Shown: in pieces, positions 1 through 57,753 of the stretch | Position numbering within the stretch: the first letter of the stretch is position 1 | Layout of the letters: each line of letters opens with the position of its first letter | Assembly: GCA_013360945.1 (NCBI GenBank) | Contig: JABWAQ010000009.1 | Span: forward strand, 1-57,753 | From: Candidatus Brocadia sp. | GTDB taxonomy: Bacteria; Planctomycetota; Brocadiia; Brocadiales; Brocadiaceae | Direction of reading: 5' to 3' | Length of the DNA: 57,753 nucleotides | Notes under the pieces: generated by a model | What the model saw: only the letters and a program-made list of their open reading frames with translations | Databases searched by the model: none | Told to the model about the DNA's origin: nothing | Program-made: the position numbers and the translations under genes

Positions 1-2
1 AT

Positions 3-794
3 GCCGAATACGGTTATGGCATAGCGGTAGACAGCGCAGGCAATGCCTATGTGACGGGTAACACAGCGTCTTCTGACTTCCCGACGGCAAACGCCTTTGC
101 TGGAAGTCGTAATGGTTATTCAGATGCCTTTGTGACAAAGATAGACGCATCAGGCACAAGCCTTTCCTACTCCACCTACCTGGGAGGAAGTAGTGAGGAT
201 TACGGTTATGGCATAGCGGTAGACAGCGCAGGCAATGCCTATGTGACGGGTAACACAGCGTCTTCTGACTTCCCGACGGAAAACGCCTTTGATGGAAGTT
301 TTGATGGTTTTTACGATGCCTTTGTGACAAAGATAGGCGCAGACGCAACACCTACACCAACACCGAGTCAGACGCCACAGCCGACGCCTTCACCAACGCC
401 TGAGATAACGCCGTCGCCAATACCATCGCCAACCGGGACGCCGACGGCCATTACGCTGACTTACTTCCATGCCAGGGCGGGCAAAGATGGCAGCGTTACC
501 CTGACGTGGCAGACGGCCACAGAGGTCGACAATGCGGGCTTCAATCTCTACCGTTCCGAAAGCAAGGATGGCGCTTATCAGCAAATCAACAACACCCTCA
601 TCCCTGCCCGGGGCAATGCTGTATCTGGCGCTGGCTACAGCTATGTGGACACGCCATCATCCTCAGGCACGTACTATTACAAACTGGAGGACGTTGACTA
701 CTACGGTGTGAGCGCCATGCACGGCCCTGAGAAGGCGAGGGTGAGATCGGATGATGCCACAACAAAGAAGTCAAAGAGGCAGAAACGTAAGTAA
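3..794 (+). CDS. SBBP-repeat secreted protein, 3' part
   Basis: The reading frame is open from the window edge, so the gene starts upstream and only its last 263 codons are seen. They hold a little over two SBBP-type beta-propeller repeats of 64 residues (core GIAVDSAGNAYVTGNT, then DFPT, DAFVTKI and YSTYLGGS). A Thr/Pro-rich linker (TPTPTPSQTPQPTPSPTP) follows, then an Fn3-like C-terminal domain of about 90 residues (VTLTWQTATEVDNAGFNLYR) and a basic tail ending KSKRQKRK. SBBP proteins are usually large, exported and cell-surface associated, and their ligands are mostly unknown. An adhesin or S-layer-like structural role is inference. No termination signal was found after the stop. Confidence 0.8.
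   Translation, partial: AEYGYGIAVDSAGNAYVTGNTASSDFPTANAFAGSRNGYSDAFVTKIDASGTSLSYSTYLGGSSEDYGYGIAVDSAGNAYVTGNTASSDFPTENAFDGSFDGFYDAFVTKIGADATPTPTPSQTPQPTPSPTPEITPSPIPSPTGTPTAITLTYFHARAGKDGSVTLTWQTATEVDNAGFNLYRSESKDGAYQQINNTLIPARGNAVSGAGYSYVDTPSSSGTYYYKLEDVDYYGVSAMHGPEKARVRSDDATTKKSKRQKRK
9..279 (+). repeat. Identical 79-bp direct repeat inside the SBBP gene
   Basis: Bases 9-87 and 201-279 are identical over 79 bp with a 192-bp (64-codon) period. Synonymous sites are not diverged, so the repeat units were duplicated or homogenised recently. Such tracts allow copy-number change by slippage or recombination. Confidence 0.9.
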
Positions 795-865
795 GCTAGA
801 GGCAGGGTAACAGTTCAACCCGCCTCTCGTCCCTCACTGAACGGGAACTGTATATCGCCTGACAG

Positions 866-894
866 CCCTGTCAGGGTTTAAGACCCTGACAGGG
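866..894. repeat. Perfect 12-bp stem palindrome
   Basis: CCCTGTCAGGGT (866-877) is complementary to ACCCTGACAGGG (883-894) around a 5-nt loop. No T-run follows on either strand, so it is not a typical intrinsic terminator. It lies about 70 bp past the SBBP gene and could still stabilise the 3' end of that mRNA. Confidence 0.7.
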
Positions 895-969
895 TACTGA
901 TTGTATGGGAGCGTGGGTGAACTATTACGAGGCCGGAATACATCGGTCAGGGGCATAGGGGTATAGGCT

Positions 970-993
970 GGTGCAATCGTCCACGATTGAACC
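970..993. repeat. GGTTCAATC-family palindrome, copy 1
   Basis: GGTGCAATCG, TCCA, CGATTGAACC: a 10-bp stem with one mismatch. It belongs to a family with copies at 1059-1081, 1941-1992 and 30267-30293 that keeps the GGTTCAATC arms and varies the loop. Confidence 0.7.
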
Positions 994-1058
994 GAAACGT
1001 TTTGCGGGTTTCGTATGCCTGTCATTAATTAAAACGCACAGGCCGATGCCAAATACAA

Positions 1059-1081
1059 GTTTCAATCTGCAAGATTGAACC
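1059..1081. repeat. GGTTCAATC-family palindrome, copy 2
   Basis: GTTTCAATCT, GCA, AGATTGAAC: same arms as the copy at 970 with a different loop-proximal pair (CT/AG instead of CG/CG). The arms change together, so pairing is kept. Confidence 0.65.
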
Positions 1082-1115
1082 AGCAACAGGTATTAAGCGG
1101 AGTGGCTTGAAGGCA

Positions 1116-1140
1116 CATGGACAAACGAGGTTTGACCATG
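1116..1140. repeat. Degenerate CACGGACAAAC-family hairpin
   Basis: CATGGACAAAC, GAG, GTTTGACCATG: an 11-bp stem with one mismatch. It is clearly related to the CACGGACAAA...TTTGTCCGTG hairpins at 1504-1528, 9221-9246 and 43210-43238. Confidence 0.55.
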
Positions 1141-1460
1141 CATCAAAATAATTCACAAGGGTATAAAAACTGCCGGAGGTGTTGCTCCCCACTGTCCCCC
1201 GCTGGCGGGGGATTAAGGGGGTGGAATGGCATAAGTGAAAAATCCGGCAATCGTACACACTGAATATCGATAAGTTTGCTCAGGCAGTTCCTGTGCAATG
1301 ACCGGCAAAACCGTTGCCGCAGGGGGTTCGGAATGAAAACTTGTATTCATGATAAAGGAGTAGTTGGAGCGGTGGATAAATTCAGTCCACCCCCTGCACC
1401 CCCGCCAGCGGGGGACAGAATGGATTTAACCCGCGCGGGAACAGGATGGATTTAACTCGA

Positions 1461-1543
1461 TTGTATAGGAATTTTCATTTTATTTATGCGTGTATCAGGG
1501 TGGCACGGACAAACCCTGTTTGTCCGTGTTCGTCCTTAACTTG
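1461..1543. repeat. About 80-bp dispersed repeat with CACGGACAAA hairpin
   Basis: This segment starts TATAGGAATTTTCATTTTAT and ends in a perfect 10-bp hairpin (CACGGACAAA, CCCTG, TTTGTCCGTG; 1504-1528) followed by CTTAACTTG. The same leader, hairpin and CTAACTTG tail recur at 43168-43245. The hairpin alone recurs at 9221-9246. The conserved leader shows that the mobile unit is larger than the palindrome. Confidence 0.75.
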
Positions 1544-1728
1544 ATTGGGGATACAGGATGGATTTAACCCGAACGGGGGACAGGATGGATTTGACACAAA
1601 CAAGGGATTGGCAGGATTCAAGGGGTTGCCAGGATTATTGATCCCTTAACTTAATTTTGTACGTTGGGTTGAGCAAGGCAAGACCCAACAGATTTTTCTA
1701 AATTTTCTATAGCAGAAAGGAGATAGCA

Positions 1729-1845
1729 ATGGAAGACAGGAAATTGCCCGAATACGAAGCGCCGGAGGTGGTTACTTACACGGAGATATTTGAGAAGCTG
1801 GGACCTGCACATACCGGTTATGTAAAAGGGGATGGCTTATTGTAG
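1729..1845 (+). CDS. 38-aa acidic peptide, possible RiPP precursor
   Basis: A 39-codon ORF starts 8 nt after an excellent Shine-Dalgarno sequence (AGAAAGGAGAT). The peptide begins MEDRKLPEYEAPEVV and continues with TYTEIFEKLGPAHTGY and a short Gly-rich tail (KGDGLL). An aromatic/Pro-Val-Tyr leader ending in LGPA-T-Y resembles precursor peptides of ribosomally made, modified peptides, but this comparison is from memory of family style and no alignment was made. No maturase gene (radical SAM, YcaO, lanthipeptide synthetase) lies within the window nearby, so if it is a precursor it is orphaned or modified in trans. It is the only well-initiated ORF between 800 and 2600. Confidence 0.5.
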   Translation: MEDRKLPEYEAPEVVTYTEIFEKLGPAHTGYVKGDGLL

Positions 1846-1862
1846 AGAGATTTTAGCAGCGC

Positions 1863-1902
1863 GAGGGGTGTCCTGTGCGGTCTTGCCGCAGAGACACCCC
1901 TC
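1863..1902 (+). other. Strong two-part hairpin just after the 38-aa ORF
   Basis: GAGGGGTGTC (1863-1872) pairs with GACACCCCTC (1893-1902), and an inner TGCGG...CCGCA stem lies within the loop. It sits 17 bp past the small ORF's stop. No T-run follows, so it is either a 3' mRNA stabiliser or another repeat copy. Confidence 0.5.
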
Positions 1903-1940
1903 ACAAATTATGCCTTTGACGACTTCTGCGTTGTGGTCAC

Positions 1941-1992
1941 CCTCGCTGGTTCAATCGCCCACCTCGCTGGTTCAATCGTCCTCGATTGAACC
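1941..1992. repeat. Tandem plus palindromic GGTTCAATC copies
   Basis: CCTCGCTGGTTCAATCG occurs twice in tandem (1941 and 1962; 21-bp period). The second copy forms a perfect hairpin, GGTTCAATCG, TCCT, CGATTGAACC (1969-1992). It belongs to the same family as 970, 1059 and 30267. Confidence 0.7.
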
Positions 1993-2616
1993 CTTCACAT
2001 TTGGCTTTTTCATGGCTGAAACCTATGTAAAACCCGTAGTCTGGTTCAAAATATCGACTGCACAAAATGACCCTAATTGGGAGACTATCATTTAAAACAG
2101 CTAATTTTACGGGTTTTTTCACTATTTTTTTAAAATTTGTAACTATTTAGTTCTTTGAAAGATTGCCCCTAGGGGTAAAATGTTTATAGAAAAATGCGAT
2201 ATACAAAATCTTAGCTCCATCGGAGCGACATTTGAAACACAGAAACAACATGCCGCCCCGATGGAGTTTGATTGCGGCGTAATGGTTTGTCTATAAACAT
2301 ATCGCTCCTAACGGAGCTTTTCACGATGGTTTTTCAAAATACTAAACTGTTACAATAATTCTTATTATTTGGTCTAAGTGGTTTTTTCTTGAAATAACCT
2401 ACATTTCAACGTAATATAACCCTCAATGCGGTAAAGCAGCAACCAAATCCCCCTTAAAAAGAGGACAAAAGGTGTTGTAAAATAACCCTGATGGAATGAA
2501 ACGACAAAAAATACCCCCTACATCTCCCTTTACTAAGGGTGATTGCCTTGTCCTGCATTATTTTCTGCTCCTTTTGTAAACCAAAGACTCGCGTAAGTTT
2601 GTTTAAGAAATTCTCT
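1993..2616. other. Gene-free stretch before the ATPase operon
   Basis: No credible gene was found. The stretch holds a repeat block at 2176-2325 and degenerate copies of a CCCCCTTA...TAAGGG repeat near 2450-2540. The region from 2330 to 2420 is AT-rich and could hold the operon promoter, but no clear -35/-10 pair was recognised. Confidence 0.5.
2176..2325. repeat. Repeat block with CTCC-GGAG and TGTTTATAG arms
   Basis: The outer arms TGTTTATAG (2179-2187) and CTATAAACA (about 2292-2300) are inverted. Inside and beyond them are GCTCCATCGGAGCGACA and ATCGCTCCTAACGGAGCT hairpins. The layout suggests nested or fused palindromic elements rather than a gene. Confidence 0.5.
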
Positions 2617-2943
2617 ATGAGTGAACCTCTCATTAAAGAAGTCCTAAAGATCGAGGCTGAAGCTGATCAAATTGTGAGTAACGCCAAACAAAAAGCCGAA
2701 CAAATTATCAACAACATTCATAATGAGACCGGGTCTATTAAAACAAACATCGAGAAGGAATATCACCAAAGACTGGAGACAGTAAAGGCAAGATTTGCAG
2801 ATTTGCAAAAGTCAGAAGAAGATCGGTTGAGAAATGAATTTGAATCGACAAAAAAGAACTTACTCCGGATAGATGATAAGATTGTGGAGGATGCCGTTCA
2901 TTGGGTAGTAAAACATATTTGCGGGGACTCATATGGCCATTGA
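2617..2943 (+). CDS. V/A-type ATPase peripheral stalk subunit G/H
   Basis: This 108-aa, almost wholly helical protein (IEAEADQIVSNAKQKAEQII) has the heptad-rich Ala/Glu/Lys pattern of the V/A-ATPase G (AhaH) stalk subunit. That subunit pairs with E to hold the catalytic head against the membrane motor. The ATG at 2617 was chosen because the 26 in-frame codons upstream are hydrophobic and unlike the family. There is no strong ribosome-binding site. The 3' end overlaps subunit I by 11 bp, implying translational coupling. The identification rests on composition and position as first gene of the operon, so it is less certain than the larger subunits. Confidence 0.75.
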   Translation: MSEPLIKEVLKIEAEADQIVSNAKQKAEQIINNIHNETGSIKTNIEKEYHQRLETVKARFADLQKSEEDRLRNEFESTKKNLLRIDDKIVEDAVHWVVKHICGDSYGH

Positions 2944-4963
2944 TAAGGTTGATAAAGTAACCATTTTGCTGCCGGAAAAGGATTCCCGGTGGTTTCTGAG
3001 CCAACTTTACCATTTGAATATAGTCCATATCGCTGATTCTTGTTCTCAACTTGACAATTCGGCTATTCCATTCTTCCAAAGATTTCCTACCGTAGTTGAT
3101 AATCCAGAGAAGAATATCCATAAATTAAATACCATCCTTTCTATTCTCAAAGGATTTGTCAAAAAAAAGAAAGGCTTTGTTGAAGGTATCTTTCCCATGC
3201 CATTGCAAATTAACCTTGAGGAATTAGATCAAATACTTTCCCGAACAGACATTGAATCACTATTCAGGGAGTGTCAAAGCCAATACGAAACATACCTGAC
3301 CCTTCAAAAAAGGCAGAAACAACTTAAAGAAGAAACGGACAGGCTCGCAGACTTTTTGCCTTTGTCAAATGAACTTACTCTGCTGAGAAATATAAAAAAT
3401 GTCTCTTTCTTCTACTGCCGGATATCCGAGACCCGGTGGAACAGGTTATTAAGAGATACCTTCGCCATTGAATATCTCACGTACCAGATCGTCTCAAAAA
3501 ACGAAAGGAACTTGAAAATCCTTTTTGCATATTTACATAACGACAAAGATGAAGCACTCAAGGTCATTACGAAATTCAATCTGAAGGAGATGCCTTTCCC
3601 GATCCTGCCAGGTAACGTAAAAGACCGTATTGATGAATTGGCCGTGGAAACGTCCAAAATAATTCAGGAACAAGACCGAATTCATCGCCGTTTGCTTGAA
3701 CTATCCAAAGAATGGCGTTCTGTGGAAATACTCATGGGATATTGGGAAAATGAAAAAAACAAGATGATCGCACAGCATCAATGTATTTTGTCTAAAAGGG
3801 TGTTTGTGCTGACCGGATACGTTAAAACAAGAGACAAGTATCGGCTTGATGCATTACTCCATGACGAATTTCCGCAAGCATCCGTTCTTTATGAAGAACC
3901 TTTACCTGAGGAAAAAGTACCTGTCTCCATTACCCTCAATAGATTCTCAAAGCCGGCTCAATTATTAATTAATATGTTTGGATTGCCTAATTATTTTACC
4001 TTCGATCCAACGCCCTTCGCTATGATATCCTTTTTAACCTTATTTGGCCTTTGTTTTGGTGACGTCTTCTATGGGATATTTTTAACAGCCTTCTCTGCAT
4101 GGATGATCAGAAAGTATAAATCGTCCGAAACATTTTCCAACTTTATGAAACTCTTCCTTTACGCCGGTATCAGCACAGTGATCTTTGGTGCCATTACCGG
4201 CGGATGGGCGGGGGATTTATACAACCCGGTGTATTTAGGCGAAAATAACCTTTTGTTAAGAATAAAAACGAAAATCACCCTCTTGGATCCCCTCTCAAAA
4301 CCTGTTATTGCACTCTTGTTTACCATAGGTCTGGGTGTACTCAATCAATTTTTTGGCATCGTACTCAGGATGTATGGGGAATTAAGAAAAAAGAATATTA
4401 TGAACGCCATCTGCGACGGATTATTGTGGCTCATTACGTTACCGGGATTTTTGATCCTGATATCAACTTTTTTTATGGAAACGCCAAGCCACATCATTAA
4501 CGCCGGGAAATACATGGCCATTGTCGGTGCGGTCGGATTGATTGCGACACAAGGCCGTAGTGAAAAGGGGATTATTGGTAAAATTTTCACGGGAATTATT
4601 AGCTTATACGGCATCGTCGGCACCTACGGATGTTCCAGTTTTATCGGAGATACCCTTTCTTATACCCGTGTCCTGGCACTCAGCCTTACAACGACAATTG
4701 TTGGCATGGCATTTAATATCGTAGCGGGATTATTCAATACAGGCACTTTTTTGGGTACGACACTCTTTGCAATCACCCTCGTTTTCGGACATTTGTTTAA
4801 TTTTTTCATGAGTATCCTCAGTGCGTTTATCCATCCGGCACGGTTAATCTTCCTGGAATTTTTCGGAAGATTTTATAAAGGTGATGCCCCAAAATTTCAG
4901 CCTTATGGTTTGGGTAACCAACGGATACAGATCAGAGAAAACGATTCAAAAAAAATATCATAG
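2933..4963 (+). CDS. atpI: V/A-type ATPase subunit I (a-subunit homologue)
   Basis: This 676-aa protein has a long cytoplasmic N-terminal half with coiled-coil stretches (about 100-125 and 225-260). About seven membrane segments follow from residue 355 on. It forms the stator and ion half-channels facing the proteolipid ring. The motif SYTRVLALSL places the essential channel arginine at about R579, matching the family's SYxRLxAL motif. Length and two-part architecture are normal for bacterial V-type subunit I. It overlaps the stalk gene upstream and is 9 bp from subunit K. Confidence 0.93.
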   Translation: MAIDKVDKVTILLPEKDSRWFLSQLYHLNIVHIADSCSQLDNSAIPFFQRFPTVVDNPEKNIHKLNTILSILKGFVKKKKGFVEGIFPMPLQINLEELDQILSRTDIESLFRECQSQYETYLTLQKRQKQLKEETDRLADFLPLSNELTLLRNIKNVSFFYCRISETRWNRLLRDTFAIEYLTYQIVSKNERNLKILFAYLHNDKDEALKVITKFNLKEMPFPILPGNVKDRIDELAVETSKIIQEQDRIHRRLLELSKEWRSVEILMGYWENEKNKMIAQHQCILSKRVFVLTGYVKTRDKYRLDALLHDEFPQASVLYEEPLPEEKVPVSITLNRFSKPAQLLINMFGLPNYFTFDPTPFAMISFLTLFGLCFGDVFYGIFLTAFSAWMIRKYKSSETFSNFMKLFLYAGISTVIFGAITGGWAGDLYNPVYLGENNLLLRIKTKITLLDPLSKPVIALLFTIGLGVLNQFFGIVLRMYGELRKKNIMNAICDGLLWLITLPGFLILISTFFMETPSHIINAGKYMAIVGAVGLIATQGRSEKGIIGKIFTGIISLYGIVGTYGCSSFIGDTLSYTRVLALSLTTTIVGMAFNIVAGLFNTGTFLGTTLFAITLVFGHLFNFFMSILSAFIHPARLIFLEFFGRFYKGDAPKFQPYGLGNQRIQIRENDSKKIS

Positions 4964-4972
4964 GAGTATATC

Positions 4973-5518
4973 ATGCTGGAATTACTGAAATTATATTTCG
5001 TACAAACAGGATTTGGCTGGGCTATCATGGGTGCTGTTCTTGTAGTCACGGTAAGCTGTCTGGGTTCTGCAAAAGCCATCTTGATTACCACATCTCAGGC
5101 GGCCGGCGTCCTGTCTGAAAAGCCTGAACTTTTTGGAAGGACGCTTGTACTCATGGCATTGCCAGGAACCCAGGGCTTCTACGGCTTTATCTGTGCCATT
5201 ATGATTGCCCTTCGCACCGGGATTATTGTTGGAAATATAAATATATCGGCAGCAGTCGGGGGCGCAATCCTCCTCGTTGCGATATGTATGAGCATTGTTG
5301 AATATATAACTGCACTCTTACAAGCTAAGTCTGCAGCGGCTGCCATCAATCTTACCGGTAAACAGCCTGAAGAAGGAGGACGCGCCATTCTGCTCCCCGC
5401 CCTTATTGAAACGTATGCCGTTATCGCCCTGTTGATTTCCATTTTACTCATCACGTGGTTAACGAAAGAAGGTGGTTTTTCTTACACCCCACCAAAACAG
5501 ACTTTATCTAGTTTTTAA
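4973..5518 (+). CDS. atpK: V/A-type ATPase proteolipid K, Na+-type site
   Basis: This 181-aa protein has two fused hairpins (four membrane helices), as in Enterococcus hirae NtpK; single-hairpin c-subunits are about 80 aa. The Na+ ligands known for NtpK can all be placed: L63, T66 and Q67 in LPGTQGFYGF, Q117 in LLQAKSAAAA, and E146 in LIETYAV. The first hairpin has Gln where a second carboxylate could be, so there is one ion site per subunit. The ring therefore probably moves Na+, though this is inference from ligands. An 11-residue C-terminal tail (YTPPKQTLSSF) extends past the last helix. A ribosome-binding site (AGGAG) precedes the ATG. Confidence 0.93.
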   Translation: MLELLKLYFVQTGFGWAIMGAVLVVTVSCLGSAKAILITTSQAAGVLSEKPELFGRTLVLMALPGTQGFYGFICAIMIALRTGIIVGNINISAAVGGAILLVAICMSIVEYITALLQAKSAAAAINLTGKQPEEGGRAILLPALIETYAVIALLISILLITWLTKEGGFSYTPPKQTLSSF

Positions 5519-5546
5519 CAGATATTCTGCTCTAAAAACACCTGGT

Positions 5547-5573
5547 GTAAGGGCGGGGAAACCCTGCCCCTAC
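5547..5573. repeat. GTAGGGGC-family palindrome between K and E genes
   Basis: This 27-bp near-palindrome has the ends GTAAGGGC and GCCCCTAC, a GGGG/CCCT core and two mismatches. It lies in the 73-bp K-E gap. It belongs to a five-copy family (also 7027-7054, 16486-16512, 18774-18801, 27523-27550) that keeps the ends and varies the core. It could act as an mRNA hairpin between the highly expressed ring gene and the stalk gene. Confidence 0.7.
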
Positions 5574-5591
5574 CGTTATAATTTATTATCT

Positions 5592-6224
5592 ATGTCCATC
5601 GACCGGATCCGAAACTACATCCTGGAAAACTCACGGAAAGAGGCCGAACAAATCATCAAAACGGCAGAAGAAAGATTTCGCGTCCAGGTCGAAAAGACGA
5701 AACTCTCGCTGGAGAAACAATATCAGGAAATGCTGCATAACGAGGAAGAACGCCTTAAGGAGGATACGAAAAGGACCTTAATCACATTAAAACGAGAGTA
5801 TAAAATGAAACTGCTGGAAGCTAAAAACAGTGCGATTGCCAATGTTCTGGCGCGAGCAACAGAACGTATACTATCACTTCCTGACAAAAATTATTTGACA
5901 TTGATTGGGAAATGGCTGGCAAACATACCCAACCATCTGGAAGGAGAGTTGTTCGTTAACGCAAGGGATTTGAAACGAATAACCGATGCCTTTATGGATA
6001 CCGTTAATAAAGATCGAAAAGCAAAAATCAGTCTGAGTGCATCTGCTGTTGATATAAAAGGCGGCTTTACTTTAAAGACCGAGCATTACGAAATCGACTA
6101 CACGCTGGATACCATCTTACAAAATCTCCGCACCATGTTAGTACCAAAGTTGGGTGACATTTTACGATTGTCTGATATTGAGTTTGAGGCAATCACAAAT
6201 GAAAAGGCTAAGAATAATAAATGA
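5592..6224 (+). CDS. atpE: V/A-type ATPase subunit E
   Basis: This 210-aa protein has a long charged N-terminal coiled coil (about 1-80; NSRKEAEQIIKTAEERFRVQ) and a C-terminal alpha/beta domain with KISLSASAVDIKGGFTL. That is the E-subunit design, which pairs with G/H in the peripheral stalk. The ATG at 5592 (MSIDRIRNYILENS) was chosen because the upstream in-frame codons run through the palindromic repeat. The gene is followed after 1 bp by the next start, so E and C are translationally coupled. Confidence 0.88.
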   Translation: MSIDRIRNYILENSRKEAEQIIKTAEERFRVQVEKTKLSLEKQYQEMLHNEEERLKEDTKRTLITLKREYKMKLLEAKNSAIANVLARATERILSLPDKNYLTLIGKWLANIPNHLEGELFVNARDLKRITDAFMDTVNKDRKAKISLSASAVDIKGGFTLKTEHYEIDYTLDTILQNLRTMLVPKLGDILRLSDIEFEAITNEKAKNNK

Positions 6225-6225
6225 A

Positions 6226-7311
6226 ATGAAGAAAGAAACATCCCAAAACAATTGGTGTTATCTCTCAGGCCGGATTAATGTACTGGAATGTAATTTACTC
6301 ACTCAGAATTTTTTTGAAAGATTATTGTCCGGCAATGACCTGACAGAAGTTTTATCAATCCTAAATAATACCACTTTAAAAACCTATTTTACCCACGTGA
6401 AACATTTATACGAATTCGAGGCATTGCTTGATGATTATTACTATAACAGGTTATATGAGATACGCTCTTTATCACCGGATAGCATTATCTGTGATTTTTT
6501 TTTGATAAAGAACGACATCATTAATCTGAAGAATTTTATAAAGGCCGCAATACAAGGCCGAAGCATAAAGAAATTCTTGAGGGGATCGATCAACAACGAC
6601 TCATGGAGCGACCTCTGGCAGGGTAAAGCAGTTTCTGTGCCTGAGGTATTCAAGGAATCCATCTCTTTTTTAAAGAAAATCATACCACAGTACAGCCAAA
6701 ACCAAACTTCCTCTTACCTTCTTATGCAAAGGAAAGAATTCAAAAAAGATTCGTTACCGTTTATAATCGATTTGATATGCGATGGCGCTTATTTAAGATA
6801 TAGTGAATATTTTTATAATGAGATACAGGTTGAAATTATTAAACAATACTTGCAGATATACAAACTCGTGAAGGCTCTTGGGGTAATACGGCGTGCAACG
6901 GCTTTAAGTCTCGACACGAAACTCCTGGATCAATACTTTTTGGAAGGATTCGACCAGAACCACGTATTTCGCAAACTCGCCATGAACACAACATGGACAT
7001 CTGGAGAAGCATTGCACGAAGCCTTCGTAGGGGCGTATTGCAATACGCCCCTACGAGACCACCATTTTATACAAATGCTCTCATTGAATTTATTTCCAAA
7101 AATATCCTTTCAATATGAAGTAGTAACTGATAATTATTTATTGGATATAATACGACCCGTAAAGTACATACCCTTTGGACCTGAGCGGGTGTTTGGTTAC
7201 CTTTGCGGCTTTACTACGGAGGTATTTAATCTGAAGCTGGTATTGGGTGGAAAGGTGCAGAGAATAGAAAACAAGCTTCTCAGAGAAAGATTGCGGAAAA
7301 CCTATGTCTAA
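6226..7311 (+). CDS. atpC: V/A-type ATPase subunit C (AC39/d)
   Basis: This 361-aa helical protein resembles the V-type C/AC39 (d) subunit, the socket joining the rotor shaft to the membrane ring. Family-like features are LSGRINVLECNLLTQNFF at the N-terminus, repeated short helical motifs, and a C-terminal PFGPERVFGYLCGFTTEVFN segment followed by LKLVLGGK. The start at 6226, 1 bp past the E stop, fits operon packing; an in-frame ATG at 6199 is possible. A perfect 32-bp palindrome lies inside the frame (7025-7056) and encodes FVGAYCNTPLR, an apparent in-frame insertion near residue 270. The gene overlaps subunit F by 8 bp. Confidence 0.85.
   Translation: MKKETSQNNWCYLSGRINVLECNLLTQNFFERLLSGNDLTEVLSILNNTTLKTYFTHVKHLYEFEALLDDYYYNRLYEIRSLSPDSIICDFFLIKNDIINLKNFIKAAIQGRSIKKFLRGSINNDSWSDLWQGKAVSVPEVFKESISFLKKIIPQYSQNQTSSYLLMQRKEFKKDSLPFIIDLICDGAYLRYSEYFYNEIQVEIIKQYLQIYKLVKALGVIRRATALSLDTKLLDQYFLEGFDQNHVFRKLAMNTTWTSGEALHEAFVGAYCNTPLRDHHFIQMLSLNLFPKISFQYEVVTDNYLLDIIRPVKYIPFGPERVFGYLCGFTTEVFNLKLVLGGKVQRIENKLLRERLRKTYV
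7025..7056. repeat. Perfect 32-bp palindrome inside the C-subunit gene
   Basis: Bases 7025-7040 and 7041-7056 are exact reverse complements with no loop. The core 28 bp (7027-7054) has the family ends GTAGGGGC and GCCCCTAC. The frame stays open through it, so the palindrome is translated. It probably inserted in multiples of three, or the flanking sequence was adjusted. Confidence 0.95.
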
Positions 7312-7624
7312 AATCGTTATCATTGGTGAGAAGGCGGATATCCTGCCCTACCAAAGTATAGGGGTTGAGATTGAACCTGTTAACACAATCGAGGAGACTG
7401 TTAATGTTCTGAAGAAAACTGTTCAGGACTCTTCGGTAGGCATTATCTTAATCACAGAAAATATGGCAGAACAATGCCTTGATACCATCACCGAGATGAG
7501 AAATAAAACGGCCAGGGCGATTACCATTATTCCTACTCAACAAGGAAGCAGACACATCAGTACAATGGAACTCAATAAAGAGGTTGGACGGGCTGTGGGG
7601 ATGGATATCTTGGGAAAGAAATAA
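7304..7624 (+). CDS. atpF: V/A-type ATPase subunit F
   Basis: This 106-aa protein is of normal family length. It starts with a Rossmann-like strand and loop (MSKIVIIGEKADILPYQSIG) and has a GIILITENMAEQC strand, both typical of V-type subunit F. F sits with D in the central rotor and modulates ATPase activity. The gene overlaps C by 8 bp and is followed 20 bp later by the ParA-like gene. Confidence 0.9.
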   Translation: MSKIVIIGEKADILPYQSIGVEIEPVNTIEETVNVLKKTVQDSSVGIILITENMAEQCLDTITEMRNKTARAITIIPTQQGSRHISTMELNKEVGRAVGMDILGKK

Positions 7625-7644
7625 CCAAAAAGGAGTATACGTCC

Positions 7645-8667
7645 ATGTCAAAAGTCATTTCATTCATTAACTACAAAGGTGGAGTAGGTAAAACCACCAC
7701 CACCTATCACATCGGATGTGCCATGGCCTTATACCACAACAAAAAGGTATTGCTCATTGATGTCGACCCCCAAACTAACCTGACCTTTTTATGCGTTGTA
7801 CCCGAACGATGGGAATTATTCAAAAGGGATAACGGCACAATCGCTAAACTCTTTGAAATGTATTTAAAAGATATTTTCGGTGTTTATCAAATTGAAAATA
7901 TTCTGTGGAAATCTCCTGTCGAATTATTTACCAGGGGCAAGGTCACAAAAGATGTAGTAAAGAACCTTGACCTGATTCCGTCTGACATTGATCTTCTGGG
8001 CGTTGATATTGAATTGGCATCAAAAACATGGAGGAAGATAGAGTCAGGTTTTTATCAGGAACAACTCCAAATTTTTAAACGAACAATCAAGGGTATAAAA
8101 GAGTTACTCGGCATCGATACCTCTCATGATATACGGGATGCCCTTTTTTACCTGGAGCAGCGCCACATCCTGAAAAATGCCATTCATAAAATAAAAGACA
8201 ACTATGATTATATCCTCATTGATTGTCCGCCAAACCTCTATCTGGTGACTCAAAATGCACTTGCTGCAAGTGATGCCTATATCATAACGACCATACCAGA
8301 CCATATGTCAACCATAGGGATAAATATACTCATCAGGAAAATCAGGGAATTACATGATAAAATGAATCACAAATGTCGTTTAACGAACACAGAAATCCAT
8401 GATATAACGTTGAAAGGAATACTGTTTACCATGGTGCGAACCGTTGGACAGAGTATCGTCAGTACCCATAAGGATAAAATAAACGATCTTCGAAAGGACT
8501 ATAATAACGCATGTTTTACAAATTCTATTTCATGGGGCACTGGATATACCGAGGCTTCTGCACAGGCAGTTCCAGTGTTTTTAATGAATGATGAAAATGC
8601 AACGCGTGTGGCTGAACAATATAAAGAGGTAACGAAGGAATTCTTAGAGAAAGTCAGCGGTGATTAG
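7645..8667 (+). CDS. ParA/Soj-like ATPase within the ATPase operon
   Basis: This 340-aa protein has the deviant Walker A box KGGVGKTT (residues 11-18, signature lysines K11 and K16). It also has the A' box LIDVDPQTNL and the B-like strand DYILIDCPPN. It belongs to the ParA/MinD superfamily of nucleotide-switch ATPases that position DNA or protein cargo. An insertion of roughly 110 residues between A' and B is longer than in plain Soj. Ribosome-binding site AAAGGAG precedes the ATG. There is no ParB or centromere-like repeat nearby. Its place between F and A, with the gene at 8669 one base after its stop, suggests a dedicated partner and possibly a role in placing or assembling the ATPase (inference). 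Confidence 0.85.
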   Translation: MSKVISFINYKGGVGKTTTTYHIGCAMALYHNKKVLLIDVDPQTNLTFLCVVPERWELFKRDNGTIAKLFEMYLKDIFGVYQIENILWKSPVELFTRGKVTKDVVKNLDLIPSDIDLLGVDIELASKTWRKIESGFYQEQLQIFKRTIKGIKELLGIDTSHDIRDALFYLEQRHILKNAIHKIKDNYDYILIDCPPNLYLVTQNALAASDAYIITTIPDHMSTIGINILIRKIRELHDKMNHKCRLTNTEIHDITLKGILFTMVRTVGQSIVSTHKDKINDLRKDYNNACFTNSISWGTGYTEASAQAVPVFLMNDENATRVAEQYKEVTKEFLEKVSGD

Positions 8668-8668
8668 C

Positions 8669-9196
8669 ATGGCAAAAAGGACAAAAAAACTCGACCTGAT
8701 AGATACATTAACAAAAGTAAAAGAATGCCTGTCCCTACTCCCCGGAGAGGATGAAAGACAAAGGATGACACATATTATCCCGGAGATAATGAAAGAACTC
8801 GATGAATTGCGGGAAAGCATTGGTCGCCTCCCCGATAAGTCTGAAACGCATCAGATATCAGATGCAATCCATACACTGACATCATTCTTTGATACCCTGA
8901 AAGATAAGCCACTCCTTGCCGATATGTTGCTTCCGAAAAAGGCTAAACCCAGAAAAACCAAGGGCATTGTCACGGACATTAATACTTTGCGAAATCAGTT
9001 AGAAGAGCTACCCACAGAGAAGATACTTGAAGAACTCACAAAACACAAAAAGGACGTCCTTATTGAGTTATCAACGAAGATGAATATAACAGCAAATAGA
9101 AAACTGACAAAGGATGCCCTGGCAGACAGGATTTTCAAGCTGGGATTTGCGAATAAGAGAGGTTATGATTTGTTAAGCGGCAAACAGGCTGAATAA
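8669..9196 (+). CDS. Helical partner protein of the ParA-like ATPase
   Basis: This 175-aa charged helical protein was not assigned to a family. It starts MAKRTKKLDLIDTLTKVKEC. Two helical blocks (about 1-85) are followed by a Lys/Pro-rich hinge (LPKKAKPRKTKG). A C-terminal segment (LTKHKKDVLIELSTKMNI, KLTKDALADRIFKLG) resembles SAP/Rho-N-like helix-extended-helix folds. The ATG lies 1 bp past the ParA stop, with an alternative GTG at 8660. The pairing suggests it is the effector or adaptor through which the ParA-like protein acts, but no function is established. Confidence 0.7.
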   Translation: MAKRTKKLDLIDTLTKVKECLSLLPGEDERQRMTHIIPEIMKELDELRESIGRLPDKSETHQISDAIHTLTSFFDTLKDKPLLADMLLPKKAKPRKTKGIVTDINTLRNQLEELPTEKILEELTKHKKDVLIELSTKMNITANRKLTKDALADRIFKLGFANKRGYDLLSGKQAE

Positions 9197-9220
9197 TTAA
9201 CTTACAAACTAAATTGGGTG

Positions 9221-9246
9221 GCACGGACAAACTTGTTTGTCCGTGT
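9221..9246. repeat. CACGGACAAA-family hairpin before the A gene
   Basis: CACGGACAAA, CTTG, TTTGTCCGTG: a perfect 10-bp stem in the gap between the helical protein and subunit A. It is the same palindrome as at 1504-1528 and 43210-43238. It lies about 50 nt ahead of the A start and could influence A expression. Confidence 0.75.
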
Positions 9247-9267
9247 CTGATTTGAAATATGGAGTAA

Positions 9268-9289
9268 TGGCAGGAGTTTCCTCCTGCCA
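9268..9289. repeat. TGGCAGGAG hairpin next to the A start codon
   Basis: TGGCAGGAG, TTTC, CTCCTGCCA form a 9-bp stem ending 7 nt before the ATG at 9297. The AGGAG in the stem could be read as the ribosome-binding site, in which case the hairpin would occlude it. The same type of repeat occurs in degenerate form near 48761-48780. Confidence 0.6.
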
Positions 9290-9296
9290 ATTAACA

Positions 9297-11069
9297 ATGG
9301 TTAACAACGGAACAATCATCAAGGTTTCAGGCCCCCTGGTCGTAGCCAAAGGACTAAGCGGAACGCGGATATATGACATGGTTCGTGTTAGCCGTTACAA
9401 ACTCTTTGGTGAGGTGGTAGAGATACGGGGAGAAGAGTACTCCATACAGGTCTATGAAGAGACTGAGGGCGTAGGTCCTGGAGAACCTGTCTATCCCACG
9501 TATGGCGCCTTTAGCGTAGAACTGGGACCGGGGCTTATCGGCGGAATTTATGACGGTGTCCAGAGACCCCTGGATGCACTGAATCGTTTATACGGTGATT
9601 ACATTGTAAGAGGAGTTGAACATCCCCCGCTGGACAGGGCAATGAAGTGGCATTTTCAACCCTTGAAACACGCCGGAGACGAACTTGTTCCCGGCGATGT
9701 CATTGGATATGTCCAGGAGTCAAAACTCGTACGGCACAAGATCATGGTACCATCGGATATCAAAGGAGTGCTATCCGCGATCGAGGAGAAAGAGGGAACG
9801 ATAGAAGACGTCATAGCAAGGGTTGAGACGGCAACAGGCATAAAGGACCTGACCATGCTCCAGAAGTGGCCGGTAAGACAACCACGCAGGGTAAAGAAAA
9901 AACAGCATGCCACAGTTCCCCTGGTCACCGGCCAGCGGATTATTGATATGTTTTTCCCTGTTACAAAGGGCGGTGTTGCCTGTATACCAGGACCCTTTGG
10001 AAGCGGAAAGACCGTGATCCAGCATCAATTGGCACGTTGGGCGGATGCAGATATCATTATCTATGTGGGTTGTGGCGAACGCGGGAACGAAATGACCGAG
10101 GTATTGATCGATTTTCCTATCTTAAAAGACCCGAAGACAGGTGAACCACTCATGGAACGAACGGTTTTGATCGCCAATACCTCCAATATGCCGGTAGCGG
10201 CGCGAGAGGCATCCATATTTACGGGTATTACTATTGCCGAATATTACCGTGATATGGGATACAGCGTGGCTCTCATGTCAGATTCCACATCACGGTGGGG
10301 CGAGGCCATGCGGGAGATGTCCGGTCGGCTTGAAGAGATGCCTGGTGAAGAAGGTTTTCCGACATATTTGGGTTCCAGACTGGCCAGTTTTTATGAGCGG
10401 GCTGGCAATGTGATATGCCTTGGTTCGGATGGGCGGCAGGGGAGTTTGAGTGTGGTTGGGGCAGTCTCGCCCCCTGGGGGAGATTTGTCTGAACCGGTAA
10501 CCCAAAGCACCTTGCGTGTTACTAAGGCCTTCTGGGGGCTCGATGACAGGCTGGCCTCTCAACGGCAGTTTCCGGCAATTAATTGGTTAACAAGCTACTC
10601 TCTTTATCAAGACATTGTGGATGAGTTTTCTGTTATCCATATCCATAAAGGCTGGAAGGCGTGCCGGATGAAGGCCATGGAGATATTGCAGAAGGAGGCT
10701 GAACTGGAAGAGCTCGTACGGTTGGTTGGAATCGAATCCCTTTCCTCAAGGGACCGGCTCCTCATGGAAGTTGCACGAATGATCCGCGAGGATTTCCTGT
10801 ATCAGAATGCCTACGACCTCCGCGATACATATACCTCCCTGAAAAAGCAGTTTCTTATGTTAGCAGTAATCATTAAATTTTGTGACAAGGCAAACGAATT
10901 ATTGCAATTGCACGTTGAGCTTTCAACCATAATCTCCATACCGTCCTTGTCAGACATCGCCCAAATGCGGTTTATCCCAGAGGAGAATCTTGGTGAGTTT
11001 GACAACCTGGAAACAAAGATGGTGAAAGAATTAGAAGAATTACTAAGGGCAAAAGAGGTATTACATTAG
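9297..11069 (+). CDS. atpA: V/A-type ATPase catalytic subunit A
   Basis: This 590-aa protein is full length for the family. It has the N-terminal beta-barrel (GTIIKVSGPLVVAKG), the A-specific non-homologous insert (about 115-185) and Walker A GPFGSGKT at 232-239. It also has the SDSTSRWGEAMREMSGRL segment with the catalytic Glu region and a helical C-terminal domain. It hydrolyses or makes ATP in the hexameric A3B3 head. The ATG at 9297 was chosen because the product then begins MVNNGTIIKVSGP like its relatives; upstream in-frame codons come from repeats. Two hairpins precede the start. Confidence 0.96.
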   Translation: MVNNGTIIKVSGPLVVAKGLSGTRIYDMVRVSRYKLFGEVVEIRGEEYSIQVYEETEGVGPGEPVYPTYGAFSVELGPGLIGGIYDGVQRPLDALNRLYGDYIVRGVEHPPLDRAMKWHFQPLKHAGDELVPGDVIGYVQESKLVRHKIMVPSDIKGVLSAIEEKEGTIEDVIARVETATGIKDLTMLQKWPVRQPRRVKKKQHATVPLVTGQRIIDMFFPVTKGGVACIPGPFGSGKTVIQHQLARWADADIIIYVGCGERGNEMTEVLIDFPILKDPKTGEPLMERTVLIANTSNMPVAAREASIFTGITIAEYYRDMGYSVALMSDSTSRWGEAMREMSGRLEEMPGEEGFPTYLGSRLASFYERAGNVICLGSDGRQGSLSVVGAVSPPGGDLSEPVTQSTLRVTKAFWGLDDRLASQRQFPAINWLTSYSLYQDIVDEFSVIHIHKGWKACRMKAMEILQKEAELEELVRLVGIESLSSRDRLLMEVARMIREDFLYQNAYDLRDTYTSLKKQFLMLAVIIKFCDKANELLQLHVELSTIISIPSLSDIAQMRFIPEENLGEFDNLETKMVKELEELLRAKEVLH

Positions 11070-11169
11070 ACCGGTAAAAAAATCTTTAAAACTACAGATA
11101 GTACAGATGACACAGATAAGAAAACACATCATCTGTGCAATCTGCTAAATCTGTGGTTATATCTTACAT

Positions 11170-11199
11170 CTCGTTCCCAAGCTCCTGCTTGGGAACGAG
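11170..11199. repeat. Left CTCGTTCCCAAGC hairpin of deleted element
   Basis: CTCGTTCCCAAGC, TCCT, GCTTGGGAACGAG: a perfect 13-bp stem. The loop TCCT is the complement of the loop AGGA in the copy at 11554-11579, so the two copies face each other as terminal inverted repeats around the transposase remnant. Confidence 0.85.
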
Positions 11200-11231
11200 C
11201 GTGTATTAAAAGCTTTGTTTTGAGTAACTGA

Positions 11232-11525
11232 ATGAGATCACGTTATCAAATAATAAGGAATAGCGGCGTATATTTCACAACATCTACCATAATTGAGTGG
11301 ATACCAGTTTTCACAAAGAAGGAATATTTTGATATTGTTGTTCAGTCCTTAAGTTATTGCAGACAAAACAAAGGTTTAAAGCTGTTTGCCTATGTAGTGA
11401 TGGATAATCATGTTCATCTTATAAAAAGAAGACTTGTTGAGCAAGCGGAGCATTGGGTTTACTCAAGTGCAAGAAATTATGTTAATGGTGAGGGATGTAT
11501 AGAGATTGATTTAATCGAGACTTGA
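11232..11525 (+). pseudogene. Internally deleted REP-associated Y1 transposase
   Basis: The 97-codon frame starts like a Y1/REP-associated tyrosine transposase (RAYT). It has the HUH-type metal motif in YVVMDNHVHLI. It then jumps straight to WVYSSARNYVNG, a segment that in complete proteins is the C-terminal DYPWSSAR-type motif. About 70-90 residues carrying the catalytic tyrosine helix are missing. The junction is in frame (HLIKRRLVEQAEHW). The remnant is flanked by two inverted copies of one hairpin, the expected RAYT/REP layout. It cannot be active by itself but could be mobilised in trans. Confidence 0.8.
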
Positions 11526-11553
11526 TGAAAAGCAGGAGCTTTTATAGCAAGCA

Positions 11554-11579
11554 CGTTCCCAAGCAGGAGCTTGGGAACG
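11554..11579. repeat. Right GTTCCCAAGC hairpin of deleted element
   Basis: CGTTCCCAAGC, AGGA, GCTTGGGAACG: inverted mate of 11170-11199. An extra short hairpin (AAAAGC, AGGA, GCTTTT; 11529-11544) lies just inside it. Confidence 0.8.
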
Positions 11580-11666
11580 AGAGTAACGAGAGTAATCGAT
11601 GAATAAAAAATCTGCGTAATCTGTGAAATCTGTGGTGAAGCTTTATATTTGTCACGAGGCGGAGAA

Positions 11667-13073
11667 TTGCTTAAAGAATATCTGAATATCAGGGACATCA
11701 TCGGCCCACTCGTCCTGCTGCAGGAAGTGGAAGGGGTGACTTATGGTGAACTCGCTGAGATAAAACTGGCCACCGGCGAGGTACGGCGTGGCAGGGTTCT
11801 GGAGATCACAAACCGCAAGGCTCTTATTCAAGTCTTTGAGGGTACACAGGGGATCGCCAGGGATAATGTTAAGGTAAAATTCCTGGGGAAAGGAATGGAG
11901 ATTGGCGTATCGCCCGATATTGTCGGGCGTATCTTCAATGGCGCCGGTGAAACGATTGACGGAGGGCCACCTATCATTCCCGTTAAATATCTCAATATCA
12001 ATGGCAATCCCATGAATCCTTGCGCCCGGGATTATCCGAATGAGTTTATCCAGACGGGCATTTCTTCCATTGATGGCATGAATTCTCTTGTGCGTGGACA
12101 GAAACTGCCGATTTTTTCCGGAGCCGGACTTCCCCATGCAAAGATCGCCGCCCAGATAGCCCGGCAGGCCAGGGTGCTTCAAACCGAGGAAAAATTTGCC
12201 GTGATATTTGGGGCCATGGGGGTCACCTTTGAAGATGCCAACTATTTCATAACGGATTTTCAACGGACAGGCGCTATCGAACGGGCAGTGCTCTTTATCA
12301 ATCTCGCAGACGATCCCACCATAGAACGTATTGCCGTACCGCGAATGGCGCTAACCGTGGCCGAATATCTTGCATACGAACAAGATGCCCACATTTTGGT
12401 CATACTTACCGATATGACAAACTACTGTGAGGCGCTTCGTGAAATCTCTGCGGCGCGAAAAGAGATACCAGGCCGCCGCGGCTTTCCCGGTTATCTGTAT
12501 ACGGACCTTGCCACCCTTTATGAACGCGCAGGACGGATAAAAGGCAAGAAGGGTTCGATTACCCAGATTCCCATTCTAACGATGCCTGAGGATGACAAGA
12601 CCCATCCTATCCCCGATCTTACCGGTTATATCACAGAAGGACAACTCATCCTCAGCCGGTTGCTCCATACAAAAAGCATCTATCCTCCCATTGACATCCT
12701 GCCCTCCCTTTCCAGGCTCAAAGACAAGGGTATCGGTAAGGACAAGACACGGGAAGATCATTTTGATGTGGTAAACCAACTTTACGCAGCGTATGCCAGG
12801 GGAAAGAATGTCAAAGAACTGGCCGTTGTGCTGGGCGAATCAGCGCTGACCCCTCTGGACGTGCAATATATAAAATTCTCCGAACTCTTTGAAAAAATGT
12901 TCCTGCGCCAGGGCGAAGAGGAAGACAGAACAATCGGGGAGACACTCAACATTGGATGGAAAACTTTAGGATTTTTACCGAAAACCGAATTGAAAAGGAT
13001 TAAACAGGTGCATATTGAAAGATACTACAAACCCTGGAGTGATTCGCCACAACAAATAATAAACGTACCATGA
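11667..13073 (+). CDS. atpB: V/A-type ATPase regulatory subunit B
   Basis: This is a 468-aa protein of normal length. Its N-terminal barrel ([18 protein letters not shown]) is followed by [20 protein letters not shown] in place of a P-loop, the hallmark of the non-catalytic B subunit. [20 protein letters not shown] and [19 protein letters not shown] are further family motifs. The TTG at 11667 was chosen because it gives the usual MLKEY start and has GAGG 7 nt upstream; a TTG at 11649 would add six residues. It is separated from A by a deleted transposase element, so co-transcription with A must cross those hairpins. It overlaps D by 4 bp (ATGA). Confidence 0.95.
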
Positions 13074-13696
13074 AACTACAAATCAATGCCACCAGGATGG
13101 AGTTTTTTAAGCTGCGCCGCAGACTTGCCATGGCCGTGAGGGGACACAAACTCCTGAAAGATAAAAATGAAGGCCTGATGAAGGAATTCCTGGGCTTGAT
13201 AAAAGCGTATAAAGAAGCACGTCAAAGGATGGATACTGATTTACCGGATCGTATGAAGTTGTTTCTCCTTGCACAGATTATCACATCTTCTCAAAACATA
13301 TCCACTGCCTTAGAGCAATCGAAGGGGACATCGGAACTTAAAATTTCCGGAAAAAGTATATTGAATATCAAAGTTCCTGTTTTCGAAGTAACCATAACCA
13401 AAAATAACTCCTATAGCCTTGTAGATACGTCTATAGAACTCGACGAGGCAATTCTTCAACTGAAGGAATTTTTCCCTTATATAATTTGTGTTGCTGAACT
13501 GGAGCAGTCCATACATTTGCTGGCAAAAGAGATAAAAAAGATTCGCAGGAGGATAAATGCGCTGGAGCACGTCCTCATCCCGCAATTACAAGGTTCCATA
13601 AAATCAATCAAATCCAGACTGGACGAGATGGAACGTTCCAATATCAGCAGGCTCATGAAGATAAAAGAGATGCTGATCTCAAAAACCGAATTTTAA
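13070..13696 (+). CDS. atpD: V/A-type ATPase central rotor subunit D
   Basis: This 208-aa protein has long N- and C-terminal helices ([21 protein letters not shown] and [18 protein letters not shown]) forming the antiparallel coiled coil of the V-type rotor shaft. Family features are the N-terminal [15 protein letters not shown] motif and the [15 protein letters not shown] motif. It starts in a 4-bp overlap with B and is the last gene of the operon. No clear terminator was seen in the AT-rich 126 bp that follow. Confidence 0.93.
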
Positions 13697-13822
13697 ATTT
13701 ATTTTACGAACACACTATAATTTTATTGATTTTATTCGATTTGAAATGATTTAATGTTTGCTTTCAGAAGAAATCTATACATTGGTAAAATGCTAAACAG
13801 GCTTTAAGAGGAGCTTTGAGAA

Positions 13823-15898
13823 ATGAAGAAAAAAGCATATGGAAAAATAATTTTTTCCTCAATTGGTGTCATCATAATTTTGGTTGCAGTACTCATTTAT
13901 CTGGGGAGAGTAGAGCCAATTCTTGAAATCGCTCCAACGGAATTAGATTTTGGAGACAAAGAAACCAAAAAGTCGCTTATCCTGAAAAATACAGGGGAAA
14001 AAAAATGGACATATCTGTCTTTTGTAAAAACATTACAGTACGAAATTGATATCCCGAAAGACAGTGACTGGATTTCGGCTTATCCAAAATCCGAGATATG
14101 TGAAAAACAAGAGGAAAAAAATATCAACATTGTGATTAACAGAGACAAACTTCCTGTAGGGATTAACCGGGGAGAAATTGTGGTAAAATCAAATGGCGGA
14201 AATAAAACCATTGCGATTGTTGCGGAAGGAGTGAAAGAAGAAAAAACTATAAAAATAATGAATCCTTATGCCGGAGCATCTTTAGCAATTGATGAGGACA
14301 TCACCATTCGCTGGTCGGCAACATCAAATATAAGTAATTACGTTGACATCCTTCTGCTGCAAAATGATTCTATAATAGAAAAAATTATAAGTTCCTACAA
14401 TTACAGAAATGATACCACAAGCAACGGAGAATATAAATGGACACCCAAAGGTCCGCTTCGTCCGGATGCAGATAAATACACGTTGCGGATTATTGATTCT
14501 CTAAACAAGGATGTGTTTGCCGAAGTATCCTCTCTGAGAATTATTTCTCCTCTTTCAAAACTTTACCTGAAAAATATTACTACTGCTCACCAAAAGCCCT
14601 GTACTCTTCAGTTCATCTTTTCTCTTCGGGACCAAAATAACCACGCTGTCCTGATTGACCCGTCCAAATTTGATTGGAAAAATTTGAAAATCTGGGAAAA
14701 TAATGAAGAAATTGATTACCTGGAAAGCCGCGCCTTTCTCTATACGCAAAACGATTTTCATCTGCAAGTCATGCTGGTGCTGGACTTTTCTGCTTCAATG
14801 AAGTCTCAGCACAATGGCATTGAAACCATGCTTACCGGGGCAAAATCCTTGATAGATCGTCTCAAGGAAACCCATCAGATAGGCATCGTTGAATTTCACA
14901 GGCCGGATGAAGCGCCATTAATTATACTACCATTTACCACCCATAAACAACTTGCAACAGACGCAATTGGTAATTTAGCTAATAAAGATATCTATAGCGA
15001 TTTTTCGATTTGCTGGGATGCTGCTTACAAGGGGTTAAATGAGTTCCCCGCTGTGTCCGACCCAAAAACGTTCCGGGCTTTAGCATTCCTGTCGGACGGC
15101 TTTGACAATTCCAGTGTTCATCGACCGGAAGACCTAATCTCTCTGGCTAACAAACGGGATGTGCACATTTATGTTATTGGTTTGGGTGATGTCCGGCATC
15201 AGGAAATTTTGGAAAATATCTCTGCCAAAACAGGGGGTACATACGTTCGTGCTGAAAATATGAATGTTTTTCTTGAACGATTTAAACAAATTATTGAAGA
15301 TCTGGGTGGACAATATAAAATAAGTTACATAACACCGAAAAAACCTGCCGACGGAATTTTTGCCGTAAAAAGCGAACTTACCTATAAAGGGATTACAGGC
15401 ATTCCACCCTTAGAAGACAAGCTTGACCCCTCTCTTATATATGGAAAAACAAACCAGGGAGTTATTGTTTTCGAAATTTCTCCCTTTATCAAGGGCAACC
15501 GCGCTGAAATTTTCATGTGGTGCGAACATGTGCCAAGATACATTAACACCTTCCGTTTTCGTTTGAAGACTGATAAGCCGTGCAACATTTCTTTCGTGTC
15601 TGAAAGCCATGGGGGAATATGTGATGACTGGAACATTACCAATAAAGGTGATGGCTGGTATCAGCTGAATTCGCCAGACACAAAAGATCCGTCTCATGAT
15701 TTGGCGTTTGGACGTTCCGGGATTATCTGTAAAATTACCATTGAAGACATCAAAGAAAAACAACTGGAAGTACCTTTTCTCCTGGATAATTCCGTTTATA
15801 AACTGGGCCAGTCCTTCTATGGAGAAACTGCCGCAGAAATTGATGCAAATAAAAATTGGAACAAGACAATAATCATTTCCAAAAAGCAAGGACAGTAA
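13823..15898 (+). CDS. Membrane-anchored VWA-domain protein
   Basis: This 691-aa protein starts with an uncleaved-looking signal anchor (about 9-27, IIFSSIGVIIILVAVLIYLG). Next come an Ig-like segment (LEIAPTELDFGDKETKKSLI) and a second beta-rich domain near 150-245. A von Willebrand factor A domain follows (about 315-490) with the MIDAS motif D321-x-S323-x-S325 in LVLDFSASM and the strand LAFLSDGFDN. A beta-rich C-terminal part ends the protein. VWA domains bind partner proteins through a divalent ion, so an extracytoplasmic scaffold or adhesion role is plausible. A good ribosome-binding site (AGGAG) lies 10 nt before the ATG. It is probably transcribed separately from the ATPase genes. Partner and function are unknown. 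Confidence 0.8.
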   Translation: MKKKAYGKIIFSSIGVIIILVAVLIYLGRVEPILEIAPTELDFGDKETKKSLILKNTGEKKWTYLSFVKTLQYEIDIPKDSDWISAYPKSEICEKQEEKNINIVINRDKLPVGINRGEIVVKSNGGNKTIAIVAEGVKEEKTIKIMNPYAGASLAIDEDITIRWSATSNISNYVDILLLQNDSIIEKIISSYNYRNDTTSNGEYKWTPKGPLRPDADKYTLRIIDSLNKDVFAEVSSLRIISPLSKLYLKNITTAHQKPCTLQFIFSLRDQNNHAVLIDPSKFDWKNLKIWENNEEIDYLESRAFLYTQNDFHLQVMLVLDFSASMKSQHNGIETMLTGAKSLIDRLKETHQIGIVEFHRPDEAPLIILPFTTHKQLATDAIGNLANKDIYSDFSICWDAAYKGLNEFPAVSDPKTFRALAFLSDGFDNSSVHRPEDLISLANKRDVHIYVIGLGDVRHQEILENISAKTGGTYVRAENMNVFLERFKQIIEDLGGQYKISYITPKKPADGIFAVKSELTYKGITGIPPLEDKLDPSLIYGKTNQGVIVFEISPFIKGNRAEIFMWCEHVPRYINTFRFRLKTDKPCNISFVSESHGGICDDWNITNKGDGWYQLNSPDTKDPSHDLAFGRSGIICKITIEDIKEKQLEVPFLLDNSVYKLGQSFYGETAAEIDANKNWNKTIIISKKQGQ

Positions 15899-15997
15899 AT
15901 GATGCAAAGCCTTCACGTATGGGCAAACACTTTATCTGTGGGACAAGGCCACGCATGCGATGTAAGGCTGGCCCGGATAGGTACCTGATGCCTTTTA

Positions 15998-16417
15998 TTA
16001 CCTTCTGGTTTCCGGGGTATAGTGTGCCTGAAGGTAAGCAATAATCAGCCTCGTCTCATCCTCAGGTATAAGAGCACCGTACGTATCAATCATCTTGGAA
16101 ACCTCGGCTTCCCATATGGCAGCCGGAAGCGGCGGCTGCATGGTAATGTATGTAACGCTGTGGCACAAGTTGCAGTAACCCTGTATAATCTCGCTGTCTT
16201 TGTCCGGAACCAATTCAGGGGTATAAAGTGGATACGCCCCTACACTATAGACAGCATTTAACGATTGCTGCATAGAATCAGGTTGAGTGATGCTTTGCAA
16301 CGTACCTTTGCTGTAGTAACCACTGCGAACTAACCCGGAAAGATTAGTTTTGGCTAAAACAGGTTTATTCAAGATAGTTACAAAAAGCCCTATTAAAACA
16401 TACACTATCGTTTTCAT
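15998..16417 (-). CDS. sorB: Monohaem cytochrome c, SorB-like
   Basis: This 139-aa protein has a cleavable signal peptide (MKTIVYVLIGLFVTILNKPVLA) and one haem-c site, CNLCH at 82-86. The Met residues after it (such as M93) could be the distal ligand. It follows the sulfite dehydrogenase gene on the same strand 163 bp later, matching sorAB, where the cytochrome takes electrons from the molybdenum subunit in the periplasm. The start at 16417 has a GAAAGG ribosome-binding site; longer frames read into a palindromic repeat. The sorB name rests on context plus the haem motif. Confidence 0.75.
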   Translation of the reverse strand: MKTIVYVLIGLFVTILNKPVLAKTNLSGLVRSGYYSKGTLQSITQPDSMQQSLNAVYSVGAYPLYTPELVPDKDSEIIQGYCNLCHSVTYITMQPPLPAAIWEAEVSKMIDTYGALIPEDETRLIIAYLQAHYTPETRR

Positions 16418-16485
16418 CTTAGACCTTTCTAATACGAACGAGTCGGAACACGTAGCGCGACATTTATGTCGCTGTCCTGCGAACC

Positions 16486-16512
16486 GCAGGGGCGGGGTAA
16501 CCCCGCCCCTAC
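16486..16512. repeat. GTAGGGGC-family palindrome between sorA and sorB
   Basis: GCAGGGGCGGGG...CCCCGCCCCTAC: 11-bp perfect arms (16488-16498 and 16500-16510) around one base, in the sorA-sorB gap. The same family is at 5547, 7027, 18774 and 27523. Confidence 0.75.
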
Positions 16513-16580
16513 ACAAGGGTCGGTGCTAAATTGTTTTTGCCGAAAATGTAAAAATATTTTTATTAAGCGCCTGATTCAAA

Positions 16581-17876
16581 CTACTGTGCAACATCCACAG
16601 TCACTTCCTGCCGTTCAATCTTATTCCACAGGTAGCCCTTTGGGTTCCAGTAATCTTCGTCTGACTGAACATTGCCTTTTTCATCGGTCGCCTGTACTGC
16701 GAGCATATACTTACCAATACGTTTTGGAATCCAGGTTGTTTCCCAGGTACGGAAAGAGTACCGCCCGTAATCTACTCCAAGCCTGGTCTTTTTCCAGGCC
16801 TTACCATCGTCGTCAGAGAACTCCACCTTGACTACACGTCCATATCCACTGAAGGCAATGCCACGCACGGTTACCGGCATCTCTAAAGGAATTTTGCCCG
16901 ATCCGTCCGGGGTAACAATGAATGAGCGGATGGGCATAGTCCCCACAGGGACCATATTAACCCGACCGTTCTTGACGTCCTCCGGGGTGGTGTTGCCCCG
17001 GGGCGTATCGGGAACGCAATACGTCTTTGTCATCCAGAAGTTGGTGTCCGGCTCCTTTAATACCCTGATCCAGGTCAATGCCTTAATCCAAAACGTCGAA
17101 AATTTACCCGGTACCACCAGGCGAACCGGGAAACCGTTTAACATGGGGAGCGGCTCGCCATTCATCTCATAGGCCACAATAGTTTCATGAATAACCGGAT
17201 CGTTCAGATGCAAGGATTTCAGAAAGCGGTACGAGGCACTGTCCGTTAGTCCCCGCCCTTTTTCCAAACCCTCAAACTGTACCTGGACCGAACCCGTCCT
17301 GACCCTTGCACTATTCAGCAAATCCTTGAGACGAACCCCTGTAAAGAGGGCGTTGCCCATGGCTCCATTCCCCCACTGTGCACCAGGCACACGTGGCTGG
17401 AAGCGACTGCGGCTATTGCCGGAGCATTGGTTTACCGCAGCAATGGAGACTGGTTTGAATTGTTTCATGAGGTCGGACAAGGATAATGCCAGCGATTTTT
17501 CGACATTACCTTCCAAAAAAAGGCGCCACTTGGAAAGGTTCACGGCGTTCGGTATACCCTCCAGGTGCCATCTCACGTAAAAGGCTGCGTTGGGGGTGAA
17601 TGGAGTAAGGAAATAATGTCGGGGGGTTTCAAGCTGCACTGGCCGGTCGGTAATCTGGATCAAGGGAAGTTTTTGAGGATAAATAACGAAAGGGCCTGCC
17701 GCACCCCAGTATGGATTGGCGTCCGGTCCGGTAAAGCCTGGCAGCGGCTTAATAGCCTGACCGGAGACCTGGGCCAGGGCCGATGGTAACTTGCTTAAAC
17801 CCAACCATGCGGCCCCGCCCCCGAGGGCCTTCAGTAAAAATCTCCGTGATATTTTTCCTGAATCTTTTTCAGGCAT
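16581..17876 (-). CDS. sorA: Sulfite dehydrogenase, molybdopterin subunit (SorA-like)
   Basis: This 431-aa protein has a Tat signal (SRRFLLKALGGG, residues 10-21). The sulfite-oxidase fold follows. The Mo-ligating cysteine is probably C151 in VNQCSGNSRS, and the C-terminal dimerisation domain contains VKVEFSDDDGKAWKKTRLG. QCSGNSR is the form seen in bacterial SorA proteins. It would oxidise sulfite to sulfate in the periplasm or anammox-type lumen and pass electrons to the neighbouring cytochrome. Length fits SorA (about 400 aa). A nitrate-reductase-like or other substrate use within this family cannot be excluded from sequence alone. The DUF445 gene lies upstream on the same strand, 15 bp away. 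Confidence 0.85.
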   Translation of the reverse strand: MPEKDSGKISRRFLLKALGGGAAWLGLSKLPSALAQVSGQAIKPLPGFTGPDANPYWGAAGPFVIYPQKLPLIQITDRPVQLETPRHYFLTPFTPNAAFYVRWHLEGIPNAVNLSKWRLFLEGNVEKSLALSLSDLMKQFKPVSIAAVNQCSGNSRSRFQPRVPGAQWGNGAMGNALFTGVRLKDLLNSARVRTGSVQVQFEGLEKGRGLTDSASYRFLKSLHLNDPVIHETIVAYEMNGEPLPMLNGFPVRLVVPGKFSTFWIKALTWIRVLKEPDTNFWMTKTYCVPDTPRGNTTPEDVKNGRVNMVPVGTMPIRSFIVTPDGSGKIPLEMPVTVRGIAFSGYGRVVKVEFSDDDGKAWKKTRLGVDYGRYSFRTWETTWIPKRIGKYMLAVQATDEKGNVQSDEDYWNPKGYLWNKIERQEVTVDVAQ

Positions 17877-17891
17877 TTCATTACCCTTGCA

Positions 17892-18689
17892 TTAGAAAAA
17901 TACCGCGCTGACAAAACCGATCAAGGCGCCAAAAACCCCTCCCCAGACAACCAGCCAGCCCATGTGTGTACGCATCATTTCCTCTACGATCTTCTTTACC
18001 TTTTGCGGTGTAAGTTCGTCTACCGTAGCATCTACCATAGAGGAGATTTTGGACCTAAATGTTTCAAAATCGGCTTCCTTCTGCAATACGGCGGCTACGT
18101 CGATATTCCGCAATATTTCAGATGCCTGTCTTTCAAATTCCTTCTTAAATGGTTCACGCATGGATTCAATGACCTTTTCTCCGCCAAACAAGGTAAATAT
18201 GCCACCAAAAGAGGAGTTTTTAATTACCGCCACGAATCCATGAAATACCTTATCAAAATCAATCCTGCCCAACACCAGTTCGGGTTGTATGGCGTGAGGC
18301 AGTGTATTTTGGGTAACCTTCACAAAGTTTTCCCTGGTAAAAAAATTCACCATAACAAGAGAACGAATACTCTCTTTAAATTGATCAAATCGCAGCGCAA
18401 TAATCCCAGAGCCATAAAGTCCTGGTATCCTTTCAAAGAGCATATATATGGCAAGCCAGTTTGTCAATGCACCCGATAAGGCAAAAAGACTGGCCAGCAT
18501 GAGGGCATTTCGACCGGTAAATTCAGGGATTACATAAGAAGCCCCAAACACAACGGCGGAAATCAAATTGGTCAGGAAACTTTTATTCCTCAGTATCTTC
18601 AGTTTATTTAAGTCCATCCATACAGCTTCTTCACCAAGCATCCCGGACGGGAGCCGATACGAAATCACCTCTGATTTTTTTTCTATCAT
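17892..18689 (-). CDS. DUF445 family membrane protein
   Basis: This 265-aa protein has membrane helices near 38-58, 64-83 and at the C-terminus (WLVVWGGVFGALIGFVSAVFF). It has the DUF445 signature GALTNWLAIYMLFERIPGLYGSGII. Between them is a long helical, probably cytoplasmic region. The family is related to YheB/YjiN proteins, whose function is poorly known. AGGAG lies 7 nt before the ATG. It is 15 bp upstream of sorA on the same strand and may be co-transcribed with it, but the link is only positional. Confidence 0.8.
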   Translation of the reverse strand: MIEKKSEVISYRLPSGMLGEEAVWMDLNKLKILRNKSFLTNLISAVVFGASYVIPEFTGRNALMLASLFALSGALTNWLAIYMLFERIPGLYGSGIIALRFDQFKESIRSLVMVNFFTRENFVKVTQNTLPHAIQPELVLGRIDFDKVFHGFVAVIKNSSFGGIFTLFGGEKVIESMREPFKKEFERQASEILRNIDVAAVLQKEADFETFRSKISSMVDATVDELTPQKVKKIVEEMMRTHMGWLVVWGGVFGALIGFVSAVFF

Positions 18690-18773
18690 CTCTTTATCTC
18701 CTGCTTTATAGTATTATTCTTCGGCATTCATTATTCCTTGTTCGATATTTGATATTGAAAATCCTCATAAATC

Positions 18774-18801
18774 GCAGGGACACGGAGCACCGTGTCCCTA
18801 C
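18774..18801. repeat. GTAGGGGC-family palindrome, GACAC core
   Basis: GCAGGGACACGG, AGCA, CCGTGTCCCTAC: a 10-bp perfect stem with the family's ...CCCTAC end. The G-to-A change in the left arm is matched by C-to-T in the right arm. Confidence 0.7.
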
Positions 18802-18859
18802 AATCCCAACCTGATAAAAAAGCAAATACAAGTTAGCGCTTATGGGGCTTCACCCCTGG

Positions 18860-18934
18860 CTATATGCTTTCTGCCCTTCGGGCATAAGCAATATTGATAT
18901 TTTTAAGTTCTTTCTTTAATTGCTTTTGGTTCAT
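18860..18934 (-). pseudogene. 24-codon ORF sharing its start with the ORF at 20440
   Basis: A short frame, MNQKQLKKELKNINIAYARR and four more residues, begins 4 bp after the stop of the nucleotidyltransferase gene. Its first 35 bp match 20504-20538 at 33 of 35 positions. It runs out into a GGGG...CCCC repeat. It is best read as the truncated 5' end of a small duplicated gene. Confidence 0.35.
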
Positions 18935-18938
18935 GCGG

Positions 18939-19505
18939 CTATATTTCTTCGGCTTCTTCCCGTAGTCTTTGTAACATCGGAGCTACACCCAGCTTTTTTG
19001 CCCAACTATGGAGATAATCTATATCGAGCTTCTTACATTGTACCTCATAGACCCGCAAGGCGTCTGTGAATTGTTTTTCGCTGCCGCCAGATAACTTGGC
19101 CCATCTCAATTTTGCCAGTATGGTATCCTCGGGGCTGGAAACAACAATTCGCATCTCTCCCACTTCCTCGGTATACCTTCTTGCAAACCGTGATCGGTCG
19201 AAAGGATCGTTAGTTAATATCCAGAAATCGACTTTATCCCCTGAGTTTACATCAATGAGGTTGAACACGCCCTGTCTGTTGATTGCATCTATGATACTTT
19301 CCTCGTCCAGATAAAAGTCAGGCGATGGGAATGCCTTGACCAACTTTTTTGCATCCTTCCTTTCTATGGCAACAACAAGGTCTGTGTCATGAGTTGATCG
19401 TGGTTCACCCTGCAAACTTGAAGCGACAGACCCTGTTACCATGTATTGTATACCGGCTTCGTCAAGTGTTTGAATAACTTTTCTTAGTAATTCCTGTTGT
19501 GACAT
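18939..19505 (-). CDS. AbiEii/MNT-like nucleotidyltransferase
   Basis: This 188-aa protein has the minimal nucleotidyltransferase core: YMVTGSVASSLQGEPRSTHDTDLVVAI gives the GS motif followed by D-x-D, and VDFWIL supplies the third strand and acidic residue. Such proteins commonly act as toxins that modify tRNA or proteins, or as their relatives. The gene overlaps by 22 bp a small helical partner gene upstream, the usual paired arrangement. The toxin role is inferred from fold and pairing. There is no recognised operator. Confidence 0.75.
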   Translation of the reverse strand: MSQQELLRKVIQTLDEAGIQYMVTGSVASSLQGEPRSTHDTDLVVAIERKDAKKLVKAFPSPDFYLDEESIIDAINRQGVFNLIDVNSGDKVDFWILTNDPFDRSRFARRYTEEVGEMRIVVSSPEDTILAKLRWAKLSGGSEKQFTDALRVYEVQCKKLDIDYLHSWAKKLGVAPMLQRLREEAEEI

Positions 19506-19699
19506 TTATTCAGACGCTCCAGATAGATTTTTTTGATCACATCGTCCGGTAAATCAGGAAACCTTTTACACAATCCATGAAGAAAGAGCTCCCTGGAAAA
19601 CTGGGACAATTCGAATGCCTTCAGCAGCCTCTGCTCGGGTGACATACGGCGAAGCACCTGGATGTATATCTTGTGATTTGGACGTTTTTTGATATTCAT
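19484..19699 (-). CDS. Small helical partner of the nucleotidyltransferase
   Basis: This 71-aa protein has the frequent conserved block SPEQRLLKAFELSQFSRELF and a C-terminal YLERLNKCHNRNY. Proteins with this block are widely found directly upstream of AbiEii-like nucleotidyltransferases, probably as partner or antitoxin. The ATG at 19699 (MNIKKRPNHKIYI) was chosen; an in-frame ATG at 19768 would add 23 residues. It overlaps the next gene by 22 bp, so the two are translationally coupled. Confidence 0.65.
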   Translation of the reverse strand: MNIKKRPNHKIYIQVLRRMSPEQRLLKAFELSQFSRELFLHGLCKRFPDLPDDVIKKIYLERLNKCHNRNY

Positions 19700-19914
19700 A
19701 AGTATCTGGCAAATTCTATTACAAGGTTTAGTCAGAGGGTTTGAGGGGAACATCCGGATATCCAACAAACAATATGAACTTTTGTCGTTGGGTTTTGTTT
19801 ATGATCTTCTCGGCTTATATAATTTGATTGATATTCTCTTTTGCTTTTTTCATTATTTCTTCATTAACAATTCCAACAAGCTTTATAAATCTGCGTTTAT
19901 CAAATTAAATTTAG

Positions 19915-20148
19915 TCATAAATCTTTTAACTTTAAATAATAGTTAATCTCTTCTTCAGAAAGAAAATCTTCGGAAATATCATGGACAGCAGATAATACAA
20001 TTTCATTCTCTGATACTTCATACTCATTTTCTTCAAAAGTTACAATTACTTTGAAATGCGCATTTTTCTTTTTTGCAATCTCACGAGGACAATGCAGATG
20101 TCCGTCTGGCAGCAATTTACTTTCGAAAATCATTTCTTTCATAAACAT
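19915..20148 (-). CDS. 77-aa orphan antitoxin-like protein
   Basis: This small acidic protein starts MFMKEMIFESKLLPDGHLHC and ends SEEEINYYLKLKDL. The N-terminal ESKLLPDGHLHCPREIAKKK looks like a swapped-hairpin antitoxin DNA-binding half, and the acidic C-terminus like a toxin-binding tail. It starts either at 20148 or at the next Met. No toxin gene is next to it. It was not assigned to a named family. Confidence 0.5.
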   Translation of the reverse strand: MFMKEMIFESKLLPDGHLHCPREIAKKKNAHFKVIVTFEENEYEVSENEIVLSAVHDISEDFLSEEEINYYLKLKDL

Positions 20149-20439
20149 GCCCTTTCCTTACGCTGATTAATAAAAATACAAACGATGCAACATTTTATAT
20201 AAACACGACATTGGCACAACATCGGGGTCTTTATTCTTGCTGTTACCGTTAATTTTTTCTTATCAATCTACTAAGAGTTCCTCTGTTATTGCCTCTTGTT
20301 GCAACGTAGCAAACCACCCCATTAAATTCTATTCTTTGTAGTTTTTACCATATTGCATAACCTATTACTTTCACAACCTTAAGTAGAGAATAAAGGCCCC
20401 GTTATTTTTTTGATAATTATTAAAATAAATCTGAAACTC
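20149..20439. other. AT-rich stretch with no recognised feature
   Basis: No gene, promoter or strong hairpin was recognised in this AT-rich stretch. GGGGTCTTTATT (about 20224) and AATAAAGGCCCC (about 20390) are weakly complementary across 150 bp, which is probably coincidental. Confidence 0.4.
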
Positions 20440-20553
20440 TTATTTCTTGACGGCCTTGCCTTGAAGAAAATTATTGCTGACAAAATCCATGCATTTAAAG
20501 AGTTTTTTAAGGTCTTTCTTTAATTGCTTTTGATTCATTTGTGCATTTTCCAT
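20440..20553 (-). CDS. 37-aa lysine-rich ORF, duplicated N-terminus
   Basis: The frame reads MENAQMNQKQLKKDLKKLFK, then CMDFVSNNFLQGKAVKK. AGGG lies about 8 nt ahead of the ATG. Its MNQKQLKK block matches the start of the ORF at 18860-18934, so two copies of one small gene start survive within 1.6 kb. It is probably a remnant; function unknown. Confidence 0.35.
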   Translation of the reverse strand: MENAQMNQKQLKKDLKKLFKCMDFVSNNFLQGKAVKK

Positions 20554-20650
20554 TGGATAGCCCTAACGAGATAAGTGAGGCACAGGGGCAATCACCTTTG
20601 CAAAAAACCACATAGACTATTCCCAGTCGGCTCGATTTAATTGTTAATAC

Positions 20651-21445
20651 TCATGAATCTATTCTTTTGAGAGATATCGAAAGCTGATATTCAAAAAGTT
20701 CAATATCGTTGACTCTTGAAGCCGCAAGGCGCAAGTCTTCAGAGATAGTACGAGCGATTATCATGCCCTTGACTTTCTGATTAGGTTCTGCCAGGTTCTT
20801 AGATATCCACCCCATATATCGAAGAAGTTGTCCAACTGCGCGGTCGTAACCCTTGGAAACCTTCAACTCGATTACAACAAGGTCCTTGCTATTTTCCACT
20901 GCTAAGATATCAATATATTTTCCTCCTACTGGGAATTCAATCCCGCGGATATCGCCATCTTGGTAGACCGCAAGAGAGGGTCTTATAACTTGAAGATTGC
21001 TCGCCAAAAAATTCTTTAGGTCCTCTTCGTATGCAAATTCATGCGTTTCACATGTCTCTTCTTCGGTGTAATCGGTGTCTTCCGCAGTGCTCGCATTTGC
21101 ATCCTTCCTGTATATTGGTGAAGGATCAGAATTTTTCATGTAAAGACGAAAACGCGTACGATCAATCTGAAAAAGCAGATCGTCTGCTCCGTTTGGCCGA
21201 AGATTATGGTGCACTCGGCTGGGTGCATTGGTTGACATTACAATAAGGTGCGCATTGATGGTTCCCTGTTTGATTTTCGGGTACTTCTCTGAAAACCAGG
21301 TCAGGATTTCCTGTCTGGTAAAATAGCCCCCGTCAATTAGTGATTTGCGAACATCGAGACCGAATCCCGTCGGGGGAGGGGGCACAAAAGCATGGATGAA
21401 TTCCTCAAAAAGATCTTTTGTAGACTTTGTATAGATACTTGACAT
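20651..21445 (-). CDS. PD-(D/E)XK nuclease-fold protein (NucS/DUF91-like)
   Basis: This 264-aa protein has a helical N-terminal domain (about 1-105; EILTWFSEKYPKIKQGTINA, winged-helix-like) and an acidic linker. The C-terminal domain carries a PD-(D/E)XK core: D179 in GGKYIDILAV, then E193-L-K195 in DLVVIELKVS. QLLRYMGWISKNL is the Q-x-x-x-Y motif seen in NucS/RecB-like nucleases. It may act on DNA. Whether it is defence, repair or a decayed restriction protein cannot be told. It sits alone among remnants. Confidence 0.7.
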   Translation of the reverse strand: MSSIYTKSTKDLFEEFIHAFVPPPPTGFGLDVRKSLIDGGYFTRQEILTWFSEKYPKIKQGTINAHLIVMSTNAPSRVHHNLRPNGADDLLFQIDRTRFRLYMKNSDPSPIYRKDANASTAEDTDYTEEETCETHEFAYEEDLKNFLASNLQVIRPSLAVYQDGDIRGIEFPVGGKYIDILAVENSKDLVVIELKVSKGYDRAVGQLLRYMGWISKNLAEPNQKVKGMIIARTISEDLRLAASRVNDIELFEYQLSISLKRIDS

Positions 21446-21450
21446 TTGCT

Positions 21451-21765
21451 TTATTTTAATAAAACGCTATATGGTTTTGCAAGACGTGCCACCGCTACAA
21501 TACGGCGATATCGAGAGCGCAGTTTTTTGGGATGAATACTCATATCTTTTTTTACTGCGCTTATCGTGGAACAGCCTAGAATCAGCTTGATTGGCATTTG
21601 GGAATTTTCGTAGTCCGCATAGCGCCAGGGGTCAAGGATGGCATTCGGATTCATTTCTAATTTATCAAAGACTAAAGCATATGCACGGGTATCAATTTTG
21701 CCAGTAACCGGCCCGAGACCGTGCCTCTTTTTAACATCTCTGATAGCGAAAGACAATGCGTCCAA
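21451..21765 (-). CDS. Unrecognised 104-aa protein, possible remnant
   Basis: The frame starts with TTG and ends LRSRYRRIVAVARLAKPYSVLLK. No family was recognised and no convincing ribosome-binding site is seen. It lies 5 bp upstream of the PD-(D/E)XK gene on the same strand and next to another gene fragment. It may be a truncated gene. Confidence 0.35.
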   Translation of the reverse strand: MDALSFAIRDVKKRHGLGPVTGKIDTRAYALVFDKLEMNPNAILDPWRYADYENSQMPIKLILGCSTISAVKKDMSIHPKKLRSRYRRIVAVARLAKPYSVLLK

Positions 21766-21801
21766 AATGAACGCATTGTTTTTACTGCTGTGTTGGGCGT
21801 G

Positions 21802-21900
21802 TTATCTTAATTTATTGATAAAGTCTCTTGCTGCCGAAAGGTAATCTTTTACTGCAAGTATACCTTTTGCATTCTGTAAATAACGTAACGCTTCTTTCAT
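21802..21900 (-). pseudogene. 32-codon internally deleted DUF5618-like remnant
   Basis: The frame starts MKEALRYLQNAKGIL after a good ribosome-binding site (AAAGGAAA) and ends VKDYLSAARDFINKLR. As recalled, both halves look like the two ends of DUF5618 proteins (about 120 aa), with the middle missing. The frame is kept across the join. It fits the pattern of in-frame internal deletion also seen in the transposase at 11232. Confidence 0.4.
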
Positions 21901-21969
21901 TTTCCATTTCCTTTACGAAATATTTTATCATTACCAAATCATTGAGTCAATTCAATCCGTTACATTTTA

Positions 21970-23682
21970 TCATTTCCCCCATTCCTTCCTCTTCCACCCC
22001 AATAACATATCGGTGTATTCTCCGTGTTTCCAGAAGGGATAGGCAGTGTGCTTGATGCCGAGTTTTTCTTCGATTTCAGCAAAGCGTTTGAGTTTACTGG
22101 CCTCGTCCTTGATCTGCACCAGCCAGCGGTCCTGTGCCCATTCCCAGTACCCATAGATGGGACTGTAATAGGCATTATGGGCCTTTGCCTTATAAATGGC
22201 GCTAACGATGTCCACGAGCATCTCGTAGGTCAATCGTTCGATATTTGAGACGTTATATTTCCGTACCTCTCCCTTACCAGGCGTAAGGCTAAAGACATGA
22301 TGTCCACGTGAATCGGGGGCTAAATCACTGGGCATGGGATCGATGAGATTGTCAGTATATAAGGCCGTTACAATGGCCATTGCCTCACGGTATTTGGTAA
22401 AACTCAGTTTTACCGCCTCGTCCATGGCCTCTAAATGGTCTTTTGCAAATCGTGGTGAATGGCAACCCTTGCAAGTGTTAATCCAGGCATCCCGTGTTGC
22501 TTTATACCGGTATGCGCCACGATCTACTAATGAGGTGCCCATGTAGGTATAGACCGTAGACATACTGAGAATATTATGATTCCCTTCTGGCATGTGGCAG
22601 TATGAACAGGTGGGAACGACATAGTTTTTGGCATCCATCGGCCTTGTCCAGTCCCAGTTTTGCCCTTCACCCTGATACACCATGCCGTGATACGACTGCA
22701 TATACATTTCATACTCGTATTGTTCCGGACCGGAATGGCATACGCCGCAACTTGTGGGTTTCCTTGCCTCAGCCGCTGAAAAACGATGCCGTGTATGACA
22801 GCCATCACACCGGTTTTCAGCGATGGCATGACAGGCAAGGCAAGCAGCCGTTTCCTCGGCAGGCTTTTCCATCTGGCATCCCTGATCTATCAGTTCCAGA
22901 TGATACGCATGTGCATGAGATCCCCGGCCACCCTCACGATGCCCTTTTAGCTGCTTTTCATGGCATTCACCACAAAGGGTATATGTGGGCATGATGAGCT
23001 TTTCATGATTTTTCCCGTGACAGCGGTCGCAACCTACCACCTCCTTTCCTTCGGGCGGTGTCCCATGCTTGCTTTGTTTCCATTGCGCTACAATGCCGGG
23101 ATTTTCCATATTGTGACAGGTAACACACTGCTCGTTAGTGAATTCACCAGTTACGGTACTCCCTGGGTGAAAGTTCCCGGAATTATAATAATACGCAGGA
23201 TCGTACCAACGTACCATGGGTAAAAACCGGTAGAGTTCTCCAAATTTTCCCTTTCCCGGAAAAAGTTCCTTTGGGCCGGTGTAATAGCCTGAAAGCCCCC
23301 CTGCGTTGTAAACATCCCCTGAGTCATCTGGTCCCACCTTCTCTCCCAGAAGTTCGGCCATCTCATGGCGGAATCTCATGTTACCGAATATCCGCCGGGG
23401 TGTTGCAGTTGTCTTGATTGCAGGGGTTTCAATGGTACGGGGCAATTGCTCAAGATCAAATGGAATTTCTGGTGAATTTATAACCGCCCCTCTTTCCCCT
23501 TCTTCGTAAGGAAGAGATGGCGGGTGGGTTTCCACTTGATACTGAATAAATTCAATTTGTTGGCTGGCGTCCTTTAATTCCTGGGCAAAAGAATGAGGCA
23601 CAAGAGACAGGATAAAAAACGTACTAATAATAAAAAGATTCGTAAGGAAGAATGGTTTAGTATTGCGATAAAATTTATTCAT
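21970..23682 (-). CDS. Octahaem hydroxylamine-oxidoreductase-like cytochrome c
   Basis: This 570-aa exported protein (signal FFLTNLFIISTFFILSLVPH, cut near SFAQ) has exactly eight CxxCH haem-c sites, at about 176, 208, 227, 271, 282, 302, 349 and 394. Their spacing is that of the HAO family. Anammox bacteria encode many paralogues: some oxidise hydroxylamine or hydrazine with a tyrosine-crosslinked P460 haem, others lack the Tyr and are thought to reduce nitrite or play other roles. I could not place the Tyr with confidence; Y466, Y476 and AHNAYYSPIYGYW are candidates. An excellent ribosome-binding site (AGGAGG) precedes the ATG. It stands alone, without a quinol-oxidising partner gene next to it. 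Confidence 0.92.
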   Translation of the reverse strand: MNKFYRNTKPFFLTNLFIISTFFILSLVPHSFAQELKDASQQIEFIQYQVETHPPSLPYEEGERGAVINSPEIPFDLEQLPRTIETPAIKTTATPRRIFGNMRFRHEMAELLGEKVGPDDSGDVYNAGGLSGYYTGPKELFPGKGKFGELYRFLPMVRWYDPAYYYNSGNFHPGSTVTGEFTNEQCVTCHNMENPGIVAQWKQSKHGTPPEGKEVVGCDRCHGKNHEKLIMPTYTLCGECHEKQLKGHREGGRGSHAHAYHLELIDQGCQMEKPAEETAACLACHAIAENRCDGCHTRHRFSAAEARKPTSCGVCHSGPEQYEYEMYMQSYHGMVYQGEGQNWDWTRPMDAKNYVVPTCSYCHMPEGNHNILSMSTVYTYMGTSLVDRGAYRYKATRDAWINTCKGCHSPRFAKDHLEAMDEAVKLSFTKYREAMAIVTALYTDNLIDPMPSDLAPDSRGHHVFSLTPGKGEVRKYNVSNIERLTYEMLVDIVSAIYKAKAHNAYYSPIYGYWEWAQDRWLVQIKDEASKLKRFAEIEEKLGIKHTAYPFWKHGEYTDMLLGWKRKEWGK

Positions 23683-23757
23683 AGTTTGATTCCTCCTGAT
23701 ATAGTATTGCCGTATAAAAACTTCCTTTTTATGTAAGTTTCTTTACAACTCACTTGA

Positions 23758-23779
23758 TCCTCCTTTGTTAAGGAGGACT
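23758..23779. repeat. TCCTCCTT-AAGGAGGA hairpin upstream of the octahaem gene
   Basis: TCCTCCTT, TGTT, AAGGAGGA: a perfect 8-bp stem about 75 bp ahead of the octahaem cytochrome start. Similar hairpins lie near 49396-49415 and at 57713-57730. Confidence 0.55.
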
Positions 23780-23980
23780 TGGTTGCGGCATTGCTGTGGT
23801 ATGAAAGGTTAGTCTTGCCCAAGCTTGATGTTTTGGTTTCTTCCCCACACCAAAATCTCAGTTGATCGTCATGCTGTTTTGTTTCGCCGAGAGGACTCAC
23901 CGAAGCATATCAAACATTTTCACGGTTTCCGGATACCGTTTCAGCGATATAATGACTATGATGAAAGAATTTGTCAAGCG

Positions 23981-25327
23981 CTATTCGGAAACAGTTTCCA
24001 TTTGAGAAATCAGTGCCTTTACCTCCTCAATGGCCGCCTCTCTCGTTGTAATATTACCATCGAGTTGCTCATCCTCAATTTTTGTCAAAATGTCTTTAAA
24101 GACGGGACCAGGTTTAAGCCCCATGACGATAAGGTCATGGCCGGTAATCAGGGGTTTGGGTTTGACCTCTTCATGGGACAGCTTACTGAACATCTCCTGA
24201 CAATAATGATAGTCTGACAGGTCACCGCTGCTTGCAAGGGCATCAATCCTGCACAGCTCTGCCAGTTCCGGATAGCCTTCGTTTGCAAAGAGTCGCTTAA
24301 GCTTGTTCAGACGCATCTTTTGGGCATCCTTAAAATAAAGGTGTTTCAGGACAAGCCAGACAATTCGTTCCTTTTCAGTATTGGAGGTCTTCAGCCGGTC
24401 ACAAATCTTTGCAGCCATATCTGCACCTACCTTCTCATGCAGATTAAATCGAATTCGATCTGACTCCTCAAAGGTAACGGTCTTGCCGATATCGTGCAGC
24501 AATACCCCCATGGCTAAGGTAAATGAGGGTTTCTCCAGTTCCCGGTCAGTGATATGAGCAAGTTTCGACAGGCACAAGAGGGTATGAACGAAGACGTCTC
24601 CTTCAGGGTGAAAGTTTTCAGGTTGGCGCACGCCTTTCATATTGGATACCTCCGGCAGTATCTCTTGCAAGAGATGGAGTTCATCCAGGAGTTTCATGCC
24701 GATATGTGGGTTATGCCCTGTGAGTATCTTTTCCAGTTCTTCCCGTATGCGTTCAGCGCTGACTGCATGGATTTGCGGTGCAAGCCGAATAATAGCTTCT
24801 TTTGTTTCAGGATGGATGGGAAAATTAAAACGGCATGCAAAACGGGCAGCCCGTATCATGCGCAGCTTGTCTTCGTTGAGCCGTTCGGCAGGATTCCCAA
24901 TCGTTCGGATAATCCCTTGCGAAATGTCCTCCCGTCCGCCGACATAATCGAGTATCTCATTCTTTATGGGGTCATAAAGCAGGCCATTGATGGTAAAATC
25001 CCTTCTCTTTACATCGGCTTCAGGTGTACAAAAGGCTACATTGTCGGGGTGACGTCCATCGCTGTAAGAGCCTTCCGTCCGGAAGGTGGCAACCTCGAAG
25101 TCATGACTATTTTTAACGACGATGACCACACCGAACTGTACGCCAACAGGAATGGTCTTTTCAAAGAGTTTTATGACATCCTGAGGTAAGGCGCTGGTAG
25201 CGATGTCATAATCGGCAGATTCCTTCCCCATGATCATATCGCGCACACACCCGCCGGCAAAAAAGGTTTTGTAACCGTCCTCTTGCAGGGTTTTTACGAT
25301 CTCTATGGCGTTTTGTTTAACGGTCAT
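23981..25327 (-). CDS. cca: CCA tRNA nucleotidyltransferase with HD domain
   Basis: This 448-aa protein has the class II nucleotidyltransferase head (FFAGGCVRDMIMGKESADYDIAT with the D-x-D pair). The RRDFTINGLLYD motif and the RNA-binding segment follow (LNEDKLRMIRAARFACRF). An HD-type hydrolase domain follows (LAMGVLLHDIGKTVTF near 285). It adds or repairs the 3' CCA of tRNA. Length and domain order match bacterial CCA-adding enzymes with HD domains. A poly(A) polymerase activity cannot be excluded. The C-terminus ends in an acidic helix. Confidence 0.9.
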   Translation of the reverse strand: MTVKQNAIEIVKTLQEDGYKTFFAGGCVRDMIMGKESADYDIATSALPQDVIKLFEKTIPVGVQFGVVIVVKNSHDFEVATFRTEGSYSDGRHPDNVAFCTPEADVKRRDFTINGLLYDPIKNEILDYVGGREDISQGIIRTIGNPAERLNEDKLRMIRAARFACRFNFPIHPETKEAIIRLAPQIHAVSAERIREELEKILTGHNPHIGMKLLDELHLLQEILPEVSNMKGVRQPENFHPEGDVFVHTLLCLSKLAHITDRELEKPSFTLAMGVLLHDIGKTVTFEESDRIRFNLHEKVGADMAAKICDRLKTSNTEKERIVWLVLKHLYFKDAQKMRLNKLKRLFANEGYPELAELCRIDALASSGDLSDYHYCQEMFSKLSHEEVKPKPLITGHDLIVMGLKPGPVFKDILTKIEDEQLDGNITTREAAIEEVKALISQMETVSE

Positions 25328-25413
25328 GGATAAAGGACGATCAAACCAAACGATGGATTCACTTTGCTTAATCCATCCTGCTTATTTGGCATTTTCTTAC
25401 TGTTCACAAAAAT

Positions 25414-26928
25414 TTACCTCCCCATTCTTAGCAAGCCCAGGTGCGGTTCCTTAAAGGAGTAGAGGTTGTGGACGGCGCCTTCAGTTTGGGCTGATAACGA
25501 CCGCATTTCAAAGCGGAGTGTCCCGTCATAGAGCCCGTGATGAAGTTCTTGTATACTTTTTCGCCCAAGCTCCTGTAATGAATGGAGGAGGCTCTGCATC
25601 AGATATTGGACAAGATGGACGATCGAACCCTTATCTACCACCGTACCGGTAACACCCTGTGCAACCTTTATCCGGTCTTCGACGGAGAGATACCGTTTCC
25701 CCCCGCCTTTTTCCATGGCCTCATGTGATGCCATACCCCGATATTTTTTCACGCGCACCCCTCCTTCATAAAAATATTCACCAGGAGATTCGCTGGTACC
25801 GGCAAGTAAACCACCCATCATAACGGCGCTGGCGCCCAGGGATAATGCCTTTACAATATGCCCGATATTGGCGATACCGCCATCTGCAATAATAGGAATA
25901 TTGGCGTATTCCTTAGAAAATTTTGCAGTATGATAAACGGCTGAGCCCTGTGCCCTCCCAACAGAAAGGGTGTCTTGCGTAATACAGATAGACCCGCTAC
26001 CCATACCAATACGGAGGGCATCGACGCCCGCATCGATCAATGACTTGCACTGTCTGGCGGTGACGACGTTTCCTCCCACCACATCAATCTGCGGGTATTT
26101 TTGCTTAATGTATTTGATCGTATTAATTTGAAAAACAGAATCGCCCTGGGAGGAATCGATCACGATAACATCGACGCCGGCCTTCACCAGTTCGGCCAGC
26201 CGTTCTTTATCTTCATCCCGTGTAGAAAGCGCTGCCCCAACAAGGAGTTGCTTGTCCTGATTTTTCGATGCAAAGGGGAAGTCCTCATTCTTCAGCAAAT
26301 CGGTACGGCTCATGAGAGACACAAGACGTCCCTGTTTATCGACAATCGGAAGTTTACCTTTTTTGCTTTCTTTCAGTATTCTGTTCCCCTCGGCAAGTGA
26401 GATACCGGCTGGCGCTGTTATCAGCTGTGTAGTCATGACCTCTTTTAGTCTTTTGGCTCGATTTTCCTCAAAATCGATATCCCTCTTGGTTACAATGCCA
26501 ACGAGTTTCGAGTTTAATGTGCCATCATCAGTAATAGGTATACCTGAAAAACCATGCTTCTCCTTGAGGACATCGACATCGTGGATGGTGTGGTTTGGGC
26601 TAAGGACAACGGGTTCCGTAATAAACCCGTTCTCGAATCTCTTGACCCGGCGCACTTCCTGCACCTGATCTTCAACGCTGTTGTTATAATGAATGATGCC
26701 GATCCCCCCAAGCATAGCCATGCTGATAGCCATCCTGGATTCGGTTACGGTATCCATAGGGGAGCTCACCACGGGTCTTTTGATCTTGATATTGCGGGTT
26801 AAGTTAGTGTCAAGACCTATCTTGTCCATGGCAAAATCGATATGGCCCGGGAGCAGAATAAAATCGTTATAGGTGATGCCCCCTTGACGTTCGAAAAAGG
26901 TTTTAGCGTCCAGTCCGTTGGGTGACAT
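25414..26928 (-). CDS. guaB: IMP dehydrogenase, eukaryote-like type
   Basis: This 504-aa enzyme oxidises IMP to XMP, the committed step to GMP. It has the N-terminal barrel start ([17 protein letters not shown]), the CBS pair (about 105-220), the catalytic loop [10 protein letters not shown] with C315, and the flap region ending AQGVTGTV. Residues around the Cys, [33 protein letters not shown] and the C-terminal [19 protein letters not shown] resemble human IMPDH much more than typical bacterial GuaB (GPGSICTTR). Ribosome-binding site GGAGGTAATG precedes the ATG. The eukaryote-like clade is known to include some bacteria, so transfer is possible but direction is unknown. Confidence 0.93.
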
Positions 26929-27232
26929 AAGAGTTATATCATTACCTCCGATAATAGATTAATACGTTTATTTTTAAAGATGTTGAAACGTTAAAATTCA
27001 ACATACAACATTATAGTATCTTTTTAACCATTAGACAACTTATAGTATTGATATCACTTTTTTTACCTCAAGTTGTTCTGTCTTTATTACGCTCGCTTTT
27101 GACATTTACGTTATGCCTCCACTTTAACGATATATAGCAATCTCATTGCGGGTTCAGGTTGCAAACCTAAACCCGCGACCGGAGTTTATACAGTTAATCT
27201 CATCAGATTTATTTCTTTAAAATTATTTACAA
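26929..27232. other. Gap upstream of guaB
   Basis: About 300 bp of AT-rich DNA hold the guaB leader on the minus strand. No gene or clear promoter pair was recognised. A GGTTCAGGTTGCAAACCTAAACC inexact hairpin, written here only as GGTT...AACC, lies near 27150-27172. Confidence 0.4.
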
Positions 27233-27484
27233 TTATAAATCCCAAATTGGCAATCGTAAACCTAAAATCCCAACCTCCGCAAAGAGAGTATTTTCATAAA
27301 GACCTGCCTGGGTTTTTTGCATCGGACTGTCCAAGCGCTTCAAGCTTTTTATAGTCGTCATTCCTACAACAACAGCAACAGGTTTCTTTCTCTTTTCAAT
27401 AATTACCCTCTCTTTCTGACGTTCTGCTGCCGTTACAACCTCGGATAATCTTGCCTTTGCATCTGCAAGACTTAATGTTTTCAT
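27233..27484 (-). CDS. Phd/YefM-type antitoxin with replaced C-terminus
   Basis: This 83-aa protein begins MKTLSLADAKARLSEVVTAA and has KERVIIEKRKKPVAVVVGM, the Phd/YefM DNA-binding half. A good ribosome-binding site (GGAGGTATATC) supports the start at 27484. The toxin-binding C-terminus is abnormal: the last residues (VGILGLRLPIWDL) are read from a dispersed ATTTACGATTTGGGATTT-type repeat at 27236-27270. No toxin gene follows. It looks like an antitoxin truncated by repeat insertion. Confidence 0.65.
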   Translation of the reverse strand: MKTLSLADAKARLSEVVTAAERQKERVIIEKRKKPVAVVVGMTTIKSLKRLDSPMQKTQAGLYENTLFAEVGILGLRLPIWDL

Positions 27485-27522
27485 GATATACCTCCATTTA
27501 TTGCATTTTATTTGTGTACTTT

Positions 27523-27550
27523 GTAATGGCAATTCATGAATTGCCACTAC
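27523..27550. repeat. GTAGGGGC-family palindrome, AATTC core
   Basis: A 28-bp palindrome, arms GTAATGGCAATTCA and TGAATTGCCACTAC, with one mismatch. It has the same size and end bases as the copy in the C-subunit gene but a wholly different core. Confidence 0.7.
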
Positions 27551-27597
27551 ACCGATTGAAATTCCTTAGAATTAAGTAACATGAAAATTTCTTTATA

Positions 27598-27750
27598 CTA
27601 TACCTGATTTGTCATTAGACCTTTACCAACCAGTTTGAGAGAATTTCCCAAAGGAATGGTCGCAATGATCAGAACAGGCTCAGGCAGAATCGGTCCATGA
27701 ATAGTTACATTTGATTTGAGATGATCAAAAGATAAAGCATCTTTTAACAT
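27598..27750 (-). pseudogene. 50-codon remnant of a helicase-type N-terminus
   Basis: The frame starts MLKDALSFDHLKSNVTIHGP and has LPEPVLIIATIPLGNSLKLV. This resembles the short N-terminal domain that precedes SNF2-type helicases (DUF3883-like proteins), recalled from family style. It stops after GLMTNQV and nothing of the helicase core follows before priA. No ribosome-binding site is obvious. It is probably a gene fragment. Confidence 0.4.
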
Positions 27751-27798
27751 TTTATTTTATTGAGAATGTACGGTAATTTCTATAATTCTTGACAAAAC

Positions 27799-30117
27799 TT
27801 ATAACATCATATAGGGATCAACATCAACCATTGTCTGCACACTTTTTGACGGTTTTAGCATTTCTGCAATGCCTTGAAGGGCATCATGAATGCTTGTATG
27901 GTTTTGCGCCTTTAATAAAATATGCCATCGGAACAGGTTGTTGATTTTCGTCACGGGGGCTGGTGATGGTCCGAGTATTTTCAGATGATCCCCATGGGTT
28001 TTTGCAAATTCTTTCAGTTTATCGCCAACGATGGAGGCCTTTTCTTTGGCTTTGTCCTCCTTTGGGCCGCGGAAGACGATCCGTGCCAGTTTCCCAAAAG
28101 GGGGATAATTCAATTGTTTCCTGTATTCCAGTTCTTTCCTTGCAAATCCTTCATAATCGTGGGCTGCTGCATACGTGATGCTGTAATGTCTGGGATTAAA
28201 GGATTGCACCACCACCCGCCCGCCCTTTGTTCCCCTGCCAGTGCGGCCTGCAACCTGTGAGATGAGTTGAAATGTTCGTTCGCTTGCACGGAAATCGGGC
28301 AGATTCAGTAACGTGTCCGCAGAGATTACCCCGACGAGGGTAACATTGGGAAAATCCAGCCCCTTTGCGATCATCTGGGTGCCAAGCAATATGTGAAACT
28401 CCCCACGTTCAAATGCGGTTAAGGCTTTTTCGTAGGCGTCGCGTACACGCATGGAATCGCTGTCCATCCGGATAATTTTACAGTCAGGAAACTTGTTCCT
28501 GATTTCTTCTTCAATTTTTTCCGTCCCAAAACCGCGATAGTTAATAGTATTGGCCAGGCAATCCGGGCATGATTCAGGAGGACGGGTTTCTGCATGACAA
28601 TAATGGCATAACGTAGTATTGAATTTTTTGTGAAAGGTCATGGGGATATCACATCGCTGACATTTTAATACAAATCCGCACCGTTTGCAGTTAATATACG
28701 GCGCAAACCCTCTCCGGTTCAAAAACAAGATCACCTGTTCGTTTCGGGCAAGGGACTGGTTCATGTAATATTGCAACCGTTGGGAAATGATGTTGTACCC
28801 CCGGCGTTTGCGGACTTCCTCGCCCATATCTACAATATCGACAGGAGGGAGTTGCCGTTCGCCAATTCTCTTTGAAAGGACGACCTTTTCATAGTTTCCG
28901 TTCAATGCCTGATGGTAACTCTCCAGGGAGGGAGTAGCCGTACCCATAATAACCAGGGCGTTCTCATAGGTTGCCCTGAGGATGGCGATATCCCTGGCAT
29001 TGTACCGGGGGTTATTTTCCTGTTTATAGGTGTTCTCGTGTTCCTCATCGATGATAATTAGCCCAACATTCTTCAGGGGGGCAAATATGGATGATCGAGC
29101 GCCGATGACGATGTCCACCTTGTCTTCTTTAATATCGTTCCATTCTGATTGATGGACGGTGCCCAGGAGGTTGCTGTGTAATACGGCTACCCTGTTGAAT
29201 CGTGCCCTTATCCTTTGAATGGTTTGTGGAGTAAGGGATATTTCGGGGACGAGGAACAGAGCCTTGCGACCCTGTTCAATCGACCGGGTAATGGCTTGCA
29301 GGTAGATCTCCGTCTTTCCGCTGCCGGTAATACCGTGAAGCAATATAACGCCCGGCTTGGGCTGTGTAAGTTTTTTGCAGATGGTATCGAAGGCGTTTTG
29401 CTGTTCCTGGGTAAGGGTTAAATGTTGCTGCAACTGGCCGGTAGTTCGATACGTATTTACAGCATCCGGAAGCCTGTTTTCAAGAATGATAAAGCCTTTT
29501 TTCTCCAATTGACGAAGGCCGGGCATCTTGCAGCCACTGATGCGGATCAATTCTTTGGCGCTTATTTCATTGGAATGTTCTAAAAGAATTTCCAGCGCCC
29601 TGGCCTGTTTTGATGCGCGGGACTTCATTTGTAAGAGAGATTCCTGATTGAGAGTTGAGGTCTGCCCGCTACATCTCGCAAACGTGTTCCATTTTTCTTT
29701 TCTGTTACTGCGTACGACAGGTGGGATAACGGCAGAGATCGCCTCTCCCCATCCGCAGCAATAATGAGACGATAACCACCGGGTAATCTCCAGCATGAGA
29801 TCGTTGGCCAGTGGGGTTTTATCGATTACGCCTAAGATATCTTTTGTTTTGTCGGTAAACGGGGTACCGGTAAATCCGACGCAAAACCCGGTTGTTATCT
29901 TGTTGCCAAAAGGTATTTTTACCCGCATACCGGCTGCAAGATTTTCCCGCAAGTACGGGGGAATGCTATAATGAAATACCTTTTGTAAAGGAATATTGAC
30001 GACCACTTCTGCGTATAATTTCTGAGGGGATTGCGTTGCCGGCGTGGTGTACGTTTCCGGTACGACATCAATGGGACGCGCCGGGGGTGAATTCTGATTG
30101 AGGATACTGGCAGGCAT
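27799..30117 (-). CDS. priA: Primosomal replication restart helicase PriA
   Basis: This 772-aa protein has the 3'-DNA-binding N-terminus (YAEVVVNIPLQKVFHYSIP) and a winged-helix segment. The helicase core follows, with Walker A HGITGSGKTEIYL, DEEHENTYKQ and TATPSLESY. The zinc-binding insert is CKRCGFVLKCQRC ... CHYCHAE ... CPDC, and late motifs are LGTQMIAKGLDFPNVTLVG and RTGRGTKGG. It reloads the replisome at stalled forks. The length is normal. About 35 N-terminal residues precede the conserved region, so a later start is possible. It stands alone on the minus strand. Confidence 0.95.
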   Translation of the reverse strand: MPASILNQNSPPARPIDVVPETYTTPATQSPQKLYAEVVVNIPLQKVFHYSIPPYLRENLAAGMRVKIPFGNKITTGFCVGFTGTPFTDKTKDILGVIDKTPLANDLMLEITRWLSSHYCCGWGEAISAVIPPVVRSNRKEKWNTFARCSGQTSTLNQESLLQMKSRASKQARALEILLEHSNEISAKELIRISGCKMPGLRQLEKKGFIILENRLPDAVNTYRTTGQLQQHLTLTQEQQNAFDTICKKLTQPKPGVILLHGITGSGKTEIYLQAITRSIEQGRKALFLVPEISLTPQTIQRIRARFNRVAVLHSNLLGTVHQSEWNDIKEDKVDIVIGARSSIFAPLKNVGLIIIDEEHENTYKQENNPRYNARDIAILRATYENALVIMGTATPSLESYHQALNGNYEKVVLSKRIGERQLPPVDIVDMGEEVRKRRGYNIISQRLQYYMNQSLARNEQVILFLNRRGFAPYINCKRCGFVLKCQRCDIPMTFHKKFNTTLCHYCHAETRPPESCPDCLANTINYRGFGTEKIEEEIRNKFPDCKIIRMDSDSMRVRDAYEKALTAFERGEFHILLGTQMIAKGLDFPNVTLVGVISADTLLNLPDFRASERTFQLISQVAGRTGRGTKGGRVVVQSFNPRHYSITYAAAHDYEGFARKELEYRKQLNYPPFGKLARIVFRGPKEDKAKEKASIVGDKLKEFAKTHGDHLKILGPSPAPVTKINNLFRWHILLKAQNHTSIHDALQGIAEMLKPSKSVQTMVDVDPYMML

Positions 30118-30530
30118 AAATTCCTATTTTAATGAATAATTTTAATGGTAAGATACTAGCAAAAAAGAGAATATCATGTCAAGGTATATACGGCACAATG
30201 CAGCGATTCGCCGGTATGTCATTGGCTTGAACAAGACATAAGCGTGTACTAACGGTTTGGCTTAAGCTGGTTCAATCTTGCAGATTGAACCAGGCGTCTC
30301 GAATCATATCATAGGTTTTTAACAAATACCAATTGTAAAAATGCCACCCTGAGCAATAAAAGAGATTCTTCGCTTCGCTCAGAATGACAAAGAGGGAGGT
30401 ATTTTCAGGCGGAAATTCTTATACGATCAAGCTAATTCTTATCATGCCATTTTTCCCCCATCCTTCTATCAGTCTCCAAGTCTTTCCTTTCTCGAAAATA
30501 TCCTCATGCAAGCCCTAAAAGTGTATTCCC
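30118..30530. other. Repeat-bearing gap between divergent priA and purA
   Basis: No gene. Contains a perfect 12-bp-stem palindrome (30267-30293) and a GAGATTCTTCGCTTCGCTCA-type block at 30341-30395 of a kind common in many bacterial intergenic regions. The priA promoter should lie near 30120-30200 but was not resolved. Confidence 0.5.
30267..30293. repeat. GGTTCAATC-family palindrome, perfect copy
   Basis: CTGGTTCAATCT, TGC, AGATTGAACCAG: the best copy of the family found at 970, 1059 and 1941, with a 12-bp perfect stem. Confidence 0.85.
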
Positions 30531-30559
30531 TTGACATTCATTCCCCCATTTTCTATAAT
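30531..30559 (+). promoter_or_regulatory. Sigma70-type promoter of the purA operon
   Basis: TTGACA (30531-30536) and TATAAT (30554-30559) both match consensus perfectly and are separated by 17 bp. The expected transcript starts near 30566, about 45 nt before purA. It probably drives the tightly packed genes from purA onward. Confidence 0.85.
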
Positions 30560-30609
30560 TCGGTAAAAGCTTATTTCCCAACGAATTCGGAGGTTTTTGC
30601 CAAATCTTT

Positions 30610-31905
30610 ATGGAAAATTTACCTATGGGGTCGAATACCTGCCTTGTTGGTTTACAGTGGGGAGACGAAGGCAAGGGAAAGATTGTCGATATACTCACGG
30701 AGTCCTTTGACATTATCGTAAGGTATCAAGGTGGAAGCAATGCAGGCCATACCGTTGTAATAAATAATGAAAAATTCGTGTTACATCTCCTTCCTTCCGG
30801 TATCCTCAGAAAAAACAAATGTTGTGTCATCGGTAGCGGAGTCGCTCTTGATCCCCTCCAATTACTGGAAGAAATCGCTGAGTTACGAAAGAAGAATATA
30901 GACGTAGGCAACAACCTCCGCATCAGTGAAATAGCACATCTGGTGTTCCCCTATCACAAAAAATTCGATGAACTTTCTGAATCAGAAAAAGGCGATGAAA
31001 AGATTGGCACGACCCGCAGGGGTATCGGGCCATGTTATACCGATAAAATGGCCCGTAATGGAATACGGGTGGCCGATCTTTACCATCCTGAGCACTTCAG
31101 GCAACGGCTAAAAAAAGTGGTAGAGGAAAAAAACAGGATATTTGTACGTTTGTATAATACCGACGCATTATCATGGGAGGATATTTACGATACGTATTGC
31201 GGGTATGCAGAGCAGATCAAACCTTTTGTATGCAATACGGTAGTGTTCATGGACGAGGCCATAAAGGCCAAAAAAAAGATATTGTTCGAAGGCGCCCAGG
31301 GTTCGTTGCTCGATGTGGATTTTGGCACCTATCCCTTTATTACATCGTCCTCAGTTACCTCAGGTGGAGCTGCGATTGGCACCGGTATTTGCCCCAAGCA
31401 GATACACAGGGTACTGGGTGTAATGAAGTCCTACACGACGCGGGTTGGCAGCGGTCCGTTCCCATCTGAATTGAATGATGATTTGGGCGAATATTTAAGG
31501 AAAAAGGGGGGGGAATATGGCGCTACGACCGGGAGACCCAGGCGCTGCGGCTGGTTTGATGCAGTCGCCGTAAAACATGCCATCATGGTAAACGGTGTGG
31601 ACAGCGCTGTTTTGACGAAACTGGACGTGTTGGATGAGCAGAAGACGATAAAGATATGTGTAGGTTATAAATTTGACGATACGGTATACGACGTGTTCCC
31701 CACAGATTTGGCAGCACGGTCAGAATGTCAGCCGGTATATAAGGAAGTACCAGGTTGGCAGCAGGATACGTCCAGGATGCGCGATATGAGGGATATTCCT
31801 TCTCAGGCAAAAAATTATATAAATACCCTTGAAAAGATTTTGGGTATCAAGGTTGAAATGCTTTCAGTCGGTCCAGACCGCGGTCAGGTTGTGAATCTCA
31901 TATGA
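30610..31905 (+). CDS. purA: Adenylosuccinate synthetase
   Basis: This 431-aa enzyme joins IMP and aspartate using GTP, the first step from IMP to AMP. It has the GTP loop QWGDEGKGK (residues 16-24), GGSNAGHTVV, TRRGIGPCYTDKM, EGAQGSLLDVDFGTYPF and the C-terminal GRPRRCGWFDAVAVKHA. Length is typical. A GGAGG sequence lies rather far (about 17 nt) before the ATG, so initiation may not be strong. With guaB 4 kb away both IMP branches are in this window. It overlaps uppS by 4 bp. Confidence 0.96.
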   Translation: MENLPMGSNTCLVGLQWGDEGKGKIVDILTESFDIIVRYQGGSNAGHTVVINNEKFVLHLLPSGILRKNKCCVIGSGVALDPLQLLEEIAELRKKNIDVGNNLRISEIAHLVFPYHKKFDELSESEKGDEKIGTTRRGIGPCYTDKMARNGIRVADLYHPEHFRQRLKKVVEEKNRIFVRLYNTDALSWEDIYDTYCGYAEQIKPFVCNTVVFMDEAIKAKKKILFEGAQGSLLDVDFGTYPFITSSSVTSGGAAIGTGICPKQIHRVLGVMKSYTTRVGSGPFPSELNDDLGEYLRKKGGEYGATTGRPRRCGWFDAVAVKHAIMVNGVDSAVLTKLDVLDEQKTIKICVGYKFDDTVYDVFPTDLAARSECQPVYKEVPGWQQDTSRMRDMRDIPSQAKNYINTLEKILGIKVEMLSVGPDRGQVVNLI

Positions 31906-32618
31906 GCGGAAACGGGTATTTACCTTCGCACATTGCGATTATCATGGATGGGAACGGACGATGGGCAAAGCGCAGGGGGCTGGTAAGAATCCGGGGGCAT
32001 AAGGCGGGAGTCGAGTCTGTCCGTGAAATAACGCGAGAGTGTGCAAAAAAACATGTAAAACAGCTTACGCTCTATGCATTTTCCCAGGAAAATTGGAAAA
32101 GGCCGAAGCGGGAAGTTAATCTGTTGATGAAACTCCTGAAAGAATTCCTTATCAAGGAGCGAAAAGAGATTGAAGAAAACAATATCCGTTTAACAGCAAT
32201 CGGTCGAATAAGCGGTCTTCCGGAAGATGTGCAGGGAGAACTTGCCGTCAGTATGGAAGAAAGCAGAAGGAATACCGGGATGGTGCTCTGTCTTGCACTC
32301 AATTACGGAGGACGTTCTGAGATCGTCGATGCGGCAAAAGATATTGCAATACGTGTTAAGGCGGGAAGAATGGGTTTAGAAGAAATTACAGAGGAGACCT
32401 TTAAAAATTTTCTCTATACGAGTGAAATGTCAGACCCGGACTTACTGATAAGAACGGGCGGCGAGATGCGGGTAAGTAATTTTCTCCTGTGGGAGATTTC
32501 GTACACGGAGCTTTGGGTTACTCCCGTTTGCTGGCCTGACTTCAGGAAGGAACATCTGGAGGAGGCGATTCGGGATTATGCACTCCGGGAACGCCGTTTT
32601 GGCGGGTTACGAGAGTGA
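31902..32618 (+). CDS. uppS: Undecaprenyl diphosphate synthase (isoprenyl transferase)
   Basis: This 238-aa cis-prenyltransferase makes the C55 lipid carrier for cell-envelope polysaccharides. It has IIMDGNGRWAKRRG with catalytic D16, HKAGVESVREI, LTLYAFSQENWKRP, and RTGGEMRVSNFLLWEISYTE. ATGA overlap with purA and 4-bp overlap with cdsA show tight coupling. The uppS-cdsA order is very common in bacteria. Confidence 0.95.
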   Translation: MSGNGYLPSHIAIIMDGNGRWAKRRGLVRIRGHKAGVESVREITRECAKKHVKQLTLYAFSQENWKRPKREVNLLMKLLKEFLIKERKEIEENNIRLTAIGRISGLPEDVQGELAVSMEESRRNTGMVLCLALNYGGRSEIVDAAKDIAIRVKAGRMGLEEITEETFKNFLYTSEMSDPDLLIRTGGEMRVSNFLLWEISYTELWVTPVCWPDFRKEHLEEAIRDYALRERRFGGLRE

Positions 32619-33460
32619 GTACACTTCAAACGAGAGTTACCTTCGGCATTATCCTGTTCGCAATGTTCTTTGGCATCCTCTTACTCGATTCCGTATTTCG
32701 GACGGATATAGGATTTGGATGTCTGGCCATTTTGGCCGGTGGGATTGGCCTGTATGAATTCTACAATATTGCGAGTAAAAACGGTTTCTCTCCATTTCGG
32801 ATATCCGGTATTGCCGCCGGGGTATGGTTGTTTGTGTCGTATTGGTTGTCGGTACGCAATAATCCAGGCGCTGATTACCATTTTTTCAGACAGGAAACCA
32901 TCGTTATCCTCATCTTCTGGCTTTTGTTAATCCAGGCTTTTACGCGGGGTACGCAAGACGCCATAAAAAACATAGCGGTAACCGTACTCGGCATTTTCTA
33001 TGTGAACTTTCTTTTGAGTTTTGCCATTGCCTTGCGTCATCTTCCTCAGGGGATTTGCATACTGATTCTGGTTTTATTGGTTTCCAAGTTTGGCGACATC
33101 GGTGGCTATCTGTTAGGCCGGAAATATGGGAGACACAAGCTTGCAAAGGTTATCAGCCCGAATAAAACGATCGAAGGCGCCTGTTTTTCAGTGTTATCGA
33201 GCGTCCTCATAGCGCTCATCTTTAACCTCATCCCACAAACCAGGGTTATCAGTGTGCCCTGGTCACTCGTATTTGGAGCCGTCGTAGGTTTTTCATCTTT
33301 GCTGGGTGATCTGGCGGAATCGCTCCTCAAAAGGGATGCTCATGTAAAGGATTCAAGCCACCTGGTACCCGCCTTTGGCGGGATACTGGATGTGATTGAT
33401 TGTTTATTGGTAAGCATGCCGGTTGCGTATTATTTTTTAGTATTTTTTAAGTTAGTTTAA
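32615..33460 (+). CDS. cdsA: Phosphatidate cytidylyltransferase
   Basis: This 281-aa membrane protein has about eight hydrophobic segments. It has the CdsA signature near the C-terminus: SLLGDLAESLLKRDAHVKDS followed by HLVPAFGGILDVIDCLLV. LLGRKYGRHKLAKVISPNKTIEG precedes it. It makes CDP-diacylglycerol for phospholipid synthesis. It starts in a 4-bp overlap with uppS and ends 2 bp before phoH. Confidence 0.94.
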   Translation: MSTLQTRVTFGIILFAMFFGILLLDSVFRTDIGFGCLAILAGGIGLYEFYNIASKNGFSPFRISGIAAGVWLFVSYWLSVRNNPGADYHFFRQETIVILIFWLLLIQAFTRGTQDAIKNIAVTVLGIFYVNFLLSFAIALRHLPQGICILILVLLVSKFGDIGGYLLGRKYGRHKLAKVISPNKTIEGACFSVLSSVLIALIFNLIPQTRVISVPWSLVFGAVVGFSSLLGDLAESLLKRDAHVKDSSHLVPAFGGILDVIDCLLVSMPVAYYFLVFFKLV

Positions 33461-33462
33461 GT

Positions 33463-34455
33463 ATGGATCAAAAAGTAAGAATTCAAAAACATCCTGAAAA
33501 CACGGAAGAGTTTCAGGAACCTTTAACCTATCAAAACACCCTCATCCTGGAGAACGATGCGGAGGCATCTATTTTATACGGTAGTCACGACCGGCATCTC
33601 CGGCTTGTCAGGGATGCCTTCCGGGTGCATCTCGTTGCCCGCCATGGGTTACTGAAACTCGAAGGGGAAAAGGAACTGGTAAATACCAGCAAAGAGGTGT
33701 TGAACAGGTTACTGGAAATAGTTCGCACTACCGGGCGGTTAGATTTAGAAGATGTAGAGCAGGCCATTATGGACGCAAAGTGCGAGGCAGGTGAAGAATC
33801 TGCCCATACGATTGACGTCTTCCAAAGAGGCATCTTTATAAAGCCAAAGACAGACGGGCAGGCAAAATACATTGAAGCGATTAAAAAGAATGATCTGGTT
33901 TTTTGTATTGGCCCTGCCGGAACGGGAAAGACGTATTTGGCCGTAGCTATGGCGCTCTCCTTTCTAAAGAGTGGACGGATCAGGAGAATCGTGCTTGCCA
34001 GGCCGGCCGTTGAAGCGGGTGAAAAACTTGGGTATTTACCCGGCGATATTAAAGCCAAAGTAAACCCGTACCTTCGACCACTCTACGATGCCATAGCGGA
34101 TATGATGGATGTCGGGCATGTCAGAAAATACCTGGAGAGCGACCTGATAGAGATTCTCCCGCTGGCCTACATGCGCGGGAGAACGCTGAACGATGCCTTT
34201 ATAATCCTCGATGAGGCGCAAAACTGTACCGTAAAACAGATGAAAACTTTTTTAACAAGACTGGGTGTTAAATCGAAGGTCGTGGTAACCGGGGATATTA
34301 CACAGGTTGATTTGTCATCGGGTGAGATGTCCGGCTTAATCGATGTCCAGGAACGGTTAATGAATATTAATAATATATCTTTCGTTTACCTGACCAAGGC
34401 AGACATTATCCGGCACAAGCTGGTTCAGGATATTGTCGATGCGTATGAACTATAA
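33463..34455 (+). CDS. phoH: PhoH-family ATPase
   Basis: This 330-aa protein has a KH-like N-terminal part and an SF1-type ATPase core with Walker A GPAGTGKT (150-157), LARPAVEAGEKLGYLPGD and FIILDEAQNCT. VVTGDITQVDL follows. PhoH proteins are RNA-linked ATPases and are commonly encoded next to ybeY, as here, where the two probably act in rRNA maturation or quality control. It lies 18 bp before ybeY. Confidence 0.93.
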   Translation: MDQKVRIQKHPENTEEFQEPLTYQNTLILENDAEASILYGSHDRHLRLVRDAFRVHLVARHGLLKLEGEKELVNTSKEVLNRLLEIVRTTGRLDLEDVEQAIMDAKCEAGEESAHTIDVFQRGIFIKPKTDGQAKYIEAIKKNDLVFCIGPAGTGKTYLAVAMALSFLKSGRIRRIVLARPAVEAGEKLGYLPGDIKAKVNPYLRPLYDAIADMMDVGHVRKYLESDLIEILPLAYMRGRTLNDAFIILDEAQNCTVKQMKTFLTRLGVKSKVVVTGDITQVDLSSGEMSGLIDVQERLMNINNISFVYLTKADIIRHKLVQDIVDAYEL

Positions 34456-34473
34456 CGACAGAAATAATGTGTA

Positions 34474-34923
34474 ATGACTTTGACGAAATTAGAAATTGCA
34501 GACCGGCAAAAACTCTACCCTATTAATAAAAACTGGACAAAAAAACTTGTCAATAGAGTTCTAAAGACAGAGAAAAAGGTTGCGGAACTCAGCATTGTTT
34601 TTATCGATAATAAAATGATAAAAGAAATGAATAAGACCTTCCTGGGACATAATTATGCCACCGACGTGCTGAGTTTTGACTATCATGAGCCTTCCTCGAA
34701 AAATACTATTACCGGCGAAATCATCGTCTCCGTTGAAATGGCTGTTAAACAAGCACAAAAGCGTGGGTATTCAATTGAAGGGGAAATTGCCCTTTACCTG
34801 ATCCATGGATTATTACACCTGCTTGGATATGATGACAGGCAAAAAAGAGACGCAAAAAAGATGCACCAAAGAGAAAGAGTACTGCTGGCAAATCTTGGTT
34901 ATCGTGTTCCTGTACCCAATTAA
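34474..34923 (+). CDS. ybeY: Endoribonuclease YbeY
   Basis: This 149-aa protein is an rRNA-maturation metalloenzyme. The family motif HGxLHLxGYDH appears as HGLLHLLGYDD, with H111, H115 and Asp121 where most members have a third His. An Asp can bind zinc, so activity is plausible, but the substitution deserves a check against relatives. It also has ATDVLSFDY and GEIIVSVEMA. It lies between phoH and recO. Confidence 0.92.
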   Translation: MTLTKLEIADRQKLYPINKNWTKKLVNRVLKTEKKVAELSIVFIDNKMIKEMNKTFLGHNYATDVLSFDYHEPSSKNTITGEIIVSVEMAVKQAQKRGYSIEGEIALYLIHGLLHLLGYDDRQKRDAKKMHQRERVLLANLGYRVPVPN

Positions 34924-34944
34924 TCAACGGTTATTTATAGAAAT

Positions 34945-35694
34945 ATGCCCGTCTTCAGAACAGAGGCAATTGCACTGAGAAGGACAGATTATAGTAATTC
35001 CAGTCAAATAATTACTTTCTATACCCGTAACTACGGAAAGATTCACGCTCTTGCAAAAGGGTTTAAGCGTTCATCGGGAAGGTACAGTTCAAAGGCAGTC
35101 GACCTCTTAACGTGTTATCAGATTCTCTTTATTAAAAAAGAACATACCTCTCTTCACACCCTTACGGAAGCCATTTTACAGGATAATTATCCGATGTTTC
35201 GAAACAACCTGGATAAATATTATAAGGCTTCATATGTAGCTGAGCTTGTGAATGAATTTACGGAGGAAAATGATCCCAATGAACAACTCTTTGATATCTT
35301 CTTACATACGTTATCGGGGATATCAACTGATGCAGACCCTACCATACGGGTGTTAGCCTTTGAGATAAAAACGCTCAACATCCTGGGCTATTTGCCTGAA
35401 TGGGGACATTGTGTGAATTGTAAAAGCGGCATTCAGCAAATACCTGAAGTACATTTTAACGCAAAAGAGGGCGGTGTCTTGTGTGGAAGATGCCAGCTAA
35501 AATGTAAAAATGGAATTATCGTTCCTGCCGGTGTAATACTCATTGCCGGGCGATTGCTGAATATGAACTTTCAAAGATTGGAGCGTGTCAGGATACAACG
35601 GTCTATTTGTGTTGAAATAGAAAAGATGCTGAGATATTATATTACTTTTATATTGAATAAAGGTCTCAATTCCTGGAAATATATCAAGATTTAA
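34945..35694 (+). CDS. recO: DNA repair protein RecO
   Basis: This 249-aa protein has the N-terminal OB-fold (FRTEAIALRRTDYSNSSQII), helical middle and the zinc-binding cysteines CVNCKSG ... CGRCQLKC. RecO helps load RecA onto SSB-coated DNA. Length is normal. It is separated by 21 bp from ybeY and by 24 bp from the TPR gene. Confidence 0.92.
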   Translation: MPVFRTEAIALRRTDYSNSSQIITFYTRNYGKIHALAKGFKRSSGRYSSKAVDLLTCYQILFIKKEHTSLHTLTEAILQDNYPMFRNNLDKYYKASYVAELVNEFTEENDPNEQLFDIFLHTLSGISTDADPTIRVLAFEIKTLNILGYLPEWGHCVNCKSGIQQIPEVHFNAKEGGVLCGRCQLKCKNGIIVPAGVILIAGRLLNMNFQRLERVRIQRSICVEIEKMLRYYITFILNKGLNSWKYIKI

Positions 35695-35718
35695 CAGAAT
35701 CTTTTTGGATGGATTGCG

Positions 35719-36642
35719 ATGATGAAATTAAAATATATTCTCCCATCGTTATGTATTATCGTTTGCACGACGGCGACATCTTCCTATGGGAAATGGGTGT
35801 GGAATAAAGAGACGGGTTGGATGGAATCTCCCTCGGTTGCAATTACAACCCTTGAACAACGGTACAAGTATGCCCTTTCTCTCCTGGTAGAGCAAAAATA
35901 CCTTATGGCAGTAAAGGAATTTGAAGCGATCATTGATACCGCCCCTGATTCTGAATATGCAGAAATTTCTCAAATAAATATTGGATGGGCCTATGGCCTC
36001 AATGGCGACTATAAAAGGGCGCTGAAGGCTTACGAAAAAGCCCTGGAAAAACATCCGGGCACAAAAAGGACAGAAGAAATACTCGAAAAAGAGTTTCAGG
36101 TCGGTATTGTGCAAATAGACACCAACGAGGAAGCAGCAATACGGGTCTTTGAAAAGATTATAGAAAAACATCCTTTAGGGCCAATAGCCCCGGACGCACA
36201 GGTAAAAATAGCGGATTGTTATTTCAAGCTTGGTCAATATGAAGAGGCCATTGAAGCTTACGAGAAGTTTTTGGAAAATTATCCGAAGAATGAGTGGGTT
36301 CCTTACATACAATACCAGATACCCCTTTCTAAGGTTTACCATGAGAAGCTACAGGAACGTAATTACGGTCTCCTGATCTCTGCCCGGGAGGGGTTTGAAG
36401 AGTACCTCGTCTCAAACCCGCAAGGTATCCATGCAGAAGAAGCAAAGAGAATGATTGAAGAAATAAGGATTATCGAGGCGGAAAGAGAATTTAATATCGG
36501 AGAGTTTTATCTGAGAGTTAAGAAACCTGTTTCGGCTGCCATGTATTTTAAATATGTCATCGCTGATTTCCCTGATACGATATGGGCTGAAAGGGCAAAT
36601 GAAAGACTGGAGTTTCTCAGGATGATTGAGGCAATAAAATAA
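35719..36642 (+). CDS. Exported tetratricopeptide-repeat protein (BamD/YbgF-like)
   Basis: This 307-aa protein has a signal peptide (LKYILPSLCIIVCTTATSSY). At least four TPR-like helix pairs follow, for example YALSLLVEQKYLMAVKEFEA and DCYFKLGQYEEAIEAYEKFL. Its layout resembles outer-membrane lipoprotein BamD or YbgF/CpoB, but the mature N-terminus lacks a clear lipobox Cys. Next to lptE, an envelope-assembly role is likely (inference). Confidence 0.75.
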   Translation: MMKLKYILPSLCIIVCTTATSSYGKWVWNKETGWMESPSVAITTLEQRYKYALSLLVEQKYLMAVKEFEAIIDTAPDSEYAEISQINIGWAYGLNGDYKRALKAYEKALEKHPGTKRTEEILEKEFQVGIVQIDTNEEAAIRVFEKIIEKHPLGPIAPDAQVKIADCYFKLGQYEEAIEAYEKFLENYPKNEWVPYIQYQIPLSKVYHEKLQERNYGLLISAREGFEEYLVSNPQGIHAEEAKRMIEEIRIIEAEREFNIGEFYLRVKKPVSAAMYFKYVIADFPDTIWAERANERLEFLRMIEAIK

Positions 36643-36739
36643 AAAGAGACAACCCCCTTCCCCCCCTTGTTAAGGGGATTAAAGAGGGTTTGCCTTTATT
36701 TTGTAATTCATGTAGATAAACGGAAAAGCACAAACATCT

Positions 36740-37309
36740 ATGGTAAAATACCGCATCATACGTCGCTTAGCAAACCATATGACAAAGCGCAAACACATAA
36801 CGCAGCACAGCCGCATAACGTCTTTTGTCTGTATCGTTTTGTTGTTACTTTTTACTATTTCTATCGTGAGTTGTGGCTATTCTTCTAAATCATTACTTCG
36901 TTCTAATGTCCGGAGTATCTATATCCCAATATTTGATAATAATACCTTTCGCAGAGGATATGAGTTTGATCTGACCAAGGCCGTGCGTGATCAAATATTA
37001 CTCAGAACGGGTCTTCACGTTGTTGATAAAGATGAGGCCGATTCTATCCTGCTCGGACAGATTATCAGCGTCGATGAAAACGTGCTCATTGAAGATAGGG
37101 ATGACAACATAGTCGAGAGCAGGGTTTCCGTTTCAATTGATATCCGGTGGGTAGATACAAGAACCGGAAGAACCATTGTCGAGCGGAAAAACATCAAAAG
37201 GCCGACTGAATTTATCGTCCGCAGAAATGAAACGCTTACGTCTTCCAGCAATGAAGCATTTGTAAAAGTTGCTCAAAGTATTGTAGATGCGATGGAAGAA
37301 GACTGGTGA
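36740..37309 (+). CDS. lptE: LptE-like outer-membrane lipoprotein
   Basis: This 189-aa protein has a lipoprotein signal ending in SIVSCGYSS (Cys about 45; a later ATG at 36779 would shorten the signal to normal length). The mature part begins RSNVRSIYIPIFDNNTFRRG, the LptE-type start. LptE plugs LptD in lipopolysaccharide export. If truly LptE, the organism has an LPS-type outer membrane. The family is weakly conserved, so the call rests on the N-terminal motif and envelope-gene context. Confidence 0.75.
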   Translation: MVKYRIIRRLANHMTKRKHITQHSRITSFVCIVLLLLFTISIVSCGYSSKSLLRSNVRSIYIPIFDNNTFRRGYEFDLTKAVRDQILLRTGLHVVDKDEADSILLGQIISVDENVLIEDRDDNIVESRVSVSIDIRWVDTRTGRTIVERKNIKRPTEFIVRRNETLTSSSNEAFVKVAQSIVDAMEEDW

Positions 37310-37319
37310 TAATGCGGAA

Positions 37320-38222
37320 ATGAACACGAATTTGTACGAGTACGGGCAAAAGACCGAAGACACCACTAATATTTTTAAAAGGGAGTTGTTTGATATAACC
37401 TATCCCCACGGTAAACTCTGTCTCAATAGCAAAACGCATGTCATGGGGATCCTGAATGTAACCCCGGATTCGTTTTATGATGGGAAACGATATGATACTG
37501 TGGAAAATGCTATTGACCGTGCACTGAAAATGGTAGAAGAAGGGGCGGACGTTATTGATATAGGCGGTGAATCCACACGACCCGGTGCATATCCTGTACC
37601 GGAGACAGAAGAAATAAGGAGGGTAATTCCTCTTATAAAAACATTGTCGAAACAGATACGGAAACCTATCTCCATTGATACTTATAAGGCAAGTGTAGCC
37701 GAAAAGGCGATCGAGGCAGGGGCGTCAATCATCAATGACATCGGTGGATTATTCATGGACAAAAAGATGGCAAAGGTAGTGGCAGAGGCGCATGTGCCTG
37801 TCATCATCATGCATAAAAAGGGGTTACCCAGGACGATGCAAAAATATCCCATACGGAAAAATGGAGTATCGGAAATAATGTCCTCTCTCAGGAAATCTAT
37901 CTCCATCGCAATTGATGCAGGGGTAAAGAGAGACAAAATTATTTTGGATCCTGGAATTGGTTTTGGGAAGACGGTGCGACAGAATCTGGAAATCCTGAAT
38001 AGGTTAACGGAATTTAAAAGTATCGGTTTCCCCATACTGATCGGCACATCGCGAAAAAAGTTTATTGGTGATATTTTGAACCTTTCCGTTCAGGAACGTT
38101 TGTATGGAACGCTTGCAACCATCGCCGTTGCAATCATGAATGGCGCGCACATCGTGCGGGTTCATGATGTGAGTGAAGCTGTCCAGGTGGTAACCATGTG
38201 TGACGCAATCAGGAATAGCTAA
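37320..38222 (+). CDS. folP: Dihydropteroate synthase
   Basis: This 300-aa enzyme joins para-aminobenzoate to the pterin in folate synthesis. It has HVMGILNVTPDSFYDG, DIGGESTRPGAYPV, ISIDTYKASVAE, ILDPGIGFGK and GTSRKKFIG, all family motifs in order. The ATG at 37320 follows the lptE stop by 10 bp; an in-frame start at 37287 is possible. It ends in a 1-bp overlap (TAATG) with cdaA. The N-terminal 40 residues before the first motif are longer than usual. Confidence 0.95.
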   Translation: MNTNLYEYGQKTEDTTNIFKRELFDITYPHGKLCLNSKTHVMGILNVTPDSFYDGKRYDTVENAIDRALKMVEEGADVIDIGGESTRPGAYPVPETEEIRRVIPLIKTLSKQIRKPISIDTYKASVAEKAIEAGASIINDIGGLFMDKKMAKVVAEAHVPVIIMHKKGLPRTMQKYPIRKNGVSEIMSSLRKSISIAIDAGVKRDKIILDPGIGFGKTVRQNLEILNRLTEFKSIGFPILIGTSRKKFIGDILNLSVQERLYGTLATIAVAIMNGAHIVRVHDVSEAVQVVTMCDAIRNS

Positions 38223-39040
38223 TGTTCGAAAGCATATCTGATTTATTCGGGAATGTTAATCTCTGGATGATTGGGAGATCCCTGGGTGAGATATTTCTTA
38301 TCTACATGGTGGTTTACGTTGTATTAAGAATCATGCAGGGGACCAGCGGAACGAGTATCTTGAGGGCTGTAGCCTTCATTATTGTCTTGATCTCCATTGG
38401 CGTGCTATTTTTTGTGCGAAAACTACAACTCATCACAATAGATTGGTTAATAACCGAGTTTGTACCGGTATTTATCATTCCGATCATCATTCTCTTCCAG
38501 CCGGAATTCCGGCGTGCACTCTTGAGACTCGGTCAGAACCCGGTATTTAGCATGTTTGTAAAGGCCGAATATCAAGCAACCACCGAAATTATCAAGGCCG
38601 TTGAAATTTTATCCAGAAATAATATTGGTGCATTAATTGCCATTGAGAGGGAAGTCGGCCTGGACAATTTTGTAGAAACGGGGACGAAATTAAACGCCGT
38701 TGTGTCGAGTGAATTGCTCAACACCATATTTTGGCCAGGTTCTCCACTGCATGACGGAGCCGTAATTATTCAGGAGCAGAAAATAAGCGCCGCGGGTTGC
38801 CTGTTTCCGCTTACCGAAAAGACAGAGCTATCAAAGAGTCTCGGCACACGCCATAGGGCTGGTATTGGACTTACCGAAGAAACCGATGCCATGGTTATTA
38901 TTGTATCAGAAGAAACGGGGGCGATCTCGACGGGATTTAAAGGGACTTTGAACCGGGATATCGATGTGAAAGGGTTAAAAAAGATACTCGATGAGCTATC
39001 AACAGAAAGATTCGGCGTTGCAAGGAGTGCACAGGTTTGA
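38222..39040 (+). CDS. cdaA: Diadenylate cyclase CdaA
   Basis: This 272-aa protein has about three N-terminal membrane helices (20-95) and the DAC domain with D178-G-A in PLHDGAVII and R210-H-R in GTRHRAGIGL. It makes c-di-AMP, which controls potassium and osmolyte balance. It overlaps cdaR downstream by 4 bp. folP-cdaA-cdaR coupling recalls the cdaA-cdaR-glmM cluster of Firmicutes, but glmM is absent here. Confidence 0.94.
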   Translation: MFESISDLFGNVNLWMIGRSLGEIFLIYMVVYVVLRIMQGTSGTSILRAVAFIIVLISIGVLFFVRKLQLITIDWLITEFVPVFIIPIIILFQPEFRRALLRLGQNPVFSMFVKAEYQATTEIIKAVEILSRNNIGALIAIEREVGLDNFVETGTKLNAVVSSELLNTIFWPGSPLHDGAVIIQEQKISAAGCLFPLTEKTELSKSLGTRHRAGIGLTEETDAMVIIVSEETGAISTGFKGTLNRDIDVKGLKKILDELSTERFGVARSAQV

Positions 39041-40041
39041 TCAAGGAAATATTTACCGGCAATATTCTCACAAAACTCATGGCACTGGTTATGGCAGTTG
39101 CTCTTTGGCTCTATGCGATTAACCGGCACACAGGAGATTTAACGGAGGTGGTGAAATTGACCGTTTCTGTTCCTGAAGGTATCGCCATCCTTGAACAGAG
39201 TGCAGAGGAGATTTCCGCACATTTACGGGGGCCTCAAAACGTTATTGATACCCTTGAAGACATGATAAAAGATCAAAAAATTCAGGCAAGGTATACAGTA
39301 CAGGAATCTCCGAATATGATCGAAGATCAGATAAAACAGACTATTTTTATAACGAGAGAGAACCTGGATTTGCCAACTGCCGTTAAATTGGTTTCTGTTT
39401 ATCCTGACAAAGTCGACATTTTGCTTGGCAAATTACAACAGAAAAAATTAAAGGTGAATTTGCAAAAGAAAGGTGAACCTGCTATTGGATACACCATTGC
39501 AAATGAATTTATATTCCCGGGTGAAGTGGAGGTAACAGGGCCTCTCAATGCCTTAAAAGAGGCTTCTTCTATCAATACGGTTTCTGTAAATATCGGTGGA
39601 ATTACGACGGAACAAAATCGCACATTTCCCTGGCGGATTGAAATCGATCAGAAGGTAATAATTAAACGTGGAGATAAAAATATTTCTGTACCAATTGTAT
39701 GTAAAGAGGATGTGCGGGTATGGTTGCAGATGGTGGAGCAACAGGATACACGATTATTTGAAAAAATAAAGATCAAGATCATAGAACCCGCGGAGTATCC
39801 CTACGAGATCAAGTTGCAGGACGAATTCGCCAATGTAAGGGTGAAAGGTCCAAAACTTTTATTGGATAAGTTCAATACGGAAGACATCGTGTTATATATT
39901 GATGTCACTTCGTTAAAACCTCCAGGACCATATAAACAACCGGTGAAATGCATTTTACCGAAAAACATCGAGCTCGTCGATAAATTACCCGAAGTCCACC
40001 TGGACATCCGGGAAACCTTGCATTCTTCAGAAATAAAATGA
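39037..40041 (+). CDS. cdaR: CdaR-type YbbR-domain regulator
   Basis: This 334-aa protein has one N-terminal membrane helix (LTKLMALVMAVALWLYAINR) and about three YbbR repeats outside the membrane. The repeats include LRGPQNVIDTLEDM, VTGPLNALKEASSINTVSVN and VKGPKLLLDKFNTEDIVLYI. In other bacteria CdaR binds CdaA and tunes c-di-AMP synthesis. The start is TTG inside the cdaA stop region. It overlaps pdxJ by 4 bp. Confidence 0.9.
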   Translation: MIKEIFTGNILTKLMALVMAVALWLYAINRHTGDLTEVVKLTVSVPEGIAILEQSAEEISAHLRGPQNVIDTLEDMIKDQKIQARYTVQESPNMIEDQIKQTIFITRENLDLPTAVKLVSVYPDKVDILLGKLQQKKLKVNLQKKGEPAIGYTIANEFIFPGEVEVTGPLNALKEASSINTVSVNIGGITTEQNRTFPWRIEIDQKVIIKRGDKNISVPIVCKEDVRVWLQMVEQQDTRLFEKIKIKIIEPAEYPYEIKLQDEFANVRVKGPKLLLDKFNTEDIVLYIDVTSLKPPGPYKQPVKCILPKNIELVDKLPEVHLDIRETLHSSEIK

Positions 40042-40775
40042 CAAAGTTAGGGGTAAATATAGACCATGTTGCTACGATACGACAGGCGAGGAGGACGTTC
40101 GAACCCGACCCTGTGACGGCGGCATCCCTTGCAATCCTTGGGGGAGCGGATATCATCACCGTTCATCTGAGAGAGGACCGTAGGCATATACAGGATCGTG
40201 ACGTGAGATTGCTCCGTGAGACGGTATTTACCAAGCTGAATCTGGAAATGTCTCTTGCACGGGAAATCGTAGATATTGCACGCGAGATAAAACCGGAAAA
40301 GGTCACCTTCGTACCTGAAAAAAGACAGGAAATTACTACCGAAGGTGGTTTAGATGTTGTGTCTCAAAAAAAGATACTCGGGGACATTGTCAAAAGATTC
40401 AGAGACGACGGCATATTGGTCAGTTTTTTCATCGACCCGGAGGAAGATCAGATCTCTGCGTCAAAGGACGTTGGCGCACACTATATTGAACTGCATACGG
40501 GAAATTATGCTCATGCAAATGATGATATCTCTAAAGGTAAAATGATTGAAAAACTTCAAAGAGGTTTGAATACTGCACAAAAATTAGGATTGCAGGTAAA
40601 TGCCGGACATGGCCTGACGTATCAAAATGTCGGATTATTCGTTGAATCCCTGAAAGTTGAAGAATTGCATATTGGGCACAGCATCGTGTCACGTGCAGTC
40701 TTTGTAGGGATCCAGAAAGCTGTCTCGGAGATGAAGGAATTGATTTTCAGGCATGATCTGACAAGAAAACCTTAG
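40038..40775 (+). CDS. pdxJ: Pyridoxine 5'-phosphate synthase
   Basis: This 245-aa enzyme closes the pyridoxine ring in DXP-independent-start vitamin B6 synthesis with PdxA. It has KLGVNIDHVATIRQARR, DIITVHLREDRRHIQD, NLEMSLAREIVDIA and VNAGHGLTYQNV. Length and motifs are complete. It is the last gene of the plus-strand block. No terminator was recognised before the convergent ahbB gene. Confidence 0.96.
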   Translation: MTKLGVNIDHVATIRQARRTFEPDPVTAASLAILGGADIITVHLREDRRHIQDRDVRLLRETVFTKLNLEMSLAREIVDIAREIKPEKVTFVPEKRQEITTEGGLDVVSQKKILGDIVKRFRDDGILVSFFIDPEEDQISASKDVGAHYIELHTGNYAHANDDISKGKMIEKLQRGLNTAQKLGLQVNAGHGLTYQNVGLFVESLKVEELHIGHSIVSRAVFVGIQKAVSEMKELIFRHDLTRKP

Positions 40776-40788
40776 ATCAATAAAAAAA

Positions 40789-40908
40789 ATGAAAGAAACC
40801 ATTTTCCGCGAACCGGACGCCAAAAGCATTATGTTTTATGCACCGCGGATTGGATTGGTAAAGGATGCCACATTAACCCTGACCGGACACAAAGGCTTAT
40901 TACCGTAG
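40789..40908 (+). CDS. 39-aa ORF after pdxJ, unrecognised
   Basis: The frame reads MKETIFREPDAKSIMFYAPR, then IGLVKDATLTLTGHKGLLP. It starts 13 bp past pdxJ and ends before the convergent ahbB. No strong ribosome-binding site. It could be the surviving start of a larger gene or noise; no family recognised. Confidence 0.3.
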   Translation: MKETIFREPDAKSIMFYAPRIGLVKDATLTLTGHKGLLP

Positions 40909-40963
40909 CTGAAGGGAATAAAATAAATGTGCAGGGCGGATAAAGCCGATAGACCAAATCTAC

Positions 40964-41434
40964 CTATATCCTTACCCCTACTTTTTTAAATTCCTTTTCA
41001 CTGTAAAGAATGACATAGTCGTTTAACCCCGTCTTTTCCCTGATCGCTTGAATCACGGCTTCACATTCGTCATCGGCGTAACCGTGGATCATAGTAAAGA
41101 CGTTGTATTCCCAGTCAGGATAGATGGGGCGTTCATAACAGTGAGTCACCTCTTCAAAACCAGCCATGAACTCGCCGACTTCGTCAACCCGCTCTCTTGG
41201 AACCTTCCAAACACACATGGCATTGGCATTGATGCCGATCTTACGGTGGGCAATAGAGGCTGCCAGACGTCTGATCTTTCCTGCCTCTAAGAGTTTCTTG
41301 AGCCTTTGTATTACTTCATCCTCTGACATCCCGAGCGCCTGCCCAATATCTTTATACGGAGTTTTTGTAACAGGCAGACCCTCTTGAATGTGTTTAATAA
41401 GTTTAACGTCGATGTCTTCATTTTTTTGTGTCAT
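40964..41434 (-). CDS. ahbB: Sirohaem decarboxylase subunit AhbB (NirL-like)
   Basis: This 156-aa Lrp/AsnC-fold protein has lost regulator function and acts with AhbA to remove two acetate groups from sirohaem, yielding didecarboxysirohaem. Family features are the N-terminal helix-turn-helix-like part (YKDIGQALGMSEDEVIQRL), RRLAASIAHRKIGINANAM and HCYERPIYPDWEYNVFTMIHG. The product feeds haem b (Ahb route) or haem d1 (nirDLGH route). Its partner ahbA lies 85 bp upstream. Confidence 0.9.
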   Translation of the reverse strand: MTQKNEDIDVKLIKHIQEGLPVTKTPYKDIGQALGMSEDEVIQRLKKLLEAGKIRRLAASIAHRKIGINANAMCVWKVPRERVDEVGEFMAGFEEVTHCYERPIYPDWEYNVFTMIHGYADDECEAVIQAIREKTGLNDYVILYSEKEFKKVGVRI

Positions 41435-41519
41435 TGTTTATTAAAACACGGAGAAACGATCCCAGTTAAAATATACAGGGACAGGGTTTGTCCATGCCAT
41501 CCTTTTTATATTGAGATTC

Positions 41520-41987
41520 CTAATAAATTTTAAAACGAACGCCAATCTTGAATTTCTTTGTGGTGGGTAAGGTTCGCACTGTTAACCTTGTCCGGTTCTC
41601 GATCTCTTTTAATCTGGCGTGGAGTTCCTCATCGTCCTTGGCCGACATGGTAAACCACACATTGTAAGGGATATGTTTATTTTTACCCTTCCGCAGGTAA
41701 TTGTGGGAAACGCCACTATATTCGTTGATGATTGCACTCACCTCATCGATGCGATCATCCGGAACATTCATAGCGGCAAGGGTCGCCTCTCTGCCCATGG
41801 CTTGTGTATTAATGATGGGCGCAAGCCGTCTCACGTACCCCTTTTCAATCATAAACTTGATGCGTTCGATGATAATATCCTCGTCTATGTCAAGCTCTTT
41901 GCTTAATTCAAGGAACGGCCTTGAAACCAGAGGCAGGTTGGATTGCAAACGGTGCAGTATCTTTCTATCGGTATCGCTAAGTATCAT
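41520..41987 (-). CDS. ahbA: Sirohaem decarboxylase subunit AhbA (NirD-like)
   Basis: This 155-aa Lrp-fold protein has RRLAPIINTQAMGREATLAA, VSHNYLRKGK and YNVWFTMSAKDDEEL. HNYLR next to YNVWFT is the active-site His/Arg region of the sirohaem decarboxylase family. It starts in a 4-bp overlap with the iron-sulfur protein gene. Pairing with AhbB gives the heterodimeric enzyme. Confidence 0.9.
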   Translation of the reverse strand: MILSDTDRKILHRLQSNLPLVSRPFLELSKELDIDEDIIIERIKFMIEKGYVRRLAPIINTQAMGREATLAAMNVPDDRIDEVSAIINEYSGVSHNYLRKGKNKHIPYNVWFTMSAKDDEELHARLKEIENRTRLTVRTLPTTKKFKIGVRFKIY

Positions 41988-42871
41988 ATCTTTTTTTTAA
42001 TTTCCTCTATCCCCTGTTGTTCTACCAGGGTTCTAAAGCGGCGTTCAGTTTTACTTGAAAGTATCATATCCGCGCAGACGCCCAATGCCTTCAATGTAGC
42101 GGATTCGTCTGCCTGGGTTAGCAGGTCTAAGGCAAATCTGGGGTGACGCCCGACCTTTCCGCCAATCATTACCCGGTACTTTTTCTCCGAGGCCTTGATT
42201 GAGCCAGTCGGACATACTCCGGCGCAAAGGCCGCAGTGCACACATTTTTCTTTATCAAGGGATACGTGCCCGTCCTTTATGGTAATTGCATCTTCACGGC
42301 AGGTCTCTACACATTTCATACACTCAATGCATTCAGAGTCGTGGTCCACGTAAACGGGTTCAACTGCATGGACTCCAAAATCCTTGATCTGCGGCATGGA
42401 ACAGCTATTCGGGCATCCTGATACAGCAAGTTTCATGGTGTGGTGAGGAAGAATTTGCCCCTCAATCTTGTTCATTAACTTCTCGGTAAAATGTAACTCC
42501 TCCAATTTGTTCCGGAGTTTATCCGACAGGATTTTGGAATCTGTAATAAGAAAGGGGCAATTAACCTCGCCTCCTCTGCAGTGTTTCACCTGATACAGAA
42601 CAGGATTCCCTTCTTTATCAAAATATTTTGTATATTTTTTGAGTATGGAGAGTTTTTCGTTGTTTACAGGCTTCTTTGCAACAGTGCGTTGTGGAACGGT
42701 GGGATTTTGAGGTTTACCCATAAACACCTCACGGGCGGCCATAACGTCCACCTCGGTTACTAGGGTCTTTCCCCGCTCACGGGCAAGTGTCTCTATCTTT
42801 TCACGGACGGTCTTTTGCACAAAGGGAGGTACTTTTTCAAGCAGCATTGATGCCGATTTATCCCACTCCAA
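41984..42871 (-). CDS. PCP_red / sulfite-reductase-like 2[4Fe-4S] protein
   Basis: This 295-aa protein combines three parts. An N-terminal PCP_red-like helical domain (WDKSASMLLEKVPPFVQKTV) comes first. A nitrite/sulfite-reductase half-domain follows with the Fe4S4-sirohaem cysteines, seen in the core CPNSCSMPQIKDFGV and CRGGEVNC. Two ferredoxin clusters come last (CIECMKCVETC and CVHCGLCAGVC). Its gene overlaps ahbA by 4 bp, so it is co-made with sirohaem decarboxylase. It may bind sirohaem and deliver it or electrons to AhbAB, or be a small sulfite/nitrite reductase. The role is inferred. Confidence 0.75.
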   Translation of the reverse strand: MEWDKSASMLLEKVPPFVQKTVREKIETLARERGKTLVTEVDVMAAREVFMGKPQNPTVPQRTVAKKPVNNEKLSILKKYTKYFDKEGNPVLYQVKHCRGGEVNCPFLITDSKILSDKLRNKLEELHFTEKLMNKIEGQILPHHTMKLAVSGCPNSCSMPQIKDFGVHAVEPVYVDHDSECIECMKCVETCREDAITIKDGHVSLDKEKCVHCGLCAGVCPTGSIKASEKKYRVMIGGKVGRHPRFALDLLTQADESATLKALGVCADMILSSKTERRFRTLVEQQGIEEIKKKI

Positions 42872-43049
42872 TTACGGTCTCCTTAAAACAAAATTGCCAC
42901 AATAAAAGATTGCGTCAAATTTCTTCTCGCGTCAAAACACTATACACGATGAAAACATGGCAAACGAATTCCAATTATATTTGCAAAGAAGAGAATTGTC
43001 AATTTCAAATTTAAGGTATTTTTACGGACGCTCCCCAATATTTTAAACC

Positions 43050-43078
43050 TTGACATTCAATCGGATGTTACTTATATT
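43050..43078 (+). promoter_or_regulatory. Candidate sigma70 promoter
   Basis: TTGACA (43050-43055), 17 bp, TATATT (43073-43078). It points to the genes from 43259 onward. Transcripts would cross the palindrome at 43210-43238 in the leader. Confidence 0.6.
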
Positions 43079-43167
43079 TGATGTATTACAAAGACTGCCA
43101 GCTCCAAAATAAAGTCAAAACGTATCGAAGCCTGAAACGCTGCTTGCAGCACAGGGTTTGTAATTTA

Positions 43168-43245
43168 ATTGCATAGGAATTTTCATTTTATTTAAGCGGG
43201 TTTTCGGGCGGTACGGACAAACTTAGTTTGTCCGTGCCTAACTTG
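43168..43245. repeat. Second copy of the 80-bp dispersed repeat
   Basis: ATTGCATAGGAATTTTCATT leader, then a hairpin with arms GGTACGGACAAAC and GTTTGTCCGTGCC around TTA (43210-43238), then CTAACTTG. It matches 1461-1543 along its length. It ends 14 bp before the next start codon, so it supplies most of that gene's leader. Confidence 0.75.
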
Positions 43246-43258
43246 TGGAGGCTATCCT

Positions 43259-43525
43259 ATGGATGATGAAACTTTTCAGAAAAAACTACTGGATTTGATC
43301 GAAAATATAAAACGGTTCCCCGAAGCAAAAAGACAGAGTCTGGAGATGCTGGCAGGCGAGATTGGCAAAAAATACGAAGACCTCCGGACGAGTCTGGTGA
43401 TATTGCAGGACACCCTTGATTCATTACGATTAAACGTAAAGTATTTACTCTTTGATCTTGAGGCAACCAAAAAGGAAAATGCGGCATTAAGAAAAAGACT
43501 GGAAGAACAAGGGAATAACAAATAA
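43259..43525 (+). CDS. Small coiled-coil protein, unrecognised
   Basis: This 88-aa protein is one long heptad-rich helix (LGEIGKKYEDLR-type spacing; LEATKKENAALRKRLEEQG at the end). GGAGG lies just upstream. No family was recognised. It leads a run of four plus-strand genes. The repeat at 43168 makes up its 5' leader. Confidence 0.6.
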   Translation: MDDETFQKKLLDLIENIKRFPEAKRQSLEMLAGEIGKKYEDLRTSLVILQDTLDSLRLNVKYLLFDLEATKKENAALRKRLEEQGNNK

Positions 43526-43568
43526 TCTCACGAGGTTCGTTATCGGAGGCCGTGTTAATCGTATGCAC

Positions 43569-44324
43569 ATGGAAGCTCTTAAATTAAATCATCTGTCAGA
43601 ACAAACAAAAAAGATTGTAGAACCATTCCTTATTGACATTTTAACGCATTCCAAAGAAGATATCATTTCAATCTATATCATTGGCAGCGCCGTAACGAAA
43701 GACTTTCACCCAAAATATTCTGATATTAATACGGTAATTGTTGTAAAAACAACCAAAGTTCCATTCTTTGATTTTATTGCTACTTTAGGCAAACGTTACG
43801 GAAAAAAGAGAATTCATGCCCCACTCGTCATGACCCGTGATTACATCAATAAGTCGTTAGAGGTGTTCCCATTAGAATTCTTAGAAATGAAATCGATCCA
43901 CCAATTGGTCTTTGGTGAAGACATCTTAAAAGACATAAAAATTGAAAAGGCCGATATCCGGCTTCAATGTGAACGTGAATTGAAAGGAAAGCTTCAACAT
44001 CTCTGTCAGGGTTACATAAAGGCAATGGGAAATAAGACGACATTGACAGACTTATTTGTAGGATCGCTCTCTGGATATTTTCCGGTATTTCACGGTATAC
44101 TCTTTTTGTACGATCAACAGATTCCCAGAGAAAAGGGAGACGTTCTTTACGCCGTAGAAGAATGCCTCGATGTGGATATGGACGTGTATAGAAAACTCAT
44201 AGAAATAAGGGCTAAAGACGTTTATCCTTCCATTGAGATTCTCAAAGGGATATTCGAAAATTTGTATCGGGTATTAGATAGTGTTATCAAAAAGGTGGAT
44301 GAATTTGAGATCAAACTTGTGTAA
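43569..44324 (+). CDS. Nucleotidyltransferase-fold protein
   Basis: This 251-aa protein has a pol-beta-like core: IYIIGSAVTKDFHPKYSDINTVIVVK gives GS followed by D-x-N, where a second Asp is expected. The missing Asp may mean it binds but does not transfer nucleotides. The C-terminal 100 residues are helical. The start is ATG at 43569 or 43563. The 3' end overlaps the TPM gene. Function unknown; an inactive nucleotidyltransferase with helical partner domain is the best description. Confidence 0.65.
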   Translation: MEALKLNHLSEQTKKIVEPFLIDILTHSKEDIISIYIIGSAVTKDFHPKYSDINTVIVVKTTKVPFFDFIATLGKRYGKKRIHAPLVMTRDYINKSLEVFPLEFLEMKSIHQLVFGEDILKDIKIEKADIRLQCERELKGKLQHLCQGYIKAMGNKTTLTDLFVGSLSGYFPVFHGILFLYDQQIPREKGDVLYAVEECLDVDMDVYRKLIEIRAKDVYPSIEILKGIFENLYRVLDSVIKKVDEFEIKLV

Positions 44325-45099
44325 AGGATATTTATACCCATATTTTGGACTTTTTATTTTTTTTGTATTCCTGTGTTCAGCCGGAGAGGCGCAGGAGCTA
44401 CCGGTTCCTCAGAGATATGTGGAAGACAGGGCCAACATTATTGGTGACGCTGCTGAAAAGGGTCTGAATGGGTATCTCCAGGAGCTGGAGCAGAAGACCG
44501 GTGCACAGATGATCATTCTTACCATTAATACAACCGGCGATATTCCCATCGAAACATATGCTATAGAACTTGCCGATAAGTGGAAGTTGGGACAGAAGGG
44601 GAAAGACAATGGCGTTCTCGTGCTTATTGCAAAGGACGATCGCGCTTACAGAATCGAAGTAGGATACGGACTCGAAGGGATATTGCCCGATAGCTTTTGC
44701 GGTACGATTGGGAGAACATATTTTGTGCCCAATTTTCAAAAGGGACAATTTAGTGAGGGCATCTTTCAGGCAACTGTAATTATAGTCCATAGGATTGCAG
44801 AAGAGAATGGTGTGAAAATTTCCGGAATGCCCAATATCGCCGAGTTGAGGAAAAAATCAGCAGGGCGCCAGAATCCATATTTTTCTTTGCTCTTCTTGCT
44901 GGTAATATTTCCATTTTTAATAAATTATTTGTTTGGCAGGAGAAGACATTCATCATACTGGTGGGGTGGCCCGCCAATTATCCATGGAGGGACACGCGGG
45001 TTTGGCTCCAGGGGTTCTGGTGGGTTTGGAGGATTTGGCAGCTTTGGAGGCGGCGGAGGAGGCTCGTTTGGTGGAGGGGGCGCCTCAGGACGATGGTAA
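44299..45099 (+). CDS. TPM-domain (YgcG-like) membrane protein
   Basis: This 266-aa protein has a signal peptide (YFGLFIFFVFLCSAGEAQ), the TPM domain (YVEDRANIIGDAA near 30, KDDRAYRIEVGYGLEGILPD near 115), one membrane helix (LFLLVIFPFLINYLF) and a Gly/Ser-rich tail (GGFGSFGGGGGGSFGGGGAS). TPM proteins often co-occur with LemA, the next gene. Family function in envelope homeostasis is unsettled. The ATG at 44299 was chosen, within the end of the upstream gene. Confidence 0.85.
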   Translation: MNLRSNLCKGYLYPYFGLFIFFVFLCSAGEAQELPVPQRYVEDRANIIGDAAEKGLNGYLQELEQKTGAQMIILTINTTGDIPIETYAIELADKWKLGQKGKDNGVLVLIAKDDRAYRIEVGYGLEGILPDSFCGTIGRTYFVPNFQKGQFSEGIFQATVIIVHRIAEENGVKISGMPNIAELRKKSAGRQNPYFSLLFLLVIFPFLINYLFGRRRHSSYWWGGPPIIHGGTRGFGSRGSGGFGGFGSFGGGGGGSFGGGGASGRW

Positions 45100-45111
45100 T
45101 AAATATAATTT

Positions 45112-45165
45112 ACGATTTGTGATTTAAAATCCCAAATCGTAACTCGTAAATCTCAAATCTAAAAT
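45112..45165. repeat. ATTTACGATTTG repeat, copy 1
   Basis: ATTTACGATTTGTGATTT is followed by inverted AAATC...CGTAAAT blocks. Copies are at 46078-46138 and, within the antitoxin gene, 27236-27270. Arms can fold as ATTTACGA/TCGTAAAT. Confidence 0.65.
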
Positions 45166-45213
45166 GTCGTTTCTTTGTAGTTTAACAAGGTTTCAGTTCA
45201 TAGGAAGAAAATA

Positions 45214-45777
45214 ATGAAGAAGATATTACCTGTTATCGCTATTGTCGTATTTGTGGGCATTATCTTCGGCGCCTGGTATATTAAGGGGTATAATAAGGTC
45301 ATAGCTCTCAACGAAAACGTAAAAAATGCCTGGTCTCAGGTTGACACACAACTCAAGAGGCGCTACGACCTCATTCCCAATCTTGTAGAGACGGTAAAAG
45401 GTTATGCCTCTCACGAAAAAGAAATCTTTGAAAACCTTGCTGAGGCAAGAAAGGGCTATTTTAGCGCGGGTACGATAGAAGATAAGGCCAGGGCTGCAAC
45501 ACAGATTGAGGGTTTTCTGTCACGTCTGTTAATGTTCCGGGAAACGTATCCGGAATTAAAGGCAAACGAATCTTTTCTCAAGATGCAAGACACCTTAGAG
45601 GGCGCTGAAAACCGCATTTCTGTTGAACGCAAGCGGTACAATGATGCCGTCAGGGAACTCAACACCTACATCAAAAGCTTCTACGGCCGCTTCTTTGCCG
45701 CGCGCGCCGGGGTCGCCGAAGCAAAGTATTTCGAGGTTGCTGAGGTGGAAAAAGAAGTACCAAAAGTGAAATTCTAA
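45214..45777 (+). CDS. lemA: LemA family protein
   Basis: This 187-aa protein has a membrane anchor (PVIAIVVFVGIIFGAWYI) and the LemA signature YNKVIALNENVKNAWSQVDT, QLKRRYDLIPNLVETVKGYA. LemA proteins have a long four-helix bundle outside the membrane with unknown exact role. The gene follows TPM, as in many genomes. Confidence 0.92.
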   Translation: MKKILPVIAIVVFVGIIFGAWYIKGYNKVIALNENVKNAWSQVDTQLKRRYDLIPNLVETVKGYASHEKEIFENLAEARKGYFSAGTIEDKARAATQIEGFLSRLLMFRETYPELKANESFLKMQDTLEGAENRISVERKRYNDAVRELNTYIKSFYGRFFAARAGVAEAKYFEVAEVEKEVPKVKF

Positions 45778-45853
45778 TAAGATGTGAAACCGTGGAAATC
45801 GGATTTAATCACTCATATTTTTTGCGATAAATAGCTCTCCTATCATAATAAAC

Positions 45854-46027
45854 ATGGGTAAATGTCAGGACAAAAAATATCCCTGTGAGGACTGTTTTAA
45901 TTGTCAGTTTTGCAGTGACGAACGCTGTGCCGTCTGTCTTTGCGGCAAGCACAAGACCAGACAGCTAAGCGTGGAAGAACAGATTGCCATGTATGAGGCG
46001 TTAAATAAAGATGGTTCCAGTAACTGA
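45854..46027 (+). CDS. 57-aa eight-cysteine metal-binding protein
   Basis: This small ORF has 8 Cys in its first 30 residues: K-C4, then CEDCFNCQFC (11-20), C25, C28 and C30. A helical tail LSVEEQIAMYEALNK follows. The spacing C-x2-C-x2-C-x2-C-x4-C-x2-C-x-C suggests two small metal sites, zinc or iron-sulfur. The ATG follows no strong ribosome-binding site. Similar short Cys-rich proteins occur in anaerobic bacteria, but no named family can be given. It stands between lemA and the U32 gene. Confidence 0.6.
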   Translation: MGKCQDKKYPCEDCFNCQFCSDERCAVCLCGKHKTRQLSVEEQIAMYEALNKDGSSN

Positions 46028-46077
46028 TGGGATCAGATTTTCAACTCCTGACTCTAACAAGCCTAAAAATATTTTGG

Positions 46078-46138
46078 ATTTACGATTTGGGATTTGGGAT
46101 ATAAAATCGTAAATCTCAAATCGTTAATCTAAAATCAT
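46078..46138. repeat. ATTTACGATTTG repeat, copy 2
   Basis: GATTTACGATTTGGGATTTG leads into a TCGTAAATCTC mirror block. Same family as 45112 and 27236. Fills much of the gap before the U32 gene. Confidence 0.7.
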
Positions 46139-46182
46139 AATCTCTTTCTATAAATTGACAAAAGTATATTTATAATGTATTC

Positions 46183-48750
46183 ATGCCCATTCCGTATTCT
46201 CAACTCAAGAAACCAGAACTACTCTCCCCTGCCGGCAGTATGGAATCTTTTTTTGCTGCCGTTGAAAACGGAGCTGATGCCATTTATTTTGGCTTAAATG
46301 ATTTCAGCGCCCGTGCCTGCGCACAAAACTTCACCCTTACCGACGCCAGCAAGGCTATTGCCTATGCCCATGGGAAGGCTGTCAAGGTTTACATTACCCT
46401 TAATACCCTGATTAAAACTCACGAACTGGAAAGGGTTGCCGATCTGCTTGTTGCACTGGAAGAACTCCAGCCCGATGCACTGATTCTCCAGGATCTGGGG
46501 CTTCTGTATTTAGTCCGATCACAATTCCCTCAATTTAATCTCCATGCCAGTACTCAGATGACCATTCATAATCTTGCCGGGGTGAAACAACTGGAGAGGA
46601 TGGGATTTAAACGGGTTGTTCTGGCCAGGGAGTTGCCAGTTGATGAGATAAAAAACATTTCCGGAAATACCTCGATAGAGATAGAGGTTTTTGTCCACGG
46701 GGCGCTTTGTTATTCATATTCGGGACTATGTCTCTTTAGCAGCATGATAGGCGGTAGAAGCGGAAATCGAGGCAGGTGCGCCCAACCCTGCAGGATGTAT
46801 TACCAGTCTCAACCTGACGAAGGAGGTTATCTTTTTTCTATGAAAGACCTTCTCACCCTTCCCAAAATAAACGATTTAAAGAGCGCTGGTGTCCATTCAT
46901 TTAAGATCGAAGGACGTATGAAATCGCCTGAATACGTCGCTGTCGTAACGCACGCCTACCGTCAGGCAATTGACGGCAGGCTGCGCGAAGAAGATGGGGC
47001 AATTCGCAGGCTAAGAACCGTATTCAGCCGGGAAACGACCCATGCATACGTATTTCCAGAAGATTACCGTGTAACCAAAAACGGTACACAGTATCAGGTC
47101 AAGGCAGCGGACACAATTAACCCATCATATCCCGCAAATGTCGGTTCTTATGCCGGAGAAATAATCGACACCAGAAGAGGAAAAGTTGTGATACGGGCAG
47201 ATAACGATATTGGTGTGAGGGATTTATTGCAGGTATTTGATAATGCTCAGGCAGAACCGTCGCTGCTGCATGTTAAAACCCTTGAAATTAACGGAAGACG
47301 TGTCTTTGAAATTCATGCAGGCGATATCGCAACGATTGATTCTGAACAACGCTTTACGCCTGGCGCAAGGCTGTATCTGATATCTTCGCAAAAGGTCAGG
47401 GAAACGTTTCGTCCAAAAGTTCCAAAAAAACTTGTTTCCACCAGGATACCCGTGAATTTAGAAGTAAAGATACGACCTCATGGTATATCGATAAAAGGAA
47501 TAACAAGGCATGTCACCCTGACAAAGGATTATCCGGTAGAACTGGAGCGGGGCATTCATCGGGTAATTGAAGATGAGAGCTTAAGGAACAGCTTTTCCCG
47601 CCTGGGCGAAACACCGTTTGAGCTACGGAATTTTCTGACAGACATCTCAGAAAAACTCTTTATCCCATTAAGTACGTTAAACGATATTCGGAGAGATTTT
47701 TTCCAAACTCTATCTGTATCATATCAGAAGGAGAAAGAGCAATGGTCTCAAAACATAAAAAAATGGATAAAGGAAGTAGATATGGAATACCGCAATCCAT
47801 GCAAGAGATTTTCAGGAGAAGACGGAGTCAGGTTGTCGGTGAAGATAGATAAATTGCATTATTTGAATCACATTCCCTTAGAAAAGATTTATAAAATCTA
47901 TATTGTATTATCAAATGAAACCCTCACGGTTATTGAGCCAACAAAAAAAACTGAAACGGCCCCCCTTCTCGCTGCCTCTTCCAAAGGAAGTGACAAAGCA
48001 GTTTTGGAAAAGCTGTTGTCGGTTGAAACTGCTACCGGCTCAGCAGAAGCATACGATATCATGAACACCTTGTTACCGTTACAAGACGCGATTGTATTTT
48101 CATTGCCGCCCATTATGAGAGACAGAGGGAATGAGCTTGATACGTATGGAAATATGCAAAAAGTCGTGCAGCAGCTGATAGCGCTTGGTTTCCGGCAGTT
48201 CCAGCTTTCCAATATGGGCGCTTTGGATATCTTTGGGACAAAAGACGTGCAATGGTATGCCGATTACCCGATATATTGTCTGAATCCGCTTTCAGCAATG
48301 AAGCTGAGAGAATTGGGATTTTGCAGACACGCCCTGTCCCCGGAGGATGACAGAGAAAATCTGCAGACGCTGTTTTCTGCGGATGCCGATGTGATCGTTT
48401 ATCAAGATACGCCGCTCTTTACGTCAGAAACCTGTATATGGGCAAATATGAAAAGAAGGTGTCCAGGGATAAACCTATGTAGTTTCAAACAGATGAAAGT
48501 GAAGAATGAATATGGTGATCGATTTATTGCCATGAACAAAGGGTGTAAGACAGTGGTTATTGATCAAAAACCATTCTCAATTACCCAGTTCATTCCAGAC
48601 CTCCTTGAAGCTGGACTACGGGATTTCAGGATTGATCTGTGTTACCAAGATCATACACCAGAAATAATAGAGGACATTTTCGCAAGCTTTCAGAATAAGG
48701 GCAAGGTTAAAAATTCTACGATAGGAAACTTTGAGAGGGGGTTATTGTAA
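46183..48750 (+). CDS. U32 family peptidase with DUF3656
   Basis: This 855-aa protein has a TIM-barrel U32 domain (about 8-330; ELLSPAGSMESFFAAVENGA) with the Cys motif LCLFSSMIGGRSGNRGRCAQ and PCRMYY, a ligand set shared with RlhA/YhbU-type proteins that hydroxylate RNA or act with ubiquinone enzymes. The long C-terminal part with barrel repeats (VQWYADYPIYCLNPLSAM) and the late motif KRRCPGINLCSF fits DUF3656-containing U32 proteins. Likely an Fe-S RNA-modifying or hydroxylating enzyme rather than a protease. No obvious ribosome-binding site. Confidence 0.88.
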   Translation: MPIPYSQLKKPELLSPAGSMESFFAAVENGADAIYFGLNDFSARACAQNFTLTDASKAIAYAHGKAVKVYITLNTLIKTHELERVADLLVALEELQPDALILQDLGLLYLVRSQFPQFNLHASTQMTIHNLAGVKQLERMGFKRVVLARELPVDEIKNISGNTSIEIEVFVHGALCYSYSGLCLFSSMIGGRSGNRGRCAQPCRMYYQSQPDEGGYLFSMKDLLTLPKINDLKSAGVHSFKIEGRMKSPEYVAVVTHAYRQAIDGRLREEDGAIRRLRTVFSRETTHAYVFPEDYRVTKNGTQYQVKAADTINPSYPANVGSYAGEIIDTRRGKVVIRADNDIGVRDLLQVFDNAQAEPSLLHVKTLEINGRRVFEIHAGDIATIDSEQRFTPGARLYLISSQKVRETFRPKVPKKLVSTRIPVNLEVKIRPHGISIKGITRHVTLTKDYPVELERGIHRVIEDESLRNSFSRLGETPFELRNFLTDISEKLFIPLSTLNDIRRDFFQTLSVSYQKEKEQWSQNIKKWIKEVDMEYRNPCKRFSGEDGVRLSVKIDKLHYLNHIPLEKIYKIYIVLSNETLTVIEPTKKTETAPLLAASSKGSDKAVLEKLLSVETATGSAEAYDIMNTLLPLQDAIVFSLPPIMRDRGNELDTYGNMQKVVQQLIALGFRQFQLSNMGALDIFGTKDVQWYADYPIYCLNPLSAMKLRELGFCRHALSPEDDRENLQTLFSADADVIVYQDTPLFTSETCIWANMKRRCPGINLCSFKQMKVKNEYGDRFIAMNKGCKTVVIDQKPFSITQFIPDLLEAGLRDFRIDLCYQDHTPEIIEDIFASFQNKGKVKNSTIGNFERGLL

Positions 48751-48892
48751 ATTGCTTATGGCGGGTAGCGCCTGCCATACACAAAATTGCACAAAGAAGA
48801 ATAAGGGGTCGTATTGACAAGTGTTAGAGTCGGAAGTCCATCCTATATAGACAGATGTTTATGGAAACGATCTTCCGGAAAGGTTAAATAAA

Positions 48893-48929
48893 AAAGGCGT
48901 CCTTGTTTTGGTAATACAAGAACGCCTTT
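48893..48929 (-). terminator. Intrinsic terminator of the YHS-protein gene
   Basis: Read on the minus strand, AAAGGCGT and ACGCCTTT arms plus an inner CTTGT/ACAAG stem are followed by TTTTTTATTT. It lies about 70 bp past the stop of the minus-strand gene at 49001-49303. Confidence 0.85.
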
Positions 48930-49000
48930 GCATGATAATGGCTCCTTCAGCCCATGAACTGCGCCTGTAACACGGGCATTGCTGATAGTTTTTCTGTCAA

Positions 49001-49303
49001 TTATTTTTCTTTCTTCTGTTGTTCCTCATCCCGCACACATTGTCCCGGGTCTTTTTTGAATTTTTCAGCACAACCATTGCAGCAGAAGGATAGGGTTTTT
49101 CCCTGATGTTCCGCCTTCACCGCCTTGTCTTTGCTATCCATAACTTTTCCGCAAGCAGGGCATTTATTTTCAGCTTTTTCACAAGCAGTAGCTTCCTTCG
49201 TATCGCAGCAACCTGAACCAGCCAGTGCCTTATTGACCGTGTAAGAGGTCATCAATACAAAAACAATACTAACAGCGCCTACAAAATATCCCATTCGCTT
49301 CAT
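49001..49303 (-). CDS. Exported YHS/TRASH-type metal protein
   Basis: This 100-aa protein has a signal peptide (MGYFVGAVSIVFVLMTSYTV). A Cys pair GSGCCD follows, then a YHS-like domain CPACGKVMDSKDKA ... SFCCNGCAEKFKKDP. This domain binds heavy metals (copper or others) and can deliver them to exported enzymes. An excellent ribosome-binding site (GGAGGAGTAA) and a clear terminator show an independent, expressed transcript. In a haem-rich organism a copper or iron delivery role is possible but not shown. Confidence 0.85.
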   Translation of the reverse strand: MKRMGYFVGAVSIVFVLMTSYTVNKALAGSGCCDTKEATACEKAENKCPACGKVMDSKDKAVKAEHQGKTLSFCCNGCAEKFKKDPGQCVRDEEQQKKEK

Positions 49304-49531
49304 TTACTCCTCCTCCAAATAAAAATGTTGCATTAAATATACTAGCGCGGCCGTGCCGCAATCAAAGATAAACACCCCCTCTTTCCTCTCCTTCGCAAGG
49401 AGGGGACTTAGTCGCGAGTTCAATCGCGCGATGAAGGGGGGGGTAAAAAAGTGCAAAAAAGGTTTTTACAGAGTACAATACAAAGATTTAATACATCATT
49501 AAACAAAAAATATTTGGCTATGGTTTCATAA

Positions 49532-50674
49532 TTATAAAATTACCATATTATCGCGGTGAATGATCTCATCGTATAATTTGTAACCCAACACTTTAACAAT
49601 ATGCGAGGTACTGCATCCTTTGATCTTCTCAATCTCCGCGGAAGAATAGTTTGTCAGACCACGCGCAATAACGTCGCCATTTCCTTTACCGCAAATGGAG
49701 ATGGTATCCCCTTTATTAAATGTTCCTTCCACCGATACAATGCCTGAGGCAAGTAAACTCTTGCCTTTCTCTGCTAAGGCATGCCTGGCGCCATCGTCCA
49801 CATAAACCCTCCCTTTTGGTGTGATGGTATATCCAATCCATCGCTTGCGGCTAGCCATCTTCTCTTTTCTGGGAAGAAACAGGGTACCAATATTGCCACC
49901 CTGTACAACCATCTTCAGCACCCCATCAGTTCTTCCATTGGCAATAACCACTGCCTCTCCCGCATTGGTCACCATGGATGCTGCCTCTAGCTTGGTCTGC
50001 ATACCCCCTACGCCTCTTTTAGTTTTTACATCAAACGCCAACTGCTTAATCTCGTCAGAAACATTTTCTATAAGAGGAATAATCGCAGCCTTACCCTTTC
50101 CGGTTGGATATTTATCATACAACCCATCGACGGAAGAGAGGATTACAAGCAACTCTGCATTAAGAAGATTTGTTACCAGGGCTGAGAGCGCGTCATTATC
50201 TCCAAACTTGATTTCATCCACAGAAATCGTATCGTTTTCGTTTACCACGGGGATGGCATTGAGTTTAAAGAGCGTATGGATTGTATTGCAGGTATTTAAG
50301 TACCTCTGCCGGTCCTCGAAATCCTCACGGGTAAGGAGTATTTGGGCCGCATGGTAGCCGTGCAATTTAAAACATTCGTCATAGGTGCTGATCAATTTAC
50401 TTTGACCAATTGCAGCCACCGCCTGCAACTCCGGTAATGTACCTGGCCTTTTCTCCATGCCGAGTTCTCCCATCCCGGAACCAATGGCACCGGAGCTTAC
50501 CACCACAACATCGTATCCCATCTTTTTCAGCTCCACAACCTGTTCTGCCAGTCCCTGTATCTGCTCCTTATCCACGGATCCATCTTCGGTAGTGAGCACA
50601 CCGGTCCCGATCTTGACAACGACCTTCTTCACCTTTGATAGGATCTGACTTCTTAAATTATCCTTTAATTTCAT
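49532..50674 (-). CDS. proB: Glutamate 5-kinase with PUA domain
   Basis: This 380-aa kinase phosphorylates glutamate for proline synthesis. It has VVKIGTGVLTTEDGSVDK, VSSGAIGSGMGELG, VVNENDTISVDEIKFGDND and GVGGMQTKLEAA. The C-terminal PUA domain (about 275-360) includes GRVYVDDGARHALAEKGKSL. Domain order and length match bacterial ProB. The ATG at 50674 was chosen; the longer frame adds four residues. Confidence 0.95.
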   Translation of the reverse strand: MKLKDNLRSQILSKVKKVVVKIGTGVLTTEDGSVDKEQIQGLAEQVVELKKMGYDVVVVSSGAIGSGMGELGMEKRPGTLPELQAVAAIGQSKLISTYDECFKLHGYHAAQILLTREDFEDRQRYLNTCNTIHTLFKLNAIPVVNENDTISVDEIKFGDNDALSALVTNLLNAELLVILSSVDGLYDKYPTGKGKAAIIPLIENVSDEIKQLAFDVKTKRGVGGMQTKLEAASMVTNAGEAVVIANGRTDGVLKMVVQGGNIGTLFLPRKEKMASRKRWIGYTITPKGRVYVDDGARHALAEKGKSLLASGIVSVEGTFNKGDTISICGKGNGDVIARGLTNYSSAEIEKIKGCSTSHIVKVLGYKLYDEIIHRDNMVIL

Positions 50675-50752
50675 AATATGCACCAATTTAATCGACCTAC
50701 GGCAACTTGTTTCCCTTGGTTTAGCTTAATTAAGGTAGTTATAATCTCGGAA

Positions 50753-50893
50753 AAAGTCAAGAAATATGTTAACACAGAAACCAATACCATCGAATGGCCA
50801 AATGGCGCGGATTTCGCTCCTGAATTTTTATATAAAATCGGGAAGAAGGTAGAGAAGAAACCTGAGATGCCAAAAAAATTTGACAAAGAATGA
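50753..50893 (+). pseudogene. Remnant of a DUF2442-type gene
   Basis: The frame segment KVKKYVNTETNTIEWPNGAD FAPEFLY (split here) matches the C-terminal part of DUF2442 proteins, which often serve as antitoxin-like partners next to DUF4160 genes. The N-terminal half and a start site are missing. It sits next to an intact toxin-antitoxin pair. Confidence 0.5.
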
Positions 50894-50962
50894 ATTTGTG
50901 GTAGTTTATTTGAATAAGCAACGAAATAAATAAAATAAATTTATAGAAAGGAGTGAAACGGT

Positions 50963-51172
50963 ATGGGTAGCCGGGAAATTCTTGATCAGGCATTAAAGCT
51001 AAAGCCGGAAGAACGATTTCTTGTCATTGAAGGATTAATTGAAAGTTTAGATCAACCAGATAAGAAAATTGATGAGATATGGACAGAAGAAGCAGAGAAA
51101 AGGCTTAAGGCTTACAGAGAAGGTAAATTGGAAGGTATCCTAATGGAAGATATATTTAGTAAAAAAGAATGA
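50963..51172 (+). CDS. Addiction module antitoxin (TIGR02574-like)
   Basis: This 69-aa protein has LDQALKLKPEERFLVIEGLI, SLD and the C-terminal EAEKRLKAYREGKLEGI, the signature of the putative addiction-module antitoxin family. A strong ribosome-binding site (AAAGGAG) is present. It overlaps the toxin gene by 4 bp (ATGA). Confidence 0.85.
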   Translation: MGSREILDQALKLKPEERFLVIEGLIESLDQPDKKIDEIWTEEAEKRLKAYREGKLEGILMEDIFSKKE

Positions 51173-51465
51173 AGGTTATTTTTACAAACCTTGCGAAGTT
51201 GGAATTGGAAGATGCCACGACATTTTATGAACTTGAATATCAAGGATTGGGAAAAAGATTCAAGCAGGAAGTGGAGCAATCGATAAGGCGAATAATTGAA
51301 TACCCCAAAGCAAGCTCTATCGAACGTGGCGATATTCGCAAGCGCTCGTTGCACAAATTTCCATACAAAATCCTTTATTCTATTGAAAATGATCATATCC
51401 TGATAATTGCCATTGCACATCTCCATAGAAAACCATACTACTGGATTGAAAGAGCAGAGATATAA
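51169..51465 (+). CDS. RelE/ParE-family toxin
   Basis: This 98-aa protein has the RelE/ParE fold: MKVIFTNLAKLELEDATTFY, RIIEYPKASSIERGDIRKRS, FPYKILYSIENDHILIIAIA, HRKPYYWIER. The HxxRxPxYW-like end is typical for partners of this antitoxin family. Target may be ribosome-bound mRNA or gyrase. It is coupled with the antitoxin. Confidence 0.85.
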   Translation: MKVIFTNLAKLELEDATTFYELEYQGLGKRFKQEVEQSIRRIIEYPKASSIERGDIRKRSLHKFPYKILYSIENDHILIIAIAHLHRKPYYWIERAEI

Positions 51466-51936
51466 CAATGGCTTCAATTCAGTGCTCTGACTTTTACCAT
51501 GACGGGATTTCCACCCGCAAGAAGACGCTACCCTGCGCCGGGCACGCCACTAATCAAGGTTTAACACCAAGCCCACCTGCGCTCAATCCACACCGCTCAA
51601 CTATTTATACTTCAGCATATTCTGTATTCGAGGTCTGATAATCATATAGAAGGCTCCTTCACAAAGCGATGCGAAATGGTATCATGGAGGCATCGTGAAA
51701 TAAACTCTTAAACCAGTGAGGAGGAGGAGATACAAGGAATTTCAAACACCCCTCCATAATCACCCCCGTTTACGGGGGAAACAGAGGGGTAAATCGCCGT
51801 AGGCCTAATTAACAAATTAGGATGAAGTCAACAAGAAACAATATATCAACATAAAGTATTACATAATATATTTGACTTACATTATTTGTATTTATACAAT
51901 TAAATAATCTGTAATACTTTTTAAAGGAGTATAAAG
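51466..51936. other. Gene-free stretch between toxin-antitoxin modules
   Basis: No gene or attC-like site was recognised. It has a CCCCCGTTTACGGGGG hairpin (about 51764-51780) and a TTCAGCATATTCTGTATTCG segment weakly similar to 52670-52690. AT-rich DNA at 51840-51900 probably holds the VapBC promoter and operator. Confidence 0.45.
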
Positions 51937-52167
51937 ATGGATACATCGTTGGTAACGTCAAAAGGACAGGTCGTTATCCCCTCAAAATTACGGCGTAAAT
52001 ACGCCATTAAAAGTGGTACAAGGGTTCAGTTTTACGAAGTGAACGGAGAAATACGGCTTGTTCCTGTTACTCCGGAGCTTATTGATAAAAATATTGGTCT
52101 TCTTAAAACGAAGGGAAAACTTATGCACGCCCTTTTGGAAGAAAAGAAACGGGAGCGTGACCTGTGA
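51937..52167 (+). CDS. vapB: AbrB-type antitoxin VapB
   Basis: This 76-aa protein has the swapped-hairpin AbrB/SpoVT domain: TSKGQVVIPSKLRRKYAIKS, GTRVQFYEVNGEIRLVPV. The C-terminal basic helix (LMHALLEEKKRERDL) should bind the toxin. Ribosome-binding site AAAGGAG. It overlaps vapC by 4 bp. Confidence 0.88.
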   Translation: MDTSLVTSKGQVVIPSKLRRKYAIKSGTRVQFYEVNGEIRLVPVTPELIDKNIGLLKTKGKLMHALLEEKKRERDL

Positions 52168-52565
52168 AGCGATATGTTTTGGATAGTTATGCTCTGATAG
52201 CATACTTTGAGGGAGAAGAAGGTGCAAAAACAGTTGCAGGCATTTTAAAAGATGCACTTATAAATAAAGCGGAGGCATTAGTATGTGTGGTGAATTGGGG
52301 GGAAATATATTATATTGCCCTGCGGGAAGGCGGGGAGGACAGGGCAGAACTTTACAGATCAACGATTGCAAAATATCCCATTACTATTGCTGATGCAAAC
52401 AAGGAACTGACGCTTCAGGCTGCGAGATATAAGGCATATTACAAAATATCGTACGCAGATGCTTACGCATCCGCACTTGCTCATGTGCAAAAAGCGGAAT
52501 TAGTTACCGGTGATATGGAATTGAAACAATTAGAACGTGAAATAAAAATACGCTGGGTACGGTAA
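52164..52565 (+). CDS. vapC: PIN-domain toxin VapC
   Basis: This 133-aa PIN nuclease has acidic residues in LDSYALIAYFEGE, VVNWGEIYYIALREGG, ISYADAYASALA and TGDMELK, the four acidic positions of the PIN active site. VapC toxins usually cut tRNA or rRNA loops. ATGA overlap with vapB. Confidence 0.88.
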   Translation: MKRYVLDSYALIAYFEGEEGAKTVAGILKDALINKAEALVCVVNWGEIYYIALREGGEDRAELYRSTIAKYPITIADANKELTLQAARYKAYYKISYADAYASALAHVQKAELVTGDMELKQLEREIKIRWVR

Positions 52566-52825
52566 ATTGGAGTTATACAAATGATTAACAAATCGGATAA
52601 ACAAATTGTCATTTTGAAAGATTCTATCCCCTGGTTTCTATTCATAGGTGACTCCGATAGGCTTCAACAGGTCTTTGCATATTCTATATTCAAGGTCAGA
52701 CCCCAACAGCCCACTGTTTCGCAACCATATTGGCCCTTTTTTTTCTGGTTTTATGAAGAAAACCAGGACGCCGCATTCTCGGACGGCCTGTTTTAAAATG
52801 ACAAAAGATTTCAAAAAGACGTGTA

Positions 52826-53131
52826 TTAATTTACTTTAGAAAATTCCTTTACTTCCTGCTCTAGCCGATCACCCAGTTTATCTGTGACAACGTCTAAATC
52901 GTATTGCGACTGCAAGCCAAGCCAAAACTCAGCTGAAGTGCCAAAAAATCGGGCTAAACGAATTGCAGTGTCTGCTGTAATCCTGCGTTTTTCTAAAACG
53001 ATCTCATTTATTCTTCGAGGAGGTACTCCTATATTCATCGCTAGTTTGCTCTGATTTAATTCCATCGGTTTCAGGAATTCTTCCATAAGAATTTCACCCG
53101 GGTGAACGGGATGTAACTTTTTCTTTTTCAT
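52826..53131 (-). CDS. higA: HigA-type antitoxin (XRE, VapI-like)
   Basis: This 101-aa protein has HPVHPGEILMEEFLKPMELN, NQSKLAMNIGVPPRRINEIV and TADTAIRLARFFGTSAEFWL, all classic HigA/VapI motifs. It follows higB on the same strand after 11 bp, with AAAGGAAAAGG before the ATG. Confidence 0.9.
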   Translation of the reverse strand: MKKKKLHPVHPGEILMEEFLKPMELNQSKLAMNIGVPPRRINEIVLEKRRITADTAIRLARFFGTSAEFWLGLQSQYDLDVVTDKLGDRLEQEVKEFSKVN

Positions 53132-53142
53132 AGCCTTTTCCT

Positions 53143-53424
53143 TTAATGATAATCTGTGATTTCAACATCATATGCGTCACCGTCTTTCCATATGAAGCAA
53201 ATGCGCCACTGATCATTTATTCGAATACTATATTGCCCAGCTCGATTGCCACTAAGTTTTTCCAAACGATTAGCAGGAGGTACGCTTAAGTCTTCAATAT
53301 TCCCGGCATTATTGATCATCCGCAATTTTCTTAGAGCAACCTGCTGAATATCATTCGGTAATTTTCGAGATCCTTTTCGGGAATATATTTTTTCGGTTTC
53401 CCTGTGCTTAAATGACTTAATCAC
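53143..53424 (-). CDS. higB: HigB-type toxin (RelE superfamily)
   Basis: This 93-aa protein has IKSFKHRETEKIYSRKGSRK, LRMINNAGNIEDLSVPPANR, LEKLSGNRAGQYSIRINDQW, RICFIWKDGDAYDVEITDYH, the full HigB pattern. The start is GTG. HigB toxins cut mRNA at the ribosome. Toxin-first order is usual for higBA. Confidence 0.9.
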   Translation of the reverse strand: MIKSFKHRETEKIYSRKGSRKLPNDIQQVALRKLRMINNAGNIEDLSVPPANRLEKLSGNRAGQYSIRINDQWRICFIWKDGDAYDVEITDYH

Positions 53425-53512
53425 GTATAAAATATATAACGCATAGCGCTAAACGTCAAGGAGAAAAAAAGAGGCCACAGCTTAAAAGAGGAGGGATATT
53501 GGGAGGGATATT

Positions 53513-54581
53513 GGGGTCACACCTTGATTAGTGATTATATTGTTGACAATAAAAGGAAAATGTGTTAATTTGTCCGCCATGTCAAGACCATGGCGCATAG
53601 AATTCGAAGGGGCTTACTATCACATCGTATCACGAGGAAATGAGCGAAGGAATATTTTCCGTGATAATAATGACCGTATATTGTTTCTGGATATTTTGGG
53701 GAAAACGTCGGAAAGGTTCGAGGTTGAAGTTTATGCCTATGTGCTCATGGACAACCACTATCATTTGCTCCTGAAAACCAATAAGCCCAATATTTCTCAA
53801 AGCATGCAATGGTTGGGAACCACTTACACACGCCGGTATAATATAAAACACAAGAGAATTGGTCACCTTTTTCAAGGACGATTTAAAAGCTTTCTTATTG
53901 AAAACGATCAATACCTGCTGCGTCTTTCTTGCTATATTCACCGGAATCCATTACGAGCCAAAATAGTTAATCGGCTAGTAGATTATCCATGGAGTAGTTA
54001 TCCAAGGTATGCCTATGGCAAAAAATCACCGGAGTGGCTATGTACAGCGCCTATTCTTTCTCGTTTTGATGCAAAGGATAAGAACAAGGCATATCGGGAA
54101 ATGGTTCAAAGTTATTCCCGGGAAGAAAAAAGGCTATGGGAAGATTTTCGACATGGTCTTTTTTTGGGATCAGAGCAGTTTATTGAGCGTATCAAATCCA
54201 GATATTTGTCTGAGAAGCCTGATGTTGAAATCCCTCAAAAACGGCAAGTTTTAAGAGACACTGACCCTGAAACCATCCTGAAGAAAGCAGCACGGGCATT
54301 AAAATGCAATATCAGTGATTTCTTACCATCCGCCAGGATCAGCAATTCACATAAGCTAAATCGGGACATGTTAATTTATCTTTTATGGAGTACGGGTTGG
54401 TATACTAATAAGGAGATCGGCGAATTATTTGGTCTTGGTTATTCTTCCATAAGCCGACGAGTGGCTGTTATGAAATCAAAGATATCTCAAGAGGATACAA
54501 TAAACAACCAACTAGAAAATATTAAATCACTAATCAAGGTGTGACCCCATCCCTGTCCAAGGTGTGACCCCATCCCTGTCC
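53513..54581 (+). mobile_element. Y1-transposase element with 23-bp inverted ends
   Basis: The ends GGGGTCACACCTTGATTAGT and on (53513-53535) and the matching reverse complement (54526-54548) are perfect over 23 bp. The right end is doubled: a 23-bp unit starting AAGGTGTGACCCCATCCC occurs at 54536-54558 and 54559-54581. The left flank has a similar tandem (GGGAGGGATATT twice, about 53491-53514). The element carries the Y1 transposase and splits a lipoprotein reading frame on its right. Confidence 0.85.
53579..54544 (+). CDS. Y1 (REP-associated-type) transposase with DnaA-like C-terminus
   Basis: This 321-aa protein has an intact Y1 domain. It starts MSRPWRIEFEGAYYHIVSRG, with the HUH-type motif MDNHYHLLLKT and the helix RLSCYIHRNPLRAKIV holding the catalytic Tyr. 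DYPWSSYPRYAYG follows. The C-terminal 70 residues (LSTGWYTNKEIGELFGLGYS and SISRRVAVMKS region) resemble the DnaA domain IV helix-turn-helix. The start at 53579 follows a TTGACA-like box in the left end. The stop codon lies inside the right inverted repeat. Probably active. Confidence 0.88.
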   Translation: MSRPWRIEFEGAYYHIVSRGNERRNIFRDNNDRILFLDILGKTSERFEVEVYAYVLMDNHYHLLLKTNKPNISQSMQWLGTTYTRRYNIKHKRIGHLFQGRFKSFLIENDQYLLRLSCYIHRNPLRAKIVNRLVDYPWSSYPRYAYGKKSPEWLCTAPILSRFDAKDKNKAYREMVQSYSREEKRLWEDFRHGLFLGSEQFIERIKSRYLSEKPDVEIPQKRQVLRDTDPETILKKAARALKCNISDFLPSARISNSHKLNRDMLIYLLWSTGWYTNKEIGELFGLGYSSISRRVAVMKSKISQEDTINNQLENIKSLIKV

Positions 54582-54678
54582 TCTTTGTGCCAGTGAATAT
54601 CGCTGAACCAGATGCACAACCAGCTAGAAATACAAAAAGAAAATATAACGTGGCAATTTTAATTCTTCGTTCATTCAT
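54582..54678 (-). pseudogene. 5' stub of a lipoprotein gene cassette
   Basis: The frame begins MNERRIKIATLYFLFVFLAG, then CASGSAIFTGTK, with the lipobox LAGC. It has a strong ribosome-binding site (AAAGGAGG) and starts only 26 bp after the attC crossover point, the usual cassette layout. After about 32 codons it runs into the tandem repeat of the transposase element. The rest of the gene is not on the other side of that element, so the cassette is truncated. Confidence 0.65.
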
Positions 54679-54698
54679 GCATTACCTCCTTTATAGGC

Positions 54699-54762
54699 TC
54701 CTAACGCGCCGGTTCAGCGGCGGGCCGCGCAGCGGACCGTCCGCTGCAACCGGTTGTTATGC
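54699..54762 (-). other. attC recombination site of the integron cassette
   Basis: On the minus strand the order is R'' GCATAAC (54762-54756), an imperfect stem and R' GTTAGGA (54705-54699). The stem arms CCGGTT-G-CAGCGG and CCGCTG-AACCGG pair except for one unpaired G, an extrahelical base typical of attC. The central part is GC-rich. R'' is the exact complement of GTTATGC, the first bases of the cassette at 56811-56805, as expected from the circular cassette. Crossover is between G54705 and T54704 (minus strand). Confidence 0.88.
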
Positions 54763-54788
54763 CCCGTGTTCGCCGACGCACCCTTCAC

Positions 54789-55655
54789 CTACACTGGTTT
54801 GAAGAGTGTAGCAGGCGACAGCTTCGCTTCGAGTGCGGCGACAATCTGGGCAAGCTCCACGCGGGCTTCTGCCTGAAGACCAAGGCATGTCGCGATACCC
54901 TCTGCATCGGTACTCACCCTTGATTGCATTCCCAACTTGAACGAGCGGTCGGGCTGTTTTTCTAGTCGGTACACGTGCATGTGCATCGCATCGCCAAGTA
55001 CAGCCGGATTCTTCAAGTGCTCGAACCTAAACTCCTTCGTCATGTAGCCGAATAGCTTATCTTGGAGTACGAGAACCAGTTTCCTGTTGACGTGCTCGAA
55101 GGTCTGGATCTTGTGATGCATCTGCACCAAGATTGTCTTCGCGGTCATCTTCCAGTTCATGCCGTACGACTTGGTGGATGATTCGTCCTTGTCACGGCGC
55201 GGGACGCTCAGCTTCTTGAGCAGCCGCTGCCGCTCCGGCCACACGGTGCCGGTGGTATCGAGCGTCTGAATTTCGATGCCGACGAAATCCTTCACCCTGC
55301 CCTTGCGGGCCGATGCCAGGAAATAGTCAACGCTGCCGCCGGGGATCGAAACCTCTTGAACGATGTGAAGTTCGTTCCCTGGCTCGTGCGTCGTGAGAAG
55401 GTGAAGGCAGTCGGTGAATATCTGGCGTCGCTCAAGAAGTCGCGTCGGGCAAATCACCACCGGTTCCTGCTCCTTGCCGTAGAGAACAGTGCATGATCCG
55501 ATGGAAGTGCTAGGGTCGCTCTTCCGAACCTTGTAGCAGGTCTTTGACAAGAATGGGCACTGCTGCTCACGCACGACGCGCGACCAGTCTTTGCGCCGAC
55601 TTTCGGCGGAGTGACCGAAGAGCTCGACCACGGTGCTCACAGGAGCGTCGCGCAT
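54789..55655 (-). CDS. NotI-like restriction endonuclease
   Basis: This 288-aa protein has four cysteines, C33, C40, C55 and C69, in the pattern QQCPFLSKTCYKVRKS ... GSCTV ... VVICPTR. NotI binds an iron ion with such a set. A PD-(D/E)XK-type core follows: D110 in GGSVDYFLAS, then E128-x-Q130 in GIEIQ. The E-x-Q form matches NotI as recalled. It overlaps the methyltransferase gene by 19 bp. It should cut a sequence protected by that methyltransferase; the site is unknown. It ends 27 bp before the attC site. Confidence 0.8.
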   Translation of the reverse strand: MRDAPVSTVVELFGHSAESRRKDWSRVVREQQCPFLSKTCYKVRKSDPSTSIGSCTVLYGKEQEPVVICPTRLLERRQIFTDCLHLLTTHEPGNELHIVQEVSIPGGSVDYFLASARKGRVKDFVGIEIQTLDTTGTVWPERQRLLKKLSVPRRDKDESSTKSYGMNWKMTAKTILVQMHHKIQTFEHVNRKLVLVLQDKLFGYMTKEFRFEHLKNPAVLGDAMHMHVYRLEKQPDRSFKLGMQSRVSTDAEGIATCLGLQAEARVELAQIVAALEAKLSPATLFKPV

Positions 55656-56764
55656 CGTTCCTCTGCAAGCCCCAGGTAATGACTAGAAATGTCGATCCCG
55701 ATGGATTGGCGGCCTAGGTCCCGCGCCGCGAGAAGGGTTGTGCCCGTCCCGCAGAACGGATCAAGCACTACACCGCCGTGCGGGCAAGTCGCTAGGATGG
55801 GGATCCGGCATAAGTCTGCCGGATAAGGCGCGTAGTGAGCTTCCCTCCTCTGGGTGTCCTCGGGCATGATGTCCCACACGTCGGCCGGCTTGCTTCCGTT
55901 CGGATGGTATCGGAGGAAGTAGAACCCTCGATCACGAAGTTCCTTAGCGCGGCCCGAGACCTTTTCGCTGTCCGAGTGAGTCGCGCGTTGTTGGCCTCGA
56001 ATGATCATGCGGAAATCAGAGATGATTCCCGCACCAACGTCCGCCAACATCTGTTCTAGTGCTTTGAAGGCATCGCGCTTCTCCTCCTCGCTCAGGGTGG
56101 TGGAGAGTTCGATCTGCCGCTTGTAGCGGACGCCGGAAACACCAGTGGCGGAAACGACGGCGCCGTTTACGACCCGTGCCTCCCGTGGCTTCGATCGGAT
56201 CGCGTCAGTGTCGTAGTAGTACTTCGACTGTTTCACGAAGTGGAAGACATGCTCGTGAATGTTCCCAAGGCGATCCTTCGTGTTGTCCATGCCGCTCTTG
56301 ACTTTGTTCCAAATCACGCTGTTGCGGAGTATCCAGCCTTGCCGGTCGGTGAGTTCGAGGGCCACCCGCCAGGGAATGCCCGCGAGCCCCTTATCTTGAT
56401 AGGTATCGCCGATGTTGAGCCAGAACGAGCCCTCAGGCTTGAGAACACGCTTGAGAGCAAGGAATATGTCCGTCAGGTGGTGAATGAACTCCCGGTAGTC
56501 GTTTTCCTGGCCGATACCTCCGCCTTCGTACTCACGCTTCCCCCAATACGGTGGGGAGGTCATGGCGAAGTCGATACATGATGAAGGCAACTGGTCTAGC
56601 ACGAGCCGCGCGTCACCGAGGAGGAGAAGCGGCCTCAGGCGGCCACCAGACCTGTATGAGTGCACTTCCCTTGCGTAGTCCGTCTCGATGACCGACCGAA
56701 GCCGGCGAGGAGCCAGTTGTCGCTCAGGCTTCGGGGTGGTCTCGGCGTTTTTCACGTTGTCCAT
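55637..56764 (-). CDS. Beta-class DNA methyltransferase of the cassette
   Basis: This 375-aa protein (start ATG 56764; GTG 56773 would add three residues) has motif IV TSPPYWGKREYEGG near residue 70 and motif I LDPFCGTGTTLLAARDL near 335. This is the beta order, IV before I. SPPY is common in N4-cytosine but also in N6-adenine enzymes, so the methylated base is not certain. HVFHFVKQSKYYYD precedes the variable target-recognition part. It is the first gene of the cassette, starting 47 bp after the boundary. Confidence 0.88.
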   Translation of the reverse strand: MDNVKNAETTPKPERQLAPRRLRSVIETDYAREVHSYRSGGRLRPLLLLGDARLVLDQLPSSCIDFAMTSPPYWGKREYEGGGIGQENDYREFIHHLTDIFLALKRVLKPEGSFWLNIGDTYQDKGLAGIPWRVALELTDRQGWILRNSVIWNKVKSGMDNTKDRLGNIHEHVFHFVKQSKYYYDTDAIRSKPREARVVNGAVVSATGVSGVRYKRQIELSTTLSEEEKRDAFKALEQMLADVGAGIISDFRMIIRGQQRATHSDSEKVSGRAKELRDRGFYFLRYHPNGSKPADVWDIMPEDTQRREAHYAPYPADLCRIPILATCPHGGVVLDPFCGTGTTLLAARDLGRQSIGIDISSHYLGLAEERCATLL

Positions 56765-56822
56765 TCTTTCCACGTCCCTTGATCAGGGAGTTGCTGCCTA
56801 CGGGGCATAACATGAATTAGCC

Positions 56823-56911
56823 GTACTAATAGCCGTCTTATTTTGCGGCTATTAGTACATATAATACGTTTACTGGTGACTTATTATACGGCTATTTGGG
56901 CATATAATAAG
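56823..56911. repeat. Three iterated CGGCTATT motifs in attI
   Basis: CGGCTATTAGTACATATAAT at 56846-56865 and CGGCTATTTGGGCATATAAT at 56889-56908 are direct repeats with a 43-bp period; a third copy, CGGCTATTAGTAC, is inverted at 56823-56835. They may be integrase-binding or regulator sites. Confidence 0.7.
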
Positions 56912-56932
56912 GTTCAAGAATATTTTGCCGAT

Positions 56933-56962
56933 ATTATATCTTAAAGTACCAAACTATTACAA
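56933..56962 (-). promoter_or_regulatory. Candidate cassette promoter (Pc)
   Basis: On the minus strand, TTGTAA (56962-56957), an 18-bp spacer and TATAAT (56938-56933) point into the cassette array. The -10 box is perfect, the -35 box matches 4 of 6. The position, between integrase start and attI, fits a Pc promoter. Confidence 0.45.
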
Positions 56963-56994
56963 TAAAATTATTTTCATAACGAAAAGGAACTCTT

Positions 56995-57672
56995 ATGCCA
57001 AAACCAAAACTATTGGATCAGGTGCGTGATGCAATTCGGGTAAAGCACTATAGCATGAGAACAGAAGAAGCGTATGTATATTGGATTAAACGATTTATCT
57101 TTTATCACGAGAAACGACATCCATTACACATGGGAGAAGCTGAAGTCAGTAAATTCCTTTCTCATCTTGCTGTTGAGGAAAAAGTGTCTGCTTCTACCCA
57201 GAATCAGGCATTGAGCGCTATTTTGTTTCTCTACCAAGAAGTGCTCAAACAAGAGCTGGGTTGGATTAATAACGTAACGAGGGCAAAAAAGCCTTCTCAT
57301 TTGCCGGTTGTTTTTACCAAGGAGGAAGCAAAGTCAGTGTTACTCAGGCTGGAGGGAACGAAGTGGCTCATGGCAAGTCTTTTATACGGCGCTGGTCTCA
57401 GGTTGATGGAATGCCTGGGACTCAGGGTGAAGGATATGGATTTTTCGTATAGTCAGATTACGGTCAGGGATGGAAAGGGTGGAAAAGATCGGTTAACTAT
57501 GTTGCCCGCGTCTCTGAAAGAACCATTAAGGAAACACTTGGAAAAGGTAAAACTCTTGCATGAACAGGATTTAAAAGAGGGTTTTGGCACCGTTTACCTG
57601 CCTTTCGCCCTTGCAAAAAAATATCCAAATGCTGAAAGGGAATTTGCCTGGCAATATAGTATTACTGTGTGA
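56995..57672 (+). pseudogene. intI: Integron integrase IntI, truncated
   Basis: The 225-aa frame matches IntI from its start: [60 protein letters not shown] with catalytic R136, and DGKGGKDR with K164. [17 protein letters not shown] is the extra segment that marks IntI and is absent from XerC/D. The frame then ends YSITV, before the H-R-H and Tyr motifs (about 100 residues missing). A CCCCCTTTA repeat follows at 57700. It cannot recombine alone; the site was inserted or deleted into after cassette capture. Confidence 0.88.
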
Positions 57673-57712
57673 AATCTTTCTTTTTTTGCAAGTTTTTTAC
57701 AACCCCCCTTCA

Positions 57713-57753
57713 CCCCCTTTACTAAGGGGGAACTCCAAAATCCCCCTTAGTAA
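57713..57753. repeat. CCCCCTT-AAGGGGG repeat at the window end
   Basis: CCCCCTT (57713-57719), TACT, AAGGGGG (57724-57730), then the start of a further copy (CCCCCTTAGTAA). It is the same class as degenerate copies near 2450-2540. It lies just past the truncated integrase and may have caused the truncation. The window ends within it. Confidence 0.65.

Follow-up and report, generated by a model that had tools for sequence, protein, structure and literature searches.

The right-hand end of the window, by which we mean the whole 57,753-nucleotide stretch of Candidatus Brocadia sp. DNA that was analyzed, carries the parts of an integron. They are listed here by position.

53531 to 54544, plus strand: Y1 transposase gene of the REP-associated type (PF01797, 60 bits), in an element interrupting cassette 2
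54549 to 54704, minus strand: first part of cassette 2, holding the opening stretch of a lipoprotein-like ORF (ATG at 54678) that the transposase element cuts short; the left limit is approximate
54699 to 54762, minus strand: predicted attC of cassette 1 (covariance models R1 and R2)
54705 to 56810, minus strand: gene cassette 1 (2106 bp), ends placed from comparison with relatives and from the cores
54789 to 55655, minus strand: NotI-family type II restriction endonuclease (PF12183, 27.6 bits, cut-off 22; PADLOC REase_II)
55637 to 56773, minus strand: N4/N6 DNA methyltransferase, the first cassette gene (PF01555, 155.1 bits; PADLOC MTase_II)
56811 to 56994, minus strand: predicted attI region and leader, from intI to the crossover G at 56811 (homology to genomes G021 and G002)
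56933 to 56962, minus strand: candidate Pc promoter of the cassette, TTGTAA-18-TATAAT, directed into it (consensus scan, 10/12)
56995 to 57656, plus strand: 5' part of intI, to ...EREFAWQY (TIGR02249 match; 90.2% DNA identity to the G021 copy)
57657 to 57753, plus strand: beginning of a MITE-like repeat interrupting intI; the contig stops within it (own-genome matches; overlap with contig C7)

A preliminary description of this DNA had placed the integrase, attI, cassette and attC in canonical order and orientation, an arrangement borne out by the profile matches, the attI regions of relatives and the R1 model. The predicted attI site adjoins the 5' end of intI and, read by eye, contains direct repeats at about 56880-56896 and 56837-56853 and an L box (GGCTAAT) beside the crossover. 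In G021 (locus L134), which belongs to another genus, the attI region is 90.6% identical to that of the window, and this similarity runs as far as the crossover G (56811). The next base in G021 is A, not T, which counts against the capture proposed below. G002 (L126) retains an attI remnant with a matching end, followed by other DNA (G/TTAAAC), and the attI homology of G028 stops before the crossover. On the cassette side, a Nitrospira MAG contains a copy of the cassette with 88.6% DNA identity, beginning at the G at 56811, which points to exchange between distant phyla. The G021 attI match and the Nitrospira cassette match thus fix both cassette ends by comparison with independent genomes, with junctions at the crossover G at 56811 and the R' G at 54705. 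Similar first bases (TTATGCCC...) were seen by eye behind other upstream DNA at L039 and L040, where blastn similarity begins about 120-160 bases further in. The cassette had also been described as GC-rich and as encoding restriction-modification (RM), and it is both: its GC content is 58.4%, compared to 36% to 54% across the remainder of the contig in 1-kb bins, and its products match PF01555 and PF12183.

We are highly confident that a chromosomal integron captured this RM cassette and was later disabled. IntI would have joined the circular cassette to attI at G/TT (56811/56810), with the folded bottom strand of the cassette attC, which is the plus strand of the window, as the recombination substrate. 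Transcription from a promoter within the attI leader would then reach the methyltransferase gene before that of the NotI-like endonuclease, such that the host would be methylated before cutting; the Pc candidate listed above is weak, as the scan found three such sites against a shuffle mean of 1.4 (sd 1.1), which is near chance. Once in place, the RM pair would restrict foreign DNA, and loss of the array would become costly. At a later time, a MITE would have split intI and a transposase element cassette 2, leaving an array that would depend for its mobility on an integrase acting in trans. Because independent genomes reveal both cassette ends, the locus would illustrate cassette entry outside the Proteobacteria followed by decay of the machine. 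The device itself is of a known kind, but it is well suited as a test case owing to its cargo and its clear junctions.

Alternatively, the whole integron with its cassette may have come as one block, by inheritance or by transfer from a related genus, with no capture by IntI in the window lineage. The attI and intI sequences share about 90% identity with their counterparts in a different genus, suggesting that the platform moves within the family. However, G021 and G002 hold other DNA at the same attI, and the sole other window-type RM pair found among 58 genomes, in G015, had no attC found nearby (a PF12183 search, which scores the window subfamily weakly, with 27.5 bits for the window endonuclease itself). 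We consider block transfer unlikely and infer that the cassette was captured by the window's own IntI.

The integrase ORF (56995-57672, plus strand) matched the integron integrase profile TIGR02249 with 311.7 bits (cut-off 265) over positions 1-216 of 315 in a protein profile search, and over positions 1-222 in a DNA search. Its alignment to the G021 intI stops at 57656. When the 97 repeat bases that follow were used as a query against the own genome, we obtained 54 matches at about 40 places, the query itself included. The last 33 of these bases are also the end of another contig of the assembly, C7, which carries ~90 bases, the shared repeat first, followed by IntI sequence starting at residues VFPASN; this part is 85.0% identical to the same G021 gene that the window part matches at 90.2%. 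The overlap inside the repeat and the fit of the two IntI parts suggest that C7 adjoins the window, and the rest of intI is probably located there. As judged from these matches, the window gene is a true IntI, cut near model position 222 by the repeat. The preliminary description of a truncated IntI was therefore right in that the gene is broken and wrong in that it is not simply truncated.

Could the interruption be an assembly artefact, with an intact gene in the cell and a wrong extension of each contig into the repeat? Both contig ends do lie in a repeat of about 40 places, a usual breaking point of assemblies. With 97 repeat bases in the window and ~90 bases that begin with the repeat in C7, however, an artefact would need to have placed the repeat at one and the same codon in both contigs. 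In addition, G021, G002 and G028 have closely similar IntI copies that are also all broken, each differently from the window copy (a frameshift plus stop, a lost N-terminus and an internal deletion). We regard an artefact as quite improbable and favor a gene interrupted in the cell, the function of which has presumably been lost. By anatomy and descent, the locus is thus a putatively disabled integron, and the array would be frozen, as had been proposed: a profile search of the own assembly (196 contigs) found no second IntI matching the whole model. IntI matches over the cut-off were present in 24 of 59 genomes, the own genome included, and attC sites at E <= 0.001 in 48 of 58, indicating that the integron platform is common in the group. 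Further attC sites are found elsewhere in the own genome, where they are scattered over nine contigs.

The preliminary description had staked its reading on a covariance match for attC at 54699-54762. With model R1, we found one on the minus strand (54762-54699) with 47.0 bits and an E value of 7.8e-9; the only other match at E <= 10 in the 57.7 kb covered these positions on the plus strand, with 13.3 bits (E 0.82). R1 was seeded with 16 attC sites of relatives, taken from 21 listed sites with the window left out; the excluded sites were those of L127, L135, L137 and L145 and one in G013 that hardly differs from the window site. Removal of the seed most like the window (49/64 bases), giving model R2, yielded 46.1 bits on the minus strand and 14.1 bits on the opposite strand. 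The seeds of these models were picked for pairing, so that pair counts lean that way. Folded as a single strand, the site reached -24 kcal/mol (z -4.0), and none of 200 shuffles was as good. A rule-based attC finder, which is blind to strand, returned 54699-54762 as the sole place on both strands of the window at its strict setting, under which ten first-order random windows gave a single site; a looser setting added 27122-27199. The R'' core GCATAAC is complementary to the first bases of the cassette, GTTATGC, as had been noted. An attC in G013 is 94.9% identical to the window attC over 59 bases and lies behind a different gene, and a comparison of the attC with plasmids gave just two weak partial matches. 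In Rfam searches, no match in the window exceeded a gathering score, and the two matches close to the region were weak and implausible. We conclude that cassette 1 is bounded by a predicted attC that is folded, strand-asymmetric and equipped with R'' and R' cores.

At 54 of 59 homologous loci, no R1 attC was present at E <= 1 in the fetched DNA, some of which stops soon after the pair. The preliminary description would have counted such loci against a cassette, but at four others (L038, L040, L050 and L055) an attC lies just after the endonuclease gene, and the cassette ends in the window are fixed by comparison. The loci lacking attC thus show that the pair has other vehicles as well, and leave its cassette status standing. 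A terminator or chance hairpin at 54699-54762, beside an RM pair brought near intI by another mobile element, would accord with the loci lacking attC and with the occurrence of related methyltransferases on plasmids, but is very improbable given the R1 and R2 scores on one strand versus the other, the two cassette ends fixed in independent genomes and the four attC-flanked loci.

The two cargo genes, whose ORFs overlap by 19 bases, are adjacent in 54 of 59 loci. The endonuclease matched the NotI family PF12183 with an E value of 2.2e-6, and its residues C33, C40, C55, C69, D110, E128 and Q130 are invariant in alignments of 10 sequences, among them the NotI of C83 and of G029, and of 31 sequences. 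NotI has been described in a review as having a Cys4 motif with Fe and a Q in place of the catalytic K (PMC4081073). The window endonuclease accordingly carries a putative NotI-family Cys4 metal site and D..ExQ residues, with roles placed from the review, and keeps these four cysteines and D..ExQ in common with the high-scoring NotI of its own genome, to which it is only 20% identical. The methyltransferase partners also differ, being of the N4/N6 type in the window and of the D12 type in the C83 NotI cassette. A sequence search of solved structures with the endonuclease found no NotI, and no relative was confirmed in viral_contigs as a phage carrier.

Planctomycete intI and attC, including Kuenenia stuttgartiensis intI in a tree, have already been published (PMC2426708, PMC8352920, PMC3607928). 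The window shares with sedentary chromosomal integrons, including those of Planctomycetes, the normal intI/attI/attC anatomy and cassettes that read away from intI, and differs in its MITE-interrupted integrase, the distribution of attC over nine contigs and a two-gene RM first cassette. RM systems have been reported to move in integrons (PMC4176335), Xanthomonas cassettes include RM among their defence systems (PMC12444791), and Vibrio integrons have been called banks of anti-phage systems (PMC12409362). Integrons with RM cassettes are therefore known; less expected are several NotI- and SfiI-type cassettes in one genome, recurring in one order, a pattern of which we found no report among the matches listed in the open-licence literature, as judged by titles and the starts of abstracts.

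The own genome has three more attC-bounded RM cassettes, including one NotI and one SfiI-type, and 8 of the 14 NotI-family genes found in the order are near an attC. Matches to PF01555 preceded an attC in 5 of 63 cases (0.50 expected, P = 1.5e-4), the 63 being those over the cut-off among 70, some of them pieces of one gene. Without the window, the count was 4 of 62 (P = 0.0015), and without both the window and the C25 cassette, which had already been seen beforehand, 3 of 61 (P = 0.013). We suggest, as a possible but doubtful generalization, that in this planctomycete order integrons serve as stores of type II RM systems whose enzymes cut rarely, and that rare specificity rather than the capture machinery decides which RM systems travel as cassettes. 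NotI- and SfiI-family pairs would be captured because they have at most a few dozen host sites and so do little harm before the host is methylated. Should the wider pattern hold, the long-known puzzle of how RM systems settle in an unmethylated host would be tied to a countable site frequency, and the order would join those organisms whose integrons house anti-phage systems. The NotI site is GCGGCCGC. It occurs 24 times in the own genome, and the reversed control occurs 42 times; we do not claim avoidance, as 24 lies within the 10 to 25 expected from base composition at 40-45% GC.

That the host may be an anammox bacterium is suggested by an HDH/HAO-like gene at 21970-23682 of the window (411 bits, cut-off 900). 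A profile search of the own genome for the hydrazine synthase domain PF18582, run without a positive control, gave no match.

The second cassette stub of the preliminary description is present, and between the second crossover and the start of its ORF (54678) there are 26 bases, as described. The stub protein had no convincing relative in the fetched loci (best E 0.18). As a correction to that description, the stub runs into the Y1 transposase element, which has inverted ends by eye and whose transposase scored 76.3 bits against NF047646, just under the cut-off of 80.

Comparison with relatives defined both ends of the gene cassette. The stretch separating intI from the cassette, which the preliminary description had called attI-like, was 90.6% identical in G021, a single-contig genome from another genus, and the match stopped at ...CGGCTAATTCATG, which is the crossover; the one misfit was the base after the crossover, an A instead of a T. 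At the attI of G002, a genome of the same genus as the host, the end also matched, and beyond it came G|TTAAAC and another short ORF. The G028 match stopped before the crossover. A Nitrospira MAG (locus L038) carries the cassette at 88.6% DNA identity over 2086 bp, starting at the crossover G, and these comparisons place the cassette at 54705-56810. Two further loci (L039 and L040) have, by eye, similar first bases downstream of other DNA, with blastn similarity beginning 120-160 bases further in. The cassette has a GC content of 58.4%, and the remaining 1-kb bins of the contig range from 36% to 54%. The features of the window are as follows.

21970-23682: HDH/HAO-like octaheme (hydrazine-dehydrogenase-like) gene, 411 bits vs. 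a cut-off of 900
54705-56810, 2106 bp: gene cassette 1, ends from genome comparison
54762-54699, minus strand: attC of the cassette, 47.0 bits with model R1, E 7.8e-9
56995-57672, plus strand: intI ORF, TIGR02249 match
57657-57753: MITE-like repeat, starting after the intI frame, defined by matches to a 97-base query

A rule-based finder located 21 attC-like sites in 37 fetched stretches from relatives and from the genome under study (G000). Sixteen of these, every one from relatives and oriented away from intI or by the bulged base, were aligned as seeds for covariance model R1, with the window site and a nearly identical site in G013 excluded. Within the alignment, 80.4% of named-structure cells pair vs. 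28-42% in slid controls, although the seeds were chosen for pairing and the percentage alone is no proof. R1 recovered the attC that had been proposed from the sequence at 54699-54762, and the plus strand of the same place scored 13.3 bits. One seed (L139:6719-6778) is identical to the window site at 49 of 64 bases; model R2, built without it, agreed with R1 (46.1 bits minus, 14.1 bits plus). Under its strict setting the finder called no other place in the window than this one, which it reported on both strands (one site among 10 first-order random windows), and the single-strand fold has a z of -4.0. The G013 attC, 94.9% identical over 59 bases, sits after a different gene, glycosidase-like by eye. 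It is one of at least three attC sites in a G013 integron (L109, contig C11, 6251-10357) whose IntI is full-length. The cassette attC of L038 (8893-9064) has the window's first arm and a different, longer second part that also sits just upstream of the cassette, and is possibly a hybrid attC.

The intI ORF scored 311.7 bits against the NCBIfam integron integrase model TIGR02249 (cut-off 265 bits), covering model positions 1-216 of 315 (222 in a DNA search), and retains a 17-residue stretch that we take to be the IntI-specific part. The preliminary description had called the integrase truncated. The family reading frame ends after WQY, and the window, which is the whole of contig C135, terminates within the MITE-like repeat, which matched the genome 54 times, across about 40 places, itself included. 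The end of contig C7 has 33 bases in common with the window end and continues as VFPASNRSIDP...THVLNKGGKGVRSPLDG, the remaining part of an IntI (model positions 216-314). Aligned separately, the window and C7 parts match the same G021 gene at 90.2% and 85.0% DNA identity, respectively, and from these alignments we consider it most likely that the MITE-like element split the integrase, as opposed to a gene simply shortened. In the C7 flank, TAG stands immediately 5' of GTATTCC; if the insertion doubled the TA, a stop codon at this point of intI would predate it, like the one in the G021 copy. Three close copies of the integrase are all broken, each differently, by a frameshift and a stop (G021), loss of the N-terminus (G002) and an internal deletion (G028). 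A DNA search found no IntI matching the whole model in the assembly. Repeats related to the MITE-like element are present in G002 (L121 and L126). Contig C166 contains an IntI pseudogene of another kind (L002/L130, about 170-1621), without a start and with an internal stop; next to it, in the same direction as intI, comes a cassette-like ORF that begins near GTTAGGC.

The assembly comprises 196 contigs with 5.29% estimated contamination; the window-end repeat recurs on many other contigs, which links the window contig to the bin. The octaheme gene speaks for an anammox-type host, while a search for the hydrazine synthase domain, run without a positive control, gave no match in the genome. The label planctomycete comes from the preliminary description and from the octaheme gene. 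V/A-type ATP synthase genes (NCBIfam subunits I, C, A and B) occupy 2933-13073 at the left contig end.

The cassette encodes an N4/N6 DNA methyltransferase followed by a NotI-family endonuclease, confirming the restriction-modification (RM) cargo proposed between attI and attC. Endonuclease residues C33, C40, C55, C69, D110, E128 and Q130 are invariant among 31 aligned homologues, and likewise in a 10-sequence alignment that includes the NotI protein of contig C83; an excerpt of a review describes Fe in the Cys4 motif of NotI and a Q where the catalytic lysine usually stands (PMC4081073). Of 59 homologous loci, whose organisms bear names from many phyla, 54 have a methyltransferase of the same kind adjoining the endonuclease. 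R1 detected attC in five of the 59: directly after the endonuclease in L038, L040, L050 and L055, and only upstream of the pair in L048 (26 bits). Some of the remaining loci stop shortly after the pair. We conclude that in some hosts the pair is carried as a cassette, and that in others it has different vehicles or attC sites that escape R1. A window-type pair (55% and 69% identity) also lies in another genus of the family (L189, G015:C2, 4656-6442), where attC was not detected.

Three additional attC-bounded stretches of the genome contain RM systems, each between two attC sites.

C83 (L166), 3900-6474: NotI endonuclease (208.7 bits), D12 methyltransferase, 171-residue protein
C25 (L171), 4229-7013: SfiI-type endonuclease (195.6 bits), N4/N6 methyltransferase, then small ORFs ahead of the next attC
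C139 (L170), 2350-5729: Eco57I/TaqI-like methyltransferase, with an endonuclease and a helix-turn-helix gene, opposite strand

The C139 cassette is probably common to G001, because two attC sites on G001:C30 score 45.7 and 45.0 bits, equal to the two of L170. In the order, 24 of 59 genomes, this one among them, have integron integrase matches above the cut-off, and 48 of 58 contain attC sites with E <= 0.001; this genome has 16 such sites, spread over nine contigs. PF12183 (NotI) matched 15 times across 13 of the 58 genomes, counted as 14 genes with two G009 pieces taken as one. Eight have a same-strand attC <= 3.1 kb downstream (E <= 0.01 for the searched stretches); two of these genes are in G000, and G009, G012, G025, G029, G048 and G052 have one each. 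The G013 gene has a weak site (18.9 bits), and none was found downstream of those in G003, G006, G015, G040 and G054, the last at a contig edge. An attC overlaps the end of the NotI-adjacent D12 methyltransferase ORF in G000, G009, G013 (the weak site), G025 and G029. SfiI-type genes are present in three of 58 genomes, with a clear attC in G000 and G025 and a weak one (20.7 bits) in G001. Across nine genomes and 130 attC sites, five of 63 PF01555 (N4/N6 methyltransferase) matches over the cut-off fell within 2.5 kb upstream of attC (0.50 expected, P 1.5e-4), four of 62 without the window (P 0.0015) and three of 61 without the window and C25 (P 0.013), P values that are only a guide because some cases were noticed before counting. 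The 3.85 Mb genome contains 24 copies of the NotI site, GCGGCCGC (reversed control, 42). The same review excerpt gives the SfiI site as GGCCNNNNNGGCC (PMC4081073). Integrons in Planctomycetes, including a Kuenenia intI in a published tree (passages in PMC2426708, PMC8352920 and PMC3607928), and RM systems within integrons (passages in PMC4176335, PMC12444791 and PMC9892861) are known, and the window integron adds another case. Among the matches listed from open-licence literature there was no report of cassettes with NotI or SfiI from this order. What could go beyond the known kind is that the order may keep a store of rare-cutting RM cassettes.

We propose that IntI joined attC, as its folded bottom strand, to attI by recombination. 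A leader promoter, for which one candidate site matches 10 of 12 consensus positions, would then read the methyltransferase ahead of the endonuclease, and the pair may guard the cell against foreign DNA and make loss of the array costly. Because the integrase is broken, the array would now be fixed, barring the action of another IntI. The second cassette stub was also recovered as described, with its ORF starting 26 bases beyond the crossover after attC. The ORF has a lipoprotein-like beginning, and no convincing relative of it was found among the fetched loci. It then runs into an element whose Y1 transposase, of the REP-associated type, scored 76.3 bits, slightly below the model's cut-off of 80.
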